From contig PDZV01000010.1 of NCBI GenBank assembly GCA_002753135.1, forward strand, positions 1 through 64,000: DNA of 64,000 bases, given 5' to 3'. The stretch is from Magnetococcales bacterium WMHbinv6 (GTDB lineage Bacteria > Pseudomonadota > Magnetococcia > Magnetococcales > Magnetaquicoccaceae). The position numbers and the translations under genes were made by a program. The first letter of the stretch is position 1, and every line of letters begins with the position of its first letter. Positions 1-64,000 of the stretch are shown here, piece after piece. The notes under the pieces were generated by a model that saw nothing but the letters and a program-made list of their open reading frames with translations, made no database searches and was not told the origin of the DNA.

Positions 1-1
1 G

Positions 2-180
2 CAGAGGCGGAGCCTCTGTTTCTGGTGCGCTTGCACCGAAGCAGATTTGGCGTAGCCAAATCTGCGCAGCGCACCACAATCTGTGCCCCGCAGGGGCACG
101 CTTTGGGAGGGCTATGCTTTTGTGGCGGTGCCTTGCACAACAAGCCAAGGCCCTTTTTGCCTTGGCGCAGCACCGCCACG
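2..180. repeat. cluster of nested palindromes
   Basis: Four consecutive inverted repeats fill this stretch. A 7-bp stem pairs 2-8 with 12-18. A 9-bp stem pairs 23-31 with 68-76 and encloses a perfect 11-bp hairpin (41-51 with 55-65, loop GTA). A 7-bp GC hairpin pairs 83-89 with 93-99. A 10-bp stem pairs 122-131 with 170-179 and encloses an 8-bp hairpin (144-151 with 159-166). No coding frame with a good start was seen. It may be an intergenic repeat family, a folded RNA, or the end of an element that begins before the window. The rest of the leader up to 298 shows nothing recognisable beyond the ribosome binding site of the next gene. Confidence 0.75.
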
Positions 181-298
181 GTCTTGTGACTTGCCAAGGC
201 GATTGCCCTGCCGGATTATCCGCTTGACTCCGGCAAAATCGTCGATATGATCAGCACAAAGAAACACTTTTCAGCCATCAGCAAAGGGATTGAACACG

Positions 299-1138
299 AT
301 GAAACGATGGATCATTTTCGGGTTATTGTGCAGCCTTGCGGGGTTCGTCCCGTCTGCCCGGGCCGATGTGATGCTCCTGGCACACGGTTACCTGAGCAGC
401 GCCGCCACCTGGGAAGCCAGTGGCATTACCGAGCAGCTTGAACAAAATCAATGGTATCGGGCAGGCATTCTCAGTACCGGCCCCAGCGGGGTGCAGATGC
501 TGCCCAGCGCACGCCATCGGGCCAACCCTGACAAACAACCAGCCAACAAAGTCTATCTGGCCGAACTGCCTTCAACCGCACCGATCGGAATTCAGGCAGA
601 TCATCTGCAGGCCATGCTGCGCTTTATCAACAGCCAGCACCCCAAAGAAAAAATTATCCTGGTCGGTCACTCGGTGGGTGGCGTCGTCGCCCGTCTGGTC
701 CTGGTCCGCAGCCAAATCCCGAACGCCCATGCCCTGATTACCATCGCCTCCCCCCACCTGGGAACCCCGCTGGCAGAGACAGCCCTCAACGCCACCTCTG
801 ATATTTGGCCCGTCGAGGTGATCAAGGATTTTTTTGGCGGCAACAGTTACCAGACTCTGCGCTACTCCCGTGGCCTCTATATCGATATTGTCCGCCCCTG
901 GCCCGGTTCGCTGCTCTTCTGGCTGAACGGTCAACCCCATCCGCCACTGAAATATGTCTCCATCGTGCGCAGCCAACCCTTTGTCCTCTGGGGTGATCTG
1001 CTGGTGCCCGGTACCAGCCAGGATATGAACCATGTGCCACCACTGGCCGGCAAGGCAACCCTCTACACCAGCGCCACCGGTCATGAACTTCATCCCGGCG
1101 ATGGTCCGTTGCTGCTCACCATTCTCAAATCTCTGTAA
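299..1138 (+). CDS. exported alpha/beta-hydrolase (lipase/esterase-like)
   Basis: The 279-residue product has an N-terminal signal peptide: MKRW, a hydrophobic run, then cleavage near SARA-DV. The mature part starts with the oxyanion-type segment LLAHGYLS. The nucleophile elbow GHSVGG places the catalytic Ser near residue 125, followed by a helix rich in small residues. A His in TGHELHP near the C-terminus is the likely third triad member. This layout fits periplasmic or secreted lipases/esterases of the alpha/beta-hydrolase fold; the substrate cannot be told. The ATG at 299 is preferred over an in-frame TTG at 290 because AAAGGG lies about 10 bases upstream of the ATG. It faces the next gene tail to tail across a strong hairpin. 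Confidence 0.85.
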   Translation: MKRWIIFGLLCSLAGFVPSARADVMLLAHGYLSSAATWEASGITEQLEQNQWYRAGILSTGPSGVQMLPSARHRANPDKQPANKVYLAELPSTAPIGIQADHLQAMLRFINSQHPKEKIILVGHSVGGVVARLVLVRSQIPNAHALITIASPHLGTPLAETALNATSDIWPVEVIKDFFGGNSYQTLRYSRGLYIDIVRPWPGSLLFWLNGQPHPPLKYVSIVRSQPFVLWGDLLVPGTSQDMNHVPPLAGKATLYTSATGHELHPGDGPLLLTILKSL

Positions 1139-1144
1139 ACCGTC

Positions 1145-1183
1145 TGCCAACACGGAAGCGGCAGTGCCGCTCCCGTGTTGGCA
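1145..1183. terminator. bidirectional hairpin terminator
   Basis: Arms 1145-1163 and 1165-1183 pair over 19 bases with one mismatch, forming a long stem between two convergent genes whose stops lie at 1138 and 1187. There is no long T-run on either strand, so termination by hairpin alone is inferred from position. Confidence 0.65.
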
Positions 1184-1186
1184 AAT

Positions 1187-1801
1187 TCAATCCAACAGTT
1201 CCGTCTGATCGACCCAAGAGTGCGAATCTTCTGTCACTTGCCAATCCAATTGGGAAATTTCATCATTCGACAAACAAAAGTTGATCGCTTCCAGGGTCAA
1301 ATGGTGCAACCGTTCCGCATCGGAATGGGCTTGCGGCATCTCTTGCAAAAATAACGGGGAAATATAGGAATCAAGCGCAAAGGAGGGATACAACAAACGT
1401 TCTTCCGTGTGAAACCGCTCTGCCAAAGCCTGCGCCAACTCCTGCAGATCATTGACAAAACCCTCAACATATTCATCTCGGCGTTCAGACCACTGCCATT
1501 TGGTAAAAAAAAATTGAATCGCGCGGGCCAACTCCAAACCCGACTGCCAAAACCCTTGAAAAACCAATTGTTGATTGTGGTTGCCTTGCCGCAACACCCA
1601 GGCAAACAACAGCTTTTGCTCCTGCTCCACATGGTTGATCAGCAAATCTTTCAGCTGTTGCAGATCGGCAGCCGTGCGCAGACCGATGCCCAGCCAAGCC
1701 CCCTGGCGCAGATGGCCGACCAGACTCTCCAGTGTCTCTTCTATCTCGCGATGTTGCACCATCAGCAAATCGACAACAATGGCTCGCTCTGGCTCCTCCA
1801 C
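1187..1801 (-). CDS. hemerythrin (HHE)-like protein
   Basis: This is a 204-residue soluble, mostly helical protein. Histidine/acid pairs typical of the hemerythrin HHE cation-binding fold are visible: MVQHREIEETLE near residue 16, INHVEQEQ further on, and RFHTEERLLYP near residue 140. Such proteins carry a di-iron site that binds O2 or NO. The frame is open far upstream into the deacetylase gene, but the only well-placed signal is GGGAG 7 bases before a GTG at 1801. An internal ATG at 1762 has no binding site. A distant relation to the Rsd/AlgQ anti-sigma fold is an alternative. It is the last gene of the minus-strand run. Confidence 0.6.
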   Translation of the reverse strand: MEEPERAIVVDLLMVQHREIEETLESLVGHLRQGAWLGIGLRTAADLQQLKDLLINHVEQEQKLLFAWVLRQGNHNQQLVFQGFWQSGLELARAIQFFFTKWQWSERRDEYVEGFVNDLQELAQALAERFHTEERLLYPSFALDSYISPLFLQEMPQAHSDAERLHHLTLEAINFCLSNDEISQLDWQVTEDSHSWVDQTELLD

Positions 1802-1878
1802 ACAACAACTCCCGTTTTTTGATGACCTCTTAACAGCGCAACACTCTACCGTTTCGCCGCAGGCCTGGCAACAGACTA

Positions 1879-2838
1879 TTAACCATCCGGCATGAAACGA
1901 ATCACCGTCGACGGCAACAACGGCACGGCAGAGGCCGGCATCACCCGACCCTCTATCGGTACAGATGCAGAAACCGGTACCAGTTTGCCCTCCTCCGGCA
2001 CGGAGGGCGTCACCGGTGTCACCACCTCCACCGGGGCAGGTGGACATCCCCGACCCTGTACCCGACAGGCGGCCATCTGCACCGTGCGCCGCCATTCAGC
2101 CAGCGAAACAAAACGATACCGCTCCCGCACCGCCGCCTGCAGTATCTCCGGCAAGGCGCGCAAGGTGTTGGCATGGGTACTGTGAAACAGAATCACCGCC
2201 CCTGGATGAAAGCGCCGAATCACGTTGCGCGCCATCACCTGGGCTGGTACTCCAGCCCAATCGCGTGAATCAATGGTCCACAAAATGGTCTCCATGCCCT
2301 GATCCTTCGCCTCCTGAACCACCCGCCGGTTAAAATCCCCATACGGAGGCCGGAACCAGGTAAACGATAACCCCAACTGACCAAACACCTCTTTGCCCTG
2401 ACGAAAATCGGCTGTCAAACTCTTCGCACTCAACCAGCTGAGTTGCTGATGCCGATAGGAGTGATAGCCAAGCTCGTGCCGTGTGGCTGACATCTCCTTG
2501 ACAATATGTGGCATTGCTTTGATTTTGTTACCGATATAAAAAAAGGCTGCCGGTATATCCTGGCGGTCCAAAAGAGAAGCAATCGCCAAATCCCGCTCAT
2601 CCGGCCCGTCATCGAAGGTCAGCGCCATGATCCGCTCCTCCGGCAACGTCAACCAATCCATGGAAAACTGTTCTGCACTGCTGGGATACAAATAACGGGG
2701 ATTGAAGGGCATTGCCCCCGCTTTGGCCACATGCCGACTCTCTGCCGACGGTCCCTCTACCGCCGACACGCCTGTCGGCCACAACGCCAACAGGAGCCAG
2801 AAACCGCACAACCAACCGGCAAGGCACGCTTTTTTCAT
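1879..2838 (-). CDS. exported polysaccharide deacetylase (NodB domain)
   Basis: The 319-residue product begins with a clear signal peptide (MKKACLAGWLCGFWLLLAL, ending near VSA). The NodB/carbohydrate esterase 4 domain follows: TFDDGP gives the catalytic Asp and first metal ligand, HSYRHQQLS the two His ligands, RPPYGDFN motif 3, and TIDSRDW motif 4. Family members remove N- or O-acetyl groups from chitin-like glycans, peptidoglycan or exopolysaccharide. A Pro/Val-rich tail of about 60 residues follows the domain. The start is fixed by GGAAG upstream of the ATG and by the signal peptide. It is coupled to the end of the pilus operon through a tiny ORF, suggesting an envelope or biofilm-matrix role. 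Confidence 0.88.
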   Translation of the reverse strand: MKKACLAGWLCGFWLLLALWPTGVSAVEGPSAESRHVAKAGAMPFNPRYLYPSSAEQFSMDWLTLPEERIMALTFDDGPDERDLAIASLLDRQDIPAAFFYIGNKIKAMPHIVKEMSATRHELGYHSYRHQQLSWLSAKSLTADFRQGKEVFGQLGLSFTWFRPPYGDFNRRVVQEAKDQGMETILWTIDSRDWAGVPAQVMARNVIRRFHPGAVILFHSTHANTLRALPEILQAAVRERYRFVSLAEWRRTVQMAACRVQGRGCPPAPVEVVTPVTPSVPEEGKLVPVSASVPIEGRVMPASAVPLLPSTVIRFMPDG

Positions 2839-3026
2839 AAAATTGTCACTTCCTTCAGCAAACTGATCTTCCGCTGCCTCACCCATCGGTTTGAGGCACA
2901 TTTTTCTGCCTGGCCCTGATCCCCTTTTGCCTTTGCCGCCGGGTTTTTGTCGGCCATCACGACAATTGCCACTGCAAAGCATACCTTATGCCACTCACTG
3001 CAGGCGGCAGGCGACCCTCTGCTCAT
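2835..3026 (-). CDS. tiny ORF coupled at both ends, function unknown
   Basis: This 63-residue frame starts in an ATGA overlap with the stop of the PilN-like gene. It ends in another ATGA overlap with the start of the deacetylase. The middle has a short hydrophobic patch (CFAVAIVVMA), and the tail is basic. No family is recognised. Exact 4-base coupling at both sides is the only argument that it is translated; its codons may simply carry the ribosome binding site of the next gene. It could be a decayed pilus gene such as mshJ or mshK. Confidence 0.35.
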   Translation of the reverse strand: MSRGSPAACSEWHKVCFAVAIVVMADKNPAAKAKGDQGQAEKCASNRWVRQRKISLLKEVTIL

Positions 3027-3724
3027 TTACCCAACAGAATTCCCTTCAACCCCTCCTTTTTTTCCACTTCCTCTTTTTCTGCTTTGCTCAAATCTCCCTT
3101 CCAGGCCCGCTGCAGCAGTTCCAGGCGTGTGGCAAAGGCAAACCGTGTCTGCTGCAGATGATCACCGGCAGTTGGCAGCATCCCGACCTGAAAATAGGGA
3201 AATTGTATCCCCTTGAACGCCCCCTCTTCGCTCAGGCGACGCACCACATCCAAAATTTCTTTGGCCTGCAACGTGCGTCCCACCAGCACAATCTGCCGCC
3301 CGCCATCCAGCAACTGCACCTGCGTCAACCAAATATCCGACCACTCCCCGCGTGCCAATTGGGTAAACTGTGCCGAAAAACCCTGTCGGTTGCCAATCCG
3401 TTGCCCGGACAACAACTCCAACACCTGCTTTTTGCTCTTGATCTCTTTCTCCAACCCCTCCAGACGCTCCAGCAGGGCCGGATCCTCCTCGCTTTTGGGA
3501 AAAACTGCCGTCAACTGTTTCCAACGGCTTTTCAAAAGCTGCTCCTGATTTTGCAACTGGCTGACATGCCAATAGAGATAAGTGCTGTGTCCCCATAAAA
3601 CGATGCCGCTCACGATGACCAGCGTCGAGGCGATCAGCACCAGCCAAAAAGCCTTTTCCGCATCCAGCCAATCGTTTTTGACCGAAAACAGATCTTCCTG
3701 CAATAAATTGATGTGCGGCCTCAT
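3023..3724 (-). CDS. PilN-like type IV pilus / MSHA biogenesis inner-membrane protein
   Basis: The 233-residue product opens with RPHINLL, close to the INLLPWR start of PilN proteins. PilN uses this stretch to bind PilM in the cytoplasm. One membrane helix follows (AFWLVLIASTLVIVSGIVLW). Next comes a coiled coil at about residues 55-100 and then a small alpha/beta domain typical of the periplasmic PilN fold. The tail is Lys/Glu-rich. It overlaps the MshI-like (PilM-like) gene by 4 bases, and the two probably form the PilM-PilN platform. In MSHA loci the equivalent is sometimes called MshI2. Confidence 0.7.
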   Translation of the reverse strand: MRPHINLLQEDLFSVKNDWLDAEKAFWLVLIASTLVIVSGIVLWGHSTYLYWHVSQLQNQEQLLKSRWKQLTAVFPKSEEDPALLERLEGLEKEIKSKKQVLELLSGQRIGNRQGFSAQFTQLARGEWSDIWLTQVQLLDGGRQIVLVGRTLQAKEILDVVRRLSEEGAFKGIQFPYFQVGMLPTAGDHLQQTRFAFATRLELLQRAWKGDLSKAEKEEVEKKEGLKGILLGK

Positions 3725-4677
3725 CGCTCATCCACCTCAATTGGCCGCAAGGCCTCCCCCAAAGCCGGTAACAGATGGTAAAAGCTCACTTCATCCACCG
3801 ACTGCTCCGCCGGCAAAAATTGATCCGGTCGCAAACGTTTGATGCGCACACTCAAACGCATGGCCAACGCCTCGCGCATTTTCCCCTCTTTGTGTGGTTC
3901 GCTGACCAGATAGAGAATATCCACCGGCGTCTGCGTAAAGGTGGTTTCGACAAAATCCAATGCCCGCTGGATCTCCCCGGCTACACCATCGACAACCGCC
4001 ATGTTGCCCGCCTCATCCTCCGTATCCCAACTGCGCAGCCGACGGGTAAAAAACAAATTGCCCTCCCGGGCAATCAACACCATACCCATCTCACCCCCTG
4101 GCGGATAATACAACAAAGCAACCCCCTGTTTGCTCTCCGGCAGATAGGCGAGAATATTGTTCAGGGCCAACTCCGGCACCTCAATTGCCTGCAAACGCAA
4201 CCGGGATGGCCGCAACACATTCAACTGCTCCTGAATCACCTTGCGCTCGGTGGCCACCACATAAACACGCCGTTGGGGCAACACCCGGATCGGATCCGGA
4301 ATATAAAAACAGTCCACCACCGCCTCATCGACCGAAAAACTCAAGCGATCACGCACAATCCACTTCATGGCCGCCGCCAGCTCTTTTTTCTCTACATTCG
4401 CCGCTTCATTGGGAAACAGATCATAACTCTCCATTGCCAGACAGTAGTTGAACGGTGTCTTCAGCAACCCCTGCTCACTGGCCAGCGTATACAACAGCGG
4501 GGCCTTGCCGCTTGGACCATCCCATGCCTGCCATAACTGTACCTGAATCCGTGGCGACTCCTGCCCCTGCATTCCCTGCACCGCCACCATCCCCACCCCG
4601 CGCTCGTTCCAGCAGATGCCCGCCTGTAACCCATGCGATACCTTGCGCAGCACTATTTTTTTGAACAGATCCTTCAT
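3721..4677 (-). CDS. mshI: MshI-like pilus platform protein (PilM-like)
   Basis: This 318-residue protein has no membrane segment. It opens with a basic helix and then an actin-like/PilM-type start (SHGLQAGICWNERGVGMVAV). Its mid-region (FNYCLAMESYDLF ... ELAAAMKWIVRDRLSF) resembles MshI/PilM proteins that sit on the cytoplasmic face and link the assembly ATPase to PilN. The context supports this: the GspF-family gene lies just upstream and the PilN-like gene overlaps downstream. The call rests on position and general family look more than on a signature motif. Confidence 0.65.
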   Translation of the reverse strand: MKDLFKKIVLRKVSHGLQAGICWNERGVGMVAVQGMQGQESPRIQVQLWQAWDGPSGKAPLLYTLASEQGLLKTPFNYCLAMESYDLFPNEAANVEKKELAAAMKWIVRDRLSFSVDEAVVDCFYIPDPIRVLPQRRVYVVATERKVIQEQLNVLRPSRLRLQAIEVPELALNNILAYLPESKQGVALLYYPPGGEMGMVLIAREGNLFFTRRLRSWDTEDEAGNMAVVDGVAGEIQRALDFVETTFTQTPVDILYLVSEPHKEGKMREALAMRLSVRIKRLRPDQFLPAEQSVDEVSFYHLLPALGEALRPIEVDER

Positions 4678-4707
4678 GCACGCACTTCCTCACCTCTTTA
4701 CTGCCGG

Positions 4708-5931
4708 TTAAAGACGGCTGGCACCGCGGATCATATCCCATAACGGTACAAACACCCCCATGGCCAGAATCATCACCATGATACCCATCATGGCAGTGAT
4801 GATCGGCTCAATGACACCGCTCAAGGTTTTGACCGCATATTCCACTTCCTGTTCATAAAACAACGCCACATCGCTCATGGTCTGTTCAATGGCACCAGTC
4901 TCTTCACCGACAGCGATCATCTGAATCACCAACGGCGGAAACAGGCTGGTGGCATAGGCAGCCTGGACCAGGGTATCACCCCGCTCGATGCTCCACATGA
5001 TCTGGCGAATGCGACTGGCCATGTAGCGATTATCCACCGCCTGCGAAACCGACTCCAACACGTTGAGAATCGGCACCCCGGAGCGGATGCCCATGGCAAA
5101 AGAGCGGGCAAAGCGAGCCAACGTACCCCGTTTGATAATGCTGCCCACCACCGGCAACTGAAACTTGACCCCGCCCCACCACAAATCGCCGTCGGCAGTC
5201 TGAATATAGGCGGAAAAGCCCCAAATCGTTCCAGTCAGGCCGAGCAATAATAAATACCAATAATCAACGACAAAATGGGAAACCGCCATCAGTACCCGGG
5301 TCTGCCAGGGCAGATCCATCTTTAACGAAGCAAAAAAATCAAAAAAATTCGGCAACACATAGTAGGTCATCACAAACATGGCAATCGCCATGCCGGCCAA
5401 CAAAAATAACGGATACTGCATCGCCGAACGAATCTGTTTGCGCGTGTGGTAATCCAACTCCAAATAGCGATACAACTGGCCGAAAGCCTCCTCCAGCCGA
5501 CCGGTCTGCTCACCCACCTTGACCATATTGACAAACAGTCGACTGAAAATTTTCGGATGTTCAGCCATGCAGCCCGACAAATCCTTGCCTGCCTCCAGAC
5601 CATCGGAAATTTGACCGAGGGCGCTGTACAACATTTTGTTGTTCACCCCACCCTGCACGCCGCGAATCGCCCGGTTGATCGGCACCCCGGAACGGACCAA
5701 GGTCTGCATCTGCCGACACAACAGGACAATATGTTCCGGACGCGGCGGTGAACTGCCTAACAGCCCTTCCAATCGTCCCAAACCGACAATGCGATCCTGC
5801 GGCTTGACCGTCAACGGCACAATGCCACGTTGCAACAGTTGGCTGGCCGCCTCTTCCGCCGAATTGGCCGGCAACTCGCCGGTCACCGTTTTACCCTGAC
5901 GATTGCGCCCTTTGTAGACAAAAATATTCAT
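4708..5931 (-). CDS. mshG: MSHA biogenesis protein MshG (GspF/PilC family)
   Basis: The 407-residue product starts with the short F-Y-K-G-R-N-R-Q-G-K segment typical of GspF/PilC proteins. Two T2SSF domains follow, at about residues 68-190 and 270-395, each with the G-x-x-L conserved helices (GLEAGKDLSGCMAEH and RGDTLVQAAYATSLFPPL). The VGEETG-type motif appears twice (KVGEQTGRLEE and AVGEETGAIEQ). Membrane helices lie near 170-195, 215-240 and 375-400. This is the inner-membrane platform on which the assembly ATPase acts. It is the usual partner of MshE, encoded directly upstream. Confidence 0.88.
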   Translation of the reverse strand: MNIFVYKGRNRQGKTVTGELPANSAEEAASQLLQRGIVPLTVKPQDRIVGLGRLEGLLGSSPPRPEHIVLLCRQMQTLVRSGVPINRAIRGVQGGVNNKMLYSALGQISDGLEAGKDLSGCMAEHPKIFSRLFVNMVKVGEQTGRLEEAFGQLYRYLELDYHTRKQIRSAMQYPLFLLAGMAIAMFVMTYYVLPNFFDFFASLKMDLPWQTRVLMAVSHFVVDYWYLLLLGLTGTIWGFSAYIQTADGDLWWGGVKFQLPVVGSIIKRGTLARFARSFAMGIRSGVPILNVLESVSQAVDNRYMASRIRQIMWSIERGDTLVQAAYATSLFPPLVIQMIAVGEETGAIEQTMSDVALFYEQEVEYAVKTLSGVIEPIITAMMGIMVMILAMGVFVPLWDMIRGASRL

Positions 5932-6017
5932 CGCCTGTTACCAGCCAGTTGCCGCCTTCCATCCTCTGAGCTTGTCACCACTCTGCTGTTGCGCCGCGAC
6001 GATTGATGCACCCGCTC

Positions 6018-8003
6018 TCAGTCGGTAGCAAACTCGGCACTGCTCAACTCCTCTTCCGTCGGGACAATGCCGCTGTCAACGACCGCCACGGCCTGCTCAC
6101 CACTCAAACGAATGGCCTCTTCCAGGGTGGTAATACCCTGTATTGCCAATTGCAAGCCAGCCCGCGGTAACGGCACCATCTGTTTTTGATGTCTGGCGCG
6201 CTCGAGAAACGCGGTGGTATCATTCTGACGAATGGTATTGGCCAACTCGGTATCAATTTCCAACAACTCGCCCACCGGCACACGTCCCGCATAGCCGGTC
6301 TGCAAGCAGTGGGGACACCCCTCCCCCTTGCGGAAACCCTGTGTCCCCACCTCTGCCGGCAACATATTCTGCAACCAGGCCAACTCCTGCACCGTCGGTT
6401 GATGATCAACGCTGCAATGGGAACAAATTTTGCGCAACAGTCGCTGTGCCAACACCGCCAACACCGACGCCGCCACCGCATACCCTTTCATGCCAATTTC
6501 AAACAGGCGAATAATGGTCGAGGCCGCATCGTTGGTATGCAGGGTGGATAAGACCAAATGGCCGGTCAACGCCGCCCGAATGGCAATTTCCGCCGTCTCC
6601 TCATCACGCATTTCACCGACCAGAATAATATCCGGATCCTGCCGCAAAATGGTGCGCAACACCGTCGCAAAGCCCAAGCCGATCTTGTTGTTGACCTGGA
6701 CCTGATTGATGCGATCCATCCGGTATTCCACCGGATCCTCGACGGTGATAATTTTTTTATCCGCTGTATTCAATTCATTCAGTGCCGCATACAAGGTGGT
6801 CGTTTTGCCGCTTCCGGTCGGCCCGGTCACCAGAATAATGCCGTTCGGCTTGTGGATTAAACGGCGCAACTGCTCGACCATCAAGCCGGAAAAGCCGACC
6901 TGATGCAAACGGGTGTTGCCCGTGGCCTGCCGGAACAGACGCATCACCACCGATTCCCCATTCTGCGTCGGCAAGGTGGACATGCGCACATCGACCGGAA
7001 TTTCATCCACCTCCATGCTGAAACGACCATCCTGCGACAAACGCCGCTCGGAAATTTCCAAACCAGCCATCAACTTGAGTTTGGATAACAACGGAATCGA
7101 TACCGCCTTTTCCCGAATCACCTGCTCATGCAGAACCCCATCCACCCGCTTGCGCACCCGCAAGACATGCACACCCGGTTCAATGTGTATGTCCGAGGCG
7201 TTGCGGCGCACCGCATCCTCAAACAAAGATTGTAAAATTTTGACCACCGGCGCATCCTGGGCGGCGTTGTTCTGCTCGAACTGGTCCAAATCGACCCGGT
7301 TGCGGCGCATCTCGGCACCCAGCTCGGAGACCAACCCCTGGATTTCACCCGTCTTACGGAAAATGCGATCCAATACCTGTCGCAACTGCTTGTCGAGAAT
7401 CAGTGCCAGCTGTACCGGATGACGCAATAACTGGTGCAGCTCATCAACCGCCAACAGATCGGTCGGATCGACCATGCCAACCAGAATGGTACCGTGCTGC
7501 TGTAAAATCGGTACCGCACGCAAACGGCGGATGGTCTCCTCATCCATCAATTTGACCACCTTTTCCTGAATCTCGATGGTACTCAGATCCAGACACTCCA
7601 TCCCCACCCGGCCAGCGAGAAAGCGGGCAAACTCCACCTCGGTCATCAATTCCAGATTGACCAGCGCTTCGCCGAAACGGACCCCCGTGCGTTTTTGTTC
7701 CTTCAAAACCTGCTGCAGCTGCTCACTGGTGATAATATTGGCCTGCACCAGTGCATCGCCCATCATCAATTTGCGACGTTTGTTGCTTAAATATTCATCC
7801 AGCTGCGCTTGGCTAAGCAGTTGCAGGGCCAGCAGCGCCGAACCCAGTTTGACATCCTTGAGTTCCTGATAGCGCAGGGCCTGCTGCAGCTGCTCCTGGG
7901 TAATCACCCCATCGGCCAGCAACAGATCTCCCAATTTCAGGCGTCGCCCCACGGCCTCCCCAGCCGCGCTGGCCGTCCCGGAAGAAAAAGCCACGCTTGC
8001 CAT
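6018..8003 (-). CDS. mshE: MSHA pilus extension ATPase MshE (GspE/PilB family)
   Basis: The 661-residue ATPase drives pilus polymerisation. The N-terminal third holds four repeats of an L-G-x-x-L ... L-x-x-x-L-x-x-Q pattern at about residues 24-46, 52-72, 81-103 and 109-130. This fits tandem MshEN units, which bind c-di-GMP in MshE homologues. The secretion-ATPase core follows: Walker A GPTGSGKTT, an Asp box (VEDPVEYR), Walker B (PDIILVGEMRDEETAE) and a His box (TLHTNDA). A tetracysteine zinc motif appears as C-S-H-C and C-P-H-C. The ATG at 8003 has AAAGGAAA about 10 bases upstream; the longer frame has no signal. It lies between mshN and mshG, as in Vibrio-type MSHA loci. Confidence 0.92.
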   Translation of the reverse strand: MASVAFSSGTASAAGEAVGRRLKLGDLLLADGVITQEQLQQALRYQELKDVKLGSALLALQLLSQAQLDEYLSNKRRKLMMGDALVQANIITSEQLQQVLKEQKRTGVRFGEALVNLELMTEVEFARFLAGRVGMECLDLSTIEIQEKVVKLMDEETIRRLRAVPILQQHGTILVGMVDPTDLLAVDELHQLLRHPVQLALILDKQLRQVLDRIFRKTGEIQGLVSELGAEMRRNRVDLDQFEQNNAAQDAPVVKILQSLFEDAVRRNASDIHIEPGVHVLRVRKRVDGVLHEQVIREKAVSIPLLSKLKLMAGLEISERRLSQDGRFSMEVDEIPVDVRMSTLPTQNGESVVMRLFRQATGNTRLHQVGFSGLMVEQLRRLIHKPNGIILVTGPTGSGKTTTLYAALNELNTADKKIITVEDPVEYRMDRINQVQVNNKIGLGFATVLRTILRQDPDIILVGEMRDEETAEIAIRAALTGHLVLSTLHTNDAASTIIRLFEIGMKGYAVAASVLAVLAQRLLRKICSHCSVDHQPTVQELAWLQNMLPAEVGTQGFRKGEGCPHCLQTGYAGRVPVGELLEIDTELANTIRQNDTTAFLERARHQKQMVPLPRAGLQLAIQGITTLEEAIRLSGEQAVAVVDSGIVPTEEELSSAEFATD

Positions 8004-8028
8004 CGCTGCACGGTTTCCTTTGTGACTG

Positions 8029-9174
8029 CTATGGTTGATTGTGCGCTTGCAATACGGCCAAACGTTCGCGGATATAGCGCCGCACCTCTCCCTGCAAATC
8101 CCGATGTCCCTCTGCTTCCAGATAGGCAGCCATCGCTTCCCGACTGCGTCCCATATTTTCCAAGGCAATGGCCCTGCCCAGCCACCACCCCCCACGCTGC
8201 GGCTCCCGCTCGATCAGCCAGCGGTACTCTTCGGCTGCCTGGGCATAATCACCCGATTGCTGATACCAGGCCGCTGTCAGAATGCGGTAGTCCACCGACG
8301 CCAACAACCGCTCCGGCACCCGACGCAACAGCTCCCCCGTGCGTGACAAATCCCCCTGCAGCAACGCCGAACGGGCCTGCCACAATAAATCGTTGCCAGA
8401 TGGCGACGGTTCGGCACGCTGCCGTTTCTGGCTGCGCTGCTGGCCTGACTTGCTGCCGCGCTGCGGGCTCTCCTCCTCCCCGTCCTGTTGCCGATCCAGC
8501 CAGATCACCCCTTCTCCCCCAGCCGCAGCCCCTTCCGGCGCACGCGCCGCCCCCTTGTCGGTCTCGCCGGGACGGGCGCAAGGTGATTCCGACGGAACAG
8601 TCAATACAACCGGTGGCGACGCCGACCATACCCGATCCGGCTCACTGCCCAACACCTGGGCAACACGGTCACCCTCGCTGGCACCCTTTGCCGCTGCCGG
8701 AGGGGCACTCCCCGGACTCCCTTTGCCAGAGGCTCCCGGCATACTCTCACTCGATCCTGCCGTTGCCGCCCCCCCACTCTCTTTGCCAACGGCACCCGTG
8801 GCAGCTGTCGGCGCGGCTCTCTCCTTGGCCACCCCGGCAGGAGAAGGTGGGGCGACCACCGGTTGTGCCGTTGCCCGCAACGTTGCGGCAGGCGTCAACC
8901 AACTCTCCGGCAAACCTGCCCCCTTCAATAACGCCACCACCTCTGTCGGCAGAACAAACATCTCCTGCCAGACGCCAACAACCAACAACAGAACGGCAAT
9001 CAACCCCAACAAGAGCGCACGCAGCTGTGACCCCTCCTGCAACAGCGATGACCATGCTTTATTTCCTTCTTGCCGGGTCGATTGAACGCCTATATTTTGT
9101 AAATTCGTCTCCGCCAACTCCGGCATGGCGCGTCGTCGACTCAAATCATTCAATACCCGATTGATCAGACTCAT
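8029..9174 (-). CDS. mshN: MshN-like TPR pilus protein
   Basis: This 381-residue protein begins MSLINRVLNDLSRRR, like the N-terminus of MshN. One membrane helix follows at about residues 60-80 (LRALLLGLIAVLLLVVGVW). A long low-complexity stretch of Ala/Pro/Gly/Ser spans about 110-240. TPR-type helices occupy the last 110 residues (LLRRVPERLLASVDYRILTA, YQQSGDYAQAAEEYRWLIE). It overlaps mshM by 4 bases and precedes mshE, the classic M-N-E order. The linker probably spans the periplasm so that the TPRs can meet the secretin or pilins. Confidence 0.78.
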   Translation of the reverse strand: MSLINRVLNDLSRRRAMPELAETNLQNIGVQSTRQEGNKAWSSLLQEGSQLRALLLGLIAVLLLVVGVWQEMFVLPTEVVALLKGAGLPESWLTPAATLRATAQPVVAPPSPAGVAKERAAPTAATGAVGKESGGAATAGSSESMPGASGKGSPGSAPPAAAKGASEGDRVAQVLGSEPDRVWSASPPVVLTVPSESPCARPGETDKGAARAPEGAAAGGEGVIWLDRQQDGEEESPQRGSKSGQQRSQKRQRAEPSPSGNDLLWQARSALLQGDLSRTGELLRRVPERLLASVDYRILTAAWYQQSGDYAQAAEEYRWLIEREPQRGGWWLGRAIALENMGRSREAMAAYLEAEGHRDLQGEVRRYIRERLAVLQAHNQP

Positions 9175-10100
9175 GGACGCCACCTGCTCAACACCGACAA
9201 CACCAGCGCCACCATCCCCACCCCTGCCAGCCAGAGTGAGAGAATACGCATGCGTTGTTCCCATCGCCAATGGGACAACCGTTCCACACTCTCGGTATCT
9301 CGCACCGCCAGCAGCACATGTTCCGCCTGCACCTGCGCGGCACCGCTACCAAAAGCTGCCAACAACGCCTTGTGGCTTAAAATATTAATCAGTCGCGGCA
9401 CGCCGCCGCTGTACCAATAAATTTTCCGGCAGGCCCGTCGACTGATAATCTCCCGCCCTTGCGCACCGGCAATCTGTAACCGGTGCTGCAGATACCGTTC
9501 GCTATCCTGCGCCTGCAAGGGTTGAATCACCGTGGAAAAGGAAATCCGTTGCTGGAGTTGGCGCAATTGATGCTGGCTGGCCAGACGCAGATCCAGCTCC
9601 GGCTGACCCAACAGCACCACCTGCAAAATTTTTTGTTTCGCTGTCTCCAGGTTGGTCATCAGACGAATGGCCTCCAGGGTTGCGTCCGACAAAGTTTGTG
9701 CCTCGTCAATGAACAGAATGACCCGCTTGCCCGCACCATGCAGGCTCAATAAATGGTCCTGAATCCGTTTGACAAAGGCCTGCAATCCCTCCTCTTCCCG
9801 ATAGGCAGGCAAACCCAGTTCATCGGCAAAAGCCCGGTAGGCATCCACCGGCCCCATCAGAGGGTTCAAAATGTAGCAGGTGACACACTCCATGCGCTCC
9901 AGCGTCGACAGCAGTTGCCGACACAACAGCGTTTTGCCGGTACCCACCTCACCGGTCACCTTGACGAACACCTCGCCCGTCATCAAGGCAACCAATACCA
10001 CGTTGATGCTCTCCTGCATGTGTGAGCTGAGGAAGAGAAACTCCGTATCCGGGGTCACCTGAAACGGTAAGGTCGTCAATCCGAAATGGTCCAGGTACAT
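9171..10100 (-). CDS. mshM: MshM-like AAA ATPase (ExeA/GspA family)
   Basis: The 309-residue product starts MYLDHFGLTTLPFQVTPD, the typical opening of ExeA/MshM proteins (Y-x-x-x-F-x-L-x-x-x-P-F). Walker A is GEVGTGKT at residues 50-57 and Walker B is VILFIDEAQ. Sensor motif VVLLGQPEL follows, and the arginine-rich end of the AAA domain is PRLINILSHKALL. A single membrane helix sits at the very C-terminus (LWLAGVGMVALVLSVL). Family members help secretin assembly or insertion using ATP. It is the first gene of the visible pilus run; no secretin (mshL) or pilin gene is in the window. Confidence 0.85.
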   Translation of the reverse strand: MYLDHFGLTTLPFQVTPDTEFLFLSSHMQESINVVLVALMTGEVFVKVTGEVGTGKTLLCRQLLSTLERMECVTCYILNPLMGPVDAYRAFADELGLPAYREEEGLQAFVKRIQDHLLSLHGAGKRVILFIDEAQTLSDATLEAIRLMTNLETAKQKILQVVLLGQPELDLRLASQHQLRQLQQRISFSTVIQPLQAQDSERYLQHRLQIAGAQGREIISRRACRKIYWYSGGVPRLINILSHKALLAAFGSGAAQVQAEHVLLAVRDTESVERLSHWRWEQRMRILSLWLAGVGMVALVLSVLSRWRP

Positions 10101-10155
10101 CCTGCTGCCACTTTCCGTTGTTGCTGATCGACCCGGAGGCTTGGGCCGGAATTGG

Positions 10156-11823
10156 TTATGATGTCAAGGCAAGCCGGGCACGCTCCAGATAGGAGATGGC
10201 CTTCTGTGCGTCGCGATTGCGCGCCGAAATGGCCATCCGCAAGAGATTGCCGGAAAATTGTTCAAAATCTTCACTCGGATCGGAAAGAAAACGACCGGCT
10301 GCCTGGCGCAAGGGGGTAATCCAATGATCGACATCCGCCAAGCGATCACTCTGAATGGCCTGCTCACACAAAGCCAACAAGCGGTGACACTCGGCCAGCA
10401 GGCTGGTTTCACTTGGCAAAGCCTCACCACCCATCGTGCCCCCACCCTGGGTTTCTGTTTGCAACAGCGTTTTCCATGCAGGTTCCGAAGCCGTTGCCTC
10501 GCCCTCAATGGAGGCCGGATCATAAGGAAGCCAGACGGTAAAATAAAAAACAGACCCTTTGCCCTGCTCACTGCGAAAGCTCAACGCACCGCCCATCGCT
10601 TCCGCCAGCCGTTTGGCCAGGCTCAAACCCAATCCGGAACCGCCATATTTGCGCGTCCGGCTGCCATCACCCTGGGTAAAACTATCAAAAATCCACTCCT
10701 GCTGCTCGGCATCGATGCCAATACCGCTATCGCTCACCGCGAAAAGCAGGTTGATCCGCTCGGCATCCCGATGCTGTTGGCTGACCTCCAGGAGCAGCCC
10801 GCCCTGTTCGGTAAACTTGATCGCATTATCCAGCAACTTGGCCAAAATTTGGGCGATCCGCTCCCGATCCCCGATCAATTTGTCCGGCAACCCCTCTGCC
10901 ATCCGGCACAAAAAGGTCAATCCTTTGCTCCGGGCTGCCGCCAGCATCTCCTGCCCGGCCTGCTCCAACAAGCCGCGCAAGGAGAGCATATCCAGTTTGA
11001 CCGCCAGCTTGCCCTCCTCCAAACGGGAAAAGTCCAATAAACTGTTCAACAACAGCAATAATTTATCCGCCGCCGTGCGCGCAATGGTCAGCAGCTCCCG
11101 CTGCTGCTCAGTCAATTCCAACCCCAACACCAGATCGGTCATGCCGATGATGGCATTCATCGGGGTACGCACCTCATGGCTCATGTTGGCAATAAATTCC
11201 GTTTTTACCCGGTTGGCCACCTCCAACTGCCGGGTGCGCCGTTCCACCTCCTGCTCCAGATGATCGGTCAACAGACTCAACGCCTGTTTGGCTTGAATCA
11301 ACTCCCGGTTTTTGCGCACTGCATTTTCATAGGTGGACAACAACAAGTTGACCGTCTGACGTCGACTGGCCCAAATTTCATGCTGCTCACCGGCAAAGGC
11401 AATCGATAAGGGCGCGCATTTTTCCGCCTCCTCTGCCTCGGGCAACGGCTCTGCCAGCAAGAGCTGAATCCGCTCCAACAGATGGGCATCCTCCACCGGT
11501 TTGGTCAAATAGTTGTCCGCGCCCGCCTCCAACCCTCTGACCACCTCTTTCGGATCGTCCAGACCGGTCAACAACAAAACCGGAATTGCACACAACATCT
11601 CATCCTGCTTGATGGCCCGACACATGGCATAACCATCCATATTGGGCATGGCAATATCGGTGATGATCATCGCCGGCTGTTGTGTCTGGGCGGCAGACAA
11701 CCCTTCCAAACCATCCTTGGCCGTCAAAACCGTATAACCCGCCTCCTGCAACAGTCGCTGCAACATGACCCGTTGCACCGCGCTGTCCTCAACAATCAAG
11801 ATCGGCCCTGCTGCAGCTGCCAT
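10156..11823 (-). CDS. receiver-histidine kinase, output of the chemosensory operon
   Basis: The product has about 555 residues. An N-terminal receiver domain (about 8-125) keeps the acid pair (VEDS), the phosphoacceptor Asp in TDIAMPNMDG near residue 56, and the Lys in LTKP. A linker with the S-R-R-Q ... L-L-L-S-T-Y ... N-R-E-L pattern and a coiled coil leads to HisKA (NMSHEVRTPMNAIIG, His near 216). The HATPase domain has N, G1 (SDSGIGI) and G2 (GGSGLGLSLAKRL) boxes. It has no membrane segment or sensory domain, so input likely comes by phosphotransfer to the receiver, probably from the neighbouring CheA. GGGAG sits 6 bases before the ATG at 11823. A palindromic element separates it from cheB. 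Confidence 0.87.
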   Translation of the reverse strand: MAAAAGPILIVEDSAVQRVMLQRLLQEAGYTVLTAKDGLEGLSAAQTQQPAMIITDIAMPNMDGYAMCRAIKQDEMLCAIPVLLLTGLDDPKEVVRGLEAGADNYLTKPVEDAHLLERIQLLLAEPLPEAEEAEKCAPLSIAFAGEQHEIWASRRQTVNLLLSTYENAVRKNRELIQAKQALSLLTDHLEQEVERRTRQLEVANRVKTEFIANMSHEVRTPMNAIIGMTDLVLGLELTEQQRELLTIARTAADKLLLLLNSLLDFSRLEEGKLAVKLDMLSLRGLLEQAGQEMLAAARSKGLTFLCRMAEGLPDKLIGDRERIAQILAKLLDNAIKFTEQGGLLLEVSQQHRDAERINLLFAVSDSGIGIDAEQQEWIFDSFTQGDGSRTRKYGGSGLGLSLAKRLAEAMGGALSFRSEQGKGSVFYFTVWLPYDPASIEGEATASEPAWKTLLQTETQGGGTMGGEALPSETSLLAECHRLLALCEQAIQSDRLADVDHWITPLRQAAGRFLSDPSEDFEQFSGNLLRMAISARNRDAQKAISYLERARLALTS

Positions 11824-11859
11824 CATGCTCTCCCATCATCAAACCGGTAGCGTCAAAGA

Positions 11860-11994
11860 TTGTGAATAAATCTACTGCGCAGCCCGTTGGCGTCGTTGCG
11901 GGTTCGTTCGCTCCTCGCCTATCACATGGATATGTCTCGTCGCTCACTCACCCGCGCCTGGCCACCGGGCTTGCTCGTAACGATTTATTCACAA
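11860..11994. repeat. 135-bp hairpin element with 13-bp terminal inverted repeats (MITE-like)
   Basis: The ends TTGTGAATAAATC (11860-11872) and its exact complement (11982-11994) bound the element. Inside, the halves also pair imperfectly: AGCCCGTTGGC near the left matches AGCCCGGTGGC read from the right, with several more short matched blocks down to a central AT-rich loop. The whole thing can fold as one long hairpin. The right terminal repeat supplies the last codons and TAA stop of cheB. No ORF of its own is seen. It could be a non-autonomous transposable element or a mobile terminator-like repeat. Confidence 0.65.
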
Positions 11995-13052
11995 GCTCTC
12001 ACACCCGCCAATCGACACAACTCCCGCGCAATCGAGGAGACGGGCAACACTTTACCCACCCCTCCCAAATCAATGGCCTGCTTGGGCATGCCGAATACCA
12101 CACAGCTCTCCTCGTCCTGAGCGATTGTCACACCCTGGGCACGAGAAATGGCCAACAAACCATCGGCCCCATCCCGTCCCATACCGGTCAACAATACGCC
12201 GATCGCCTTGCCTTGATAGACCCGTGCGACCGAAAAAAAAGTGGCATCGACCGCTGGACGATGGGTATCGGTCGCCAAACCACCCTCCATGATAAAATTG
12301 CCGCGACTATCCAAGGTTAAATGTTTGTCTTCCGGCGGAAAATAGATGCCCCCGGCCATCGGTTTTTCCCCCTCCCGCGCCACCTGGACCGTCAACGGTG
12401 TATGCAGATTCAACCAACTGACCATCTCTTCCAGAAAACCCTGGCTGATATGCTGCACACATAAAATCGGCAAAGGAAATTTGGCCGGCAGGGCGGAAAA
12501 AATGGTCAACAAAGCCTGTGGCCCACCTGTGGAGGCACCAATCGCCACCAATGAGGGAACCGAAGGGGCCATCACCGGTGCTTTGACCAGCGGTTGCAGC
12601 GTACTTCCCTCCACCCCACTCGGCATCCGCGAACGATGGCGGCGAATCGGTACCACCCCGGATAAAATGCGTATCTTGGCCGCCAACTCCTGGGTCAACC
12701 CCTCACCGGCACTTTCCAAGCCGCCACGTGGCTTGGGAAAAACATCGACCGCTCCCGCCTCCAGCAGTTCAAAAATATTCTGGGTGTTGTGTTCCTGATG
12801 CACCGAAACACTGACCACCAGAATCGGCAACGGATGACGAATCATCACCTCCCGCGTCAACTGCAACCCATCCATTCTGGGCATGTGCAGATCGGTGCAG
12901 ACCACCTTTGGCTGCAAACGCGGAATCAACTCCAACGCCTCCTCACCATTGACCGCACTGCCCACCACCTCCATATCCGGTGCGGCATTGATCATCCGGG
13001 TCAAGACGGTGCGTGCCAGCGGTGAATCATCAACAATCAATACGCGAATCAC
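11985..13052 (-). CDS. cheB: chemotaxis response regulator methylesterase CheB
   Basis: The 355-residue product has a receiver domain at 1-120, with VDDS acids, Asp54 in CTDLHMPRMDG and Lys in FPKP. A linker and the CheB methylesterase domain (about 165-350) follow. The catalytic triad is visible: Ser174 in GASTGG, His201 in CVQHIS and Asp294 in GMGRDGADG. It removes methyl groups from, and deamidates, MCP glutamyl sites. It starts with GTG inside the last codons of cheA (GTGA overlap). The last residues ACE and the stop codon come from the end of a palindromic element, so the native tail may have been changed. Confidence 0.95.
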   Translation of the reverse strand: MIRVLIVDDSPLARTVLTRMINAAPDMEVVGSAVNGEEALELIPRLQPKVVCTDLHMPRMDGLQLTREVMIRHPLPILVVSVSVHQEHNTQNIFELLEAGAVDVFPKPRGGLESAGEGLTQELAAKIRILSGVVPIRRHRSRMPSGVEGSTLQPLVKAPVMAPSVPSLVAIGASTGGPQALLTIFSALPAKFPLPILCVQHISQGFLEEMVSWLNLHTPLTVQVAREGEKPMAGGIYFPPEDKHLTLDSRGNFIMEGGLATDTHRPAVDATFFSVARVYQGKAIGVLLTGMGRDGADGLLAISRAQGVTIAQDEESCVVFGMPKQAIDLGGVGKVLPVSSIARELCRLAGVRACE

Positions 13053-15775
13053 ACCAACCTCTGTAACGTTTCCAAAAATATTTTTTGTTCAAACGTGGGT
13101 TTGGTAATGTAGGCGTTGGCACCCACCTCCATCCCCCGTCGCATATCCTCATCCGATGAGAGCGAAGTCACTAAAATAACAGGTAAATCTTTGTACAACG
13201 GGTTTTGGCGAATCTGCTCCACCAAAGACAACCCGTCCAAATTGGGCATTTGCACATCCGAGACCACGGCATCAATCGGCTGTTTGCCCAATTTATTCAA
13301 CGCATCCAGACCATCCACCGCCGCAATCACCTCATAGCCGGCAGACTGCAGAATTCTCTTTTCCTGCGTGCGGGTGGTCAAGGAGTCCTCTGCCAATAAA
13401 ATTGTCTTTTTCCCTTGGGGCTTGGCGGCTGCAGCCTCCGTGCGTACCGGCAGGGCCGTCCGTGCCGCCGCTTCCGACCAACGGCGGCCATGTTTGCGGA
13501 CCGACTGCAACAAATCCCGTGGATTGACCACCATACAGACCCGACCGGAACCGAGAATGGTGGTTCCAGATAAATTGCGCACCCGCTGCAGTAAGCCACC
13601 AAACGGCTTCAAGACCACCTCCAGTTCATCCTCCAAGGCATCACAAATAATACCCAACCACCCTTCGCTGCCCAGATTGAATAAAATACAAGGCCAGGGT
13701 GGTGACGGTATGCGCTCTGGAGAGGCGGGCAACTCCAACAATTGCGCCAAACGGGCAACGGAAATCGGCTGCTCCTGGACGACGATCGTATCGCACCCTT
13801 CGATGGGAAAAATTTCTTCCGGCAGCAACCGCCGCACGCTGTGGACAAAATCCAAGGGGATGGCAAACTGTTGACCTGCCGCCGCCGCAATAAAAACCGC
13901 CGTCGTCGCCAGCGTCACCGGCAGCGAAATGGTGAAACAACTGCCTCGATTCGGCTCGGATTGCACAAAAATCCGTCCTTTGAGACGCTCCACCTGGGCC
14001 CGCACCACATCCATCCCCACCCCACGCCCCGAGACATCGGTAACAATTGTGCTGGTGGAAAAACCGGACTGAAAAATCAAACCATAAAGCTGCTCTTTGG
14101 AGTAGTTTGCCAACTGATCTTCCGCCACCAGACCCCGCTTGCGTGCCTGTCGCTTGATCGCTTCCACATCCAAACCCCGCCCATCATCCCGCACCTCCAA
14201 CACCACATGCGTCGCCGTCTGCGCGGCGCGCAAGGTAATGGTACCCTGACGTGGCTTGCCGGCACGTTGCCGCTGTGCCGCCTCCTCCAAACCATGATCA
14301 ATCGCATTGCGGATCAAATGCATCAGCGGGCTTTTCATCTCCTCCAGAATGCGTTTATCCGCCGTGGTCTCGCCCCCTTCGGTGATCAGTTGTACCTCTT
14401 TCGCCTGCTGACGGGCCAAATCCCGCACCATGCGGGGAAACAGACCAAACAGGGTCGATAAGGGCAACAGCCGCAAATTGCGAATGCCCTCTTCCAGCGA
14501 TTCGGCCACCAGTTCCAGACCGGCTTCATCTTCGGCAATACCCTGGCGCAGCAACAACAAACGGTTGCCGATCTGCTCGCCAAACTGATCACTATAGCGC
14601 GCCAGCAAGGGAGCCCCTGCCGTGGCACCGCGCTCCCGACTGCTCCCGTCATGCCGGGCCTGCTCCTCCCATAAGGCCAGCAGCTCTTCAATTTCTGTCA
14701 ACCGCCGCTTGACCCGGGTACGCACGACCGTCAACTCGCCCACCAGACGCAGCAGCGCGTCCAATTTGTTGGAACGAACCCGAATGACCGGTGCAGTCTC
14801 TTCGTTGCCACTCAACGGATCTTGCGTTTCTGCTGCCGTGGTTTCCGGGTGGCTGTCGCCACCGCCGACAGTGAACCCGCTGGCAGGTGCTGTCGCCTCT
14901 TGCCAAGCGCCACTTGCCGAAGTGGCGGCGCTGGCTGGCGCAGCAGCTTGCCCCTGTGCTGCCAAAAAGCCCTTCTCACCTCTCCCTGCGCCCTCTGGTT
15001 GGTCAGGCGTTGGCATCCTCTCGGCAGGCACCGGCAGCTGTGGGCTGCTTGCCTCGCCTGCCGGATGCGACAGCGAAGGGGACAGCGTGGCAACACTGGT
15101 CGGTGGCGGCAAAGGAGCGGCGGTCACCGGTGGAACAGAGGCGGGCACTGTCACAACCGGCAGGGTGGTCGCAGCAGGACTCTTCAGCTCACTGTACGGC
15201 GGCAGGTTGGCCGCAGCGGGCTTTGCCGTGGTCAATGGGCTGCTCACCGCCACCGTCGGCATGGTCGTCACCAGCGGCGCGACGCCTTCGGCTACCTGCG
15301 GACGTGCCGTTGCCGCTGCCGCCACAGGTGCCACCGGCATACCCGGCACCGCCGCCTGCGCCGGTCTGCTCGCCGGTTGATTCAAACGGCGCAACGCCTC
15401 CGGCAAACTCACCGGGGAGGGTTTGCCAGTGACCGCCTCTTCCACCAAAGCCCGCATATCATCCAGACTGCGGGTCAGGCGATCCACATCCATGGCCATA
15501 AAGGTCCGTTGTCCTTTGGAGGCGGCACCCAGAAAATCTTCAAAATGGTGCGCCAGGGTCTCCACATCCCGCACCCCCAACATGCGCGCCGCACCCTTCA
15601 AACTGTGCGCTTCACGAAACAGCTCTTTGAGGGTGGCCAAATCGTCGGGCCGCTTCTCCAAATGGAGCAAACCCGCCTCCAGTTGATGCAGATGTTCCTC
15701 ACTCTCGGCGGCAAACAGCTCCCGCAACTCCTGATCTTCGATCATGGAACCGCCGCCAGCACCATCCCCACTCAT
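13049..15775 (-). CDS. cheA: CheA-type histidine kinase with C-terminal receiver (WspE-like)
   Basis: The 908-residue product opens with an HPt/P1 domain (HSLKGAARMLG, His57). A long Ala/Pro/Thr/Val-rich linker (about 125-320) takes the place of a clear P2. The dimerisation helices follow, then the ATPase domain (LIRNAIDHGLEEA N box, DDGRGLD, SGRGVGMDVV). Next are a CheW-like P5 domain and a complete receiver (about 785-905: LLAEDS, Asp in SDVQMPNLDG, Lys in ITKP). CheA-receiver fusions are usual in Wsp-, Pil- and Frz-type systems rather than flagellar ones. GGGAG lies 7 bases before the chosen ATG. It overlaps cheB by 4 bases. Confidence 0.93.
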   Translation of the reverse strand: MSGDGAGGGSMIEDQELRELFAAESEEHLHQLEAGLLHLEKRPDDLATLKELFREAHSLKGAARMLGVRDVETLAHHFEDFLGAASKGQRTFMAMDVDRLTRSLDDMRALVEEAVTGKPSPVSLPEALRRLNQPASRPAQAAVPGMPVAPVAAAATARPQVAEGVAPLVTTMPTVAVSSPLTTAKPAAANLPPYSELKSPAATTLPVVTVPASVPPVTAAPLPPPTSVATLSPSLSHPAGEASSPQLPVPAERMPTPDQPEGAGRGEKGFLAAQGQAAAPASAATSASGAWQEATAPASGFTVGGGDSHPETTAAETQDPLSGNEETAPVIRVRSNKLDALLRLVGELTVVRTRVKRRLTEIEELLALWEEQARHDGSSRERGATAGAPLLARYSDQFGEQIGNRLLLLRQGIAEDEAGLELVAESLEEGIRNLRLLPLSTLFGLFPRMVRDLARQQAKEVQLITEGGETTADKRILEEMKSPLMHLIRNAIDHGLEEAAQRQRAGKPRQGTITLRAAQTATHVVLEVRDDGRGLDVEAIKRQARKRGLVAEDQLANYSKEQLYGLIFQSGFSTSTIVTDVSGRGVGMDVVRAQVERLKGRIFVQSEPNRGSCFTISLPVTLATTAVFIAAAAGQQFAIPLDFVHSVRRLLPEEIFPIEGCDTIVVQEQPISVARLAQLLELPASPERIPSPPWPCILFNLGSEGWLGIICDALEDELEVVLKPFGGLLQRVRNLSGTTILGSGRVCMVVNPRDLLQSVRKHGRRWSEAAARTALPVRTEAAAAKPQGKKTILLAEDSLTTRTQEKRILQSAGYEVIAAVDGLDALNKLGKQPIDAVVSDVQMPNLDGLSLVEQIRQNPLYKDLPVILVTSLSSDEDMRRGMEVGANAYITKPTFEQKIFLETLQRLV

Positions 15776-15787
15776 TCCTCAACTCCC

Positions 15788-17260
15788 TCAGAGCATCTTC
15801 TTGAGAGATTGGGCCGCATCATTCAACGTTTGCACCCCACCCTTGACCTGCACCATACCCGCTGCCGACTCCCGTGCCCCCATGTTGATCGCTTGAACGG
15901 CCTCGGTCACCTGACGAATGGCCACCGCCTGCTGGCGCACATTCAAGGCAATCTGCTGCGCTCCCTGTACGGTTCCTTCCACGGCATGGGCCACACCACG
16001 AAAAGTTTCTGCCGTGTTGTGCGTGCTGACCATCCCCCCCTCGACAGCACGATCTCCCTCTGCCGTTGCCGCAACCGTACCGTCGGTGGCCCGTTGAATC
16101 TCATTGATCAAACTCTGAATGCGGCTGGCCGACTGTTTGCTTTCATCCGCCAGTTTACGGGTTTCGACCGCCAACACCGCAAATCCTTTGCCATGGGCCC
16201 CGGCACGCACCGCCTCCACGGCGGCATTGACCGCCAACATGCGCGTTTCGTTGGCAAAATCAGTAACCATCTCCGTGATGGTGCGAATTTCTCCGGTCTG
16301 TTCACTGAGCAAACGACTGCGCCGGGCAATTTCATCCACCGTTTCCTGCGCCAAGACCATGCTTTGCAAGGTCTCCTCCACCCGCTGCAACCCTTGCTGG
16401 GCCAACTCCATCGCCTGTTGCGCCCCGTTGACCGCCCGTGCCGCCTGTTCCGCCGATTGCCGCGAAGAGGTATCCAGCTCTTCCATGGTGGTTGTCGTCT
16501 CATTCAGTGACGTGGCCTGCTGGCTGGCAATCCGCTCTTGTTGGTTGATGCTGGCCGCCATCTGACTGGTGGCCGAAGAGAGCATGTTGACCACATTCTG
16601 CAAGGGCAACTGCACCACCCGGCTTAACCACATGCTCAACACCACACACAACAGCAACACTGTGATCGCCAACCAGATGGTTTGATCCCGCGTACTCTGG
16701 GCTTCCACCATGAACCGCTGGGCCCTTTGACTGGCAAAGGTGGCAATTTCGTTGATTGTCTGATCCAGGCGGCGCACCAGCTGTTCATCATCCGGTACCA
16801 TGCTGGAAAAACGCCGCAGTTTGTCTGGATCGCCCGCCCGCTTCAACTCGACCAGTTTTTCCCGCACCCGTATCCACTCTGCCAGCGTTTGCTGGGCAAT
16901 CACCAACTTTTGTTTGTCGCCCAAAAAACGTTCGTCAATGATTTTCAGGTCTTGCAACACCTCGGCATGGCGAGCGTCCAAATTTTGCAACAGCTTTTCC
17001 AGCTCGGAAATCGAGCGCAACAAATCCACCTGCTCCAGCAATATGTGCATATGGGTGACATGATCGGCAATGCGCAAGGCGGCCGTGTTGACCTGAAACG
17101 GATGGTTGTACAATCGTTCCGTCAAAGAGGCCAACTGCATCATCTGCACAATTCCGAAGGCACCAAGAAGAACCATCAAGACCACCAAAACCCGCATCCC
17201 GGTGACCAGGCGCATTTTGACATCAAAAAATTTTGTCGATACCGACCATGGTTTGACCAT
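15788..17260 (-). CDS. methyl-accepting chemotaxis protein A (no large sensor domain)
   Basis: This 490-residue protein has two membrane helices, at about 20-40 (VLVVLMVLLGAFGIVQMM) and 170-192 (IWLAITVLLLCVVLSMWL). They enclose a helical periplasmic domain of about 130 residues that looks like a four-helix bundle. A cytoplasmic coiled coil carries the hairpin tip (FANETRMLAVNAAVEAVRAG, then HGKGFAVLAVETRKLADES). The tip differs from the usual NLLALNAAIEAARAGE of MCPs but matches the neighbouring MCP. GAGGG lies 7 bases before the ATG at 17260, with the upstream MCP stop 11 bases away, so the two are co-expressed. Confidence 0.9.
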   Translation of the reverse strand: MVKPWSVSTKFFDVKMRLVTGMRVLVVLMVLLGAFGIVQMMQLASLTERLYNHPFQVNTAALRIADHVTHMHILLEQVDLLRSISELEKLLQNLDARHAEVLQDLKIIDERFLGDKQKLVIAQQTLAEWIRVREKLVELKRAGDPDKLRRFSSMVPDDEQLVRRLDQTINEIATFASQRAQRFMVEAQSTRDQTIWLAITVLLLCVVLSMWLSRVVQLPLQNVVNMLSSATSQMAASINQQERIASQQATSLNETTTTMEELDTSSRQSAEQAARAVNGAQQAMELAQQGLQRVEETLQSMVLAQETVDEIARRSRLLSEQTGEIRTITEMVTDFANETRMLAVNAAVEAVRAGAHGKGFAVLAVETRKLADESKQSASRIQSLINEIQRATDGTVAATAEGDRAVEGGMVSTHNTAETFRGVAHAVEGTVQGAQQIALNVRQQAVAIRQVTEAVQAINMGARESAAGMVQVKGGVQTLNDAAQSLKKML

Positions 17261-17270
17261 CTGTGTTCCC

Positions 17271-19109
17271 TCACACCATTTTCTGCAAGGTTTGCGCCGC
17301 TTCATTCAGGGTGCGAATCCCCTCTTTGACCTGGGCCATACCGGCCAGACTCTCCCTCGCCCCGGAATTGACCGACTTCATCGCCTCCACCACCTGCCGG
17401 ATGGCAACCGATTGCTGGCGTACATTCAAGGAAATCTGCTGTGCCCCTTGCGATGCCGCCCCCATCGCTTGCGCCACCTCCCGGAAGGTTTCTGCCGTAT
17501 TCTGCGAAATGACCATCCCTTCATCCACCACCTTGCTGCCCTCTTCCGTGGCCATCACCGTACTGTTGTTGGCCTTTTGCACCTCGGAAACCAGACCGTT
17601 GATCCGGCCTGCCGAACGTTTGCTCTCATCGGCCAGCTTGCGGGTTTCCATCGCCAACACGGCAAACCCTTTACCGTGTTCACCGGCCCGGACCGCTTCC
17701 ACCGCCGCATTCATGGCCAGCATTTTCGTTTCGTTGGCAAAATCAGAGACCAAATTGGCAATATCCCGAATTTGTCCCGTTTTTTCACTCAGCAACAAGA
17801 TCTGTTGGGCAATTGCCTCGACCTTGTTTTTGGCCTTCTCCATGCTGGTCAGGGTATCTTCCACCCGACTCATGCCGAACTGCGATAACTCCAGCGCCTT
17901 GTCGGCACTGTTGGCCGCCACTTCCGCCTGTTCTGCCGATTGGCGTGCCGAGGCACCCAACTCTTCCATGGTGGTGTTGGTCTCGTTGACCGAAGTGGCC
18001 TGCTGTGAGGCAACCCGCTCCTGTTCGGTGACCGTGGCCGCTATCTCTGTCGAAGAGGCAGAGATGACTTGAATCACCTCCATCAGCGGCAGGCTGATCG
18101 AACGGGCAACCAACCAACCGACTGCGGCAACCACCAAGGCACAAACCACAGCCACCCCCAGAATGGTCAGATTCAGGGTATCAACCGCCGCAAACGCCTC
18201 TTCTTCGTTGATCACGCTGACGATTGCCCACTGCAAACCCGGTATCGATAGTGGTCCATAACTGGACAAAACCGGCACCCCTCCTGCCCCGGCACGCAGC
18301 GCGGTTCCCGTACTGCCCGCAATGGCCTTTTCAATAAAATTATCCGTTTTTACCTGACCAATTTTCCCCTGCACGGTCACCCGGTCACTGCGATAGCTGG
18401 TGGTATCACAGGATTTGCCGACCAGATAACTTTCACCCGATTTGCCCATGCCAACACGGGACTGAATGATGGCATCAATCTCCTCGACGGAGAGTTGCAA
18501 GGCGACAACGCCCAACAACTCTCCTTCCCGTTTAATCGGCGCACCTACAAAAGCGGTCTGCGCCCCTTTGGATGGGGCATAGGCAGAATAATCCTCCAGA
18601 ACACCCCCCCCTTTGGCCTTGCCAAACAGACGGGCCAAACCACTCCCCTGCAACGAACCACGCAGCAGATCTTCGCCCAGGTCCGATTCGCGTGCTACGG
18701 AAAAAACAACCCGCCCCTCGCTGTCGATCAACAGCAAATCATGGTAACTATATTGTTTTTTAAACTGCTCCAAAAAATGGGTAAGCGGTGTCTGCACGCT
18801 ACTGCTCCACTCGGAGGTACCGATTCGACGACCACTTTTTTGGTATTCCTGCCAGATACGCCGCGACATTTTCAACGTTTCGGCAGCAGCAACCGTCTCT
18901 GCGACAACCATTGCATCATTCAAGCGGGCCAGAAAAAATTTTTCTACCTGCTTGCCGTGCGACTCCCGCACCGCATCCAACATGGCATACGACTTGGCAC
19001 GCAAGGCATCCCCCGCCTGCTGGTTGAGTAATATGCTGACCACCAGCAACGGCAAGAGACCAAACAGCAAAAACAGACTGATCAGCTTGACCGATAATCG
19101 CATCTTCAT
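17271..19109 (-). CDS. methyl-accepting chemotaxis protein B with dCache-type sensor
   Basis: The product has about 612 residues. A first membrane helix lies at about 7-27 (ISLFLLFGLLPLLVVSIL). A periplasmic region of about 300 residues with double-Cache features follows (HDLLLIDSEGRVVFSVARESDLG, FVGAPIKREGELLGVVALQL, SYLVGKSC, GLQWAIVSVINEEEAF). The second membrane helix is near 330-350, then the methylation helices and a signalling tip nearly identical to MCP A (FANETKMLAMNAAVEAVRAG). The ligand is unknown; dCache domains often bind amino or organic acids. The ATG at 19109 has AAGGA 9 bases upstream; an in-frame TTG at 19118 is less likely. Confidence 0.9.
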   Translation of the reverse strand: MKMRLSVKLISLFLLFGLLPLLVVSILLNQQAGDALRAKSYAMLDAVRESHGKQVEKFFLARLNDAMVVAETVAAAETLKMSRRIWQEYQKSGRRIGTSEWSSSVQTPLTHFLEQFKKQYSYHDLLLIDSEGRVVFSVARESDLGEDLLRGSLQGSGLARLFGKAKGGGVLEDYSAYAPSKGAQTAFVGAPIKREGELLGVVALQLSVEEIDAIIQSRVGMGKSGESYLVGKSCDTTSYRSDRVTVQGKIGQVKTDNFIEKAIAGSTGTALRAGAGGVPVLSSYGPLSIPGLQWAIVSVINEEEAFAAVDTLNLTILGVAVVCALVVAAVGWLVARSISLPLMEVIQVISASSTEIAATVTEQERVASQQATSVNETNTTMEELGASARQSAEQAEVAANSADKALELSQFGMSRVEDTLTSMEKAKNKVEAIAQQILLLSEKTGQIRDIANLVSDFANETKMLAMNAAVEAVRAGEHGKGFAVLAMETRKLADESKRSAGRINGLVSEVQKANNSTVMATEEGSKVVDEGMVISQNTAETFREVAQAMGAASQGAQQISLNVRQQSVAIRQVVEAMKSVNSGARESLAGMAQVKEGIRTLNEAAQTLQKMV

Positions 19110-19133
19110 TGTCTTCAATCCTTGCCTTTCGGA

Positions 19134-20243
19134 TTATACCTCTTCATTCACCAGCAGCGCCGGATCGGCCAACATGGCCTGAATGTTCAAAATACCTAAC
19201 ATTTGCTTGTTGTAGGGTACCGAACCCTGCAAATGTTCCCCACGAAACGCACTGGTTGCCACCGGTGTGGCAGCCAACTCGCCACTGCGCACATGAATCA
19301 CATCGACCACATCATGCACCATCACCCCGACTTCGTGGCTACCGAGTGTCACCACCACCGCCTTTTCCATGCTCTGTCCGATGTCCGAGACCGGTATATC
19401 CAAAACCTGACATAAATCGACCAGAATCAACACCTCACCACGCAAATTCATGCTGCCGACAATATGGGGTGGACAACAGGGTACCGGGGTAATTTTGTTG
19501 ACCTTGGCAAAACCGGCCACCCCTTTGAGTTCCACTGCCAACATTTCACCCTGCAGGCGAATGATGGCCAGAGAAATCTGTTCTTCCAGCTCCTGCTGTT
19601 CCAGACGCTGCCGCAACCGTTGCGCACGGGTACGGAAAATGGTCTGTGCCGACTCCCCCCCTTCTGCCAGCAAACGGTGACGCAGTGGCGGGGTGAGTTC
19701 ACTCTCCCCTTCCCGTTCCCCGCCCCCTTCCGGCAACCACTCCGCCGGATGGATGTGCAGCAGGTGATCGACCGTCAACAACATCACCAATTCATCGCCA
19801 ACCCGTGCCACACCCCGGACAAAACGGTAACGACGCTGCTGCAGCTCACTCTCCCCCCCTTCCATGGCTTCAAAACGGGGGGTTGCATCCCAATCATGCT
19901 GGCTCAGGGTAACAATTTCCCGTACCTCATTGACCAGCAACCCCAACAACTCACCCTTTTGTTCCAACACCACCACCGAATCGGTCAACAGGTACTGTTC
20001 ACGCAAGGGCCGTCCCAAACGGCTGCCCAGATCCAACACCGGCACCACCCGACCACGCAGATTGATGACCCCCATCACAAACAAAGGGGCATCCTCCAGT
20101 ACGGTGATCTCCGGCATCCGTATCACCTCCTGAACCCGCTGGGCGTCGACACCGTACAGGCTTTCTGACAAACCGACGATTAAATATTCTTCGCCAGTCT
20201 CCTGTGTATTGTCCGTCATTTGTTCTTGCATCGCTGATTGCAT
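19134..20243 (-). CDS. double-CheW coupling protein
   Basis: The 369-residue protein contains two CheW domains. The first, at about 15-165, has [22 protein letters not shown] and [15 protein letters not shown]. The second, at about 220-360, has [20 protein letters not shown] and [16 protein letters not shown] charged coiled segment ([17 protein letters not shown]) joins them. Single CheW proteins couple MCPs to CheA; Wsp systems use two separate CheWs (WspB, WspD), which here appear as one chain. The start at 20243 is chosen because AAGG lies 8 bases upstream; two further in-frame ATGs follow within 25 bases. It is the first gene of the chemosensory operon. The 281 bp up to the divergent crcB must hold its promoter; none was recognised. 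Confidence 0.87.
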
Positions 20244-20524
20244 CCGATCTGCCTTACAGGTATTTTCTTCCGAATGGTGCGGGACATTGTGGGCGTTTTG
20301 CCACATTTTTACAAACAGTTTTTTCATTTCAGATGGGTAAAATCAGCTCAAAAGCTGCGGATCCATCCATCCCACGCCAGGCGGGTTGCACCACCGAGCA
20401 GCGACGACCGGTCACACCGGCTCCCCGGCAACAGCGCGTTACAACTTGTCATGGCCACGCAAGGGGGGTACCCTGCAGCAATGCTTTGGCAAAAAACAGA
20501 ATTTCCCTCAGCAACAAGGTGATT

Positions 20525-20908
20525 ATGGAACCTCTTCCCCTCCTTGCCGTCGGTCTGGGTGCTGCCTGCGGGGCCTGGTTGCGCTGGTGGCTGGGCCTGC
20601 TGCTCAATCCCCTTTTTCCAACCCTGCCACTGGGCACCTTGGCCGCCAATCTGTCGGGCGGTTATCTGGTCGGATTGGCCTTCGCCTTTTTTTCCCACCA
20701 CACCCTGCTCCCTCCAGAAATCCGACTCTTTGTCGTCACCGGCTTTCTCGGCGGCTTGACCACTTTCTCCACCTTCTCTGCCGAAGTGGTCGCTCTGCTC
20801 TTGCAGCAGGAATATCTGTGGGCAGTGACCGCTGCCGGCAGCCACCTGCTCGGATCCCTGGCCATGACGCTCCTCGGCATATTGACCATGAAACTGCTGC
20901 TGCCCTGA
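20525..20908 (+). CDS. crcB: fluoride ion channel FluC/CrcB
   Basis: The 127-residue protein has four membrane helices. It shows the family hallmarks [11 protein letters not shown] near the N-terminus, N-L-S-G-G-Y in helix 2 and the pore motif [10 protein letters not shown] in helix 3. FluC channels work as antiparallel dimers that export fluoride. The ATG has AAGG 5 bases upstream; the open frame extends further 5' without conserved content. The preceding 281 bp was searched by eye for the fluoride riboswitch core and nothing convincing was found. It stands alone between two minus-strand signalling operons. Confidence 0.93.
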
Positions 20909-21163
20909 ACCGTTTACGCCACCTCAACCATCGAAATGGCACCCACACAGTGAATTTTACCGTCTGATGTCACCGACACTCTGTTTTGTCTTCATTTTGT
21001 TACAGTCTGCGCGCAAAATGGAGATATTCCTCTGTCAAAAATGAGATAAACGTAATAAATCGTTGATAAAGATTTACAACATTCCTCTTCAAAACCGCTC
21101 CATTTTCCCTTATCCTCTCTTCCATACCAACCTCATATTCGCTGACCAAACAAGGAGCCCTCC

Positions 21164-21271
21164 GTGACCATCGTGCTTGCTACCGTCGCTTTTGGTGTCG
21201 TCGTGATCGGTGCCTACTGGTACCGCAATCGCCATGATTTTCACCATAACAGCCGCAATGTGCTGAAATAA
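21164..21271 (+). CDS. 35-residue membrane peptide with His-rich tail
   Basis: A GTG start sits 6 bases after a strong AAGGAG. The peptide is a short hydrophobic helix (TIVLATVAFGVVVIGAYW) followed by a basic, His-rich tail with HDFHH and ending VLK. The frame closes with TAA, and a perfect hairpin follows about 50 bases later, so this looks like a small monocistronic gene. The roughly 250 bases before it, after crcB, are AT-rich with no other ORF. The family is not recognised. It may be an accessory subunit of a membrane complex, a metal-related peptide or a type I toxin-like peptide; none of these can be chosen from the sequence. Confidence 0.6.
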   Translation: MTIVLATVAFGVVVIGAYWYRNRHDFHHNSRNVLK

Positions 21272-21319
21272 TCTCCCCTGCCCCGGTAGCCGGAGAACGC
21301 CTCTCTCTCCTGTTGCCAC

Positions 21320-21350
21320 GCTTTCCAGGGGTAGACCACCCCTGGAAAGC
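21320..21350. terminator. perfect 13-bp stem hairpin
   Basis: GCTTTCCAGGGGT at 21320-21332 pairs exactly with 21338-21350 around a 5-base loop. It lies between the small membrane peptide (plus) and cheR (minus, stop at 21410), so it can end both transcripts. There is no clear T-run on either strand. Confidence 0.6.
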
Positions 21351-21409
21351 AAATCTGAAAAATTATTAATGTCGTATTTGTTGCCGTCCGCAGTCAGGCG
21401 GGTCGCTGT

Positions 21410-22951
21410 TTAGCCACCGCCCAAAATGCGTTCCAGTTGTTCGACCAGCTCTTTGACTGTCCACTCCTCATAATGCTCCAGACGCTCTGCCAGCGGCAGA
21501 CCGTGCAACACGTCCAACGCCCCAAGACGCATCTGGCGGGCCCGTTCTGTGCTGCCCTCTTCCTGATACAACTCAGCCAAATGCAAATAAGCAGGAACAT
21601 GGTTGCGATCCAGATAGAGCGCTTTTTTCAATAACGCCTTGGTCTGTTCCGCATCACCCCGATCATGGACCAGATTGGCCAGGACAAAATGGGGTTCGGC
21701 AGCAAAAGGACGCTGGCGTAACGCCTCCCGACAATGGACATCTGCTTTTCTGGTATCGCCCAGATTGGCATGGGCCTTGGCCAGCAACAGATTGGCTTCA
21801 CCCGCCACAGAGCCTACCTGCAGCAGCTCTTCGGCACAGCGAATCGACTCGCCATACTGCCCCTTGTCAAACAGTAACCGTGCTTCCTGTAAACGTTTTT
21901 CCGGAATCGCTTGCGCAGCCTTGGCCGGGGAGACCGTAACACGCAGGGTATTGCTCACGCCAGCAGAACGCATGGCTGGCGAAGCTCTCTCTTCTTTCGC
22001 TGCTAAAACCGTTGCCTTGCGCTGCGGCACGACTGGGGTTGCCATGGTTGGCATCATGCCGCCGGATTTCAACAAAGCCGCAGAAGACCGCGCTTCGCTC
22101 TCAACCGGACGTTGAAAAATAACCGAGTCGGGAAATTGCCGGGCCTGCAAAGGCAGCGCACCGGAGGCCACCAACTGCGATACCGGTTGTTGCACCTCCG
22201 CATGTCCGGTTAAAACATAACCGCCCGGACGCAAACATTCGGCAAAGCGGGCCATGATTTCGGCAATGGCATCATGACCGAAATAGATGAACACGTTGCG
22301 GCAAACAATCAAATCCAAATCATAGAGCCCACGGGAAGGATCCGGATATTTTTCCTTGATCAAATTCAACCGTTCGTACTGCACCATACCCCGGATCGTC
22401 GCCTCCACCTGCCAATCACTCTGATTGCGCATAAAGTTGCGCTCAACCATGTCGCCGCTGACACCGCGAAATGCCCAACGGCTGTAACGCCCCTCCCGCG
22501 CTTTTTGCAACGCATATTCGTTGATATCCGTTCCCTTGATCAGCGTCTGCCATGACTCGGTGCCCGGCAACAACGACTGCAAAATAATCGCCAGCGAATA
22601 GGGTTCCTCCCCCGTGGAACAGCCTGCACTCCAGACACGCAACAGCCTTTCTTTGGCACGTTGACGCAGCAAATCTGGAAATATTTCTTCCCGCAACAAG
22701 CGCATCTGCCCGGCATCACGGAAAAAATAACTCTCTCCAGTCGTCAACTCCAGAACCAGGGCACGCCACTCCGCCTCCGTGGCCGGACCATCCGCCGTCA
22801 ACAACGCCAAATACAAATCTTCCGCCCCCATGCGCGTCGCATGCACACGCCGGGTCAGTTTTTCCCGCAAATAGGGTCGATCATGGTCGGGAACCAGCAG
22901 GCCGGTATAGCTCTGAATGATCCGGCAAAACTGCTCTAAAACGTTATCCAT
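21410..22951 (-). CDS. cheR: CheR methyltransferase with C-terminal TPRs (WspC-like)
   Basis: The 513-residue product has an N-terminal all-helical CheR domain (about 1-75: FCRIIQSYTGLLVPDH). The SAM-binding methyltransferase domain follows (about 80-275), with TGESYFFRD, the glycine-rich WSAGCSTGEEPYSLA, and CRNVFIYF. After a Ser/Ala-rich linker, three to four TPR units occupy about 355-490 (LLFDKGQYGESIRCAEELL, LLAKAHANLGDTRKADVHC, HFVLANLVHDRGDAEQT). TPR-tailed CheRs belong to Wsp-type and other alternative systems and methylate MCP glutamates. It is the last gene of a seven-gene signalling run, 5 bases after a receiver gene, and faces the other chemosensory operon. Confidence 0.92.
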   Translation of the reverse strand: MDNVLEQFCRIIQSYTGLLVPDHDRPYLREKLTRRVHATRMGAEDLYLALLTADGPATEAEWRALVLELTTGESYFFRDAGQMRLLREEIFPDLLRQRAKERLLRVWSAGCSTGEEPYSLAIILQSLLPGTESWQTLIKGTDINEYALQKAREGRYSRWAFRGVSGDMVERNFMRNQSDWQVEATIRGMVQYERLNLIKEKYPDPSRGLYDLDLIVCRNVFIYFGHDAIAEIMARFAECLRPGGYVLTGHAEVQQPVSQLVASGALPLQARQFPDSVIFQRPVESEARSSAALLKSGGMMPTMATPVVPQRKATVLAAKEERASPAMRSAGVSNTLRVTVSPAKAAQAIPEKRLQEARLLFDKGQYGESIRCAEELLQVGSVAGEANLLLAKAHANLGDTRKADVHCREALRQRPFAAEPHFVLANLVHDRGDAEQTKALLKKALYLDRNHVPAYLHLAELYQEEGSTERARQMRLGALDVLHGLPLAERLEHYEEWTVKELVEQLERILGGG

Positions 22952-22956
22952 GCGCT

Positions 22957-23370
22957 TTATACCGGCAATTCACTTAATGTCCAGTACAGGTTGATTGTGC
23001 GAATCACCTCGACAAACTGCACATAATCGACTGGTTTTACCATATAGCCCGCCACACCCAGATCAAAACTGCGTGCCCGATCCAGCTCATCCTTGGAAGT
23101 GGTCAAAATGACCACCGGAATGGTACGTAAACGGTCTTCTTTTTTGATGGCATTCAAAAATTCAATACCGTTCATGCGCGGCATGTTCAGATCCAGTAAA
23201 ATGATGCACGGCAGATCATTGTTGCCATCGCGCAGCCATGCCAACCCCTCTTCGCCATTGCCCATCACCGCCAACGGGTTGTTGACATGAATGGCCTTCA
23301 AGGCCCGTTTTACCGTCATGGCATCGACACGATCATCTTCAACCAAAAGAATGGTTTTCATCCCCTTCAT
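22957..23370 (-). CDS. single-domain response regulator (Rcp1-like)
   Basis: The product has 137 residues, almost entirely a receiver domain: ILLVEDDRVDAMTVKRAL at the start, Asp in ILLDLNMPRMNGIEFL, Thr/Ser in VVILTTSKDELD and Lys in YMVKPVDY. The pattern with DRVDAMTVKRAL and W-L-R-D-G is that of Rcp1-type regulators, which pair with phytochrome-like kinases. No output domain is present. GGGAG stands 6 bases before the ATG. It lies 29 bases after a matching kinase gene and 5 bases before cheR. Confidence 0.9.
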   Translation of the reverse strand: MKGMKTILLVEDDRVDAMTVKRALKAIHVNNPLAVMGNGEEGLAWLRDGNNDLPCIILLDLNMPRMNGIEFLNAIKKEDRLRTIPVVILTTSKDELDRARSFDLGVAGYMVKPVDYVQFVEVIRTINLYWTLSELPV

Positions 23371-23399
23371 ACGCCTCTCCCTTTCGGAGCTTGTGCCTG

Positions 23400-24164
23400 T
23401 TACGCTGCCGCATCCTCTTCCAACGGACGTTTGGGTAAAGTAAATTCAAACAAAGTACCAACCGGCGGATCAACACCCGGTGGTGGCGAATAGACGCAAA
23501 TTTCCCCGCCATGCAGTTCGACAATTTTTTTGACCAGAGTTAAGCCAATACCGGTACTGCCGTAGGCATCGCCCGCATGCAAGGTCTGGAAAATCTGGAA
23601 AATACGTTCATGATCCTTGGCGGGAATGCCCGGGCCATTATCCCCTATCCCGAATCGATACTGCCCCTCTTCCTCAACGCAGGTAACACGAATATGGCCT
23701 TGCGCTTTGTCCATGAATTTGATGGCGTTGGAAAGCAGATTTTGAAACGCCTGCCCCATCCGCACCCCTTCACACATCACCACGGGCAAACGGTTTTCCA
23801 GATGTATGGTAATATGGGCGGGAGGTGCCAGTAAATCAATCACCTGGCTGACCATTTTGTGCAAATTGACCGGAATCCACTCTTCCCGGATACGGCCAAT
23901 GCGCGAATAGTGCAACACCCCCTCGATCAGTTGATCCATCCGGCGCACCCGTCCCTGCAACAGATCCAACTGCTCTCGACCATCCTCATCAAACAACGGG
24001 CCGTAATCTTCGGCAATCCATTGCACCAGGGAGTGAATGGCCCGCAACGGTGCCTTCAGATCGTGGGAAATAATATAGGCAAACTGTTGCAACTCCTGAT
24101 TGGTCCGTTCCAGTTCGCGAATCAGACGTTCCCGTTCGTTGTCATTCTCTGTTGCGTTGTCCAT
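23400..24164 (-). CDS. soluble histidine kinase
   Basis: The product has about 254 residues. A short N-terminal coiled coil (ERERLIRELERTNQELQQF) leads directly into HisKA (YIISHDLKAPLRAI). The HATPase domain has N box QNLLSNAIKFM, GDNGPGI, and TGIGLTLVKKIVELHGG. No sensory domain is present, so it resembles the transmitter half of bacteriophytochromes and may act on the adjacent Rcp1-like regulator. The ATG at 24164 has GGGG 7 bases upstream. In-frame ATGs at 24194 and 24209 would add up to 15 residues. The upstream pseudo-CheB hybrid has a closely related kinase domain, so one may have arisen by duplication. Confidence 0.87.
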   Translation of the reverse strand: MDNATENDNERERLIRELERTNQELQQFAYIISHDLKAPLRAIHSLVQWIAEDYGPLFDEDGREQLDLLQGRVRRMDQLIEGVLHYSRIGRIREEWIPVNLHKMVSQVIDLLAPPAHITIHLENRLPVVMCEGVRMGQAFQNLLSNAIKFMDKAQGHIRVTCVEEEGQYRFGIGDNGPGIPAKDHERIFQIFQTLHAGDAYGSTGIGLTLVKKIVELHGGEICVYSPPPGVDPPVGTLFEFTLPKRPLEEDAAA

Positions 24165-24215
24165 TCCGTTGCCCCATTGCCCAGGTTCACGCATGCAACC
24201 GTGCAGCATCCACCG

Positions 24216-26789
24216 TCACGGTGCTTTCGGTAAGGTAAAATGAAACGTGCTGCCGACACCCACTGTGGATTCCACCCATACCCGACCGGCAAATTGACCG
24301 ACAATTTTACGGACCAATGCCAATCCCATGCCGGAGGTCTCCTGATTATCCCGTGCCTGCAACGTCTGAAACACCCCGAAAATTTTTTCAAAATGGATCT
24401 CTTCAATACCAGGTCCGTTGTCACTGACCTGAAAATGCCACCAACTGCCGCTGCCCGGCACCACTCCCTCGCCGCCAGCGGCAACGCCATCGGCGGTGCT
24501 GGCCTCGCCGACACAGGCGATGCGAACGATCCCTAACCGTTTATCCATAAAATGGATGGCATTTTTCAACAGACTGTGAAAAATCTGCTCGGCACGTCGT
24601 GGGTCAAAACGAATCATCACCGGCAGGGAGGGCTCCAGGGCAATTTCCATCTCTTCGGATGGATTCAACCCCTTGATCACCCGGGTCAGCAAACGGGTCA
24701 GGTCCACATCCTGCAACTCTTCATGCAAACGACTGACCCGGACATACTCCATCAACGAATCGATCAAACCGTTCAAACGGTCGGCACGCCCCTGTAACAA
24801 ACGCACCAACTCCTGCCCCTCTTCACCCAGTCGTTCGGCAAAATCGGCAATCAGCCAACTGGTCAGCGAGCCAATGGCCCGAAACGGTGCCTTGAGATCG
24901 TGCGAAATAATATAGGCAAAATCATTCAACTCCCGATTGGCCACCGCCAGCGCCCGCAGCGTCTCCGTCTGGGAGGCTTCAACCCGGCGTCGTTCGTTGA
25001 TCTCCGCTTGCAGATTTTGGTTGATCATCTCCAGTCGGGCCGCCTGATCGACCAGGCGGGAGTTGAGCATTTTCAGCTCCAGATGGTTATCCATCAACTC
25101 CCGATTCTGCTTGACCGCTTTCTGGTAGGTCATCAGCAATAAATCCAACACCTGCCGACGACTGGAAGTGATGGTATAACTCTTCTCAGCAAAAGAGATT
25201 TCTATACTTCCCTCCAGTGACTCTGCCATGTTGCTGACCTGCAGAACCCGCTGCAGTGACTCCAACAAAGGGGCCCCTTCCCACGGTTTGGTCAAATAAT
25301 TGTCTGCACCGGCTGATAATCCTTCCAAAATTTCTTCCGGATTGGTCAAGGCGGTCAGCAGGATAACCGGAATCGTTTTGAGGCGGGGATCCTGCTTGAT
25401 CTGCCGACACATGGTAAAACCATCCATGCGCGGCATCGACACATCGCTGATGATCAGACGTGGCAACAGTTGACCCGCTTGCGCCAACCCCTCTTGCCCA
25501 TCCTTGGCCACCCGCACCATAAAACCGGATTCCAACAAAAATTTTTTTAATTTATAGGCCTGTGTCGGCGAATCTTCAACGATCAGTATCCCCTCTCCGG
25601 CTTGCCACTCGCCGGCGGCAGGCGCTACGGCAGCACTGTTGCCCGACGCTGACTGTGTCTCTGTTGCAGCGCCAAAGGCAGAGGCCTCCTCGGCATGGCC
25701 ACAACGGCTTTCCCCTTCGCTGCGACCCAACAAGGTCTGCAGCGAACGGGCAATGACACTGCAGGGCAATAAATTGCGTACCGCGCCCAACTCCAACAGT
25801 CGCGCTGGCAGATCAAAAACCAACGCCGACGACTCATCCATCGCCACCGTATAACCGCCCGCCTGATAGATGGCCTCCAACCCCCTGGCCCCATCCTCGC
25901 CGGTGCCACTGAGCAACACCCCGATCACCAGCGCCCCCAAATGGCTGGCCACCGACTCCATCGCCACCAAAATAGAGGGCAATTCACCATGCTGGCCATA
26001 ATGCGCCGGCAATATCCCCGAAGAGATCGACAAGGTTGCCAGCCGCCCATGGGCATCGATCAACAAATGGTGACCAACCGGAGCCAAATAGATCGATCCC
26101 GGCATCGGCATTTCACCATGGGTCGCCATCTGCACCGGCATCCGTGTCACCTCTGCCAACCAACGGGGCAAAGCCGCCTGCAATACCGGATGCACATGCA
26201 CCACACACAACATCGGCACCGGAAAATCGACCGGCATGGCGGCCAAAATTTCCCGCAGGGCACTGATTCCCCCCAAACCAACCCCCATCACCACCATGTT
26301 GACCGCTGGCAAGGCTTGCAACGGCGTGGTGCTGTTGGAACTGTCGCAGGTAAAATCCGGCAAAGAGTCCAAACGGGCCAAAAGTCGTATCTTGCTGGTC
26401 AACTCCCGCGAAAAAGAGCCCACATCTTCACTGCGCCAACCCAGCGGTTCCAAAAAAAGATCCAGCGCACCCGCCTCGAACATACGAAAGATGATCGACG
26501 CATCCCCCTCCCGTAACGAAGCGGCCCCCACCACCAGAACCGAGCGGGGATAACGCTCCATCAACGACCGGACAAAGAGCGCTCCTTCCACATCCTGCAA
26601 ATGCAAACCGACACAGACCACATGGGGATCGGTCTCTGCCACCAGCGCCAACGCTTCCTGACTTCCACGCACACTGCCGACCACCTGGATTACCGTTACC
26701 AGAGACAAGGCCCGCTTCAACAAAGCCAACGTCAAAGCCGAGGCATCCGCCAACAACACCCGGATCGGATTGGGCTCGTTTTCCCTCAT
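24216..26789 (-). CDS. pseudo-CheB/receiver/histidine kinase hybrid
   Basis: The 857-residue chain has a CheB-like layout fused to a receiver and a kinase. The first receiver (about 8-125) is degenerate: the phosphoacceptor position reads VCVGLHLQDVEG (Gly61 for Asp), the acid pair is LADA, and the conserved Lys is Glu114 (FLEP). The CheB methylesterase domain (about 165-350) has GVGLGG where CheB has GASTGG, so the catalytic Ser is Gly171. His198 and Asp299 remain. An intact receiver follows (about 400-515, VEDS, Asp449, LTKP). Then come a linker with the S-R-R-Q ... N-R-E-L pattern, HisKA (IISHDLKAPFRAI, His630) and HATPase. A start at 26789 fits GAGGA about 11 bases upstream. It probably senses through protein contacts rather than catalysis. 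Confidence 0.88.
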   Translation of the reverse strand: MRENEPNPIRVLLADASALTLALLKRALSLVTVIQVVGSVRGSQEALALVAETDPHVVCVGLHLQDVEGALFVRSLMERYPRSVLVVGAASLREGDASIIFRMFEAGALDLFLEPLGWRSEDVGSFSRELTSKIRLLARLDSLPDFTCDSSNSTTPLQALPAVNMVVMGVGLGGISALREILAAMPVDFPVPMLCVVHVHPVLQAALPRWLAEVTRMPVQMATHGEMPMPGSIYLAPVGHHLLIDAHGRLATLSISSGILPAHYGQHGELPSILVAMESVASHLGALVIGVLLSGTGEDGARGLEAIYQAGGYTVAMDESSALVFDLPARLLELGAVRNLLPCSVIARSLQTLLGRSEGESRCGHAEEASAFGAATETQSASGNSAAVAPAAGEWQAGEGILIVEDSPTQAYKLKKFLLESGFMVRVAKDGQEGLAQAGQLLPRLIISDVSMPRMDGFTMCRQIKQDPRLKTIPVILLTALTNPEEILEGLSAGADNYLTKPWEGAPLLESLQRVLQVSNMAESLEGSIEISFAEKSYTITSSRRQVLDLLLMTYQKAVKQNRELMDNHLELKMLNSRLVDQAARLEMINQNLQAEINERRRVEASQTETLRALAVANRELNDFAYIISHDLKAPFRAIGSLTSWLIADFAERLGEEGQELVRLLQGRADRLNGLIDSLMEYVRVSRLHEELQDVDLTRLLTRVIKGLNPSEEMEIALEPSLPVMIRFDPRRAEQIFHSLLKNAIHFMDKRLGIVRIACVGEASTADGVAAGGEGVVPGSGSWWHFQVSDNGPGIEEIHFEKIFGVFQTLQARDNQETSGMGLALVRKIVGQFAGRVWVESTVGVGSTFHFTLPKAP

Positions 26790-26796
26790 GCTGCAA

Positions 26797-27225
26797 TCAT
26801 TCCTCTGTGGCTGTGGGATGCGATGCTGTCGGCAAACCGACGGCCCGCTGCAGAATATGTTCAATTTTCTGTTTGGTGATCGGTTTGGTCATATAATCGG
26901 TACATCCATCATGGTAATAGGAGCGCATCGCCTCTTTCGGGGAGTCCAAAGCCGTCACCATGATCACCTTCACCTCATGGCGCGACAAAATTCCCCATTC
27001 CGCTTCACGACTGCGTATGGCCTGTACCGCCTGATGGCCATCCATGTTCGGCATCATGATATCCATAAAAATTAAATCATACGGCTCCTTCTCGGTATGG
27101 GCCAACAGAAAAGCATCCACCGCTTCCCGGCCATCAATAACCAGATCCACCGTACCATACGCTTCCAGCAAGCGGCCCATCAATACGCGATTATTCAGCT
27201 CATCGTCGGCGACCAGCATTTTCAT
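26797..27225 (-). CDS. single-domain response regulator
   Basis: This 142-residue receiver has MLVADDELNNRVLMGRLL, Asp in IFMDIMMPNMDGHQAV, Thr in VTALDSPKEAM and Lys in MTKPITKQKIEHIL. It is of the type found at the C-terminus of hybrid kinases, here as a free protein. Either a GTG at 27228 (GGAG 6 bases upstream) or the ATG at 27225 (9 bases) may be used. It lies 18 bases after a hybrid kinase gene and 7 bases before the pseudo-CheB hybrid, so it may shuttle phosphate between them. Confidence 0.9.
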   Translation of the reverse strand: MKMLVADDELNNRVLMGRLLEAYGTVDLVIDGREAVDAFLLAHTEKEPYDLIFMDIMMPNMDGHQAVQAIRSREAEWGILSRHEVKVIMVTALDSPKEAMRSYYHDGCTDYMTKPITKQKIEHILQRAVGLPTASHPTATEE

Positions 27226-27243
27226 CACTCGTTACTCCACTGT

Positions 27244-29238
27244 CTATTCAACAGCCTGTTGTGCTTTGCTATCCGTATTCAACACCTTCTCTATCACCGT
27301 GCGCAATTGCTCGACCCGACTCTGCACCCCCGTCACATCACCCCGCCGCGCCGCCAGGACCACATGAAAGGCTTTACTGCGCAGTTCACTTTCCGTCGAA
27401 CTCTCCCGGATACGACCACCGTGCTGGGCAACCATCGATAAATCACCCTCAGTGACTGCTTTTTCCATCTCCTGCCACAGGTTGAACAGGCTCTCTCTCT
27501 CTTCCAGCAACGGAGGATCACCCTCTTCACCGGACGCGGACGACTGCTCTGCGGCTTGCGGTGCCGCTTGGACGATGGGCTGCATGCTGCGCTCCAGTGC
27601 CAGCTGCACATCAAAACGGCTCCCCTTGCCCGGCGCACTCTGTACCCCGATATGACCGCCCATCAGCTCAACCAACCGTTTGACAATCGCCAACCCCAAC
27701 CCGGTACCACCGCTTTTGCGTGTGGAACTTCCATCCACCTGGGTGAAGGCATCAAAGATTCTTTCATGCCATTCGCTGGCGATGCCAATACCGGTATCAA
27801 TCACCGACAAGGTCATGAGCAGACGTTTGCCTTGCCAATCCCCCTCACTGCCGGGCGCACTCTCTCCATCCCGGTTGCCATGGGGCACCACCTCTATGGT
27901 CACACTGCCTCGTTCGGTGAATTTGACGGCGTTGATCACCAGTTGATGCACAATCTGCCGCAACTGTACCGGATCGCCCATGAGATGGGTGACCATCTGC
28001 GCATCGATCCGCCAATGCAAACGCAAACCCTTTTCCCGCGCTTTGGGCAAGATTCGATCCACCACCTCCATCAGCAACTGCCGCAAATCAAACGGGACCC
28101 GCGCCAAAGCCAGACGATTGGTCTCAATTCGGGCAAAATCAATAATCCCGTTGAGCAGACTGAGCAGGGAGTGGGAGGAGTCCTGAACAATTTTCAAAAA
28201 CATCTGCCGTTCCTCGGCATCACCACTCTGGCGGGCCAAATCGGTCATGCCGATAATGGCGTTCATCGGGGTGCGCAACTCGTGGCTGATGTTGGCCAAA
28301 AATTCACTCTTGGCCCGGCTGGCCGCTTCGGCACGCTCTTTGGCTTCGTATAACGCCTCTTCCATCCGTTTGCGTTCGATGACGCCCGCCAAGGTATCGG
28401 CAATCGCCACCAGAAAGGCCGCCACTTCGCTGCTGAACAGCTCCTCGGACGGCACCTGAAACAACCAGATGCCAAATATTTTATCTCCTGATAAAATGGG
28501 CGTTTGATAAAGGCTGGCCAACCCCTCCTGCCGCTCAAAACGGACGCCGGCCTGTGCCAGACGCTGTACGGCTGGCAGACCTGCTTGTACCTGCTGGCGG
28601 AAAAATTGAATCTGACGCTGCAATAACGGTTGATCCAACTCCAGGCAGGAACCGGATAACAGATCCGACTCCGGGGCACCATCGGTCAAAAAGATGCACC
28701 CTCTGGCACTGTTGGAGAGCCAGGGAATGGCCATGACATGGCCGAGAATTTGTTCCAGTTGTGCTTTCAGTGGCAGATTTTGCAAAGAGACGCGCAAAAC
28801 GGCGTTGATGGTCGACTGCAAATCCTGGTTGCGGCGCATCCGTTGTTCAGCCGAGCGATGATTCAGCGCTTGCTGTACCACAACCGGTAACAGATTGAGA
28901 TAGTTGCGTTCCCGATCTTTGAGCAGATAATCATAGGCACCGGCCTTCATGGCCTGAATGGCAACCCCTTCATCACCACCACCGGTGACGACAATCACCG
29001 GAATACCTTGTTGTACATACTCGAACAGATCCAGCGCCACCCCGTCCCCCAAACGGTAATCGGTGACCACCACATCAAACGACTCGCGCGCCAGGCTCTC
29101 CCGCGCCTGTTGCAGAGAGTCGGCCATGGTCGCCTGGTAGGACAACTGCTCTTTTTTCAATAGCCGCTTGAGGGCCATTTGATCGACCGGGTCGTCTTCA
29201 ACCACCAATAATCGGCACGTTGGATTTGCCATCGTCAT
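27244..29238 (-). CDS. receiver-GAF-like-histidine kinase
   Basis: The product has about 664 residues. A receiver domain at 5-125 has VVEDDPVDQMALKRLL, Asp in VVTDYRLGDG and Lys in LLKDRE (variant). A middle region of about 170 residues is GAF-like (IPWLSNSARGCIFLTDG ... DKIFGIWLFQVPSEELFSSE). HisKA (NISHELRTPMNAIIG), HATPase (DTGIGI, GGTGLGLAIVKRLVELMGG) and a C-terminal helical tail of about 110 residues follow. It is cytoplasmic. The start is not certain: ATGs at 29238 and 29232 both lie near a weak GAGATGG. It is followed at 15 bases by a free receiver. A 120-base gap separates it from the upstream hemerythrin fusion. Confidence 0.87.
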   Translation of the reverse strand: MTMANPTCRLLVVEDDPVDQMALKRLLKKEQLSYQATMADSLQQARESLARESFDVVVTDYRLGDGVALDLFEYVQQGIPVIVVTGGGDEGVAIQAMKAGAYDYLLKDRERNYLNLLPVVVQQALNHRSAEQRMRRNQDLQSTINAVLRVSLQNLPLKAQLEQILGHVMAIPWLSNSARGCIFLTDGAPESDLLSGSCLELDQPLLQRQIQFFRQQVQAGLPAVQRLAQAGVRFERQEGLASLYQTPILSGDKIFGIWLFQVPSEELFSSEVAAFLVAIADTLAGVIERKRMEEALYEAKERAEAASRAKSEFLANISHELRTPMNAIIGMTDLARQSGDAEERQMFLKIVQDSSHSLLSLLNGIIDFARIETNRLALARVPFDLRQLLMEVVDRILPKAREKGLRLHWRIDAQMVTHLMGDPVQLRQIVHQLVINAVKFTERGSVTIEVVPHGNRDGESAPGSEGDWQGKRLLMTLSVIDTGIGIASEWHERIFDAFTQVDGSSTRKSGGTGLGLAIVKRLVELMGGHIGVQSAPGKGSRFDVQLALERSMQPIVQAAPQAAEQSSASGEEGDPPLLEERESLFNLWQEMEKAVTEGDLSMVAQHGGRIRESSTESELRSKAFHVVLAARRGDVTGVQSRVEQLRTVIEKVLNTDSKAQQAVE

Positions 29239-29358
29239 CCATCTCACGTTTTGTGGATTGGTTCGTCCGTCAATCTGTTGTCCGATTATTGCCAATCGCC
29301 AAGGTAAATACAATATCCGCCCAAACAGACAAATGATTTTTCCATGCGCTGAGCAAAT

Positions 29359-31983
29359 TCAGTAGGCACCTTTTTCATTGAGAAAGGCACTGTATTGGCG
29401 ATCCTCATCCACAATATGGTCGATCAACCATTTATCGACAAATTGCTGAAACGATTCGGATGTTCTCTCTTCTGGCTGTTGTACGGAATAGCGATATTCA
29501 TCCAACTGACGCAGCAGCAGTTGATGGTGGCGTCGATGTGCGGCCAAATCGGCATAGCCATAGCGCTCCATCAACCGCTCCTCGGCCTGGAAATGGCGTG
29601 CCGTCATCTCAAACAAGGTCTCAAAAGCCCGCTCAATAATCCCGGCAACCAATTGACAATGAAACAGTTCGAGAATGGCCGAGGCAATTTCCAACATTTT
29701 TTGATGCTGCAAATCCATCTGCAACAATCCGACCTCATGTTTTTCCTGCCAGCAAAAGGGACCGATTCCGGTGGTGGGATGCAACGCCTGACGCATACGC
29801 CGGGTATAGAGATCACGCAATTTCCAACGCACGATGGGAATATTTTGCAACAGATGGGCAGGAATCTGGCTGCACTCCACCGGCCCTTTGGCAATCAGAC
29901 GAAACATCGGCGGGGTATTGAAAACGGACCACTCTTCCCCAAAATGGCTGCCCGCCTCCAGAATTTCAAACTCCCGACCACCCGATATACGGGCCACCCG
30001 ACCGGAACGAATCAGGTTCAAATAGGTGTGGTCCTCATAGGTGATGGTCTCGCCCGCGTTAAAATGGCGCGTGCGCATGGCCATGACAATACGAATCAAT
30101 AAATGCGGAGTCAAACCCTCACTGAACAGATAGGTCGATTCCAGATAATCCCGATCTTCACGGGTATGGGCGATCACCTCACCCAACTCGTGGCGACGCA
30201 CCAACTCCCGATAGAGGGCCACCGGCAGCCGCAAGGCACGGACAAAACAGGCGGTGCTGTAGGTAAAACGGGCCGGAACATTGTTCAACGCCGGCAACTC
30301 ACCGACCAGCGTGCCGATCGTCAAACGACTGAACACATTGTCGCTGGTACGAATTTTTTCGACCGCTCCGGTCAGGACCAGATAGATGCTCTGCGGAATC
30401 TCTCCTTCCTTCAACAAAATGATGCCCGGATTGAAATCGACCACCGGATTGTTGAGCAACATGCGCACGCTGTGCAGGGGAATGCTGGGCAAGGCACTCT
30501 GCAGGAAAGAGAAGGCGCTGCGGCGGGCAAAATCCGATTGACCAATAATCAGGTTGTCCACCATGCCATGCGGGGCACTGGAGCCAATCTCCTTTTCCGC
30601 CGGGGTGAGCGGTCGGGCAAGATGCGACAACAAAATGCGATCCGACTTGTCCTGTTTAAAATCTTTGGCCATGCCGTGAATCATGCCGCCGCCGATATCC
30701 AGCTTTTTCAAATTGACCGGCAGCAGATAATTTTCTTTGATCCGTTCAAATTCGGCCCGTTTGATGCCGGGTTTGTGATCATCCTCTTCGATCATCCCCT
30801 GCAACACATCCAAAGAGACCAGATCGGCAAAATGGGCATAGCTGCGGTAACCGTCATCCCACAGGGTACGAAACAAAAAGACGGTACTCTCCACCGGGTG
30901 CGGCGAAAAAAGCGGTTTGACCTCCAAACCGTCCAGATCGCTCCACTCCCCTTCCTGCAGATCCTGGACATCGAAAAACTCTTCAAACCACTCCTCCTCA
31001 ACCGCCATCAACGCCGCCATTTTTTTTGCGACGGTGGCACGGACCAAAGGCGCGGCATAAAATTTGATTTTTTGACCCGCCCGCATCAGCGTGGTAATAC
31101 CGGCAAAATGGTCGTCATGGGCATGGGTTTGGAAGATGCCTTCAATTTCGTTGACATCAATCCCCAACGAGGAAAGATTGTAAAACAGGTTGGGACCGGC
31201 ATCGATCAGATAGATCTTGCCTTGAAACATCAGAATACTGGACATGCTCGGACGGTTGACATCCCAACCATCCCCCTCTCCAGCGTGGATAATGCTGAAA
31301 TATTCCCGCGACAAACATTGGAAACCCAACGGATAGGCCGATTCGTAGTGTTCTCCTTCCGGCAGGTTGAGATCGATTGTGACCCGCTCACCTTCATAAG
31401 AAAATTCGTAACAATTGGCAGCCAGGCGACTGATCATTACCCCATTGCGCAAGGGGACAGCCTCCTCACCCACCACACAGGTATCCAAAAAATCCCGTGA
31501 CTGGCGAATGCTGCCAAAGGCAAAACGCAGCTTCAGACGCATCCACTGCCGGGCCTGCTCCACCTCCATGCCCGCATCGCAGATCTCTTCTTCCGAAATC
31601 AGGCCATAATTGCCCCGATAGATATAATGCAACTGGGCATTGACCTGCTCTGCCGTGCCGATCAGCAGCGGTTTTTGTCCGGTATTGTTGGGATGGTTGG
31701 GGATGATCAGCCCCTGTTTGTACAGCATCTGCAATACCGGAAATTCACTCAGATTGGCAAAATCGCCGTTTTGCAACATTCTGTCGGATAACAACACGGC
31801 GTTGGGACCCGCCTCGCAGGGAACCCCGGCTTTTTCTGTTTGGAAAATCAGACCACGCTTGGTTAAATGTTTGACGCTGTCCATCGGACAGCCACACAAC
31901 ACCCGCAGATTGGCGTTTGCAATTTCAACCCACCAAATTCCCTTGGCCACCGATATTTTTTTTATTTTTTCCGGGTTGGCCAT
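29359..31983 (-). CDS. metallo-beta-lactamase / double cNMP-binding / bacteriohemerythrin fusion
   Basis: This is an 874-residue cytoplasmic protein. A Cys-bearing N-terminal part (VLCGCPMDSVKHL) precedes a metallo-beta-lactamase domain with the metal motif HAHDDH at 287-292. Two cyclic-nucleotide-binding-like folds follow, about 505-610 (GIILLKEGEIPQSIYLVLTG) and 640-735 (RHFNAGETITYEDHTYLNL). The last 130 residues are a complete bacteriohemerythrin: H-x-V-G start, D-L-Q-H-Q, R-H-F-Q-A-E-E, H-R-R-H-H and D-H-I-V-D-E-D. The di-iron ligands all look present. Such proteins may couple O2 or NO binding to an enzymatic or regulatory output. AAGGAG lies 5 bases before the ATG. Confidence 0.88.
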   Translation of the reverse strand: MANPEKIKKISVAKGIWWVEIANANLRVLCGCPMDSVKHLTKRGLIFQTEKAGVPCEAGPNAVLLSDRMLQNGDFANLSEFPVLQMLYKQGLIIPNHPNNTGQKPLLIGTAEQVNAQLHYIYRGNYGLISEEEICDAGMEVEQARQWMRLKLRFAFGSIRQSRDFLDTCVVGEEAVPLRNGVMISRLAANCYEFSYEGERVTIDLNLPEGEHYESAYPLGFQCLSREYFSIIHAGEGDGWDVNRPSMSSILMFQGKIYLIDAGPNLFYNLSSLGIDVNEIEGIFQTHAHDDHFAGITTLMRAGQKIKFYAAPLVRATVAKKMAALMAVEEEWFEEFFDVQDLQEGEWSDLDGLEVKPLFSPHPVESTVFLFRTLWDDGYRSYAHFADLVSLDVLQGMIEEDDHKPGIKRAEFERIKENYLLPVNLKKLDIGGGMIHGMAKDFKQDKSDRILLSHLARPLTPAEKEIGSSAPHGMVDNLIIGQSDFARRSAFSFLQSALPSIPLHSVRMLLNNPVVDFNPGIILLKEGEIPQSIYLVLTGAVEKIRTSDNVFSRLTIGTLVGELPALNNVPARFTYSTACFVRALRLPVALYRELVRRHELGEVIAHTREDRDYLESTYLFSEGLTPHLLIRIVMAMRTRHFNAGETITYEDHTYLNLIRSGRVARISGGREFEILEAGSHFGEEWSVFNTPPMFRLIAKGPVECSQIPAHLLQNIPIVRWKLRDLYTRRMRQALHPTTGIGPFCWQEKHEVGLLQMDLQHQKMLEIASAILELFHCQLVAGIIERAFETLFEMTARHFQAEERLMERYGYADLAAHRRHHQLLLRQLDEYRYSVQQPEERTSESFQQFVDKWLIDHIVDEDRQYSAFLNEKGAY

Positions 31984-32014
31984 CGTTTCTCCTTCAGGTC
32001 AGGTTATCAGGCAG

Positions 32015-33154
32015 TTATGGGGCGTGTGCTTGCATCATCTGCACAAACCTTTGGAACAAGGGATGGGCATCGTGGGGACCGGGAGATGCCTCTGGGTGGT
32101 ATTGTACAGAAAAAACTGGTGCATGTCGATGAAAAACTCCCTCGATGGTACCATCAAAAAGCGATTCGTGGCTCACCTGCAACGCTGCCGGCAAACTCTC
32201 CCGACGGACCATGAAACCATGATTCTGTGAGGTCACTTCAACCCGACCGCTTTGCAGATCCAATACCGGATGGTTGCCACCACGATGGCCAAACTTCATT
32301 TTTTCCGTTTCCCCCCCCAGCGCCAGGCACAACATTTGATGCCCCAGACAAATACCGAAGGTGGGTTTGTTGGCGGCAATCAATGCGGCAATGGTACGGA
32401 TGCCATGTTTGACCGCGTCTGGATCTCCCGGTCCGTTGGAAAGAAAAACGCCATCGCTCTCCATGGCCAAAATTTCCGCTGCGCTGGTCGTGCCGGGCAG
32501 TACCGTCAACTGACATCCCGCCGAGACCAGGGAACGCAAAATATTCTGTTTGATGCCAAAATCCAACACGGCAACCCGCATCCGTCTGTCACCTGCCGGT
32601 TCAACCGGTGCTGGCCAACGGTCCGCCTTCCAGGCCGACAATCCCTCCTGCCAGGCAAAGGATTCCTGGCAGCCCACCTCTCCGGTCAAATCCATGCCCG
32701 CCAACCCCGGCCAGGCCCGTGCTTTGGTGACCAACCGTTCCTGATCAAAATCCAGGGTGGACAAAACACCCCGTTGCGCGCCACAATCGCGCAAATGGAC
32801 GACCAGGGCCCGGGTATCAATCCCTTCGATGGCCGGTATGCCGTAGCGCCGCAAAAACGAGCCCAAACTCTCCCGCGCCCGCCAGTTGGAGGTAATCCGT
32901 GATGACTCCTTGATGACAAAACCCCGAATGCGCGGTCGTTGTGACTCCATATCCTCTGGATTGATGCCCACATTGCCAATCTGGGTATACGTCATGGTCA
33001 CAATCTGCCCGGCATAGGAGGGATCGGTCATGATCTCCTGATAACCGGTCATCGAGGTATTGAAGCACACCTCACCCACCTGCTCGGTCGCCGCACCGAC
33101 CGAACGACCTTCAAAACGACTGCCATCTTCCAATACCAAAACTGCCTCTGTCAT
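32015..33154 (-). CDS. carA: carbamoyl-phosphate synthase small subunit
   Basis: The 379-residue glutaminase subunit releases ammonia from glutamine for carbamoyl phosphate, used in pyrimidine and arginine synthesis. The N-terminal CarA domain is clear (LEDGSRFEGRSVGA, FNTSMTGYQEIMTDPSY, GIDTRALVVHLRD). The class I amidotransferase domain has the nucleophile Cys in GICLGHQ and the His/Glu pair in VQYHPEASPGP. GAGGAG lies just upstream of the ATG. carB is not adjacent: the downstream gene, 31 bases away, is the hemerythrin fusion. argJ, also of arginine synthesis, is in the same window but far away. Confidence 0.96.
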   Translation of the reverse strand: MTEAVLVLEDGSRFEGRSVGAATEQVGEVCFNTSMTGYQEIMTDPSYAGQIVTMTYTQIGNVGINPEDMESQRPRIRGFVIKESSRITSNWRARESLGSFLRRYGIPAIEGIDTRALVVHLRDCGAQRGVLSTLDFDQERLVTKARAWPGLAGMDLTGEVGCQESFAWQEGLSAWKADRWPAPVEPAGDRRMRVAVLDFGIKQNILRSLVSAGCQLTVLPGTTSAAEILAMESDGVFLSNGPGDPDAVKHGIRTIAALIAANKPTFGICLGHQMLCLALGGETEKMKFGHRGGNHPVLDLQSGRVEVTSQNHGFMVRRESLPAALQVSHESLFDGTIEGVFHRHAPVFSVQYHPEASPGPHDAHPLFQRFVQMMQAHAP

Positions 33155-33174
33155 CGACTACTCCTCAGTTAAGC

Positions 33175-34320
33175 CTACCCGGACTGCATATGCGCATACA
33201 AGCGCTCCGGGGCAAGAAAGACAAAATCATTTTTGCCAAAACTGACCCGATCCCCCGCCCGCACCACCCGTGCGATCTGCGGCAGTAACGGTTGGCCATT
33301 GATCCGGGTGCCATTGGAGGAACCCAGGTCAATCAACCACAACTGGTTTTCTTTCCATTCCAGGCGCGCATGCTGTTTGGAAATCGTCGGTTCATTCATC
33401 CGCAGATCCGCCGTTGCGGAACGACCGATCAGAAAACACCCTGCATCTTCACGAGAAGCCGGATTTTTGGCAATGGGAAACAGCATGCTCGCCAGGGGTC
33501 GGTATTTTTTGCCAATGTCGGCGGCATGCGGTGTGGGCGTGGTCTGCTCTTCCTCTTCGGATGACCCCCCGTCGTCCCCGGTGAGAAAAGCCGCACCGGC
33601 CAACACCGGATAGACCACCAATTGCTGCAAATGCTCCAGCGAATATTGGCGGCAATAGCGTCTCAAACTCGCCACATCAAAACGTCCCAAAGCATCGGTC
33701 AGCTCTTCCAAACAGACCGGAGCCAGGGTCTGCGCCTGCTCCTCTTCCGGCAGCGGCAACACCAGACGGTAAAGGGTGGTCGGCCAGGCCAGCAAAAACA
33801 AAAAACGTCCCAGTTTCAGCCGTGCGCCATCCTGCAGACCCACTTTATTGTCAAACACCGGTTGCCCGTTCACCGTGGTGCCGTTGGTGGAAAAACGGTC
33901 CTCGATCCGATAAGAACGCCGCTCATAATAGATGATGGCATGCTCTCCGGAGATGGAATAATCGGGAATGACAATATCGTTGCTGCTGGCCCGACCAATG
34001 CGAAACTGTTTGAATCCTGCCGCCTGTTCCGGCGTCACCACCAGCGGGTACAGGCTGTCTTGAATACCGCCAACATCGGCACCATCTTCCGCAAAGGGGT
34101 CGCCACCCGCTGCCGTATTGAAACGGATGGTCTTGGCCTGATGATGATTGTCGGCATGGCCAATAAAATCACCGGCAAAACGACCGATACCCACCAGGCA
34201 AGGATAGCGCACCTGCTCCAGAAACAGGGCGTTGCCTGCCTGCAGAGCATACGCCGCCAACGCCGAACGTCTGACCCGTCCGAACAGGTTGGACATCGAC
34301 TCCAGCACGGTTTTGGCCAT
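33175..34320 (-). CDS. double FHA-domain protein
   Basis: The 381-residue protein has a first FHA domain at about 105-170 (IGRASSNDIVIPDYSISGEHA, STNGTTVNG). A second lies at about 295-365 (LIGRSATADLRMNEPTISKQHA, SSNGTRINGQPL). Both keep the G-R, S-x-x-H and N-G residues that bind phosphothreonine. Between them is a helical stretch with an acidic, Glu-rich loop. No kinase or secretion genes are adjacent, so the phosphorylated partner is unknown. GGGAG stands 6 bases before the ATG at 34320. It lies between aat and carA on the same strand. Confidence 0.85.
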   Translation of the reverse strand: MAKTVLESMSNLFGRVRRSALAAYALQAGNALFLEQVRYPCLVGIGRFAGDFIGHADNHHQAKTIRFNTAAGGDPFAEDGADVGGIQDSLYPLVVTPEQAAGFKQFRIGRASSNDIVIPDYSISGEHAIIYYERRSYRIEDRFSTNGTTVNGQPVFDNKVGLQDGARLKLGRFLFLLAWPTTLYRLVLPLPEEEQAQTLAPVCLEELTDALGRFDVASLRRYCRQYSLEHLQQLVVYPVLAGAAFLTGDDGGSSEEEEQTTPTPHAADIGKKYRPLASMLFPIAKNPASREDAGCFLIGRSATADLRMNEPTISKQHARLEWKENQLWLIDLGSSNGTRINGQPLLPQIARVVRAGDRVSFGKNDFVFLAPERLYAHMQSG

Positions 34321-34368
34321 TCTTTTCTCTCCCTTGACAGGCTGGTGGCAACAGGTCAACCCATTGTT

Positions 34369-35055
34369 TTAATACCATCGCCCTGGCGGCAGTAAATTTT
34401 CATGCACAACGCTTTGCAACTGCCGCAAAAAATCCCGGCGTGCAATGGTACAGGCACCCAGGCCCAGCAGATGATCCGTCGCCATCTGACAATCAATCAG
34501 CCGGCACCCTGCTCTCTGCAACCGCTCCACCAAAGTTGCCAAGGCGACCTTGGAGGCATCACGACTGCGGCAAAACATTGATTCGCCAAAAAAACAGCCG
34601 CCCAACGCCACACCGTATAATCCACCGGCCAGAAATGGTTTGTCATCGACCAGCAACCAACTCTCGACCGAGTGGGCATAGCCCAGTTCATGCAGGCGCC
34701 GATAAGCCCGCTCCATGCCAGGGGTAATCCAGGTTCCCGCCTCCCCCCTTGGTTGACCACAGGCATGGATCACCTGCGCAAAAGCCGTGTCAAAAGTGAC
34801 AGTGAACCGTTGACGACGCAAGGTTTTCTGCAAACTGCGCGAACGGTGGAAACGGTCAGGATAGAGGACCAGCCGCGGATCGGGACTCCACCAGAGCAAA
34901 GGCTGCCCCTCGGAGAACCAGGGAAAAATGCCGTTGGCATAGGCCGCCAATAAACGTTGCGGTGACAAATCACCACCAATCGCCAACAATCCATTCTCTT
35001 CTGCCCATTCAGGCGACGGAAAGAACGGTTGATCCGAAAGTCGAAAAAGTGCCAT
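34369..35055 (-). CDS. aat: leucyl/phenylalanyl-tRNA--protein transferase
   Basis: The 228-residue enzyme adds Leu or Phe to proteins with N-terminal Arg or Lys, marking them for ClpAP degradation (N-end rule). Family motifs are complete: [79 protein letters not shown], and [15 protein letters not shown]. The ATG at 35055 is used; a GTG one codon upstream is possible. The 236 bp to the divergent ABC transporter gene hold no recognisable gene. Confidence 0.95.
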
Positions 35056-35294
35056 CACACCAACCTTTTTAATCTCTTGCCTGTCTCATCATCGCACAAC
35101 CCGGACCATCCTGCCAACTGGATTCCTCTTGCCGCACCTTTTCCGCATCGATTACCCCTGGTCAGCAGGACTGCTCTTGGTGGAGCGGCAAATTATCGTT
35201 TACACCCCTGTGCCCGGTTTGTTACCATGGGTTTCTTTAATTTTACCTCCACCCGCTTTTTTCGGCAGGCCTGCTGACTGCAGCTGATGCTTCC

Positions 35295-37547
35295 TTGTCC
35301 CCGTCACCGGAGGGTACCCCAAACGCTCAGGCAGCGGTCGCCAGCGCTCCGGAAGAACGTCGCCACTGGCCGGAAATTGACTCTTCCCGTGGGGTGGATG
35401 ACCCGTTGCTCTTCTGCCTGGCGGCGCTGACTCAATATTGGCAACGCCCCCACTCGCTGGCCGCCCTGCGCGCCGGTTTGCCCCTGGTGGATAACCGTTT
35501 TACCCCGGAACTCTTCGTCCGTTCCGCCGCCCGGGTCGATCTCTCCGCCCGGGTAGTGCGCAAGGCGATGGCACGCATCTCCCCGTTGACCTTGCCTGCC
35601 GTGCTGCTGCTGAAAGATCGTCAAGCCTGCCTGCTGATGGCCCTGGAAAAAAATGGTCGTGATGCACGGGTGATCTTTCCGGAAACCGGTGCCGGTGAAG
35701 CGATCATCGAACTGGAAAAACTGCAGGAACATTACACCGGTCAGGCCATTTTTGCCCGCCCGCAATTCCGCTTCGATGACCGCTCCAAAGAGATCGATGA
35801 CGTTCCGGACAGCCACTGGTTCTGGGGAACCCTGGTCCGCTTCAAAAGTCTCTATGCCGAGTCGGTTCTGGCCTCGCTGGTACTGAACATTTTTACCCTG
35901 GCCAGCTCCCTGTTCGCCATGAACGTCTATGACCGGGTGGTGCCCAACAATGCCATTGAAACCCTCTGGGTGTTGGCCATCGGCACCTCCATTGTCTATT
36001 TTTTCGACTTTATCATCCGCACCCTGCGCAGCTATTTTCTCGACATCGCCGGCAAAAAAGCCGACATCATCATGGCCTCCACCCTGTTTCACCAAATCAA
36101 CGGCGTGCGCATGGTGGCACAACCGGTCTCCAGCGGTGCCCTGGCACGCAACCTGTTGGAATTTGAATCGCTGCGCGACTTTTTCACCTCTGCCACGCTC
36201 TCCACCTTTATCGATCTGCCCTTTGTCTTTCTCTTTTTGTGGGTGATCTATTTTTTGGCCGGTCCGGTGGTGCTGGCTCCCCTGGTGGCGGTGCCCCTGG
36301 TTTTGGCTGCCAGCCTGCTGGCGCAAAAACCGCTTGCCGACATCATGCGCAAAACCGCAAAAGAGTCGTCGCAAAAACATGCCATCCTGATCGAAACCTT
36401 GAGCGGCATGGAGACGGTGAAAACCCTCGGGGCCGAAGGCAACATCCAAAGCAAATGGGAACAGGTGGTCGGCATCGCCGCGCAAACAAGTCTGCAGTCG
36501 CGGCTGATTTCCAACCTGATGCTCAATTTTTCCAACTTCATCCAGCAAATGGCCTATGTTGGCATCATTGTCTACGGTGTCTACCAGATTCAAGAGGGTC
36601 AATTGACCATGGGGGCCCTGATTGCCAGTTCCATGCTGACCAGCCGCGCCCTGGCCCCTCTTTCTCAGGTTGCCGGTCTGTTGGTGCGCTTGCAACAATC
36701 GCTGGTCTCTTTGCGCACCCTCAACGACATCATGAAACTGCCAATCGAAAGACCAACCAGCACACGTTTTATCCATTGCCCGAAATTAAAAGGGGAAATT
36801 ATTTTTGATCAAGTCACCTTCAGCTATCCCAACCAGCCGGTGCCGGTACTCAACAATTTTTCCCTGCAGATTCGTCCCGGGGAACGGGTGGCCATTCTGG
36901 GACGGATCGGCTCCGGCAAAAGTACCCTGATCAAATTGATTCTTAACCTCTACCAGCCCAATTCCGGCAACATTCTGGTTGATGGCGTCGATCTGCAACA
37001 GGTGGATCCGGTCGATCTGCGCCGTAATATCGGCTGCGTTACCCAGGAAAGTCTTCTCTTTTTCGGCACCGTCCGTTCCAACATTCTGATGGCCGATCCC
37101 TTTGCCGACGATGTCGCCCTGCTGCGGGCTGCCCGCCAGGCTGGCGTCGATGAGATGGTCAGCCGCCATCCGCATGGCTTTAATCGCATGGTGGGCGAAC
37201 AGGGCAAAGGGGTCTCCGGTGGCCAACGGCAAACCATTGCCATCGCCCGCGCCTTGTTGACCGATCCGCCAATCCTGCTGATGGATGAACCGACCAGTGC
37301 CATGGATGGTGGTTCGGAAGAGCGTTTCAAGGAGCGGATGAACGCGGTCATGCCGGGTCGAACGGTCGTTCTGGTCACCCACCGCGCCTCGCTGCTCCCT
37401 CTGGTCGATCGGGTGATCATCATGGAAGAGGGCAAGGTGATGCTGGATGGTCCACGCCAGGAGGTGATTCAGCAGATGACCAGCGGACAGATCAGACCCG
37501 CCGGTCCGGTACAGACCGCCAATCGCCAGCCGGGAAGTGCCGCATGA
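35295..37547 (+). CDS. type I secretion ABC transporter (LapB/LssB-like)
   Basis: The 750-residue product has an N-terminal C39-like domain (about 30-155, CLAALTQYWQRPHS) in which the peptidase Cys context is lost, as in RTX-type exporters. A six-helix ABC exporter membrane domain follows (about 185-475). The nucleotide-binding domain has Walker A GRIGSGKST, Q-loop TQESLLFFG, signature VSGGQRQ, Walker B ILLMDEPTSAMD and H-loop VTHR. It powers one-step export of large adhesins or toxins with the HlyD partner overlapping downstream. The start is doubtful: the frame begins at TTG 35295 with no evident binding site, and GTG 35394 is the next option. No TolC or RTX substrate gene is nearby. Confidence 0.88.
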   Translation: MSPSPEGTPNAQAAVASAPEERRHWPEIDSSRGVDDPLLFCLAALTQYWQRPHSLAALRAGLPLVDNRFTPELFVRSAARVDLSARVVRKAMARISPLTLPAVLLLKDRQACLLMALEKNGRDARVIFPETGAGEAIIELEKLQEHYTGQAIFARPQFRFDDRSKEIDDVPDSHWFWGTLVRFKSLYAESVLASLVLNIFTLASSLFAMNVYDRVVPNNAIETLWVLAIGTSIVYFFDFIIRTLRSYFLDIAGKKADIIMASTLFHQINGVRMVAQPVSSGALARNLLEFESLRDFFTSATLSTFIDLPFVFLFLWVIYFLAGPVVLAPLVAVPLVLAASLLAQKPLADIMRKTAKESSQKHAILIETLSGMETVKTLGAEGNIQSKWEQVVGIAAQTSLQSRLISNLMLNFSNFIQQMAYVGIIVYGVYQIQEGQLTMGALIASSMLTSRALAPLSQVAGLLVRLQQSLVSLRTLNDIMKLPIERPTSTRFIHCPKLKGEIIFDQVTFSYPNQPVPVLNNFSLQIRPGERVAILGRIGSGKSTLIKLILNLYQPNSGNILVDGVDLQQVDPVDLRRNIGCVTQESLLFFGTVRSNILMADPFADDVALLRAARQAGVDEMVSRHPHGFNRMVGEQGKGVSGGQRQTIAIARALLTDPPILLMDEPTSAMDGGSEERFKERMNAVMPGRTVVLVTHRASLLPLVDRVIIMEEGKVMLDGPRQEVIQQMTSGQIRPAGPVQTANRQPGSAA

Positions 37548-38863
37548 ACGAGCAATGGGATAACAGCCGCTTCATGTCCGAGGCCGATGCGGCGCGTCAA
37601 AATCAGGCCCACCCTTTTGCCCATATGCTGCTCTTTCTCATTGCCCTGTTTCTCGGGGTGTCCATCTATTGGGCCTCGATTGCCGAACTGGACGAAGTGA
37701 CGGTGGGCGTCGGCAAAGTGGTACCCTCCGGGCAGGTCAAAGTGGTGCAAAGTCTGGAAGGGGGCATTCTGGCCGAAATGTCGGTCTCAGAAGGGGAGAT
37801 CGTCAATAAAGACCAAATTCTGCTCAACATCGATGACACCCAGTTCCAGGCCTCGTTCCGGGAGAGCCGTTCCAAATTTCTCGGCCTGAGCGCCCGCGCC
37901 GCCCGCCTGGAGGCCGAAGCCGGAGACAGCGCCCTGACCATTCCGCAAGTTGTCCTGGAAGAAAGACCCGAACTGGCCACCAACGAAGAAAAATTGTTTG
38001 CATCGCACAAAAAAGAGCTGAAATCTACCGCCAGCATGTTGGAAAATCAGGTGGAACAGCGGCAACATGAACTCAACGGGCTGATCGCCTCCGAAAAACA
38101 GCTGCGCCATCGCCTGGATCTGGTGCGCAAAGAGCTGCACTTGACCGAACCGATGGTCAAACAGGGGATCATGTCCGAAGTGGAACTGCTGCGCATGCGC
38201 CGCGAAGTGGCGGAACTGGAAGGCAATCTGGAAACCACCATCCTGACCATTCCCCGCACCCGCTCCATGCTGGAAGAGGCCAAAATCAAGGTCAAAGATC
38301 CGGTCATCACCTTTCGTTCCAAAGCGCAAATGGAGTTGAACGAAGTTCGTTCCGAACTGAATCAGCTGAGCGAATCTCTGACCGGCTTGCAGGATCGGGT
38401 GCGTCGCACCGCCATTCGTTCGCCGGTACGGGGTACGGTGATTCGGGTGCGGATTCACAGCATCGGCCAGGTGATCCGCTCAGGCACAGATCTGGTGGAA
38501 ATCATGCCACTGGATGATTCGTTGCTCGTTGAAGCACAAATTCGACCGGCTGATATCGCCTTTTTGCGCCCCGGGCAAAAAACCATGGTCAAATTTACCG
38601 CCTATGATTTTTCCATCTATGGCGGTCTGGTCGGGCACTTAGAGCAGATCAGCGCCGACGCCATCGCCAATGAAAAGGGGGAAAGTTTCTTTAAAATTCT
38701 GGTCCGCACCCAGGTCAATCATCTGGGTACGCCGGAGCGTCCCCTGCCGATTATTCCCGGCATGGTGGCCTCCACCGATATTTTGACCGGCAAGAAGAGC
38801 GTTCTGGATTATCTGCTCAAACCGATTCTCAAGGCGAAAGCCAATGCGCTGCGCGAACGGTAA
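37544..38863 (+). CDS. HlyD-family membrane fusion protein of type I secretion
   Basis: The 439-residue product has a short cytoplasmic N-terminus and one membrane helix (HMLLFLIALFLGVSIYW, about residues 26-45). A lipoyl half-motif follows (GKVVPSGQVKVVQSLEGGIL), then a long coiled coil (about 130-275) and the second lipoyl half with the beta-barrel domain (RSPVRGTVIRVRIHSIGQV, EAQIRPADIAFLRPGQ). It ends with the HlyD signature (ILVRTQVNHLG). It bridges the inner-membrane ABC exporter and an outer-membrane TolC-type channel. The start overlaps the transporter stop by 4 bases, indicating coupled translation. Confidence 0.92.
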   Translation: MNEQWDNSRFMSEADAARQNQAHPFAHMLLFLIALFLGVSIYWASIAELDEVTVGVGKVVPSGQVKVVQSLEGGILAEMSVSEGEIVNKDQILLNIDDTQFQASFRESRSKFLGLSARAARLEAEAGDSALTIPQVVLEERPELATNEEKLFASHKKELKSTASMLENQVEQRQHELNGLIASEKQLRHRLDLVRKELHLTEPMVKQGIMSEVELLRMRREVAELEGNLETTILTIPRTRSMLEEAKIKVKDPVITFRSKAQMELNEVRSELNQLSESLTGLQDRVRRTAIRSPVRGTVIRVRIHSIGQVIRSGTDLVEIMPLDDSLLVEAQIRPADIAFLRPGQKTMVKFTAYDFSIYGGLVGHLEQISADAIANEKGESFFKILVRTQVNHLGTPERPLPIIPGMVASTDILTGKKSVLDYLLKPILKAKANALRER

Positions 38864-38951
38864 TGGCTTGCCGTCACTCTGAACGGCGCGCACCCTTTGT
38901 GCAGATGAATGGTTTTTTGGACTACTGACACCCAGCAGCGGCAGGACAACG

Positions 38952-40208
38952 ATGAGCATGGCCACGGGATATTTTGGCCCCTTTGGCGGGGCATTCATAC
39001 CGGAAATATTGCATGAAACCTTTCAACAGCTGACCCAGGCCTACGAAGAGGCCCGTGCCGATCCGGCTTTTTGGCAGAGCTATCTTGCTTTGATGGCCAA
39101 CTTTTCCGGTCGTCCGACACCGTTGACCCTGGCAGAAAATCTTTCGCGCCATTTTGCCCGCCGGGTCTATATCAAACGGGAGGATCTCAATCAAACCGGG
39201 GCGCACAAAGCCAACAATGTCATGGGGCAAGGCTTGCTGGTGCGGCGCATGGGCAAAAAACGGGTCATCGCCGAAACCGGTGCCGGACAACATGGTGTGG
39301 CCACAGCCACCATGGCGGCCCGTCTGGGCCTGGCCTGTACCATCTATATGGGGGCCGAAGATGTGGAACGGCAACGTCCCAATGTTTTCTGGATGGAACA
39401 GCTGGGCGCAACGGTGATTCCGGTAATTTCCGGAACGCGCACCCTGAAGGATGCCATCAACGAAGCGCTGCGCGACTGGGTCGGCAGCATGGACGACACC
39501 CATTATGTCTTGGGCACCGCCTGTGGTGCCCACCCCTTTCCCAGCATGGTCGCCTGGTTTCAGTCGATCATTGGCCAAGAGGCCCGCGCACAAATTCTGC
39601 AACAGGAGGGCAAACTGCCTTCCCATGTCTATGCCTGTGTCGGCGGCGGTTCCAATGCCTTGGGCATCTTTCAGGCCTTCCTCGATGATCCGGGTGTGAC
39701 TTTGGTCGGCGTGGAGGCAGGCGGTCTGGGTATCGACAGCGGGCGACATGCCGCACGTATTGCCTCCGGCCATGCCACCATCGGGGTGGCGCATGGCTAC
39801 AAAACCTTTTTTCTGCAGGACAGCGACGGGCAAATGCGCGATACCCATTCGGTATCTGCCGGTTTGGATTATGTGGGCGTCTCCCCCATTCTGGCCCACT
39901 ACAGCCAAAGCGGGCGGGTCCGTTTTGCCGCCGCAGAGGACAAAGAGGTGGTGGAGGCCTTGCGATTGTTGATGCGCCAGGAGGGCATTATCGCTGCCCT
40001 GGAATCCAGCCATGCCGTCGCCTGCGCCCTGCGCGAACTGCCCCACACCGATCCGGACGCGGCCATCATCATCAATCTTTCCGGACGGGGCGATAAAGAT
40101 ATTTTTACCGTGGCAGAGGCGCTGCAGGATGCCGGTTGGCGGGCATTCATTCAGCACAAAGCAGAACAGTATCGACTCTCGGCCCAAACAGACGGATCAC
40201 AACCATGA
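38952..40208 (+). CDS. trpB: tryptophan synthase beta chain
   Basis: The 418-residue PLP enzyme joins indole and serine to make tryptophan. Signatures include YFGPFGGAFIPEIL at the start, GRPTPL, the PLP lysine in LNQTGAHKANN (Lys86), ETGAGQHGVA, CVGGGSNA (phosphate loop), and AGLDYVGVSP near the end. It is of the standard TrpB1 type that works with TrpA. AGGA lies about 5 bases upstream of the ATG; a second in-frame ATG is two codons in. It overlaps trpA by 4 bases. trpF is not next to it, unlike the common trpF-trpB-trpA order. Confidence 0.97.
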   Translation: MSMATGYFGPFGGAFIPEILHETFQQLTQAYEEARADPAFWQSYLALMANFSGRPTPLTLAENLSRHFARRVYIKREDLNQTGAHKANNVMGQGLLVRRMGKKRVIAETGAGQHGVATATMAARLGLACTIYMGAEDVERQRPNVFWMEQLGATVIPVISGTRTLKDAINEALRDWVGSMDDTHYVLGTACGAHPFPSMVAWFQSIIGQEARAQILQQEGKLPSHVYACVGGGSNALGIFQAFLDDPGVTLVGVEAGGLGIDSGRHAARIASGHATIGVAHGYKTFFLQDSDGQMRDTHSVSAGLDYVGVSPILAHYSQSGRVRFAAAEDKEVVEALRLLMRQEGIIAALESSHAVACALRELPHTDPDAAIIINLSGRGDKDIFTVAEALQDAGWRAFIQHKAEQYRLSAQTDGSQP

Positions 40209-41032
40209 CACCCTCCTCAACGCCTGTACCTGCTTTGCAGAGCTATATCCGGCAGCGTTTGACCTCCCCTTCTGCCCCGGACATTTTGTTGATGTCACAT
40301 CTGGTCTTGGGCTATCCCAGTCTCTCCGTCAACCGGCAGACCATCGCCCAAATGGTCAACAATGGCGTCGACCTGATGGAGTTGCAGATACCTTTTTCCG
40401 AACCGGTTGCCGATGGTCCGGTCATCGCACGGGCCAATCAGCAGGCACTTGATCGCGGCTTTCGCGTTGCCGACGGTCTGGCCTTTATTGAGGAGACGGT
40501 GCAACGCTATCCCATCCCCTTTCTGATTATGACCTACTACAACATTCTGGTGGCATACGGGGTGGAAGCCTTTATCCGCGAGGCGGCCCGCATGGGGGTG
40601 CGCGGCTTGATCATTCCCGATCTGCCCTTTCAGGAGGCAGCCCAGGCCATGGCCTATTGCCAGCAGTGGGGCGGAAAAGAGAATCTGGCCTGGATTCAAC
40701 TGCTGACACCGACTGGCAGCGATGGTCGTTTGCAGCAAATCGGCAGCGCGGCAGAGGGGTTTTGTTACTGCGTGGCTCGCAAGGGGGTCACCGGCAGCCG
40801 CACCCGCTTTGATGACTCCTTGCAGCAATTTTTGTCCCGCTGTCGCCAGGCCACTGCCGTACCGCTGGCCGTCGGCTTCGGGGTAAAAAGTGCTGCCGAT
40901 GTGCAACAGTTGACCGGCCTGGCGGAAATTGCCGTCATCGGCAGCGCCGCCATTGAATTGCAGGATCAACAGGGTACGGAAGCGGTCGGACGTTTTTTTG
41001 CCCAGTTGCGCCCGGTTGCGCCACAAGGTTAA
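40205..41032 (+). CDS. trpA: tryptophan synthase alpha chain
   Basis: The 275-residue TIM-barrel enzyme splits indole-3-glycerol phosphate and channels indole to TrpB. The catalytic Glu and Asp are in DLMELQIPFSEPVADGPVI; note SEP where most have SDP. DLPFQEA and FCYCVARKGVTGSR follow, then the phosphate-binding GFGVKS. The start overlaps the trpB stop (ATGA). An upstream extension of the frame lies inside trpB and is not used. Confidence 0.96.
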   Translation: MTPSSTPVPALQSYIRQRLTSPSAPDILLMSHLVLGYPSLSVNRQTIAQMVNNGVDLMELQIPFSEPVADGPVIARANQQALDRGFRVADGLAFIEETVQRYPIPFLIMTYYNILVAYGVEAFIREAARMGVRGLIIPDLPFQEAAQAMAYCQQWGGKENLAWIQLLTPTGSDGRLQQIGSAAEGFCYCVARKGVTGSRTRFDDSLQQFLSRCRQATAVPLAVGFGVKSAADVQQLTGLAEIAVIGSAAIELQDQQGTEAVGRFFAQLRPVAPQG

Positions 41033-41074
41033 AGAGAGCCAAACACCTGAAACAAAGCGAATGGGACAACAGCG

Positions 41075-43258
41075 ATGGGCAAACTGCTCAAATGGACGGC
41101 AGCTTTTTTCCTGATGATCACCCTTGCTGTCGGCACGCTGTTATGGTGGTTTGATGCCAATTTCTACAAAGAGCAGATTGCCCGTCTGGTGGAAGAAAAA
41201 ACCGGACGCCGTTTGACCATTCAGGGCGATCTTTCCCTGACGCTGTTCCCCAACCTTGGCATTCGCATCGGTCAGATGAGCCTGGCCAACGGGGCCGGTT
41301 TCGCAACGGAACCTTTTGCCCAATTGACCACCGCCCATCTGCAGGTTGCCCTGCAACCTCTGCTCAAGCGCCATCTGCAAGTGCAAACGCTGACCATTGA
41401 AGGGTTGCAGCTGCATCTGGAAAAAAATGCTGCCGGGCAATACAACTGGCACGATCTCTCCCACACCTCCCCCACAGCCGGCAACAGACAATCCTCTGCC
41501 GGGCAAAGCGAAGCGGGCACAACCTCTCCTGCCGCCACCTCTTCCTCTTCGTTTATCACCCGCAGTGCCATCGAAGAGCTACAGATTCGCGATGCGCGTA
41601 TTGCCTGGCGTGATGCCAGTCGACAAAGCAGTCAAACCGTGCTGATTCCCATTCTGGCAACCGGTCAATGGCAGGCAGAGCAACCGCTGCCGATTCAACT
41701 GCAGCTGCGCCTGGAAGCAGATGATCAAACCATCAATGGTCTGGAACTGGATCTGAAAGGGGCACTCCTCTGGCAGGGGCAGGAACGGACAGCCCGCATG
41801 ACCCCGCTGCGCTTCACCCTCAGCAAACCGCTCAAAGAGGCGGCTGCCGGCACAATTCGCCTGGAATCGCATATGAATCTGCTGGTGGATTGGCAGCAGG
41901 AACGGCTGCTGATCGACAACTGGCAGATGAACGGGCAAGGTCTGTCGCTGAGCGGTCGCCTGGAGGGCAAACAGCTCTTTTCGGCCCCGATGTTCAGCGG
42001 CCTGTTGACCCTGCATCCCTTCTCCCCACGCCAGGTATTGCCGCAATGGGGCCTGCTGCTGCCCGCGACACGCGATCCGCAAGTTTTTGACAAGCTGGAA
42101 GCCCACCTGCCCTACACCTGGCAAGACAAACGTCTCACCTTGTCGGATCTGCGCTTTATGCTGGATGACAGCAGTGGCAAGGGCTCCTTGCAACTGGAGC
42201 TGGCGGCCCAACCCGTCGTGCGTTGGCAGGGCGAGTTGGATAAACTCAATCTTGATCGTTACCAACTGGCAGCCAGTGAAACACCTCCACAACAAAAGGC
42301 AACCGCCAGCCATGTGCCCCCCTCCGGCCAGGCAGAAGCGGGCAAACAGAGCCAGCCGAGCAAACCAGCCTGGCAGAGTGTGGATGGTTCCGGCACCTTG
42401 CGCATCGGCACGCTGCAGGCAGCCGGTCTGCAGCTGCAGGAGGTCAATCTGACCCTGCAGGCAGCACATGGTCGTCTGCAACTGGCACCTGTGCAAGCCA
42501 AACTTTATCAAGGCACGCTGCAGATGGAAGGGGGTGCTGACTGGCGCGCAACAGAGCCACAATGGCGTCTGGATGGTCGCCTGGCAGGGGTGGAACTGGG
42601 CACTTTGTTACAGGATCTGCAGGGCGAGGCTTCGCTGAGCGGCCTCACCAACGCCAGCGCCCGTCTGACCACACAAGGTACCGAAAGCGCTTTGCTCAAA
42701 AAACATCTGCAAGGGGAGGCGCAAGTAACCATCAAGGAGGGGCGCATGCAGGGTTTCGACCTCGAACAGATCCTGCAGAACGCCCAGCGGAGCCTGCAGG
42801 GTGAGCCAGCAAGCCAGGCAGAGGGTGGTCCGGCAACCCGTTTCAGCTCCTTGAGCGGATCGGCAACCATCCATAACGGCCAGGTCGAAAATCGGGATCT
42901 GCACATGCTCTCCCCGCTGTTGCAACTGCGCGGCGCAGGCAAAGTGGATCTGCCCGCCGAGCGGTTGGACTACCATCTGTACGTGACGCCGAACAAAGCG
43001 CTGTCAGAGCAGGGACGGACCTGGCGTGAACTGGCGGGCGTGACCATTCCCGTGCAGGCGGTTGGCCCCTGGCGGCAACCCACCTGGAAGGTGGATCTGA
43101 AAACCTTGTTGGAACAGGAGGCGGCACAGAAGGCCAAGGAAAAATTAGCCGATAAATTGCAAGACAAAGCTTCGGAAGCGTTGAAGAAAAAAGGGTTGGA
43201 CCATTTGTTGCCGGGCGATGCGGGCAAACGGTTGCTGAATCTCTTGCCGATACGTTGA
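41075..43258 (+). CDS. AsmA-family envelope protein
   Basis: The 727-residue product has an N-terminal membrane anchor (FFLMITLAVGTLLWWF). The AsmA start pattern follows: F-Y-K-E-Q-I-x-x-x-V-E-E-K-T-G-R-R-L-T-I-Q-G-D-L-x-L, then FPNLGIRIGQMSLANGAGF. The rest is rich in beta-strand repeats, with two Ser/Gln/Ala-rich loops near 135-165 and 400-430. The AsmA C-terminal region holds LQGEAQVTIKEGRMQGFDLE and PAERLDYHLYVTP. The last 35 residues are Lys/Glu-rich helix. AsmA proteins are thought to bridge inner and outer membranes for lipid transport. It follows trpA by 42 bases. Confidence 0.85.
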   Translation: MGKLLKWTAAFFLMITLAVGTLLWWFDANFYKEQIARLVEEKTGRRLTIQGDLSLTLFPNLGIRIGQMSLANGAGFATEPFAQLTTAHLQVALQPLLKRHLQVQTLTIEGLQLHLEKNAAGQYNWHDLSHTSPTAGNRQSSAGQSEAGTTSPAATSSSSFITRSAIEELQIRDARIAWRDASRQSSQTVLIPILATGQWQAEQPLPIQLQLRLEADDQTINGLELDLKGALLWQGQERTARMTPLRFTLSKPLKEAAAGTIRLESHMNLLVDWQQERLLIDNWQMNGQGLSLSGRLEGKQLFSAPMFSGLLTLHPFSPRQVLPQWGLLLPATRDPQVFDKLEAHLPYTWQDKRLTLSDLRFMLDDSSGKGSLQLELAAQPVVRWQGELDKLNLDRYQLAASETPPQQKATASHVPPSGQAEAGKQSQPSKPAWQSVDGSGTLRIGTLQAAGLQLQEVNLTLQAAHGRLQLAPVQAKLYQGTLQMEGGADWRATEPQWRLDGRLAGVELGTLLQDLQGEASLSGLTNASARLTTQGTESALLKKHLQGEAQVTIKEGRMQGFDLEQILQNAQRSLQGEPASQAEGGPATRFSSLSGSATIHNGQVENRDLHMLSPLLQLRGAGKVDLPAERLDYHLYVTPNKALSEQGRTWRELAGVTIPVQAVGPWRQPTWKVDLKTLLEQEAAQKAKEKLADKLQDKASEALKKKGLDHLLPGDAGKRLLNLLPIR

Positions 43259-43328
43259 AAATATGCGAGTATGCCCGTTTTTCCGCTATGGTGAGACAAA
43301 AGAGTCTTCTTCTGGAAGGAGTTATGCC

Positions 43329-43970
43329 ATGAAAAAATTACGCACTGCTTTGTTGGCTGCAACCGTACTGTGTTGTTCTGCTTTGCCTCTGCGTCTGGAC
43401 GCTGCCCAGATCGGACAGTGGAGTGTTGGCGGATTCACCCAATGGCATCCCCAAGATGGCAAAACATCCCTCGCTGTTGGTGGTACACAATGTTTTTTCT
43501 GCAAACCTGATCCGGCCGCACCCGCCGAAGCGGCACCACCACCTCCGGCCCCCGCCAAACCGGTCGCGGTGCAACAACCGGCAGAAGATCGCTGCACCGA
43601 CACCCCCAAAGGGGCTCCCGTGGATAAACGGGGGTGCTGGGTATTGAAAAATTTAACCTTCCGTTTTAACAGCGCCAAAATTCAGGCCAAAGATACCGGT
43701 ACCATCAAAGATACCGCCAATGTCTTGAAACAAAATCCAGACCTGAAAGTGGAGATTCAAGGTCATACCGATAATGTCGGCAAACCGGCCTACAACAAAA
43801 AATTGTCGCAGCGCCGTGCCAATGCGGTGATGAAAGGGTTGATCAAGCAGGGCGTCAACAAAAAACGGCTGCAGGCCAAAGGGTATGGCATGGAAAAACC
43901 GATCGCCAGCAATGCCACCAAGGAAGGACGGGCAGAAAACCGTCGGGTTGAACTGCGGGTGGTCAAATAG
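43329..43970 (+). CDS. OmpA-family peptidoglycan-binding lipoprotein-like protein
   Basis: The 213-residue product begins with a signal peptide (MKKLRTALLAATVLCCSAL). A short region and a Pro/Ala-rich linker (about 60-85) follow, then an acidic CTDTPKGAPVDKRGCW segment like those next to OmpA C-domains. The OmpA_C domain is complete (LKVEIQGHTDNVG, LSQRRANAVMKGL, GYGMEKPIASNATKEGRAENRRVE). It lacks the eight-stranded barrel of true OmpA, so it likely tethers peptidoglycan from the periplasm. GGAG stands 7 bases before the ATG. A strong terminator closes the plus-strand run. Confidence 0.88.
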   Translation: MKKLRTALLAATVLCCSALPLRLDAAQIGQWSVGGFTQWHPQDGKTSLAVGGTQCFFCKPDPAAPAEAAPPPPAPAKPVAVQQPAEDRCTDTPKGAPVDKRGCWVLKNLTFRFNSAKIQAKDTGTIKDTANVLKQNPDLKVEIQGHTDNVGKPAYNKKLSQRRANAVMKGLIKQGVNKKRLQAKGYGMEKPIASNATKEGRAENRRVELRVVK

Positions 43971-44004
43971 ATCGAACGGTTGCTCAACCTGCCAGCAGGT
44001 TGCA

Positions 44005-44038
44005 AAGGTCTGGGTCCTGTGGCCCAGACCTTTTTTTT
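44005..44038 (+). terminator. rho-independent terminator of the ompA-like gene
   Basis: AAGGTCTGGG (44005-44014) pairs exactly with 44023-44032 around an 8-base loop, and eight T residues end at 44038. The stop codon of the last phage gene, on the other strand, begins right there, so the prophage edge abuts the terminator. Confidence 0.9.
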
Positions 44039-46407
44039 CACGCACGCCAGACCGTCAAATGGCTCAACGACTCTTTGGGGGTCAGCTCGTGGTGGACCTC
44101 TTCGATCATGGCACGAAAAGTGGCCCCCAAGCCTTCGTCCTGAACTTCAATCACTTGACCTGCCGCCAGACCTGGCCGAAAAAGGATTGTCATTGCCAAT
44201 TGTTGCAGACCGCTGCCCCGCTCCAGCTCCTGTCTGGCCCGGCAATAGAGGGCGTTGGCGTTGGTCAGCAGAGGGGCGGCAATTTCCCGGTGCGGATAGC
44301 GCACCGACTCCCGCTCCAGGGTAACCGCCAGGGTGCCTGGGCTCCAGCGGTCGCTGCTGGCACTCACCAGCACCGGACAGGGTTCCTGCTCCGCCAGGCT
44401 TGCAGGGATGGTCAAGGGAAAAGAGCGGGCCGAGCGCGTCACGGTCACGCGCAGCACCGCTGTACCACTCTGTGGCACCCAAACGGTTCTGCCATCCGCC
44501 TGCAACACCGGTTCACCCAACGATCGTCCCAACCACACAAAGGTATCGATGCGCTCTGCCGGTTGTTCGAGATGGGCCAGATTGCCCGCCACAAACAGGA
44601 GATCTTCGCTCTCCTGCACCACCACCCACTCTGAGGTCTGCAAGGCAACACCGGTCGAACTCACCAATTGCAACCCTGGCAAAAGATGGGCAGGATTGAG
44701 CAGAACATGCGCCGTCTCACCCGGCACAACCAAGCGCTGGGTGGGATCATCCCCATCCTGCCGCTGCTGCCATTGCAGGGAGAGACGAAAATCGGTGGCA
44801 GCCGCTCGGGAAGCGGCCTGATTGTGGACCACCACCTGATCCACCTGCTCCTGCACCTGTTGCAACGTATCGATAGCGATCACATCTTCCTGATCGGTCA
44901 AACAGTGTGCCGGTTGCAGCTGCGGCCAACTGGCCACGGCAACCGCAAACTGGGGACGAAGCTGAATGGAACCATCGGCCTGACTTTGCACGACACCGCC
45001 CACGTCGGCCGCCAGGCGGCGGGCAAGCTGCAGCGGCGTTTCATCGCGGGCCTGCAACAATCCAGGAGGCAGAGGCCAGTCGGGCAGTGACCAGTCCACA
45101 GAGGTTGCCAACAACTCTTCCACCACCTGGCGGGCGCTGCAGGGCAGATTCCAGCTTTGATTGCTGCGGCGGGCACGGGGAAAATCGTGAGCAACCAATG
45201 GACTTACCCCATAGAGGATCCAGCTTTCGCCGTGCGGATGGCTGCGCTGCAACCGTTTGCCATTGACCAGAAAAGCAAACGATTCCCCGGCAACAGATAA
45301 GACAAAACGATCTTCCAGTGCCAGGCTGCGGTATACCTCTGCCGTGGCCAAACGCAGTTCGCTGCGCCAGACCCCCTGCGCTGCATGATAGCGTATGCTG
45401 GCCGCCTGCAAGGCAAGCGGGGCGGCGGCGTGTGGCAATGGCTCTGCGCTGATCGTCAGCGCGGGTGGCTGACGCAGGATGGCAGATGGCGTGGCGGACA
45501 GATTCCAGCGCCAGAGGCGGCTGTGCCACAAGCTGTTTTTTTCTTGCAACAGATAGGGCTGCTGCTGCCCGATTTCTCTGCGCCAGGTGGCGGCCATCGG
45601 CTGGGTACAGACCTGTTGTAACCGCTGCAGCAACGACCAAAGGCCGATATGCTCTGCCTGCACGGCATCATGGAGGGTTTGCTGCAATCGTTGACCAACC
45701 TGGCGCGACCAGAATGCCCGATAAGAGGCCTCCAATAACAGCTGATAACGGCAGGCACACCCCTGCAACAAGCCGTTGCTCCAACCCTGCTGACTGGCAG
45801 CATGACGCCACATCTCTGCCAGAGAGAGCCACCAGAATTGTTCTGCGGAGACGCTCACCGCAAACGCCCAACGTTGGCCGAGGGCATCCTGCGCAAAGAG
45901 GCCGTTGTCATGGCTCTGTCGGCACTCCCGCGCGAGGGCAAGGGCAAACGGCAGCACGGCTTGTGCCCTGACCACAGGCTGCGGCGGCGGTGGCGGAATA
46001 AACAGCTTTTCCACCCCTCCCAACCAATCGGTAACCCCACTCCAGGTGGCGATGGCTTGCCAGCTGTTGCCATCCAGGGAGCCGGACAGGGTAAAATCTT
46101 TGGGCGACATCCATTGCGAACGGGGCAGCATGCGTATTTCACCCACGCTGATGCTGGCTCCGCTGCCGAAATCATAGTGCAGCCAACTGGGGGCAGACGG
46201 CCCGCCATTGCTCCAATAACTGCTCGGATTATCATCAAACAGGCGATAGGCGGTGCTGTCGTTGTGCGATGCCGCCGCCACCCCATTTTGACATTGATCG
46301 GCACCACCCGGTAGCGCCCGCAACTCCAATTCATACAGGGAGACCAACTGGTCACTGCCGGAGGTGGAGGCTGTTACCTCAATACGCCAATAGCGATAAG
46401 CTGCCAT
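44038..46407 (-). CDS. phage tail/virion protein with N-terminal discoidin-like domain
   Basis: The product has 789 residues. The first 140 look like an F5/8 type C (discoidin) carbohydrate-binding fold: YRYWRIEVTAS, AYRLFDDNPSSYWSNG, WLHYDFGSG, and SGSLDGNSWQAIATW. A Pro-rich hinge (FIPPPPPQPVV) leads to a long region of mixed helix and beta strand. The C-terminal part is beta-rich and resembles phage tail tip or hub proteins of siphophage-like Mu relatives, though no motif proves this. It is the last gene of the phage run and a candidate host-binding protein. The start at 46407 has GAGGAG about 10 bases upstream; the longer frame overlaps the previous gene. Confidence 0.65.
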   Translation of the reverse strand: MAAYRYWRIEVTASTSGSDQLVSLYELELRALPGGADQCQNGVAAASHNDSTAYRLFDDNPSSYWSNGGPSAPSWLHYDFGSGASISVGEIRMLPRSQWMSPKDFTLSGSLDGNSWQAIATWSGVTDWLGGVEKLFIPPPPPQPVVRAQAVLPFALALARECRQSHDNGLFAQDALGQRWAFAVSVSAEQFWWLSLAEMWRHAASQQGWSNGLLQGCACRYQLLLEASYRAFWSRQVGQRLQQTLHDAVQAEHIGLWSLLQRLQQVCTQPMAATWRREIGQQQPYLLQEKNSLWHSRLWRWNLSATPSAILRQPPALTISAEPLPHAAAPLALQAASIRYHAAQGVWRSELRLATAEVYRSLALEDRFVLSVAGESFAFLVNGKRLQRSHPHGESWILYGVSPLVAHDFPRARRSNQSWNLPCSARQVVEELLATSVDWSLPDWPLPPGLLQARDETPLQLARRLAADVGGVVQSQADGSIQLRPQFAVAVASWPQLQPAHCLTDQEDVIAIDTLQQVQEQVDQVVVHNQAASRAAATDFRLSLQWQQRQDGDDPTQRLVVPGETAHVLLNPAHLLPGLQLVSSTGVALQTSEWVVVQESEDLLFVAGNLAHLEQPAERIDTFVWLGRSLGEPVLQADGRTVWVPQSGTAVLRVTVTRSARSFPLTIPASLAEQEPCPVLVSASSDRWSPGTLAVTLERESVRYPHREIAAPLLTNANALYCRARQELERGSGLQQLAMTILFRPGLAAGQVIEVQDEGLGATFRAMIEEVHHELTPKESLSHLTVWRA

Positions 46408-46408
46408 T

Positions 46409-47509
46409 TCAGTTGCTCTCCTCTGCCAGCGGCAATACCTGCCACTGTTCAAATCCGCTATAGGGGCTTTGTATCCGTTGTGCCCGCAGGTTGCGCAACC
46501 GGTCGCTGCCCAGACCGGTCTCGTAGAAAAAATAGTCCTGTTGCCAAAAATATCGATAGCGCCGGTGATAGATTTTTTCTTGTTCCAGCGATGGTGGTTC
46601 CTGGTAACGCTGTTGTCGTGTGAAGGGTGTACGCCAGGCCTCGACAAACGGAATGGTGAACGGATCGGCAAAATTGCTGGAACAGTCGATGCTGCTGGCT
46701 GACCAGCGCTCAGGACAGCCACCCATGGCCACATACACACTGACCTGCTGGTAGCTCATGATGACGCGCTCATCGGCGTGCTGTGGCAGATAATCCGGCG
46801 GCGTGATCTCTGGCACCGTTTGCTGCGGAATCAACAGCTCTCCCTGGTAACAAATGCGATCCAGCAACAGGGCACCCTCCCAACGTTGCCCGCTCTGATC
46901 GGGAGCCCACACCACCATCAGCGCGGGCAGACGAAAGCGGGCAAAACTGTTGCCGTCCTCGATTGTCCACTCGATTTGATAGGGAACACTGCTCCGTACC
47001 CGTGTGATCAGGTCGCTGGTCGTCAGATCCGGAAAACGGGCCTCCCCGACCACCGACCAACAGGGAATGGTCACCTGCCACTGGCCGGAGGGCAACGCCA
47101 CCCCCTCCGCAGCGGCCAGATAACGGCGTGGATAATAACAGGGCAGTGTATTATCCCCTTCCGTCCACAACAGACAGGAGAGTTGCGACAGGGAGTGACC
47201 GGTATGGTGTTGGACAGTTGCCGCCGCAAAAGCCACCTCATAGGCCCCTTGTCGATAACGAAAATGGCTGACCAAGCCCGGCACCGCCTCCTCATAGGGG
47301 AGAAGATGATCCGCTCCGGCACAACACGAGCCGCTGCACAGCCACTGCCTGGTAGCGGCATCATACAAACGGATGGTCAGTGCATCGCTGCCGGAAGGGG
47401 TATAAAACCAACCATCATCGCGCTGAATCCGAAAGCGCCATTGCCCGTCGGGAAAGAAAAAATCGACCATTCCGTAAAACGGATCCAGGCTGATCGTTGC
47501 TTCAGACAT
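46409..47509 (-). CDS. phage virion protein, unknown
   Basis: This 366-residue protein begins SEATISLDPFYGMVDFFF. It is rich in aromatic residues and Trp, and beta-strand predictions by eye dominate. Cys pairs occur (CSGSCCAG), which is unusual for a tail protein. No family is recognised. It sits 15 bases after the 318-residue virion gene and 1 base before the discoidin gene. Its place in the late region suggests a tail tip or baseplate component. Confidence 0.6.
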   Translation of the reverse strand: MSEATISLDPFYGMVDFFFPDGQWRFRIQRDDGWFYTPSGSDALTIRLYDAATRQWLCSGSCCAGADHLLPYEEAVPGLVSHFRYRQGAYEVAFAAATVQHHTGHSLSQLSCLLWTEGDNTLPCYYPRRYLAAAEGVALPSGQWQVTIPCWSVVGEARFPDLTTSDLITRVRSSVPYQIEWTIEDGNSFARFRLPALMVVWAPDQSGQRWEGALLLDRICYQGELLIPQQTVPEITPPDYLPQHADERVIMSYQQVSVYVAMGGCPERWSASSIDCSSNFADPFTIPFVEAWRTPFTRQQRYQEPPSLEQEKIYHRRYRYFWQQDYFFYETGLGSDRLRNLRAQRIQSPYSGFEQWQVLPLAEESN

Positions 47510-47524
47510 CGCTGTTGCCTCTTC

Positions 47525-48481
47525 TTAACCGGTTGATTGTCGCCTGGCAAAACGCATCACCATGGAACGTGCCTGCCCGTTGCCACCCCCTGTCGCCGGG
47601 CCACTGCCCGGCTGGGGCGAGAAGGTCACGGAATGGGTTTGCTGGAATTCAATATAGCTGTCTGGATTTTGGCTGCTGTAAATCCGTTCGGTGGAGGTTT
47701 CACGTGCCGTTTCCAGATAGACCATCTGCGCCTGATCATTGGCGGCCAGTGATTCCGCGCTCACAAATTGCGCCGCTGCCGAAGAGGAACGCGGCCAGTA
47801 GGTCCGTTTAAAACTCAGTTGCGCTGCCTGCTGGCCACTGAGGGCAATAACCCGCACCTCCGGCAAGAGTGCATCTTCGATATTGCCCATCAACCAGGCC
47901 AGCTGGATGCTGCGAAACGCCAGCTCCGTCACCACCTCCTCCCCGGTCCCATAATGGACCTCATAGAGAAAATATTCCGGCTGATATTCGACCACCAGCG
48001 CCCCGGTTACCGGCTTATCGTGATGAAACAGCCCCTGGGCAGGGTGATAGAGTGGCGCACTGACCTGCTTGCCGTCGCGATCATAAAAGGGGGTCGCTTC
48101 CCGCAGGGTAACTGCCGGTTGGTCATAGGCAAAACGCAAAAACTGCCCTTGACTGTGTACCCAGGTCAACGTTTCGACCACGCGATCATGACGACGCCCC
48201 AGGCATTGTCCCAATCTGCCACCATCGACCAGTAAACGGATGGCATGGGCCGGTCGCGCCGCACAGTAGAGGCGTATACGTTGTACCCCCTCTTTTTCCA
48301 TCCGTACCGCATGGGACAAAAAGGGTTCGTAATAGGCCGGATCCTGACTCCAGCAGCCAACACCGTAAGGTTGCAGCTGCAGCGGTCGGCTGCCCGGCTG
48401 CAGATCGCGCAGCAGCTGAAACGAAGCGGTCGCCTTGCGGCTGGCAACCGGTATCAGGCAGTGGGCCAGCAGCCGGCTCAT
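47525..48481 (-). CDS. phage virion protein, unknown
   Basis: The 318-residue product starts MSRLLAHCLIPVASRK. It has no signal or membrane segment and a Gly/Ser/Thr-rich end (GSGPATGGGNGQ). The family is not recognised; position and size fit a tail assembly or distal tail protein of siphophage-like Mu relatives. It overlaps the upstream 343-residue gene by 4 bases (ATGA), so their translation is coupled. Confidence 0.6.
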   Translation of the reverse strand: MSRLLAHCLIPVASRKATASFQLLRDLQPGSRPLQLQPYGVGCWSQDPAYYEPFLSHAVRMEKEGVQRIRLYCAARPAHAIRLLVDGGRLGQCLGRRHDRVVETLTWVHSQGQFLRFAYDQPAVTLREATPFYDRDGKQVSAPLYHPAQGLFHHDKPVTGALVVEYQPEYFLYEVHYGTGEEVVTELAFRSIQLAWLMGNIEDALLPEVRVIALSGQQAAQLSFKRTYWPRSSSAAAQFVSAESLAANDQAQMVYLETARETSTERIYSSQNPDSYIEFQQTHSVTFSPQPGSGPATGGGNGQARSMVMRFARRQSTG

Positions 48482-49509
48482 TCACTCTCTCCGGTGATGG
48501 CGACAATCACTTTGTTGCCGGAATAACTGTTGGCACCGGCTGGAACGGTGCGTTTTTCCCAAACCGCGACCGCAGCCGGTTCGGTGGTGAATTGAATGGT
48601 TTCACCAGCCAGCCAACTGCCTCCCCACGGCGGCGTGCCATCGGCCAGGGTAAAGTATGGGCGATTGAAATCGGGGTTGAGCGGGGCAAATGGGCCTCCG
48701 CCAATGGAACCACTGCCCACCAGTCCCAGGGTGTTGCCATAGCAATTGAAATGGCTGCTGTTGGTGAAGGTGATGGTCCAGTGTTGCTGCACGCACCCGA
48801 TATGATCCGGCACCACCGGTGCGGCCACCTCGTCGTAGCTGCCTGCCACCGTCGATTCACTCCAGTCACTGAGCAACGCCTCAATATCATCGGCCTCGAT
48901 CACCGAAGCCACCTTGCTCAGCGTCGCCGCATAGGGATTGGCCAGGCTCACACCACTGGCCAAATGGAGGGTGGCTTGCGTCCCATTCCAGGAGACAGCA
49001 TTGCTGCTGGCCAAACGGACAAATTCGGCATTGCCACTCACGGCATCGATACTGCTTTTGTCGGCAATGCGGAGCAAATCGCCATTGCGAAAAATTTCGT
49101 GCCCGCCCAAACCATTGCCGCTCTCCACATTGACCAGCAAAATCTGATCCCCGGCTGCCGCATCCACATCCAGGTGCGCCACTCCGTAAAAACGGCTGTA
49201 GCTCGCCGCCTCGGCCTGGGTGTCGGTCTGGGTGCCTGCCATCAAGACAATAGTGTCGTCACCCGGTGTGCCACTTTCAATAAAAATGCACGGGTCGAGC
49301 AAGGCCAGATTGTCGGCATTGGCAATTTTGATAAAAGTTTTGCGGTATTTGACCGAACCGGCCAGCCGTTCCGCTTGCGAAACATCTGGCCAAACATTAT
49401 TTTTTACCCCATCGACACATTCGTTGGCGCTCAAGGCACCACCGTTGCTGCTCCCATCATTTACAACTAAAGGTTTATACCACTTGATTTCACTGGCTTG
49501 AATGGCCAT
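48478..49509 (-). CDS. phage structural (tail) protein
   Basis: The product has 343 residues. The N-terminal part (EIKWYKPLVVNDGSSNGG, then NNVWPDVSQAERLAG and KYRKTFIKIAN) resembles a structural protein I recall from Mu-like phages such as B3 relatives; this is memory, not a search. The middle is beta-rich with Gly/Asp turns, and the C-terminal 90 residues look like a separate small domain (HIGCVQQHWTITFTNSSHF). It overlaps the next gene by 4 bases. Confidence 0.65.
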   Translation of the reverse strand: MAIQASEIKWYKPLVVNDGSSNGGALSANECVDGVKNNVWPDVSQAERLAGSVKYRKTFIKIANADNLALLDPCIFIESGTPGDDTIVLMAGTQTDTQAEAASYSRFYGVAHLDVDAAAGDQILLVNVESGNGLGGHEIFRNGDLLRIADKSSIDAVSGNAEFVRLASSNAVSWNGTQATLHLASGVSLANPYAATLSKVASVIEADDIEALLSDWSESTVAGSYDEVAAPVVPDHIGCVQQHWTITFTNSSHFNCYGNTLGLVGSGSIGGGPFAPLNPDFNRPYFTLADGTPPWGGSWLAGETIQFTTEPAAVAVWEKRTVPAGANSYSGNKVIVAITGESE

Positions 49510-49535
49510 CGCAACGCTACTCCTCCCGAGTCAAT

Positions 49536-49901
49536 TCAACCGGCGATCAGTTTGATCGTGCCGATATAGTGATCATGATGCGGCCACAGAGGCCGCAGAT
49601 TCAGTGCCGGGGCATCGTGGTGCCGAAACAGCACACGTAACAAAATTCCCTCCCAGTGCAGGGGAAAGGTGGCACCCGCCTGGGCAGCCATGGCCATGAG
49701 GCTCGCCACGGTTGCCTCATCCAACCAGGTAAGATTTTCTTCCGCAAGCAAGGTTACCGGCTGGCCGGTGGTCAAGGCGGTATGAAAACAGACCGTGACA
49801 CCGGCAAGGGTATGGGTCATGGTCTGCTGCACCGGGGCATAGGCATAACGGTCAACCCACTGCAAAGATTCTGGCAATAACAATTCACCGAGTTGTTTCA
49901 T
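49536..49901 (-). CDS. small phage structural protein, unknown
   Basis: This 121-residue protein opens MKQLGELLLPESLQWVDRY. It has YIGTIKLIAG at the end and several His near the C-terminus (PHHDHY). The longer frame overlaps the gp37-like gene. The ATG at 49901 is chosen because GGAG lies 9 bases upstream, while the ATG three codons earlier touches the binding site. Its place after the gp37-like gene suggests a head-tail or tail completion role. Confidence 0.6.
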   Translation of the reverse strand: MKQLGELLLPESLQWVDRYAYAPVQQTMTHTLAGVTVCFHTALTTGQPVTLLAEENLTWLDEATVASLMAMAAQAGATFPLHWEGILLRVLFRHHDAPALNLRPLWPHHDHYIGTIKLIAG

Positions 49902-49935
49902 GGTTTGCATCTCCTGCACAGCGCCTTGCTGCCGC

Positions 49936-50373
49936 TCATGCTGCCCGAATGACCGTGCGGGTGGCAAAGCGCAACGGATAATAGCTGAATCCATCCCGAA
50001 AAGAGGGATTCGGGGCGTTGAGCAAGGTCAAGGGGCCAAAGGCCATCGTTGGCCGCCAGCCCAACAAAGCCCGGCACAGATGAATCAGCAAAGGACCGGC
50101 CTCCTGACGTGTCGCAGCCGGGGCCACGGCAGCCGGGGCATCACGCAGGGAGCGCGTTACCAGTATCACCAGCCATTTTTGATCCACCACCTGGGCCCCA
50201 CCGGCCTGCATGCGCACATCCTGACCGTCATACATCACATAGGCAGCCGGAGTCGTGCCCGGTTTTTCCTGCATCGCTGCACTGTCGCGCAGCCCCTGCA
50301 CGACTCTTAAACCGTTTACCTGCTCGGTCAGTCGATTGATCAGCAGATCCTGGGCAACAAAAAGGTCGTTCAT
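49936..50373 (-). CDS. Mu gp37-like phage protein (DUF1834-type)
   Basis: The 145-residue protein has the pattern of Mu-like gp37 proteins: an N-terminal helix (INRLTEQVNGLRVVQGL), a central AAYVMYDGQDV, a W-L-V-I-L-V-T-R strand and a helical segment ending with LLGWRP. The family is assigned to tail-terminator or neck functions. It overlaps the gp36-like gene by 4 bases, the same order as in Mu-like phages. Confidence 0.7.
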   Translation of the reverse strand: MNDLFVAQDLLINRLTEQVNGLRVVQGLRDSAAMQEKPGTTPAAYVMYDGQDVRMQAGGAQVVDQKWLVILVTRSLRDAPAAVAPAATRQEAGPLLIHLCRALLGWRPTMAFGPLTLLNAPNPSFRDGFSYYPLRFATRTVIRAA

Positions 50374-50882
50374 CGCATGAATGCCTGTAATGTATCGTTG
50401 GTAAACACCCGGATACCGGAGACAAATTCCGGCCCGTTGGCAACCCGTCCGCTCTGCGCCAGCTGGGGCACCAGCTCCACCTTGCCGGCGGACAACGCCT
50501 GCAACCAGGCCATCGCCTGTTGTTGCCGCTCGGCCACCGCCTTGGGCAGGCGGTTATCGTGCAACAAAGCCAGGGCAAGGGTTGCGCACATTCTCGGCAG
50601 CGGACTGGCCGCGATGGTGGTCTCCGCCAACGGCAACGGATAGCGGCTGGCCAAATAGGAGTCCATCAACCGTTGTGCCTCTGCCAGCGCCTGCTGCAGG
50701 CGTTGTAGCGCCTGCTCTGCCGATGCCCACGCTGCCTCCTCTTCCGTCGTGCGCAGCGCACCGGACAACACACGTCGCAACAGCGCCGCGCTGATCGGTG
50801 GTTGATCGTCTGGCACCGCCACTTCGGCGACCTCCGCCGCTCCGAACCATTGCAACAACTGCTCTGCCGTTGCATAAGACAT
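50370..50882 (-). CDS. Mu gp36-like phage protein (DUF1320-type)
   Basis: The 170-residue helical protein begins SYATAEQLLQWFG, like gp36/DUF1320 head-tail connector proteins. A conserved core has A-x-x-L-M-D-S-Y-L-A-S-R-Y-P-L-P-L and the helix R-M-C-A-T-L-A-L-A-L-L. It normally follows the major capsid gene and forms part of the neck. A 99-bp space with a small GGGG/CCCC hairpin separates it from the capsid gene. Confidence 0.78.
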   Translation of the reverse strand: MSYATAEQLLQWFGAAEVAEVAVPDDQPPISAALLRRVLSGALRTTEEEAAWASAEQALQRLQQALAEAQRLMDSYLASRYPLPLAETTIAASPLPRMCATLALALLHDNRLPKAVAERQQQAMAWLQALSAGKVELVPQLAQSGRVANGPEFVSGIRVFTNDTLQAFMR

Positions 50883-50981
50883 TGTTCTCTCCTTTCACCC
50901 TGCCTGGCTCAGGCAGCAGGGGACAAAAGCCCCCTGATACCGTTTGTTCTGGATGAACCGGTTGCTTTGCTGCTGTGCAAG

Positions 50982-51908
50982 CTAGGCCGGTGTTTGCATC
51001 AAATAACCGGAGAGCATGCCGGTCAACACCGGTACCCGCTCATAGGTCACCGGATAGATCCAGCTGCGGGCATTGTTTTCATAATAGGGACGCTCGACCA
51101 GCGGGTGGTTCTGCATGGTATAGGTATAGCCGAACGAAGGCTCTTCCATGCCCGCTGTCTGCTGCGGCACATAGGCCAGGATGGCATTGTTGCCCCAAAT
51201 GTCGATATCATTGCCGGCGTCGTCAAAGGCAACCGCTTTGCCCACCGCCACCGTCTGCAGATCCCACAGGGCCGCCAACATTTCCGGTGTCACCGAATCG
51301 CGGCTGGTATATTTGAAACGATCCACCACTTTGGGATGTTCCTTGAGGGCATTGAAAACCTGCGCCGACAACAACAAGGTGTTGGGATAAATGCCCACAC
51401 TGCTGCGAATTGCCTCCTTGCCGTCATCGATATCACCGGCAGGATCCGAACCGGCATCACTCCACTTGTTGTTGCCGGAAAGGGTCACTTTGTGGTTGCT
51501 GTCATAATTTCCGGCTGTGGTCGCCAACTTGGCCTGGTCATATTCCAGCGTCAGCGACAAGGCACGCAACGTACCCATGATCGCCCGTTGCCCCAAATCG
51601 ATGCCCGGCACCCGCGCGGCATCGCGCAAATATTCCCGTGGCACCTGACCTTCCAGGGCATCCTGCACCAGGGCAAAACTTTTCCCCAGATAGCCGAACT
51701 GCACCCGTTTGGTTGCCGAACCGGGGGCCCGCCGCGCCTGGTAGAGTTTAAAACTCTCCTTGCCAAACTCCAGCACCTGACCGCCTGAGGTCTGCACCGG
51801 CACCCGTGGAAAGAGCAGCGCACCGACATGCTCTTCGTGACGGAACCCCTGAGCCACTTCGGTCAACACCGGATCCACCACGCGAACCTGACTGCTTGAC
51901 ATAACCAT
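50982..51908 (-). CDS. phage major capsid protein
   Basis: The 308-residue protein starts VMSSSQVRVVDPVLTEVAQGF, as in a group of Mu-like major capsid proteins. It then shows capsid features: a central helix ending in LSLTLEYDQAKLA, PNTLLLSAQVFNALKEHP, GYTYTMQNHPLVERPYYENN and a final VLTGMLSGYLMQTPA. It is expected to adopt the HK97 fold and form the icosahedral shell. AAGGA lies about 10 bases before the ATG. It directly follows the decoration gene. Confidence 0.85.
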   Translation of the reverse strand: MVMSSSQVRVVDPVLTEVAQGFRHEEHVGALLFPRVPVQTSGGQVLEFGKESFKLYQARRAPGSATKRVQFGYLGKSFALVQDALEGQVPREYLRDAARVPGIDLGQRAIMGTLRALSLTLEYDQAKLATTAGNYDSNHKVTLSGNNKWSDAGSDPAGDIDDGKEAIRSSVGIYPNTLLLSAQVFNALKEHPKVVDRFKYTSRDSVTPEMLAALWDLQTVAVGKAVAFDDAGNDIDIWGNNAILAYVPQQTAGMEEPSFGYTYTMQNHPLVERPYYENNARSWIYPVTYERVPVLTGMLSGYLMQTPA

Positions 51909-51947
51909 GATGATGATTTCCTTCCCAAAAATATGTGATGTGAATGA

Positions 51948-52367
51948 TCAGCGCCGCAACAGCACTTCGATCAACTCACCCGCCGCCGAAGCCGCCTGCA
52001 AGGCGTCGGCAAAAATATATTCCGGCAAATCGGCACCCTGCAGAACGGAGCCATTGGCCGCACTGCTGGTTACCGCCACCGCCCCACCGGCCAACGCCAA
52101 AGCGCCACTGACCGGCACGGCACGCCCCTGGCTGTCGCTCATCAACGATTGACCAACGGCAATCGCTGCCCCGGATTCGATGATCGCCGTGCCATGGGTA
52201 ACCACGGCCAATGCCTCGCCACTGGCAGCCCGACTCAAACTGGTACCCATCACCTTTTGCCCGGAGAGCGCCACCTGACTGCCGTTGAAGGCGACCGCCC
52301 GGTTCTCCGTCACCGCACCACTGGCCATGACGGTCAGGGTTAAAATAGAAATATTTTGTTGACTCAT
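51948..52367 (-). CDS. capsid decoration protein (DUF2190-like)
   Basis: The 139-residue protein is rich in Ala, Gly, Ser and Val, with repeated beta strands: AVTENRAVAFNGSQVALSG, GEALAVVTHGTAIIESGAA, GQSLMSDSQGRAVPV, and SGALALAGGAVAVTSSAA. This composition and its place between protease and major capsid genes are typical of head decoration or stabilisation proteins. Confidence 0.75.
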   Translation of the reverse strand: MSQQNISILTLTVMASGAVTENRAVAFNGSQVALSGQKVMGTSLSRAASGEALAVVTHGTAIIESGAAIAVGQSLMSDSQGRAVPVSGALALAGGAVAVTSSAANGSVLQGADLPEYIFADALQAASAAGELIEVLLRR

Positions 52368-52394
52368 CTTTTATTATCCTTCACCGATGTTTAT

Positions 52395-53459
52395 TTACTT
52401 GACGATGGCATGAACAGCACTTGCAAAATCAATGTTGTTTTGTTTGGCATAAGCAACAATTTGCCGATGCAACGCCAATCCCTCTTGATCCACGGCATAC
52501 CCTTCCGGAGCAGCAAACAGGGGCATGGCCTGCTGCTCTCCCTGTACGGCAGCACTCTGCTCCTGAAAATCGACCTGTGCCGGTAACGCCTGCAGAAAGC
52601 CGGTCATGTATGCCCGCAACGAAGTGGTCACCGGAGCGGGTTGTTCCCCCTCTTCCCCAGCCGGTTCGGCAAAAGAGAGCGGCAAACTTTCATCCAAAGA
52701 GGCGAGGAAGGCGGCCAACCCATGCCGCTGCCGTGGCAAAATGCGCCCCTGACGGATCAGTTCATCGACAAACAGCAACGTGCTGTGCCGTGCCTGTTGC
52801 CGTTTCAACTCCGCCTCGGCGCTGCGCAACAATCCTTCCTGTTCGGCAAAGCGGGCCTCCAGATCGGCAATCGCGCTGTTTTTTTCCTGCAACGCCGCTG
52901 CAAGGGCGGCAACATCGGGTAAAGCTGTCGGTTCTGACATAGGGTTCTCCCACTCTTGTTGCTGAATTGATGACTCTTCCTGCGGCCTGGCTGCCCATCC
53001 GGCCCCATCCGCTACGCCCTCCCAAAACAGCAATCCGGTTTCACCTTCCCGGAAGCTGGCATCCGGCAACCCTTTGACCGCCGGGGGTTGCGCCCCCAAA
53101 AAACCCACATGGCGTAAATAGTAGAGGCCAGGGCAGGGATTGTTGGGTGAGTTGGGCGTATAAAAACTGGCAGAAATTTTTTTGTACCGCCCTGCCGCTA
53201 CCAGTTCGGCAAAAGCAGAATCAACCTGGCTTGGGGTTGCCAATAAAACACCATCGACCAGCGCGAGTGCTGCCACCCATCCCCATGCGGGTGCATCGTG
53301 CTGTGGATGACCCACCACCAAAGGAGCCTCGTGGCGAGTCGGTTGGTAGGCGGCGACCGTCTGCTGCAGGTCGGCCTCGGTGATTGTCAGAGTCGTCCCC
53401 GACATGTCGGTATGACGACCCACCTTGAAAATGGGTATGGGATGTAAGATCGTATTCAT
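52395..53459 (-). CDS. Mu I-like phage protease/scaffold
   Basis: The product has 354 residues. The N-terminal half (PIFKVGRHTDMSG, APLVVGHPQHDAPAWGWV, YKKISASFYTP, YLRHVGFLGAQPPAVKGL) matches Mu I-type prohead serine proteases. A coiled coil at about 190-230 and the helical rest form a scaffold-like C-terminal part, which the protease later cleaves. An internal ATG near the middle could give a free scaffold, as Z does in Mu. No ribosome binding site precedes the ATG at 53459, and the sequence before it looks unrelated, so the upstream junction may be a deletion scar. Confidence 0.8.
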   Translation of the reverse strand: MNTILHPIPIFKVGRHTDMSGTTLTITEADLQQTVAAYQPTRHEAPLVVGHPQHDAPAWGWVAALALVDGVLLATPSQVDSAFAELVAAGRYKKISASFYTPNSPNNPCPGLYYLRHVGFLGAQPPAVKGLPDASFREGETGLLFWEGVADGAGWAARPQEESSIQQQEWENPMSEPTALPDVAALAAALQEKNSAIADLEARFAEQEGLLRSAEAELKRQQARHSTLLFVDELIRQGRILPRQRHGLAAFLASLDESLPLSFAEPAGEEGEQPAPVTTSLRAYMTGFLQALPAQVDFQEQSAAVQGEQQAMPLFAAPEGYAVDQEGLALHRQIVAYAKQNNIDFASAVHAIVK

Positions 53460-53651
53460 GGGGAAAAAGAATAGAGCAGAAATATAAATTAGGGAATGCG
53501 AAGCACTTCAGCAGTTTATTCAGGTTATTATTCTGAATTTGTTTGCAAATCTTATTGTATTACATGGCGGGATGAAAATAATTTTGTTGTCGCTGCAAAG
53601 GAGCAGCACTTCCGCAAACGCTCTGTGACAATCAGCCGTTGCCGACAACAG

Positions 53652-53712
53652 AGTCAGGATGACATGAGAGAGAATGTCACCCTGACTGAGGGGCGATGGG
53701 CAGCCATCGCCC
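53652..53712 (-). terminator. tandem hairpins after the repressor gene
   Basis: Two stems lie in the 271-bp gap between the repressor stop and the protease start. One pairs 53652-53664 with 53675-53687 (13 bp, one mismatch), and the other pairs 53691-53699 with 53704-53712 (9 bp, perfect, 4-base loop). They probably end repressor transcription. The rest of the gap is AT-rich and holds no gene. Confidence 0.6.
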
Positions 53713-53730
53713 GGCACACGGCCACAGGTA

Positions 53731-54444
53731 TCAGACTTTTCTGCCGATCCAGACAATTCTGCCCAAAATGTGTATTTCGTGTGGGTAGACCTCTTCGGCG
53801 CTGTAGAACGGGTTATCCGATTGAATGCGTATTCTGCCGTCGGTCAAACGTTGCAGACGTTTGGCCACCAACGACTGCTCCATACGCACGACATAAATGG
53901 AAGGGTCGAGCGTGCGCAATTCACGCATATCCAATAACAACAAGTCGCCGTCTCCGATGGCCGGCTCCATACTGTCACCACGGGCCGTGATCAGTGCCAG
54001 TTTATGAGGATCCAGCCCCATGGCCGCCCGCAACCATTCGGTCTTGAAGGCCAAATGATCCACAATCTGTTCTGACTGCACTTCCAGCCCCGGACCAGCG
54101 CTTGCCTGTACCGCATAGCGGGGAACCAGGGTAAAATGGGCAGACATGAAGGCCTCTGCCTCCTCTTGCAAGGCATAAGGGTGCGCTTGCGTGCGCTCTA
54201 CCCATAGCCGCTGCGTTTGCTCTTCGGATGACAAACGCATCTCTCCCTGTCCATCGGCCAACCATTCGGCCCGCACCTGCAACACCTTGGCCAGATCCAA
54301 CAATTTACCCGGATTGCGTACCTTGCCGGCTTCAATTTCCCGAATGGCCGACTGACCGCTGTAACCGACACGCCGGGCCAACTCTTCCTGGGACCAACCC
54401 AGCTCCTTGCGCCGTCGACATAGACGTAGCCCAATCCCTTCCAT
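53731..54444 (-). CDS. phage repressor (XRE helix-turn-helix plus S24 peptidase)
   Basis: The 237-residue protein has an XRE helix-turn-helix (about 5-60: LCRRRKELGWSQEELARRV, YSGQSAIREIEAGK). A linker leads to a LexA-like S24 domain. The Ala-Gly cleavage site is at 116-117 (QASAGPG), Ser158 lies in ITARGDSMEP and Lys195 in VAKRLQRL, so self-cleavage on RecA activation looks intact. A C-type repressor keeping the prophage silent is expected. GGAGG lies 8 bases before the ATG; the longer open frame includes the leader. It reads in the same direction as the structural genes. Confidence 0.9.
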   Translation of the reverse strand: MEGIGLRLCRRRKELGWSQEELARRVGYSGQSAIREIEAGKVRNPGKLLDLAKVLQVRAEWLADGQGEMRLSSEEQTQRLWVERTQAHPYALQEEAEAFMSAHFTLVPRYAVQASAGPGLEVQSEQIVDHLAFKTEWLRAAMGLDPHKLALITARGDSMEPAIGDGDLLLLDMRELRTLDPSIYVVRMEQSLVAKRLQRLTDGRIRIQSDNPFYSAEEVYPHEIHILGRIVWIGRKV

Positions 54445-54556
54445 TCCTCGCGCCTCCCAGGATGCTTTCGCGACAACACCACCAACCGCCATTTTTTGAG
54501 CAAAACAATCACTGCCGTGGTGCTGCAACGAGCAATATTTATATGTTATTGAAAAT

Positions 54557-54586
54557 ATTATATGTTTATCAAACAACTTCCTGCAA
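54557..54586 (-). promoter_or_regulatory. candidate repressor promoter
   Basis: Read on the minus strand, TTGCAG (54586-54581) and TATAAT (54562-54557) are 18 bases apart and about 110 bases upstream of the repressor start. The -10 box is perfect and the -35 box is weak. Confidence 0.4.
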
Positions 54587-54677
54587 CAGCCCCTCTTCTC
54601 ATCGCCGCCACAACAAACTGATAAACAAGATAAAATCAAAATAACAAAATATTGATCAGCAATCAAACAATAATTTG

Positions 54678-54706
54678 TTGACAGAAACAACAATCCCGCT
54701 TATTCT
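54678..54706 (+). promoter_or_regulatory. candidate early promoter with overlapping operator dyad
   Basis: TTGACA (54678-54683), a 17-base spacer and TATTCT (54701-54706) form a good sigma-70 site pointing at the 69-residue ORF. The dyad TTGTTG-7-CAACAA lies over the -35 box, so repressor bound there would shut it off. This would be the lytic early promoter, now without early genes behind it. Confidence 0.55.
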
Positions 54707-54771
54707 GATCATCACCTGGCGCACATCAACACCACTCATGTCATTTTGTATGCTTTGGGAGATTCTGCAAC

Positions 54772-54981
54772 ATGCCGAACAGCCAACCAGATGGGCAAGA
54801 GTTCAGGACATCCACCCCACCTCAAGTGGTTGAAGATTGGCTATTTGCCTATGTTAACGCCCGCACGGAGAGCAGTCGGGCCATGATGTGGCCTCACCTG
54901 GTGGAGGCCGTCGAAGAGTTGATTGCTGACAGCAAACGCCTCTACGCTCGACAGAAGAGGCAGGTTTCTTCATCAGCATAA
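54772..54981 (+). CDS. small protein of unknown function behind the phage early promoter
   Basis: This 69-residue soluble protein starts MPNSQPDGQEF. It has a helical core (VVEDWLFAYVNARTESSRAM, EAVEELIADSKRLYARQKR) and a Ser-rich end. The family is not recognised and no helix-turn-helix is evident. GGGAG lies 10 bases upstream. It occupies the place of a cro/ner-type gene in a divergent immunity region, but may equally be a host gene left at the deletion edge. Confidence 0.5.
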   Translation: MPNSQPDGQEFRTSTPPQVVEDWLFAYVNARTESSRAMMWPHLVEAVEELIADSKRLYARQKRQVSSSA

Positions 54982-55018
54982 GGACAAGAGGTACCCAAAC
55001 AGCGAAACAGCCTTCACA

Positions 55019-55053
55019 GGAGTTCAAGGGACAAATTTTCTCCCTTGAACTCC
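55019..55053. terminator. perfect 13-bp hairpin between phage remnant and soxZ
   Basis: GGAGTTCAAGGGA at 55019-55031 pairs exactly with 55041-55053 around a 9-base loop. It lies between the 69-residue ORF and the soxZ stop at 55077, so it can serve both convergent genes. Confidence 0.65.
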
Positions 55054-55076
55054 CGCAAATTGCGCGTCCCAACGGA

Positions 55077-55415
55077 TCAGGCGACGGTAATCATCGCCTC
55101 GGCGGAAAAGGACTGCCCTTTGTTATCCTTCCAGGTCATTTTCAGCGGGCCGGTTGCCTCTGCCTTGACAAAAAAGGAGAAGAAAGGATCCTTGGAGACC
55201 GCCCCTGTCCAGGTTGCTTTCAGCACCTGTTTGCCGCCATACTCCACCACCACCTGATCAATAAAATGGGCCGGAATCAGGGTATCCGTCTCTTTATCCT
55301 TGCGCAACCCGCTCTCCATCGGGTGTTTGATCAAGGATTTGATCTCTACCAAATCCCCTTTTTTGACCGGATCCTTGGGACCACGAATCTTGGGATTGCC
55401 AATCTCATCTGCCAT
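55077..55415 (-). CDS. soxZ: thiosulfate oxidation carrier protein SoxZ
   Basis: The 112-residue beta-sandwich partner of SoxY has PKIRGPKDPVKKGDLVEIKSL, then KHPMESGLRKD, IPAHFIDQVVVEY and the end FSAEAMITVA. SoxYZ carries sulfur intermediates on the SoxY cysteine in the periplasm. Like other SoxZ it has no signal and travels with SoxY. It is the last gene of the sulfur operon, 60 bases after soxY. Confidence 0.95.
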   Translation of the reverse strand: MADEIGNPKIRGPKDPVKKGDLVEIKSLIKHPMESGLRKDKETDTLIPAHFIDQVVVEYGGKQVLKATWTGAVSKDPFFSFFVKAEATGPLKMTWKDNKGQSFSAEAMITVA

Positions 55416-55475
55416 CTTGTTATCCTCTCAATCGTTACCGGTATAGACGTTGGATCGGTTCAGGCCTGGAGTCGC

Positions 55476-55967
55476 TTAACCGGCACAACCGCCAGCCGCC
55501 ACTTGAATATCCTTGACGAGACCATACAGTTTGCCGCTATTGCTCTTGGCAATCACCCGCACCTTGGAACTTTTCGCCATCCGGGCGCGAAACTCCAAAG
55601 AGACCTTGCCCGACTCTGGCAAAAGCTCAAATTGGGCAACCAAAGGATTGGGATTGTTATCGATGACCAAAATCACGGATTGAATGAAGTTATTCGCTTC
55701 CATGGGATGATCGACCGTGATCGGCATGCGCACCAAAGCGGCATTTTCGGCGGTAGCGGGAATATCCAACGCAACCTTTTCCATGGCAATCGGACCGGCA
55801 CCAACCTGTTTGGCAATCAGCTCATCAATATTGACTGCCGGCGCATCGCTGGCACGGGCAACGGAAGAGAAACCTGCCAAACCACTGGTCGCAACGGCAG
55901 CACCCAGCAGACCTGCCGTCCGAAAAAAAGTTCTACGTGTTACACCATTTGTGTGATCCATAACCAC
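55476..55967 (-). CDS. soxY: thiosulfate oxidation carrier protein SoxY
   Basis: The product has about 163 residues. It carries a Tat signal (TRRTFFRTAGLLGAAVA) and ends in a swinging-arm Cys motif reading G-G-C-A-G. The usual SoxY end is GGCGG, so the second-last residue differs. The Cys binds the sulfur chain. The body matches SoxY (VDHPMEANNFIQSVILVIDN, GKVSLEFRARMAKSSKVRV). GGAGG lies 7 bases before a GTG at 55967; an ATG two codons later is the alternative. No soxXA, soxB or soxCD gene is in the window. Confidence 0.93.
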   Translation of the reverse strand: MVMDHTNGVTRRTFFRTAGLLGAAVATSGLAGFSSVARASDAPAVNIDELIAKQVGAGPIAMEKVALDIPATAENAALVRMPITVDHPMEANNFIQSVILVIDNNPNPLVAQFELLPESGKVSLEFRARMAKSSKVRVIAKSNSGKLYGLVKDIQVAAGGCAG

Positions 55968-56018
55968 TCTCAAGCCTCCAACTTAGGCGTTGACAAAAAG
56001 GATACCGATCCTTCCCGG

Positions 56019-56627
56019 TTACTCCTTGTTACCGTCCGAGCTTTCCGGCTCATCCGGCAATTTATGGGCAATACCGCTGTGACAGTCCACACAGGTTTTG
56101 TCCCCTTTTTCCATAGCCCGCTTATGTTTGTTCACGGCGGACTTTTCCTGCTTTTCCAAATTCATTGCATCAAAATTATGGCAGAAACGGCACTCCTTGG
56201 AGTCCCGATGGCGCATCTCTTCCAGAATATTTTGCGCCAAACGATAACGAGCCGCTTCAAATTTTTCCGGAGTTGAATAGGTTCCGATCAGATGGTGGAA
56301 AATATCCTTGGTCCCCACTCTGGCTTTGGCAATAAATTTGTCGATGTAATCCCCTATATCCTTGCCATGTGGCACATGACAATCGGCACAGGTGGCACGG
56401 ACGCCCGTGCGGTTGGTGTAATGAACACTTTCCTTGTATTCATTATAAACACTCGTCATTTCATGACAAGAAATACAAATTTCCATTTTGTTGGTTGCTG
56501 TCATGAAGCCAAAATGAAACAAAAGAAAAAAGATAAAAGCCCCGCCAAATCCGACAATCAACAGGGTTCCCAACGCCAATGGACTGGGCTTCCAGAGAAT
56601 CGCCCAGAGATTTTTCAGGAACGTCAT
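56019..56627 (-). CDS. NapC/NirT-type tetraheme cytochrome c
   Basis: The 202-residue protein has one membrane helix (LALGTLLIVGFGGAFIFFLLF). Four CxxCH heme sites follow at 51-55 (CISCH), 80-84 (CADCH), 146-150 (CRFCH) and 179-183 (CVDCH). The E-Y-x-x-S-V-H-Y-x-N-R-T-G-V-R-A-T-C pattern around heme 2 is typical of NapC/NirT quinol dehydrogenases. Family members pass electrons between the quinone pool and periplasmic carriers. Its place between fccB and soxY suggests it links sulfide oxidation to quinone. GGGAG lies 8 bases before the ATG at 56627. Confidence 0.9.
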   Translation of the reverse strand: MTFLKNLWAILWKPSPLALGTLLIVGFGGAFIFFLLFHFGFMTATNKMEICISCHEMTSVYNEYKESVHYTNRTGVRATCADCHVPHGKDIGDYIDKFIAKARVGTKDIFHHLIGTYSTPEKFEAARYRLAQNILEEMRHRDSKECRFCHNFDAMNLEKQEKSAVNKHKRAMEKGDKTCVDCHSGIAHKLPDEPESSDGNKE

Positions 56628-56833
56628 GCACACATCTCCCATCACTAAAATTGGCTTCCATGGTGGATGAATCCTGCCAGCCAGCCCCCCATCACACCAT
56701 CCCCTCATACTGCCTGGAGTGTCAGGATACACAACCCATTCCGGGTGCTGCAAGGAACATGTTGATCCTGACGGTTTGCTTTGTCCTCATCGGAACAGAC
56801 AGAGGACGGACAGAGAATATGGTCGTCGACAAG

Positions 56834-56867
56834 CAGAGGGGGGCAGAACCAATTCTGCCCCCCTCTG
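56834..56867. terminator. 15-bp perfect GC-rich hairpin downstream of fccB
   Basis: CAGAGGGGGGCAGAA at 56834-56848 pairs exactly with 56853-56867 around a 4-base loop, about 50 bases after the fccB stop. It sits inside the sulfur operon, so it may attenuate or stabilise rather than fully stop transcription. The remaining 288-bp gap holds no gene. Confidence 0.6.
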
Positions 56868-56915
56868 TACTGCGATCAACCGTAAGAGGTATCTTCGCTT
56901 TCTTGGAACACCTGT

Positions 56916-58223
56916 TTAGCTGAACGTGTCAGCCATGATGCTCTGATACCAGCTTTCGTTGTACAATGCCTCTTGTTTGCGGATAAAATCCGGCGCTTTG
57001 GAGGGAGAAACCCCGGAAGAGATCTCCTTCACCTTGTCTGGCGTCGCTGCATCGTATTTCCAGACGGCGGCAACAGAAATACCGTAGTCCGGGCTCAACA
57101 TGCTGTAGCAGGTATTGACATAGGAAGGTTCGCCTGCCTCTTTGCCATTCAATCTGGCCGCGATGGCGGCAGCCACCACTTTGGCTTGCGAGTTGGCTGC
57201 ATAACCCGATTTCGGCATGCCACCGGAGGCGGAGGCATCACCGACGACATAAATTCCTTTGTGTATTTTGGACTCAAAGGTATTCAAATGGACCGGGCAC
57301 CAGCCACTTTCGTTGGTCAAGCCGGCGGCGGTGGCAATTTTGCCGGCCACATTTGGCGGAATAAAGTTGATACAGGCACCGACATGTTTCTCTTCAAAGC
57401 CGTTGTTGTCGGTATAGACAGCCATCTCTTTGGCATCCACCCGCACAACCTTACCGCCTTCTGCCCCGGAGACCCATTTGATGATGCTGTTATCCGAGCC
57501 AAAACCATACAGTTGCGTCCACCCTTCCTGGAACAGGCCCTGTTTGGAAAATTTTGGCTTGGCATCCAAAATCAACACTTTCGATTTTGGTTTGTTCTTT
57601 TTCAGATAGTGGGCAACCAGGCTGGCCCGTTCGTAGGGACCAGGAGGACAGCGGTAGGGATCCGCCGGTGCCACCAGAATATAGGTGTCGCCATCTTTCA
57701 TGGCGGCAATCTGCTTGGCCAGGGCGACGGTTTCCGGTCCGGCTTTCCAGGCATGGAGAATTTTCTTTTGAGCTTCGGCGTCATAACCGGGAAACTCTTT
57801 GAAATCGACACCCGGAGAGACCACCAGCGCATCATAAGCCAGTTTTTTGCCACCAGCGGTAGCAACCGATTTGGCAGCCGGATCGATAGCGGTTACTTCA
57901 TCGATGATCACTTCAACGCCGTGTTTCTTGAGACCGTCATAGCTCCATTTCTGCAGCGCCATGTCACGGAAGCCGGCCACCACCCAGTTGCTCAACGGGC
58001 AGGAGTAGTAGTCGGCATTTTTTTCGACCAGTGTAACCTGGATTTTGGGATCGGCCATGCGAAGATATTTGGCAACCACAGCCCCGCCATAACCACCGCC
58101 GACCACCACAACTTTCTGTTTGGCCTCACCTGCAATGGCAGGAACCCCAAAGGCTGATGTCAGGCTGACCGCCGCCACTCCACCCGAAAGCTTGATGAAA
58201 CTTCTACGTGTCAAATTGGTCAT
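56916..58223 (-). CDS. fccB: flavocytochrome c sulfide dehydrogenase, flavoprotein subunit
   Basis: The 435-residue product has a Tat signal (RRSFIKLSGGVAAVSL). The FAD fold has VVVVGGGYGGAVVAKYL (residues 38-54), and VVSPGVDFKEFPG lies in the middle. One active-site Cys is in YYSCPLSNWVVAG (Cys75). The second is in VNTCYSMLSPDYGISVA (about Cys365). The pair forms the redox disulfide facing FAD that oxidises sulfide. It pairs with the diheme FccA encoded 22 bases upstream and works in the periplasm. Confidence 0.95.
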   Translation of the reverse strand: MTNLTRRSFIKLSGGVAAVSLTSAFGVPAIAGEAKQKVVVVGGGYGGAVVAKYLRMADPKIQVTLVEKNADYYSCPLSNWVVAGFRDMALQKWSYDGLKKHGVEVIIDEVTAIDPAAKSVATAGGKKLAYDALVVSPGVDFKEFPGYDAEAQKKILHAWKAGPETVALAKQIAAMKDGDTYILVAPADPYRCPPGPYERASLVAHYLKKNKPKSKVLILDAKPKFSKQGLFQEGWTQLYGFGSDNSIIKWVSGAEGGKVVRVDAKEMAVYTDNNGFEEKHVGACINFIPPNVAGKIATAAGLTNESGWCPVHLNTFESKIHKGIYVVGDASASGGMPKSGYAANSQAKVVAAAIAARLNGKEAGEPSYVNTCYSMLSPDYGISVAAVWKYDAATPDKVKEISSGVSPSKAPDFIRKQEALYNESWYQSIMADTFS

Positions 58224-58245
58224 AATGGTAGGTCTCCTCTACAGT

Positions 58246-58872
58246 CTACTTCTGACTGGCATAAAAATGGGCCACGGCTTCCAGCTGCTCGGCTGACAGT
58301 TTGTCGATACCTGTCTTCATCTTTTCCGCCTGCGGTACTTTCAGTTCGGGATTTTTCAGGTCTTGAACCTTGAACCGAAGATAATCGAGCCACTGTCCGG
58401 CAACACGTGGCGTATCATCATCCTGGAATACACCATTGTCTTCATGACACTTGTCACACTTGGCGTTTTTGGTTGCCTTTTCGCCCTCTTTGGCCAGTTT
58501 GGCATTGACGGGAGTGGCCATTTTGGATTGCGGCGCACTCTTGGCGTTCTGCCATTTCTGCTTGGCAAACTCTTCGGCAATCAGAGCTGTTTCTGCTTCC
58601 GAATAGCCTTTGGCCAAGCGTCCCATAATGGTGGAAGGCCGTTTGCCACTGGCAAAGTCTGCCATCACACTTTTCAGATATTTTGCTGGCATGCCAGCAA
58701 TAGTCGGCATGGCCGGACCACCCGAAATACCATTGGTACCGTGGCAACCGGCGCAGGTATTGGCCAACATGGAACCTGTTGCATCCGCTTGTGCCACAGA
58801 AGTTCCCAACAGCAGCGCCCCCGCCAATACTCCCCCTACGACTGTCAACATGCGGCTTTTTCTTTGTTGCAT
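58246..58872 (-). CDS. fccA: flavocytochrome c sulfide dehydrogenase, diheme cytochrome subunit
   Basis: The 208-residue product has a signal peptide (MLTVVGGVLAGALLLGTSVAQA). Two class I cytochrome c domains follow, with hemes at CAGCH (40-44) and CDKCH (139-143). Met ligands are likely in PAMPTIAGMP and near KMKTGIDKL. It accepts electrons from FccB. GGAGG lies 6 bases before the ATG at 58872. It is second in the sulfur operon. Confidence 0.92.
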   Translation of the reverse strand: MQQRKSRMLTVVGGVLAGALLLGTSVAQADATGSMLANTCAGCHGTNGISGGPAMPTIAGMPAKYLKSVMADFASGKRPSTIMGRLAKGYSEAETALIAEEFAKQKWQNAKSAPQSKMATPVNAKLAKEGEKATKNAKCDKCHEDNGVFQDDDTPRVAGQWLDYLRFKVQDLKNPELKVPQAEKMKTGIDKLSAEQLEAVAHFYASQK

Positions 58873-58982
58873 GATTTTCCTCCCATCAAAATGGATTATG
58901 GTCTCCGGAGTGCTGTTTCTTCCGCCAATGCAGACCACTGGCAAAAATTGGATCAGCGTATGGTTACCGGCAGAACCCACTT

Positions 58983-59564
58983 CTAGAACTCACCCTTTGC
59001 AGCACCCTGAAGTATCTCCCAAATCACATTCCGAATGCGCAGAGCCTCCTTGCGCAAATCTTCCGGCAGACGACGCCCTCCATGGATCATCATGTCCAGG
59101 TTCATGGAATATAACCATATTTTGCCCGATTTGTCCTCAACCACCGCGACACGGCAGGGCATGAAGCCGGTGTAGGCGTCACGATAGTCTGCCATCATTT
59201 TGCCTACCATTACATCACAAAACGAGAGAAAAGCGATATGCCGGGATTTCTGTCCGGTCACCGCCTCTACCTGTTTGTAAAAGGGAGCCTCGCCGACAAA
59301 CAGAAAGTTGCGTGCCGAAGCCAGACTCTTCAAGGAGTCCTTGACTTCATCCACCGTCAGTTTGGGATCTTCAACCGGCACCGCCCACATCATCGCTTCG
59401 CCAGGATCGCGGGTCTTGAGCAGAGAGGTGGCAAATTCCGTATAAATTTTCATGTAGCCGGGATCAAATTCTGCCAGAATTGGCGACAGTTTGCTGTATC
59501 CGTAACCCGCCCCGACCATGACAGCCAGACCAACCAGTGCCAACAGATTTTTGAGCAAGGACAT
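58983..59564 (-). CDS. DUF302-domain membrane-anchored protein
   Basis: The 193-residue product has an N-terminal membrane helix (LLKNLLALVGLAVMVGAGYGY). A DUF302-type domain follows (KLTVDEVKDSLKSLASARNF, VEAVTGQKSRHIAFLSFCD, MPCRVAVVEDKSGKIWLYSM). DUF302 proteins are common near sulfur-oxidation genes, but their role is not established. It is first in the fcc-sox operon and the ATG at 59564 has GGAG about 9 bases upstream. Its two Cys residues (FCD, MPCR) may matter for sulfur binding, which is inference. Confidence 0.8.
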   Translation of the reverse strand: MSLLKNLLALVGLAVMVGAGYGYSKLSPILAEFDPGYMKIYTEFATSLLKTRDPGEAMMWAVPVEDPKLTVDEVKDSLKSLASARNFLFVGEAPFYKQVEAVTGQKSRHIAFLSFCDVMVGKMMADYRDAYTGFMPCRVAVVEDKSGKIWLYSMNLDMMIHGGRRLPEDLRKEALRIRNVIWEILQGAAKGEF

Positions 59565-59725
59565 CGTTGCGATCTCCAATGTGGGTTGTCGTGAATCTTC
59601 AGTACACAGGGTACACGGTATCCTGTAATAGCCTCGGGCGCAGCCAAGGTCAATACACTTTTCCGTTTCTAACGGCGTGTGACAGTAAATACTGCCATGG
59701 CATGGCATGTCAATAAAAAAAACAG

Positions 59726-59751
59726 TGATAAAAAAATTTTTTAATTTATCA
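59726..59751. promoter_or_regulatory. AT-rich dyad upstream of the sulfur operon
   Basis: TGATAAA (59726-59732) pairs with TTTATCA (59745-59751) in a 283-bp gap (59565-59847) that is far more AT-rich than its surroundings and holds no gene. The operator reading is inference. The gap must contain the sulfur-operon promoter; no clear -35/-10 pair was picked. Confidence 0.4.
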
Positions 59752-59847
59752 TAACGTTACATTAAATCTCTCCATAATATATTATCAAGTATCAATATTA
59801 GAATATAATTATTAACACTTTCTTAACATTGATAAATTGATTTATTT

Positions 59848-60549
59848 TCAAGATATTAGCTTCAAGCCATTCCATAACGCCTGCACATTTTCCACCGAGA
59901 CAAACCGTTCGGACGGGGAAGCGGCCTGGGAAGAACTGGGGGCAGCTATGTGACATAAATATTCGATTCCAAATTGCTGCGCTGCAGCGAGTACTGATTC
60001 GGAATCATCGACCAATAACGTCGTTTGGCAAGCAAAACCAATTCGTTTTTGCAAAAGAGGCCAAAAGGCCGAATTTTCTTTTGGCCAACCAAACGAATGG
60101 CTGGAATATACCGCCTTGAAATAGGCACCGATCGGAGTTTTCTGTAATTTCAGCTCCAATGAACGGGCGTGCGCGTTGGTTACCAGGTAGGTTGCTTTGC
60201 CAAGGTGCTGCAGCGCCTGCAAAAAAGGGATGGTTTGCGGGTGAACCCGGATTAAATGGGCCACTTCCTCTTTCAGCAAGGGAATATCCAACCCCAGCTG
60301 TCGGGACCAATAGTCCAAATCGTACCAATCCAGCGTCCCTTCCACCGCCCGGTAAATGGCGTGCAGTTGCTGCTGTGCCGTGCCAAACGGAATGGCCCGC
60401 TGCCGGGAGAGCGCCGCAGGCACCGTTTCGCGAAAAAAAGTATTGTCAAAATGGAGATCCAACAGCGTACCATCCATATCCAGCAACACGGTTTCAATGG
60501 TCTGCCACGGCAAGTGGCAGGGCGAAACAGTTGGAGAGATGGGTGACAT
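59848..60549 (-). CDS. yrfG: HAD-family nucleotidase (YrfG-like)
   Basis: The 233-residue protein has HAD motif I in VLLDMDGTLLDLHFDN, the cap residues NWY/DWYDLDYWSRQLGLDI, motif II in YLVTNAHARSLELKL, Lys in SFGWPKENSAFW and motif IV in TLLVDDSESVLAAAQQFGI. The pattern follows YrfG, which hydrolyses GMP/IMP. Its start codon overlaps the argJ stop by one base, so it is translated after argJ. Confidence 0.88.
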   Translation of the reverse strand: MSPISPTVSPCHLPWQTIETVLLDMDGTLLDLHFDNTFFRETVPAALSRQRAIPFGTAQQQLHAIYRAVEGTLDWYDLDYWSRQLGLDIPLLKEEVAHLIRVHPQTIPFLQALQHLGKATYLVTNAHARSLELKLQKTPIGAYFKAVYSSHSFGWPKENSAFWPLLQKRIGFACQTTLLVDDSESVLAAAQQFGIEYLCHIAAPSSSQAASPSERFVSVENVQALWNGLKLIS

Positions 60550-61772
60550 CAGGTATGATACTCGGCGTTGATGGTGATATAGCCATGGGTCAGGTCACAG
60601 CTCCACACCGTATGGCTGGCCTCTCCCAATCCCAAAGCGATACGAATGGCAATCTCCTCTTGTTGCATCACCGCCTCCCCCTGCTCCTTGGTATAGCTGC
60701 CGCGTCGGCCACCCTTTTCGACCACAGGCACGTCACCCAGCCACAAGGAGAGCCGATCGGCTGCAAGCGGCACCCCCGCATAACCGACCGCCGCCAAAAT
60801 ACGCCCCCAGTTGGGATCGCTGCCGGCACAGGCCGTTTTGACCAGCGGACTTTTGGCCACCGCCATGGCAATCTGTTTGGCCTCCTCACCGTTGCGAGCC
60901 TCTTCCACGGTAATGGCAATGAATTTACTGGCCCCCTCCCCATCGCGGACAATGGCTTGTGCCAACTCTTGACACAACTCAATCAGGGCATGGCTCAACA
61001 ATTGTCCCTCCGGCCCCGCCAGGTCGGTAACGACAGGCGCCCCGGAACGCCCGGAGGCAAAGAGCAGCACCGTGTCATTGGTTGAGGTATCCCCATCGAC
61101 GGAAATGCTGTTGAAACTTTTTTCCACCGCCTGTTGCAGCATGCTTTGCAGCAGTGCTGGATCAACGGCAGCATCGGTAAAGAGAAATGCCAGCATGGTG
61201 GCCATATCGGGGTGGATCATCCCGGCCCCTTTGCAAATCCCCACCAGTTGCACCGTGGCCCCCCCCAGGACAATGGTACGACCTGCCCCTTTGGCAAAGG
61301 TATCCGTGGTCATGATCGCCTGCGCTGCCCGATCCCAGCCAGCCGGTTGCAGTGCGGCGACCAACTGCGGAATCGCCTGCAAGGGTTTTTGCACCGGCAG
61401 AGGCACACCGATCACCCCGGTGGATGCCAGCAACACCTGCTCATCGGCCACCTGCAACCGCTCAGAAACCTGACGGGAGAGGGCCAGGGCATCCTGCATG
61501 CCCTGTTCGCCATTGACGGCATTGGCATTGCCCGCATTGACCAATAATGCCCGGGCGGTCTGTTTGCTCTGCTGTAAACGGTGTCGACAGAGGGTCACCG
61601 GTGCGGCAACCACCTGGTTGCGGGTAAACAGACCGGCAGCACAACTCTCTGCCGCCATCTCAACCAGCAACAGATCCGCCGCACCACTCTGTTTCAGGCC
61701 ACAAGCCGTACTGGCCAGACGAAAACCGGCCACCGCCGGCAGGTCAGGGAAGGGAGAATGGGTAACCGCCAT
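60549..61772 (-). CDS. argJ: bifunctional glutamate/ornithine acetyltransferase ArgJ
   Basis: The 407-residue enzyme recycles the acetyl group in arginine synthesis; many also make N-acetylglutamate. It is self-cleaved at the conserved A-T-M-L (Thr192 in HPDMATMLAF), giving alpha and beta chains. Other signatures are GNANAVNGEQG, TGVIGVPLP, KGAGMIHPDM, GDTSTNDTV, DGEGASKFI and CAGSDPNWGRILAA. It overlaps the downstream nucleotidase by one base. It and carA are the only arginine/pyrimidine genes seen here. Confidence 0.96.
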   Translation of the reverse strand: MAVTHSPFPDLPAVAGFRLASTACGLKQSGAADLLLVEMAAESCAAGLFTRNQVVAAPVTLCRHRLQQSKQTARALLVNAGNANAVNGEQGMQDALALSRQVSERLQVADEQVLLASTGVIGVPLPVQKPLQAIPQLVAALQPAGWDRAAQAIMTTDTFAKGAGRTIVLGGATVQLVGICKGAGMIHPDMATMLAFLFTDAAVDPALLQSMLQQAVEKSFNSISVDGDTSTNDTVLLFASGRSGAPVVTDLAGPEGQLLSHALIELCQELAQAIVRDGEGASKFIAITVEEARNGEEAKQIAMAVAKSPLVKTACAGSDPNWGRILAAVGYAGVPLAADRLSLWLGDVPVVEKGGRRGSYTKEQGEAVMQQEEIAIRIALGLGEASHTVWSCDLTHGYITINAEYHT

Positions 61773-61911
61773 ACAGCCTCTCTCGGCATCAAGGGTAATG
61801 GGTAGACATCAGGTTTGCGTTCAGCCATAATCGGCGATTGCGGCTGTGGCTGCATGATACGACAAACCGAGCCATGAAAAAACCCTTAACTCTATCTCCC
61901 CATCATCTGCC

Positions 61912-62361
61912 ATGTACAGTGAAAACGCTTCGTTTGCCAAACGATTGTCCGGTCGTTTTGATGGCATGATTCGCCAGGAAGATGCCGAACGGTTGGCCCA
62001 TACGATGGTCGACCTGGATGGCTGGTATCTGCTGGAACCCAGCCGCGCACCGCCCGCCCAACCGGTGGATGGTCCGACGGCCAGTCGCCATTTGGAGCAA
62101 TTGCTGCAAGAGATTCTGCGCGAGGAAAAAGGCGTCTGGAGTACCATGGTCTACGTACAAAATCAGGAAGATCCCTGGATCATCAAGGTGTTCCACCCGC
62201 GCCGGGCCGGCTGTGGTTGTGGCGGCCAAGGGGGGATCGTGCCCTGGTGGGTGTTGTCACGGGTCAAACCCGAACAGGTTGCCGAATGGCAAATCACCGC
62301 CTGCCGACCCAGTGAGTCAGCCGCAAAAGGCGGCGTCTGGAAAAAATGGTTCAACCATTAA
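61912..62361 (+). CDS. small protein with CxCGG motif, unknown
   Basis: The 149-residue soluble protein has an N-terminal helical half (AKRLSGRFDGMIRQEDAERLA, LEQLLQEILREEKGVW). A beta part follows with STMVYVQNQEDPWIIKVFHP. Then comes R-A-G-C-G-C-G-G, a tight Cys pair in a Gly-rich turn, and a Trp-rich end (VPWWVL, VWKKWF). The family is not recognised. The Cys pair may be a metal or redox site. Its last 11 bases overlap the 3' end of the opposite BioC-like gene. It stands alone, divergent from argJ. Confidence 0.7.
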   Translation: MYSENASFAKRLSGRFDGMIRQEDAERLAHTMVDLDGWYLLEPSRAPPAQPVDGPTASRHLEQLLQEILREEKGVWSTMVYVQNQEDPWIIKVFHPRRAGCGCGGQGGIVPWWVLSRVKPEQVAEWQITACRPSESAAKGGVWKKWFNH

Positions 62362-63238
62362 GTGACTGCGTTTTCGTCACCGCATTTTTCCAGGCATGAC
62401 CAAACAAAATTTCCACCGTACAGGCCAGATTGCCGTCTGGCAGGCAAAACTGTTGCTGATAGAGCGTCTGCAACCGCTCCCGGTAGCCTCGCCCGCGCAG
62501 GCCGCCCGTCTGCTGCCGCAACGGATTGCCGCTGCCCATCGCTTGCAACTGTCGCCAGAGGCTCTGCACATCCGTAACCGGCACAATCGCCTGCTCCCGA
62601 TCGACAACCGGCAGCACAAAACCACTGGCCAGCAGCAGATCGCCCAACCCAGGCAACGAAGGCAACAGCGGTCCACGCGGTCGCACCGCCTCCTGCCGCT
62701 CAGCATCCCGTTGCGCCAAACAATGGTTCAACTCCTGCAAAGAGGCGCTACCGGCCACGGTAAACAGCAACAACCGATCGGGAGCCAAGACCCGGCGAAT
62801 CTCGCGCATGACTGCCGGCAAATCGTTGCTCCAGTGCAGCACCATGCTGGAGATGACCAGGTCGAACTGCTGGCGGGCAAACGGCAAATGGAGCAGTTCA
62901 CCCTCCAGCACCTTGGGATAACGCTGCCACGGCAAGCGCCATTCCGACCTGCCGCCGCGCAACCCGCCGACGGAAAGGGAAACAATCTCCGCTTTGGGCC
63001 ATTTTTTTTGCAACGCCGCAGCCAACAAACCGGTGCGCCCGCCCAGCTCCAGAACCCGTTGCGGTGTCAGGCGAATATCCTCCAGACGTTCCAGCAACGC
63101 CTGGTCCAGACGCCGCAACAGACCATCCTCTGCCGCCATGCTGAGCGCCGCCCGTTGCCAGTTGCGACGCAATCGCCGGGCATCCAGTCGATGCACGGGA
63201 AAAAAGGCCAACGATGTTGTCTCACTCACAGCATACAC
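62351..63238 (-). CDS. bioC: BioC-like SAM-dependent methyltransferase
   Basis: The product has about 295 residues. The basic start (LDARRLRRNWQRAAL) and the methyltransferase core (VLELGGRTGLLAAAL, HLPFARQQFDLVISSMVLHW, LPAVMREIRRVLAPDRLLLF) match BioC, the malonyl-ACP methyltransferase of biotin synthesis, and the NDUFAF5 branch. Motif I ends GRTG where G-x-G is usual. No other bio gene is near, so function within this family is not certain. The start is unclear: GTGs at 63238 and 63229 and a TTG at 63286 are in frame, all with weak binding sites. Confidence 0.75.
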   Translation of the reverse strand: MYAVSETTSLAFFPVHRLDARRLRRNWQRAALSMAAEDGLLRRLDQALLERLEDIRLTPQRVLELGGRTGLLAAALQKKWPKAEIVSLSVGGLRGGRSEWRLPWQRYPKVLEGELLHLPFARQQFDLVISSMVLHWSNDLPAVMREIRRVLAPDRLLLFTVAGSASLQELNHCLAQRDAERQEAVRPRGPLLPSLPGLGDLLLASGFVLPVVDREQAIVPVTDVQSLWRQLQAMGSGNPLRQQTGGLRGRGYRERLQTLYQQQFCLPDGNLACTVEILFGHAWKNAVTKTQSLNG

Positions 63239-63363
63239 ACTTTCTGCCCGCCAGAACCGATAGGAAAACTTTTCCAAACCGCCCAACCCCCTCTTTACAC
63301 GCCATCATCAGGCGACAAGGATAGAAGGAAAGGGTGAATTTGTCACCATAGACCGATCCGAAG

Positions 63364-63392
63364 TTGACTGGAAGCATGGCTGCAGGTACACT
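63364..63392 (+). promoter_or_regulatory. candidate greA promoter
   Basis: TTGACT (63364-63369), a 17-base spacer and TACACT (63387-63392) form a sigma-70-like site about 73 bases before the greA start. A T-run follows the -10 box. The gap shows no other feature. Confidence 0.5.
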
Positions 63393-63465
63393 GCCATTTT
63401 TTTGTGGATGGCCGGACTATTTTCGGTATGCCTTCACGCCACGGGGACGAATCGAGTAAGTTGAA

Positions 63466-63939
63466 ATGACGCAAAAAATTCCCATGACCCTGCAAGGAGA
63501 GCAAAAGCTCAAAGCCGAATTGAAACGGCTGAAATCCATCGAACGTCCACGGATTGTCGAAGCGATTTCCGTCGCCCGTGAACATGGCGATCTTTCGGAA
63601 AATGCCGAATACCATGCTGCCAAAGAACAACAGGCTTTCAACGAAGGACGCATCAAAGAGATAGAAACCCGCCTCTCCAACGCAGAGGTCATTGATCCGG
63701 CACAAATTCGCTCCAGCAAGGTGGTTTTTGGGGCCACGGTCGTTGTGGTCGATGACGAAACAGAGGCCGAGTCCACCTACCAGATTGTCGGGGTGGATGA
63801 AGCCAACTTGGACCAGGGCATGATCTCTTTTACCAGTCCCATGGCCCGCGCCATGATTGGACGTGAAGTCGGCGATTCGGTGGTGGTTCGCGCTCCCGGT
63901 GGTGATCGCCACTTCGAGATTGTCAAAATCAGCTACTGA
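63466..63939 (+). CDS. greA: transcription elongation factor GreA
   Basis: The 157-residue factor enters the RNA polymerase secondary channel and triggers cleavage of backtracked RNA. The N-terminal coiled coil carries the tip [18 protein letters not shown] with its acidic residues. The C-terminal FKBP-like domain has [19 protein letters not shown], then [21 protein letters not shown] and FEIVKISY. Length is typical. It precedes an rlmE-like gene at 13 bases. Confidence 0.96.
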
Positions 63940-63951
63940 CAGGTTCTGTCC

Positions 63952-64000
63952 GTGACCCGGCGTCGCCCCTCCAGCGCCCGATGGTTGCAGGAACACCGTG
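63952..64000 (+). CDS. rlmE: start of 23S rRNA 2'-O-methyltransferase RlmE (partial)
   Basis: A GTG-started frame gives VTRRRPSSARWLQEHR before the window ends. S-S-x-R-W-L-Q-E-H is the typical N-terminus of RlmE/FtsJ, which methylates U2552 of 23S rRNA, and greA is a frequent neighbour. Only 16 codons are visible, so the call rests on this motif and position. Confidence 0.65.
   Translation, partial: MTRRRPSSARWLQEHR

Follow-up and report, generated by a model that had tools for sequence, protein, structure and literature searches.

What does a CheB methylesterase do once its residues indicate that both of its activities are gone and it has become the front half of a histidine kinase? The question is raised by a minus-strand gene at 24216..26789 of the window, the whole 64,000-nucleotide stretch of DNA that was analysed. 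Translation, Pfam and orthologs identify the product as a pseudo-CheB hybrid kinase of 857 aa with the order REC1-CheB-REC2-coiled coil-HisKA-HATPase. The frame is open through all 857 aa, begins with ATG preceded by AGAGGA and is separated from the adjoining gene on each side by six to seven bases. The plus-strand reading of 24216-26789 contains many stops and was rejected.

The chain opens with a pseudo-receiver, REC1 (residues 8-125, 26415..26768), and the CheB domain (residues 161-350, 25740..26309). Pfam and orthologs place behind these an intact receiver, REC2 (residues 399-515, 25245..25595), the HisKA domain with its phospho-His in ISHDLKAP (residues 616-690, 24720..24944) and HATPase_c (residues 725-857, 24219..24617), all on the minus strand. 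The Pfam matches themselves are CheB_methylest at 166-349 (146.6 bits), two Response_reg, with REC2 at 401-512, HisKA at 621-685 and HATPase_c at 729-856. Pfam found no PAS domain, HWE kinase or CheR domain in the chain, the kinase being of the HisKA type. A complete receiver, a phospho-His and N and G boxes mark the protein as a hybrid histidine kinase. The NCBIfam CheB models span residues 8/9-354 at scores under their curated cut-offs (260 vs 342; 235 vs 293), as expected of a diverged member.

Residues were mapped by alignment to solved CheB (1a2o, 6ymz) and to E. coli CheB, whose numbering is used for the reference. D56, the phosphoacceptor, corresponds to Gly61 (codon 26607..26609, minus strand), the catalytic S164 to Gly171 (codon 26277..26279, minus strand), H190 to His198 and D286 to Asp299. 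An earlier note on this DNA had assigned these two losses and two retentions within a preserved CheB architecture, and the alignments, the Pfam CheB_methylest match and the NCBIfam span bear out both the assignments and the architecture. The loss in REC1 is more complete than that note stated, because D11 of the acidic pair has become Ala16 and K107 has become Glu114. REC1 thus lacks all three residues of a phosphorylatable receiver (D11, D56, K107), and the Ser-His-Asp triad of an active CheB is broken at Ser, with His and Asp present. The CheB_methylest domain and CheB fold still stand behind the receiver, and REC2 and the kinase have all their phospho-acceptors and ATP-binding motifs. Judged by sequence, the CheB half has lost both CheB activities while its fold is otherwise conserved; the residues concerned are absent genus-wide, in line with the double loss first proposed.

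Structure prediction points the same way. An AlphaFold2 model of residues 1-365, built on a shallow alignment (pLDDT 69), has as its best PDB matches six full-length CheB chains (6ymz, 1a2o) at TM ~0.70, which suggests that the CheB half would fold as CheB. The 857-aa model (pLDDT 67, pTM 0.41), used for domain layout only, has a single helix at 544-685 linking REC2 to the kinase. Both models are of moderate confidence, and pocket geometry is not to be read from them.

The unusual residues are a stable property of the gene. It occurs in all 6 other genomes of the genus at 71-87% identity, and Gly61 and Gly171 are found in 7/7 species; the closest named relative, Candidatus Magnetaquicoccus inordinatus UR-1, shares ~90% identity over the CheB half. 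The window comes from a genome of Magnetococcales, a magnetotactic order. The Ser change, which the earlier note had allowed might be peculiar to one strain, is common to these 7/7 species and to 13/14 members of the wider family. Simple Nei-Gojobori estimates between genus members show purifying selection, with dN/dS of 0.167 in the dead CheB domain vs 0.151 in the live CheB of its gene cluster, values so close that the dead domain is constrained nearly like the live one. REC1 stands at 0.177 vs 0.105 for the corresponding part of live CheB. The strongest constraint within the fusion falls on REC2 (0.105) and HisKA (0.104), and the linker at 356-398 alone is lax (0.55).

The distribution of the family and its tree give the order of events. 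Searched with a profile of the REC1-CheB half, 13/48 Magnetococcales genomes hold members (at least 433 bits), and one more, G013, has its gene broken between two contigs and brings the number to 14. The next CheBs in Magnetococcales reach at most 369 bits; most of them are the live CheB encoded in the fusion's own cluster. No member was found among about 350 other Pseudomonadota (398 genomes searched in all), where the best score was 333 bits, and a DNA-pattern scan of the GTDB collection gave four matching records, all Magnetococcales. In a maximum-likelihood tree the family forms one clade (100/100), as do the members without Ser (99/97; 100/98 with long branches left out). The sister to the remaining members, G026, keeps Ser, D11 and D56. 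Loss of Ser in all such CheB-receiver-HisKA chains, raised as a question at the outset, is therefore true of 13/14 members and not of G026; the Ser position holds Gly in 11 members, Thr in G023 and Asp in G019. D11 is absent from all 13 Ser-less members, in which the D56 position is occupied by Asp (3), Asn (3) or, in the genus, Gly (7). These states on the tree show that the fusion came first, that Ser and D11 were lost on one branch, and that D56 was lost later in part of the family.

Beyond the family the catalytic Ser is not lost: 67/67 sampled outside CheB domains keep it, and among 80 distinct CheB domains 68 have Ser, while each of the other 12 belongs to the family. Of the 32 columns that never vary among live CheBs, the Ser-less members retain nine completely; His190 is present in 12/13 of these members and Asp286 in 12/12. 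CheBs in long open reading frames elsewhere were considered as further fusions and rejected; nearly all carry CheB as the last part of the frame, the exception being a 1400-aa frame in G034 with CheB near its start, and all keep Ser.

The fusion lies in a chemosensory cluster whose genes keep the same order in other families of Magnetococcales. On the minus strand, the gene run that holds the fusion is headed by an MBL-cNMP-hemerythrin protein of 874 aa (29359-31983), which could conceivably feed an oxygen or redox signal into the system. A REC-HisKA-HATPase hybrid kinase that is a conserved neighbour (27244..29313) and the single-domain response regulator REC_26797 (26797..27228) stand upstream of the fusion, both identified by Pfam. 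After the fusion come HK_23400, a soluble histidine kinase without sensor domain (23400..24209), and REC_22957, a single-domain response regulator (22957..23370), both by Pfam and ortholog search, and then a CheR methyltransferase with TPR repeats (21410..22951). A CrcB-type gene on the opposite strand (20528-20905, plus) separates the two halves of the cluster. The second half, again on the minus strand, comprises a CheW-CheW tandem coupling protein (19134..20327), an MCP with a weak dCache_1 match under the curated cut-off (17271..19118) and an MCP with a four-helix-bundle sensor (15788..17305), all by Pfam, followed by CheA with a C-terminal receiver (Hpt, dimerisation, HATPase, CheW, REC; 13049..15775). 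It ends with the live CheB (11985..13052), in which DD, D56, GASTGG, H and D are all present by alignment, and directly after it a REC-HisKA-HATPase kinase (10156..11826), which corresponds, unfused, to the C-terminal part of the fusion. Elsewhere in the window, 35295-38863 (plus) and 44041-46740 (minus) are notable for an ABC protein of type I secretion that bears a C39-like domain, an HlyD-type protein and, close by, a protein of 900 aa containing an F5/8 type C domain.

CheR-TPR and multidomain regulators mark ACF-type pathways (PMC3447774), and the cluster possesses both. As in Wsp-type ACF pathways, REC-kinases with several domains serve as outputs beside CheR-TPR (PMC3447774); unlike them, the cluster has no GGDEF output and has kinases and single receivers instead. 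The fusion shares 37% identity with the live CheB and 39% with the REC-HK of the adjacent pair, and its kinase domain is nearest to HK_23400 (46-47% identity). It would have arisen by duplication and joining of such a pair: an ancestor among the Magnetococcales would have gained second copies of a CheB gene and its adjoining REC-kinase gene, and these would have fused. The CheB half afterwards lost its phospho-switch and catalytic Ser along a single branch, and would have persisted since then as a folded module without catalytic function. In a related cluster of G020, CheA-REC is directly followed by two CheB genes in tandem, each of which has its Ser (L093, G020:C101; contig positions 25655-26728 and 26775-27824). 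No fusion was found in that cluster, and the tandem indicates that CheB was duplicated in the cluster on another occasion.

Two partner genes follow the fused kinase exactly. Among the 48 Magnetococcales genomes, orthologs of REC_22957 (71-96% identity, at least 217 bits, the next match at 99) occur in precisely the 13 genomes with a kinase-bearing fusion. Those of HK_23400 (at least 261 bits, the next at 208) occur in the same 13 and not in G034; the ortholog in G026 carries an extra receiver. G034 (99% complete, on a 749-kb contig) has a fusion that stops after REC2, at 583 aa, with CheR beginning within ~40 bases of it, and its cluster lacks HK_23400, REC_22957, REC_26797 and REC-HK. Gain and loss of the fused kinase, HK_23400 and REC_22957 together supports a single pathway, an argument weakened by the adjacency of the genes, which allows joint loss with no direct interaction. 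A heterodimer of HK_23400 with the fusion (46% identity to the kinase half) would explain regulation of HK_23400.

The closest known system is Che3 of Rhodospirillum centenum (PMC3868531). There phosphate passes from CheA3 to the intact receiver of CheS3, which lowers CheS3 signalling to the stand-alone CheY3, and CheS3 has two N-terminal receivers, one with Ala for Asp (PMC3868531). The two systems share an ACF-type cluster, CheA-REC, a second kinase encoded alongside it with one live and one Asp-less receiver, and a stand-alone receiver. CheS3 has PAS domains, an HWE-type kinase and no CheB, whereas the fusion has a HisKA-type kinase and no PAS; a whole dead CheB replaces one receiver, and of the two receivers it is the second that is intact in the fusion, but the first in CheS3. 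Compared with CheB itself, the protein-glutamate methylesterase/glutaminase, the fusion keeps the REC-linker-esterase order, the CheB fold and ~36% full-length identity to the live CheB of the cluster, and it differs in lacking the phosphoacceptor Asp, the second acidic residue and the catalytic Ser and in being joined to a REC-HK. Two CheB-CheR fusions of the same genome (L008, L010) likewise carry a CheB domain inside a large signalling protein, but in these CheR follows CheB, no receiver stands in front and Ser is kept. Versions of CheB-CheR fusions with C-terminal PAS or kinase parts exist. In L010 (contig C50, 619-2337, minus strand) the nucleophile motif reads VIGGSSESL, in which Ser is kept and the following GG is lost.

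We propose, as a reading with an even chance of being right, that the dead CheB brings a CheS3-like REC-kinase to the receptor/CheA array as a docking module, under control of REC2 and with REC_22957 as output. Since its catalytic parts were lost and it was nevertheless long kept as the front half of a kinase, the CheB half is probably a plug to the receptor array and not an enzyme, whereas ordinary CheB acts in chemotaxis by resetting receptors. It would dock the fusion at the array of MCP, CheW and CheA-REC, possibly helped by contacts to CheA or CheW. CheA~P, or a neighbouring kinase, would phosphorylate the intact REC2, which may turn the attached HisKA/HATPase kinase up or down via the long connecting helix. 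The fused kinase, alone or with HK_23400, would then set the phosphorylation of REC_22957. The overall logic would be that of CheA3-CheS3-CheY3 with a dead CheB as adaptor.

Loss of Ser need not cost binding: in enteric bacteria, the S164A variant of CheB attaches to the body of the receptor no less well than CheB with its Ser (PMC8609364). The docking module that the earlier note envisaged is compatible with this result. Against docking stands the weak affinity of CheB for the receptor body, with a KD for receptor without the pentapeptide of ~200 uM when activated and 590-850 uM when not (PMC8609364). No C-terminal pentapeptide tether is evident on the two MCPs of the cluster. Unphosphorylated CheB is mostly closed, and an unphosphorylatable REC1 might hold the module shut. 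The truncated protein of G034 sets a further bound. Since G034 keeps dead CheB-REC2 with no kinase, neither docking a kinase nor passing a signal to the fused kinase, as the earlier note had it, can be the sole role of the dead CheB.

That same genome, in which dead CheB-REC2 is kept alongside CheA, CheB, CheR and MCP and the kinase branch is gone, could be explained if the dead CheB acts as a competitor or buffer. It would sit on the methylation regions of receptors, or on docking sites of CheA, and so limit live CheB, the kinase being a passenger or a second output. The live CheB is retained in the same cluster in nearly all fusion-bearing genomes, and the undiminished receptor binding of S164A CheB (PMC8609364) suits this role too. 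A pure competitor, however, does not need the kinase domain and two partner genes that are kept in 13/14 genomes, and the strongest constraint within the protein is on HisKA and REC2. We regard it as unlikely, if worth bearing in mind.

Retention of the triad His and Asp through deep divergence, with Ser lost, raises another alternative, in which the emptied pocket selectively binds methylated or amidated receptor sites and signals their occupancy to the fused kinase. The S164A enzyme still binds receptor, but CheB shows no significant preference between all-Gln (4Q) and all-Glu (4E) receptor (PMC8609364), so the recognition of methylation state suggested by the earlier note is unsupported. 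Array docking is favoured over such a reader because S164A still binds, with no 4Q/4E preference and weakly when tetherless. Other positions conserved in live CheBs are changed in the fusion (Thr165, Thr281, Met283, Gly313, Met314), and G034 has the module with no kinase to receive the signal. We consider a reader quite improbable.

With receiver and esterase residues both gone, the CheB half might merely space or dimerise the kinase, making no receptor contact. Such a scaffold would have no need of the His/Asp pair, which is kept in 12/13 and 12/12 members, and would not have to be encoded within a full chemosensory cluster that includes CheR and CheB; this reading is very unlikely. The retained His and Asp could alternatively support an altered enzyme, working with water or with Ser294, a residue that is Ser in 12/13 members, counting Cys in G034. 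Ser294 aligns with Thr281, the usual residue of most CheBs; Ser also occurs there in CheBs with an intact catalytic Ser, so it is a normal variant and no clear replacement nucleophile. The His/Asp pair appears dispensable, since G019 has lost His as well as Ser, and of the few family-specific columns examined none points to a new active site; continued catalysis is extremely improbable. A decaying gene or sequencing error is refuted, because both changes are common to 7 assemblies of different species of the genus, dN/dS is 0.17, near that of live CheB, and the frame is intact.

The gene is a real, conserved, order-restricted pseudo-enzyme fusion, and from these comparisons we infer its function. 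ACF hybrid kinases with a dead receiver are already known; the apparently new part is the whole dead CheB. Searches of an open-access library, in which most subscription papers are absent, found no description of a Ser-less CheB or of a CheB-REC-kinase, so the novelty is provisional. In this family a core chemotaxis protein has taken a pseudo-enzyme form, and its history can be read from the members: a sister with catalytic residues, a branch on which they were lost and a later drop of the kinase. That history lets one ask how an adaptation enzyme is turned into an adaptor, and whether receptor methylation may itself serve directly as an output. If the dead CheB does read methylation state, the activity of the fused kinase would be set by receptor modification and would be an output of receptor memory itself.
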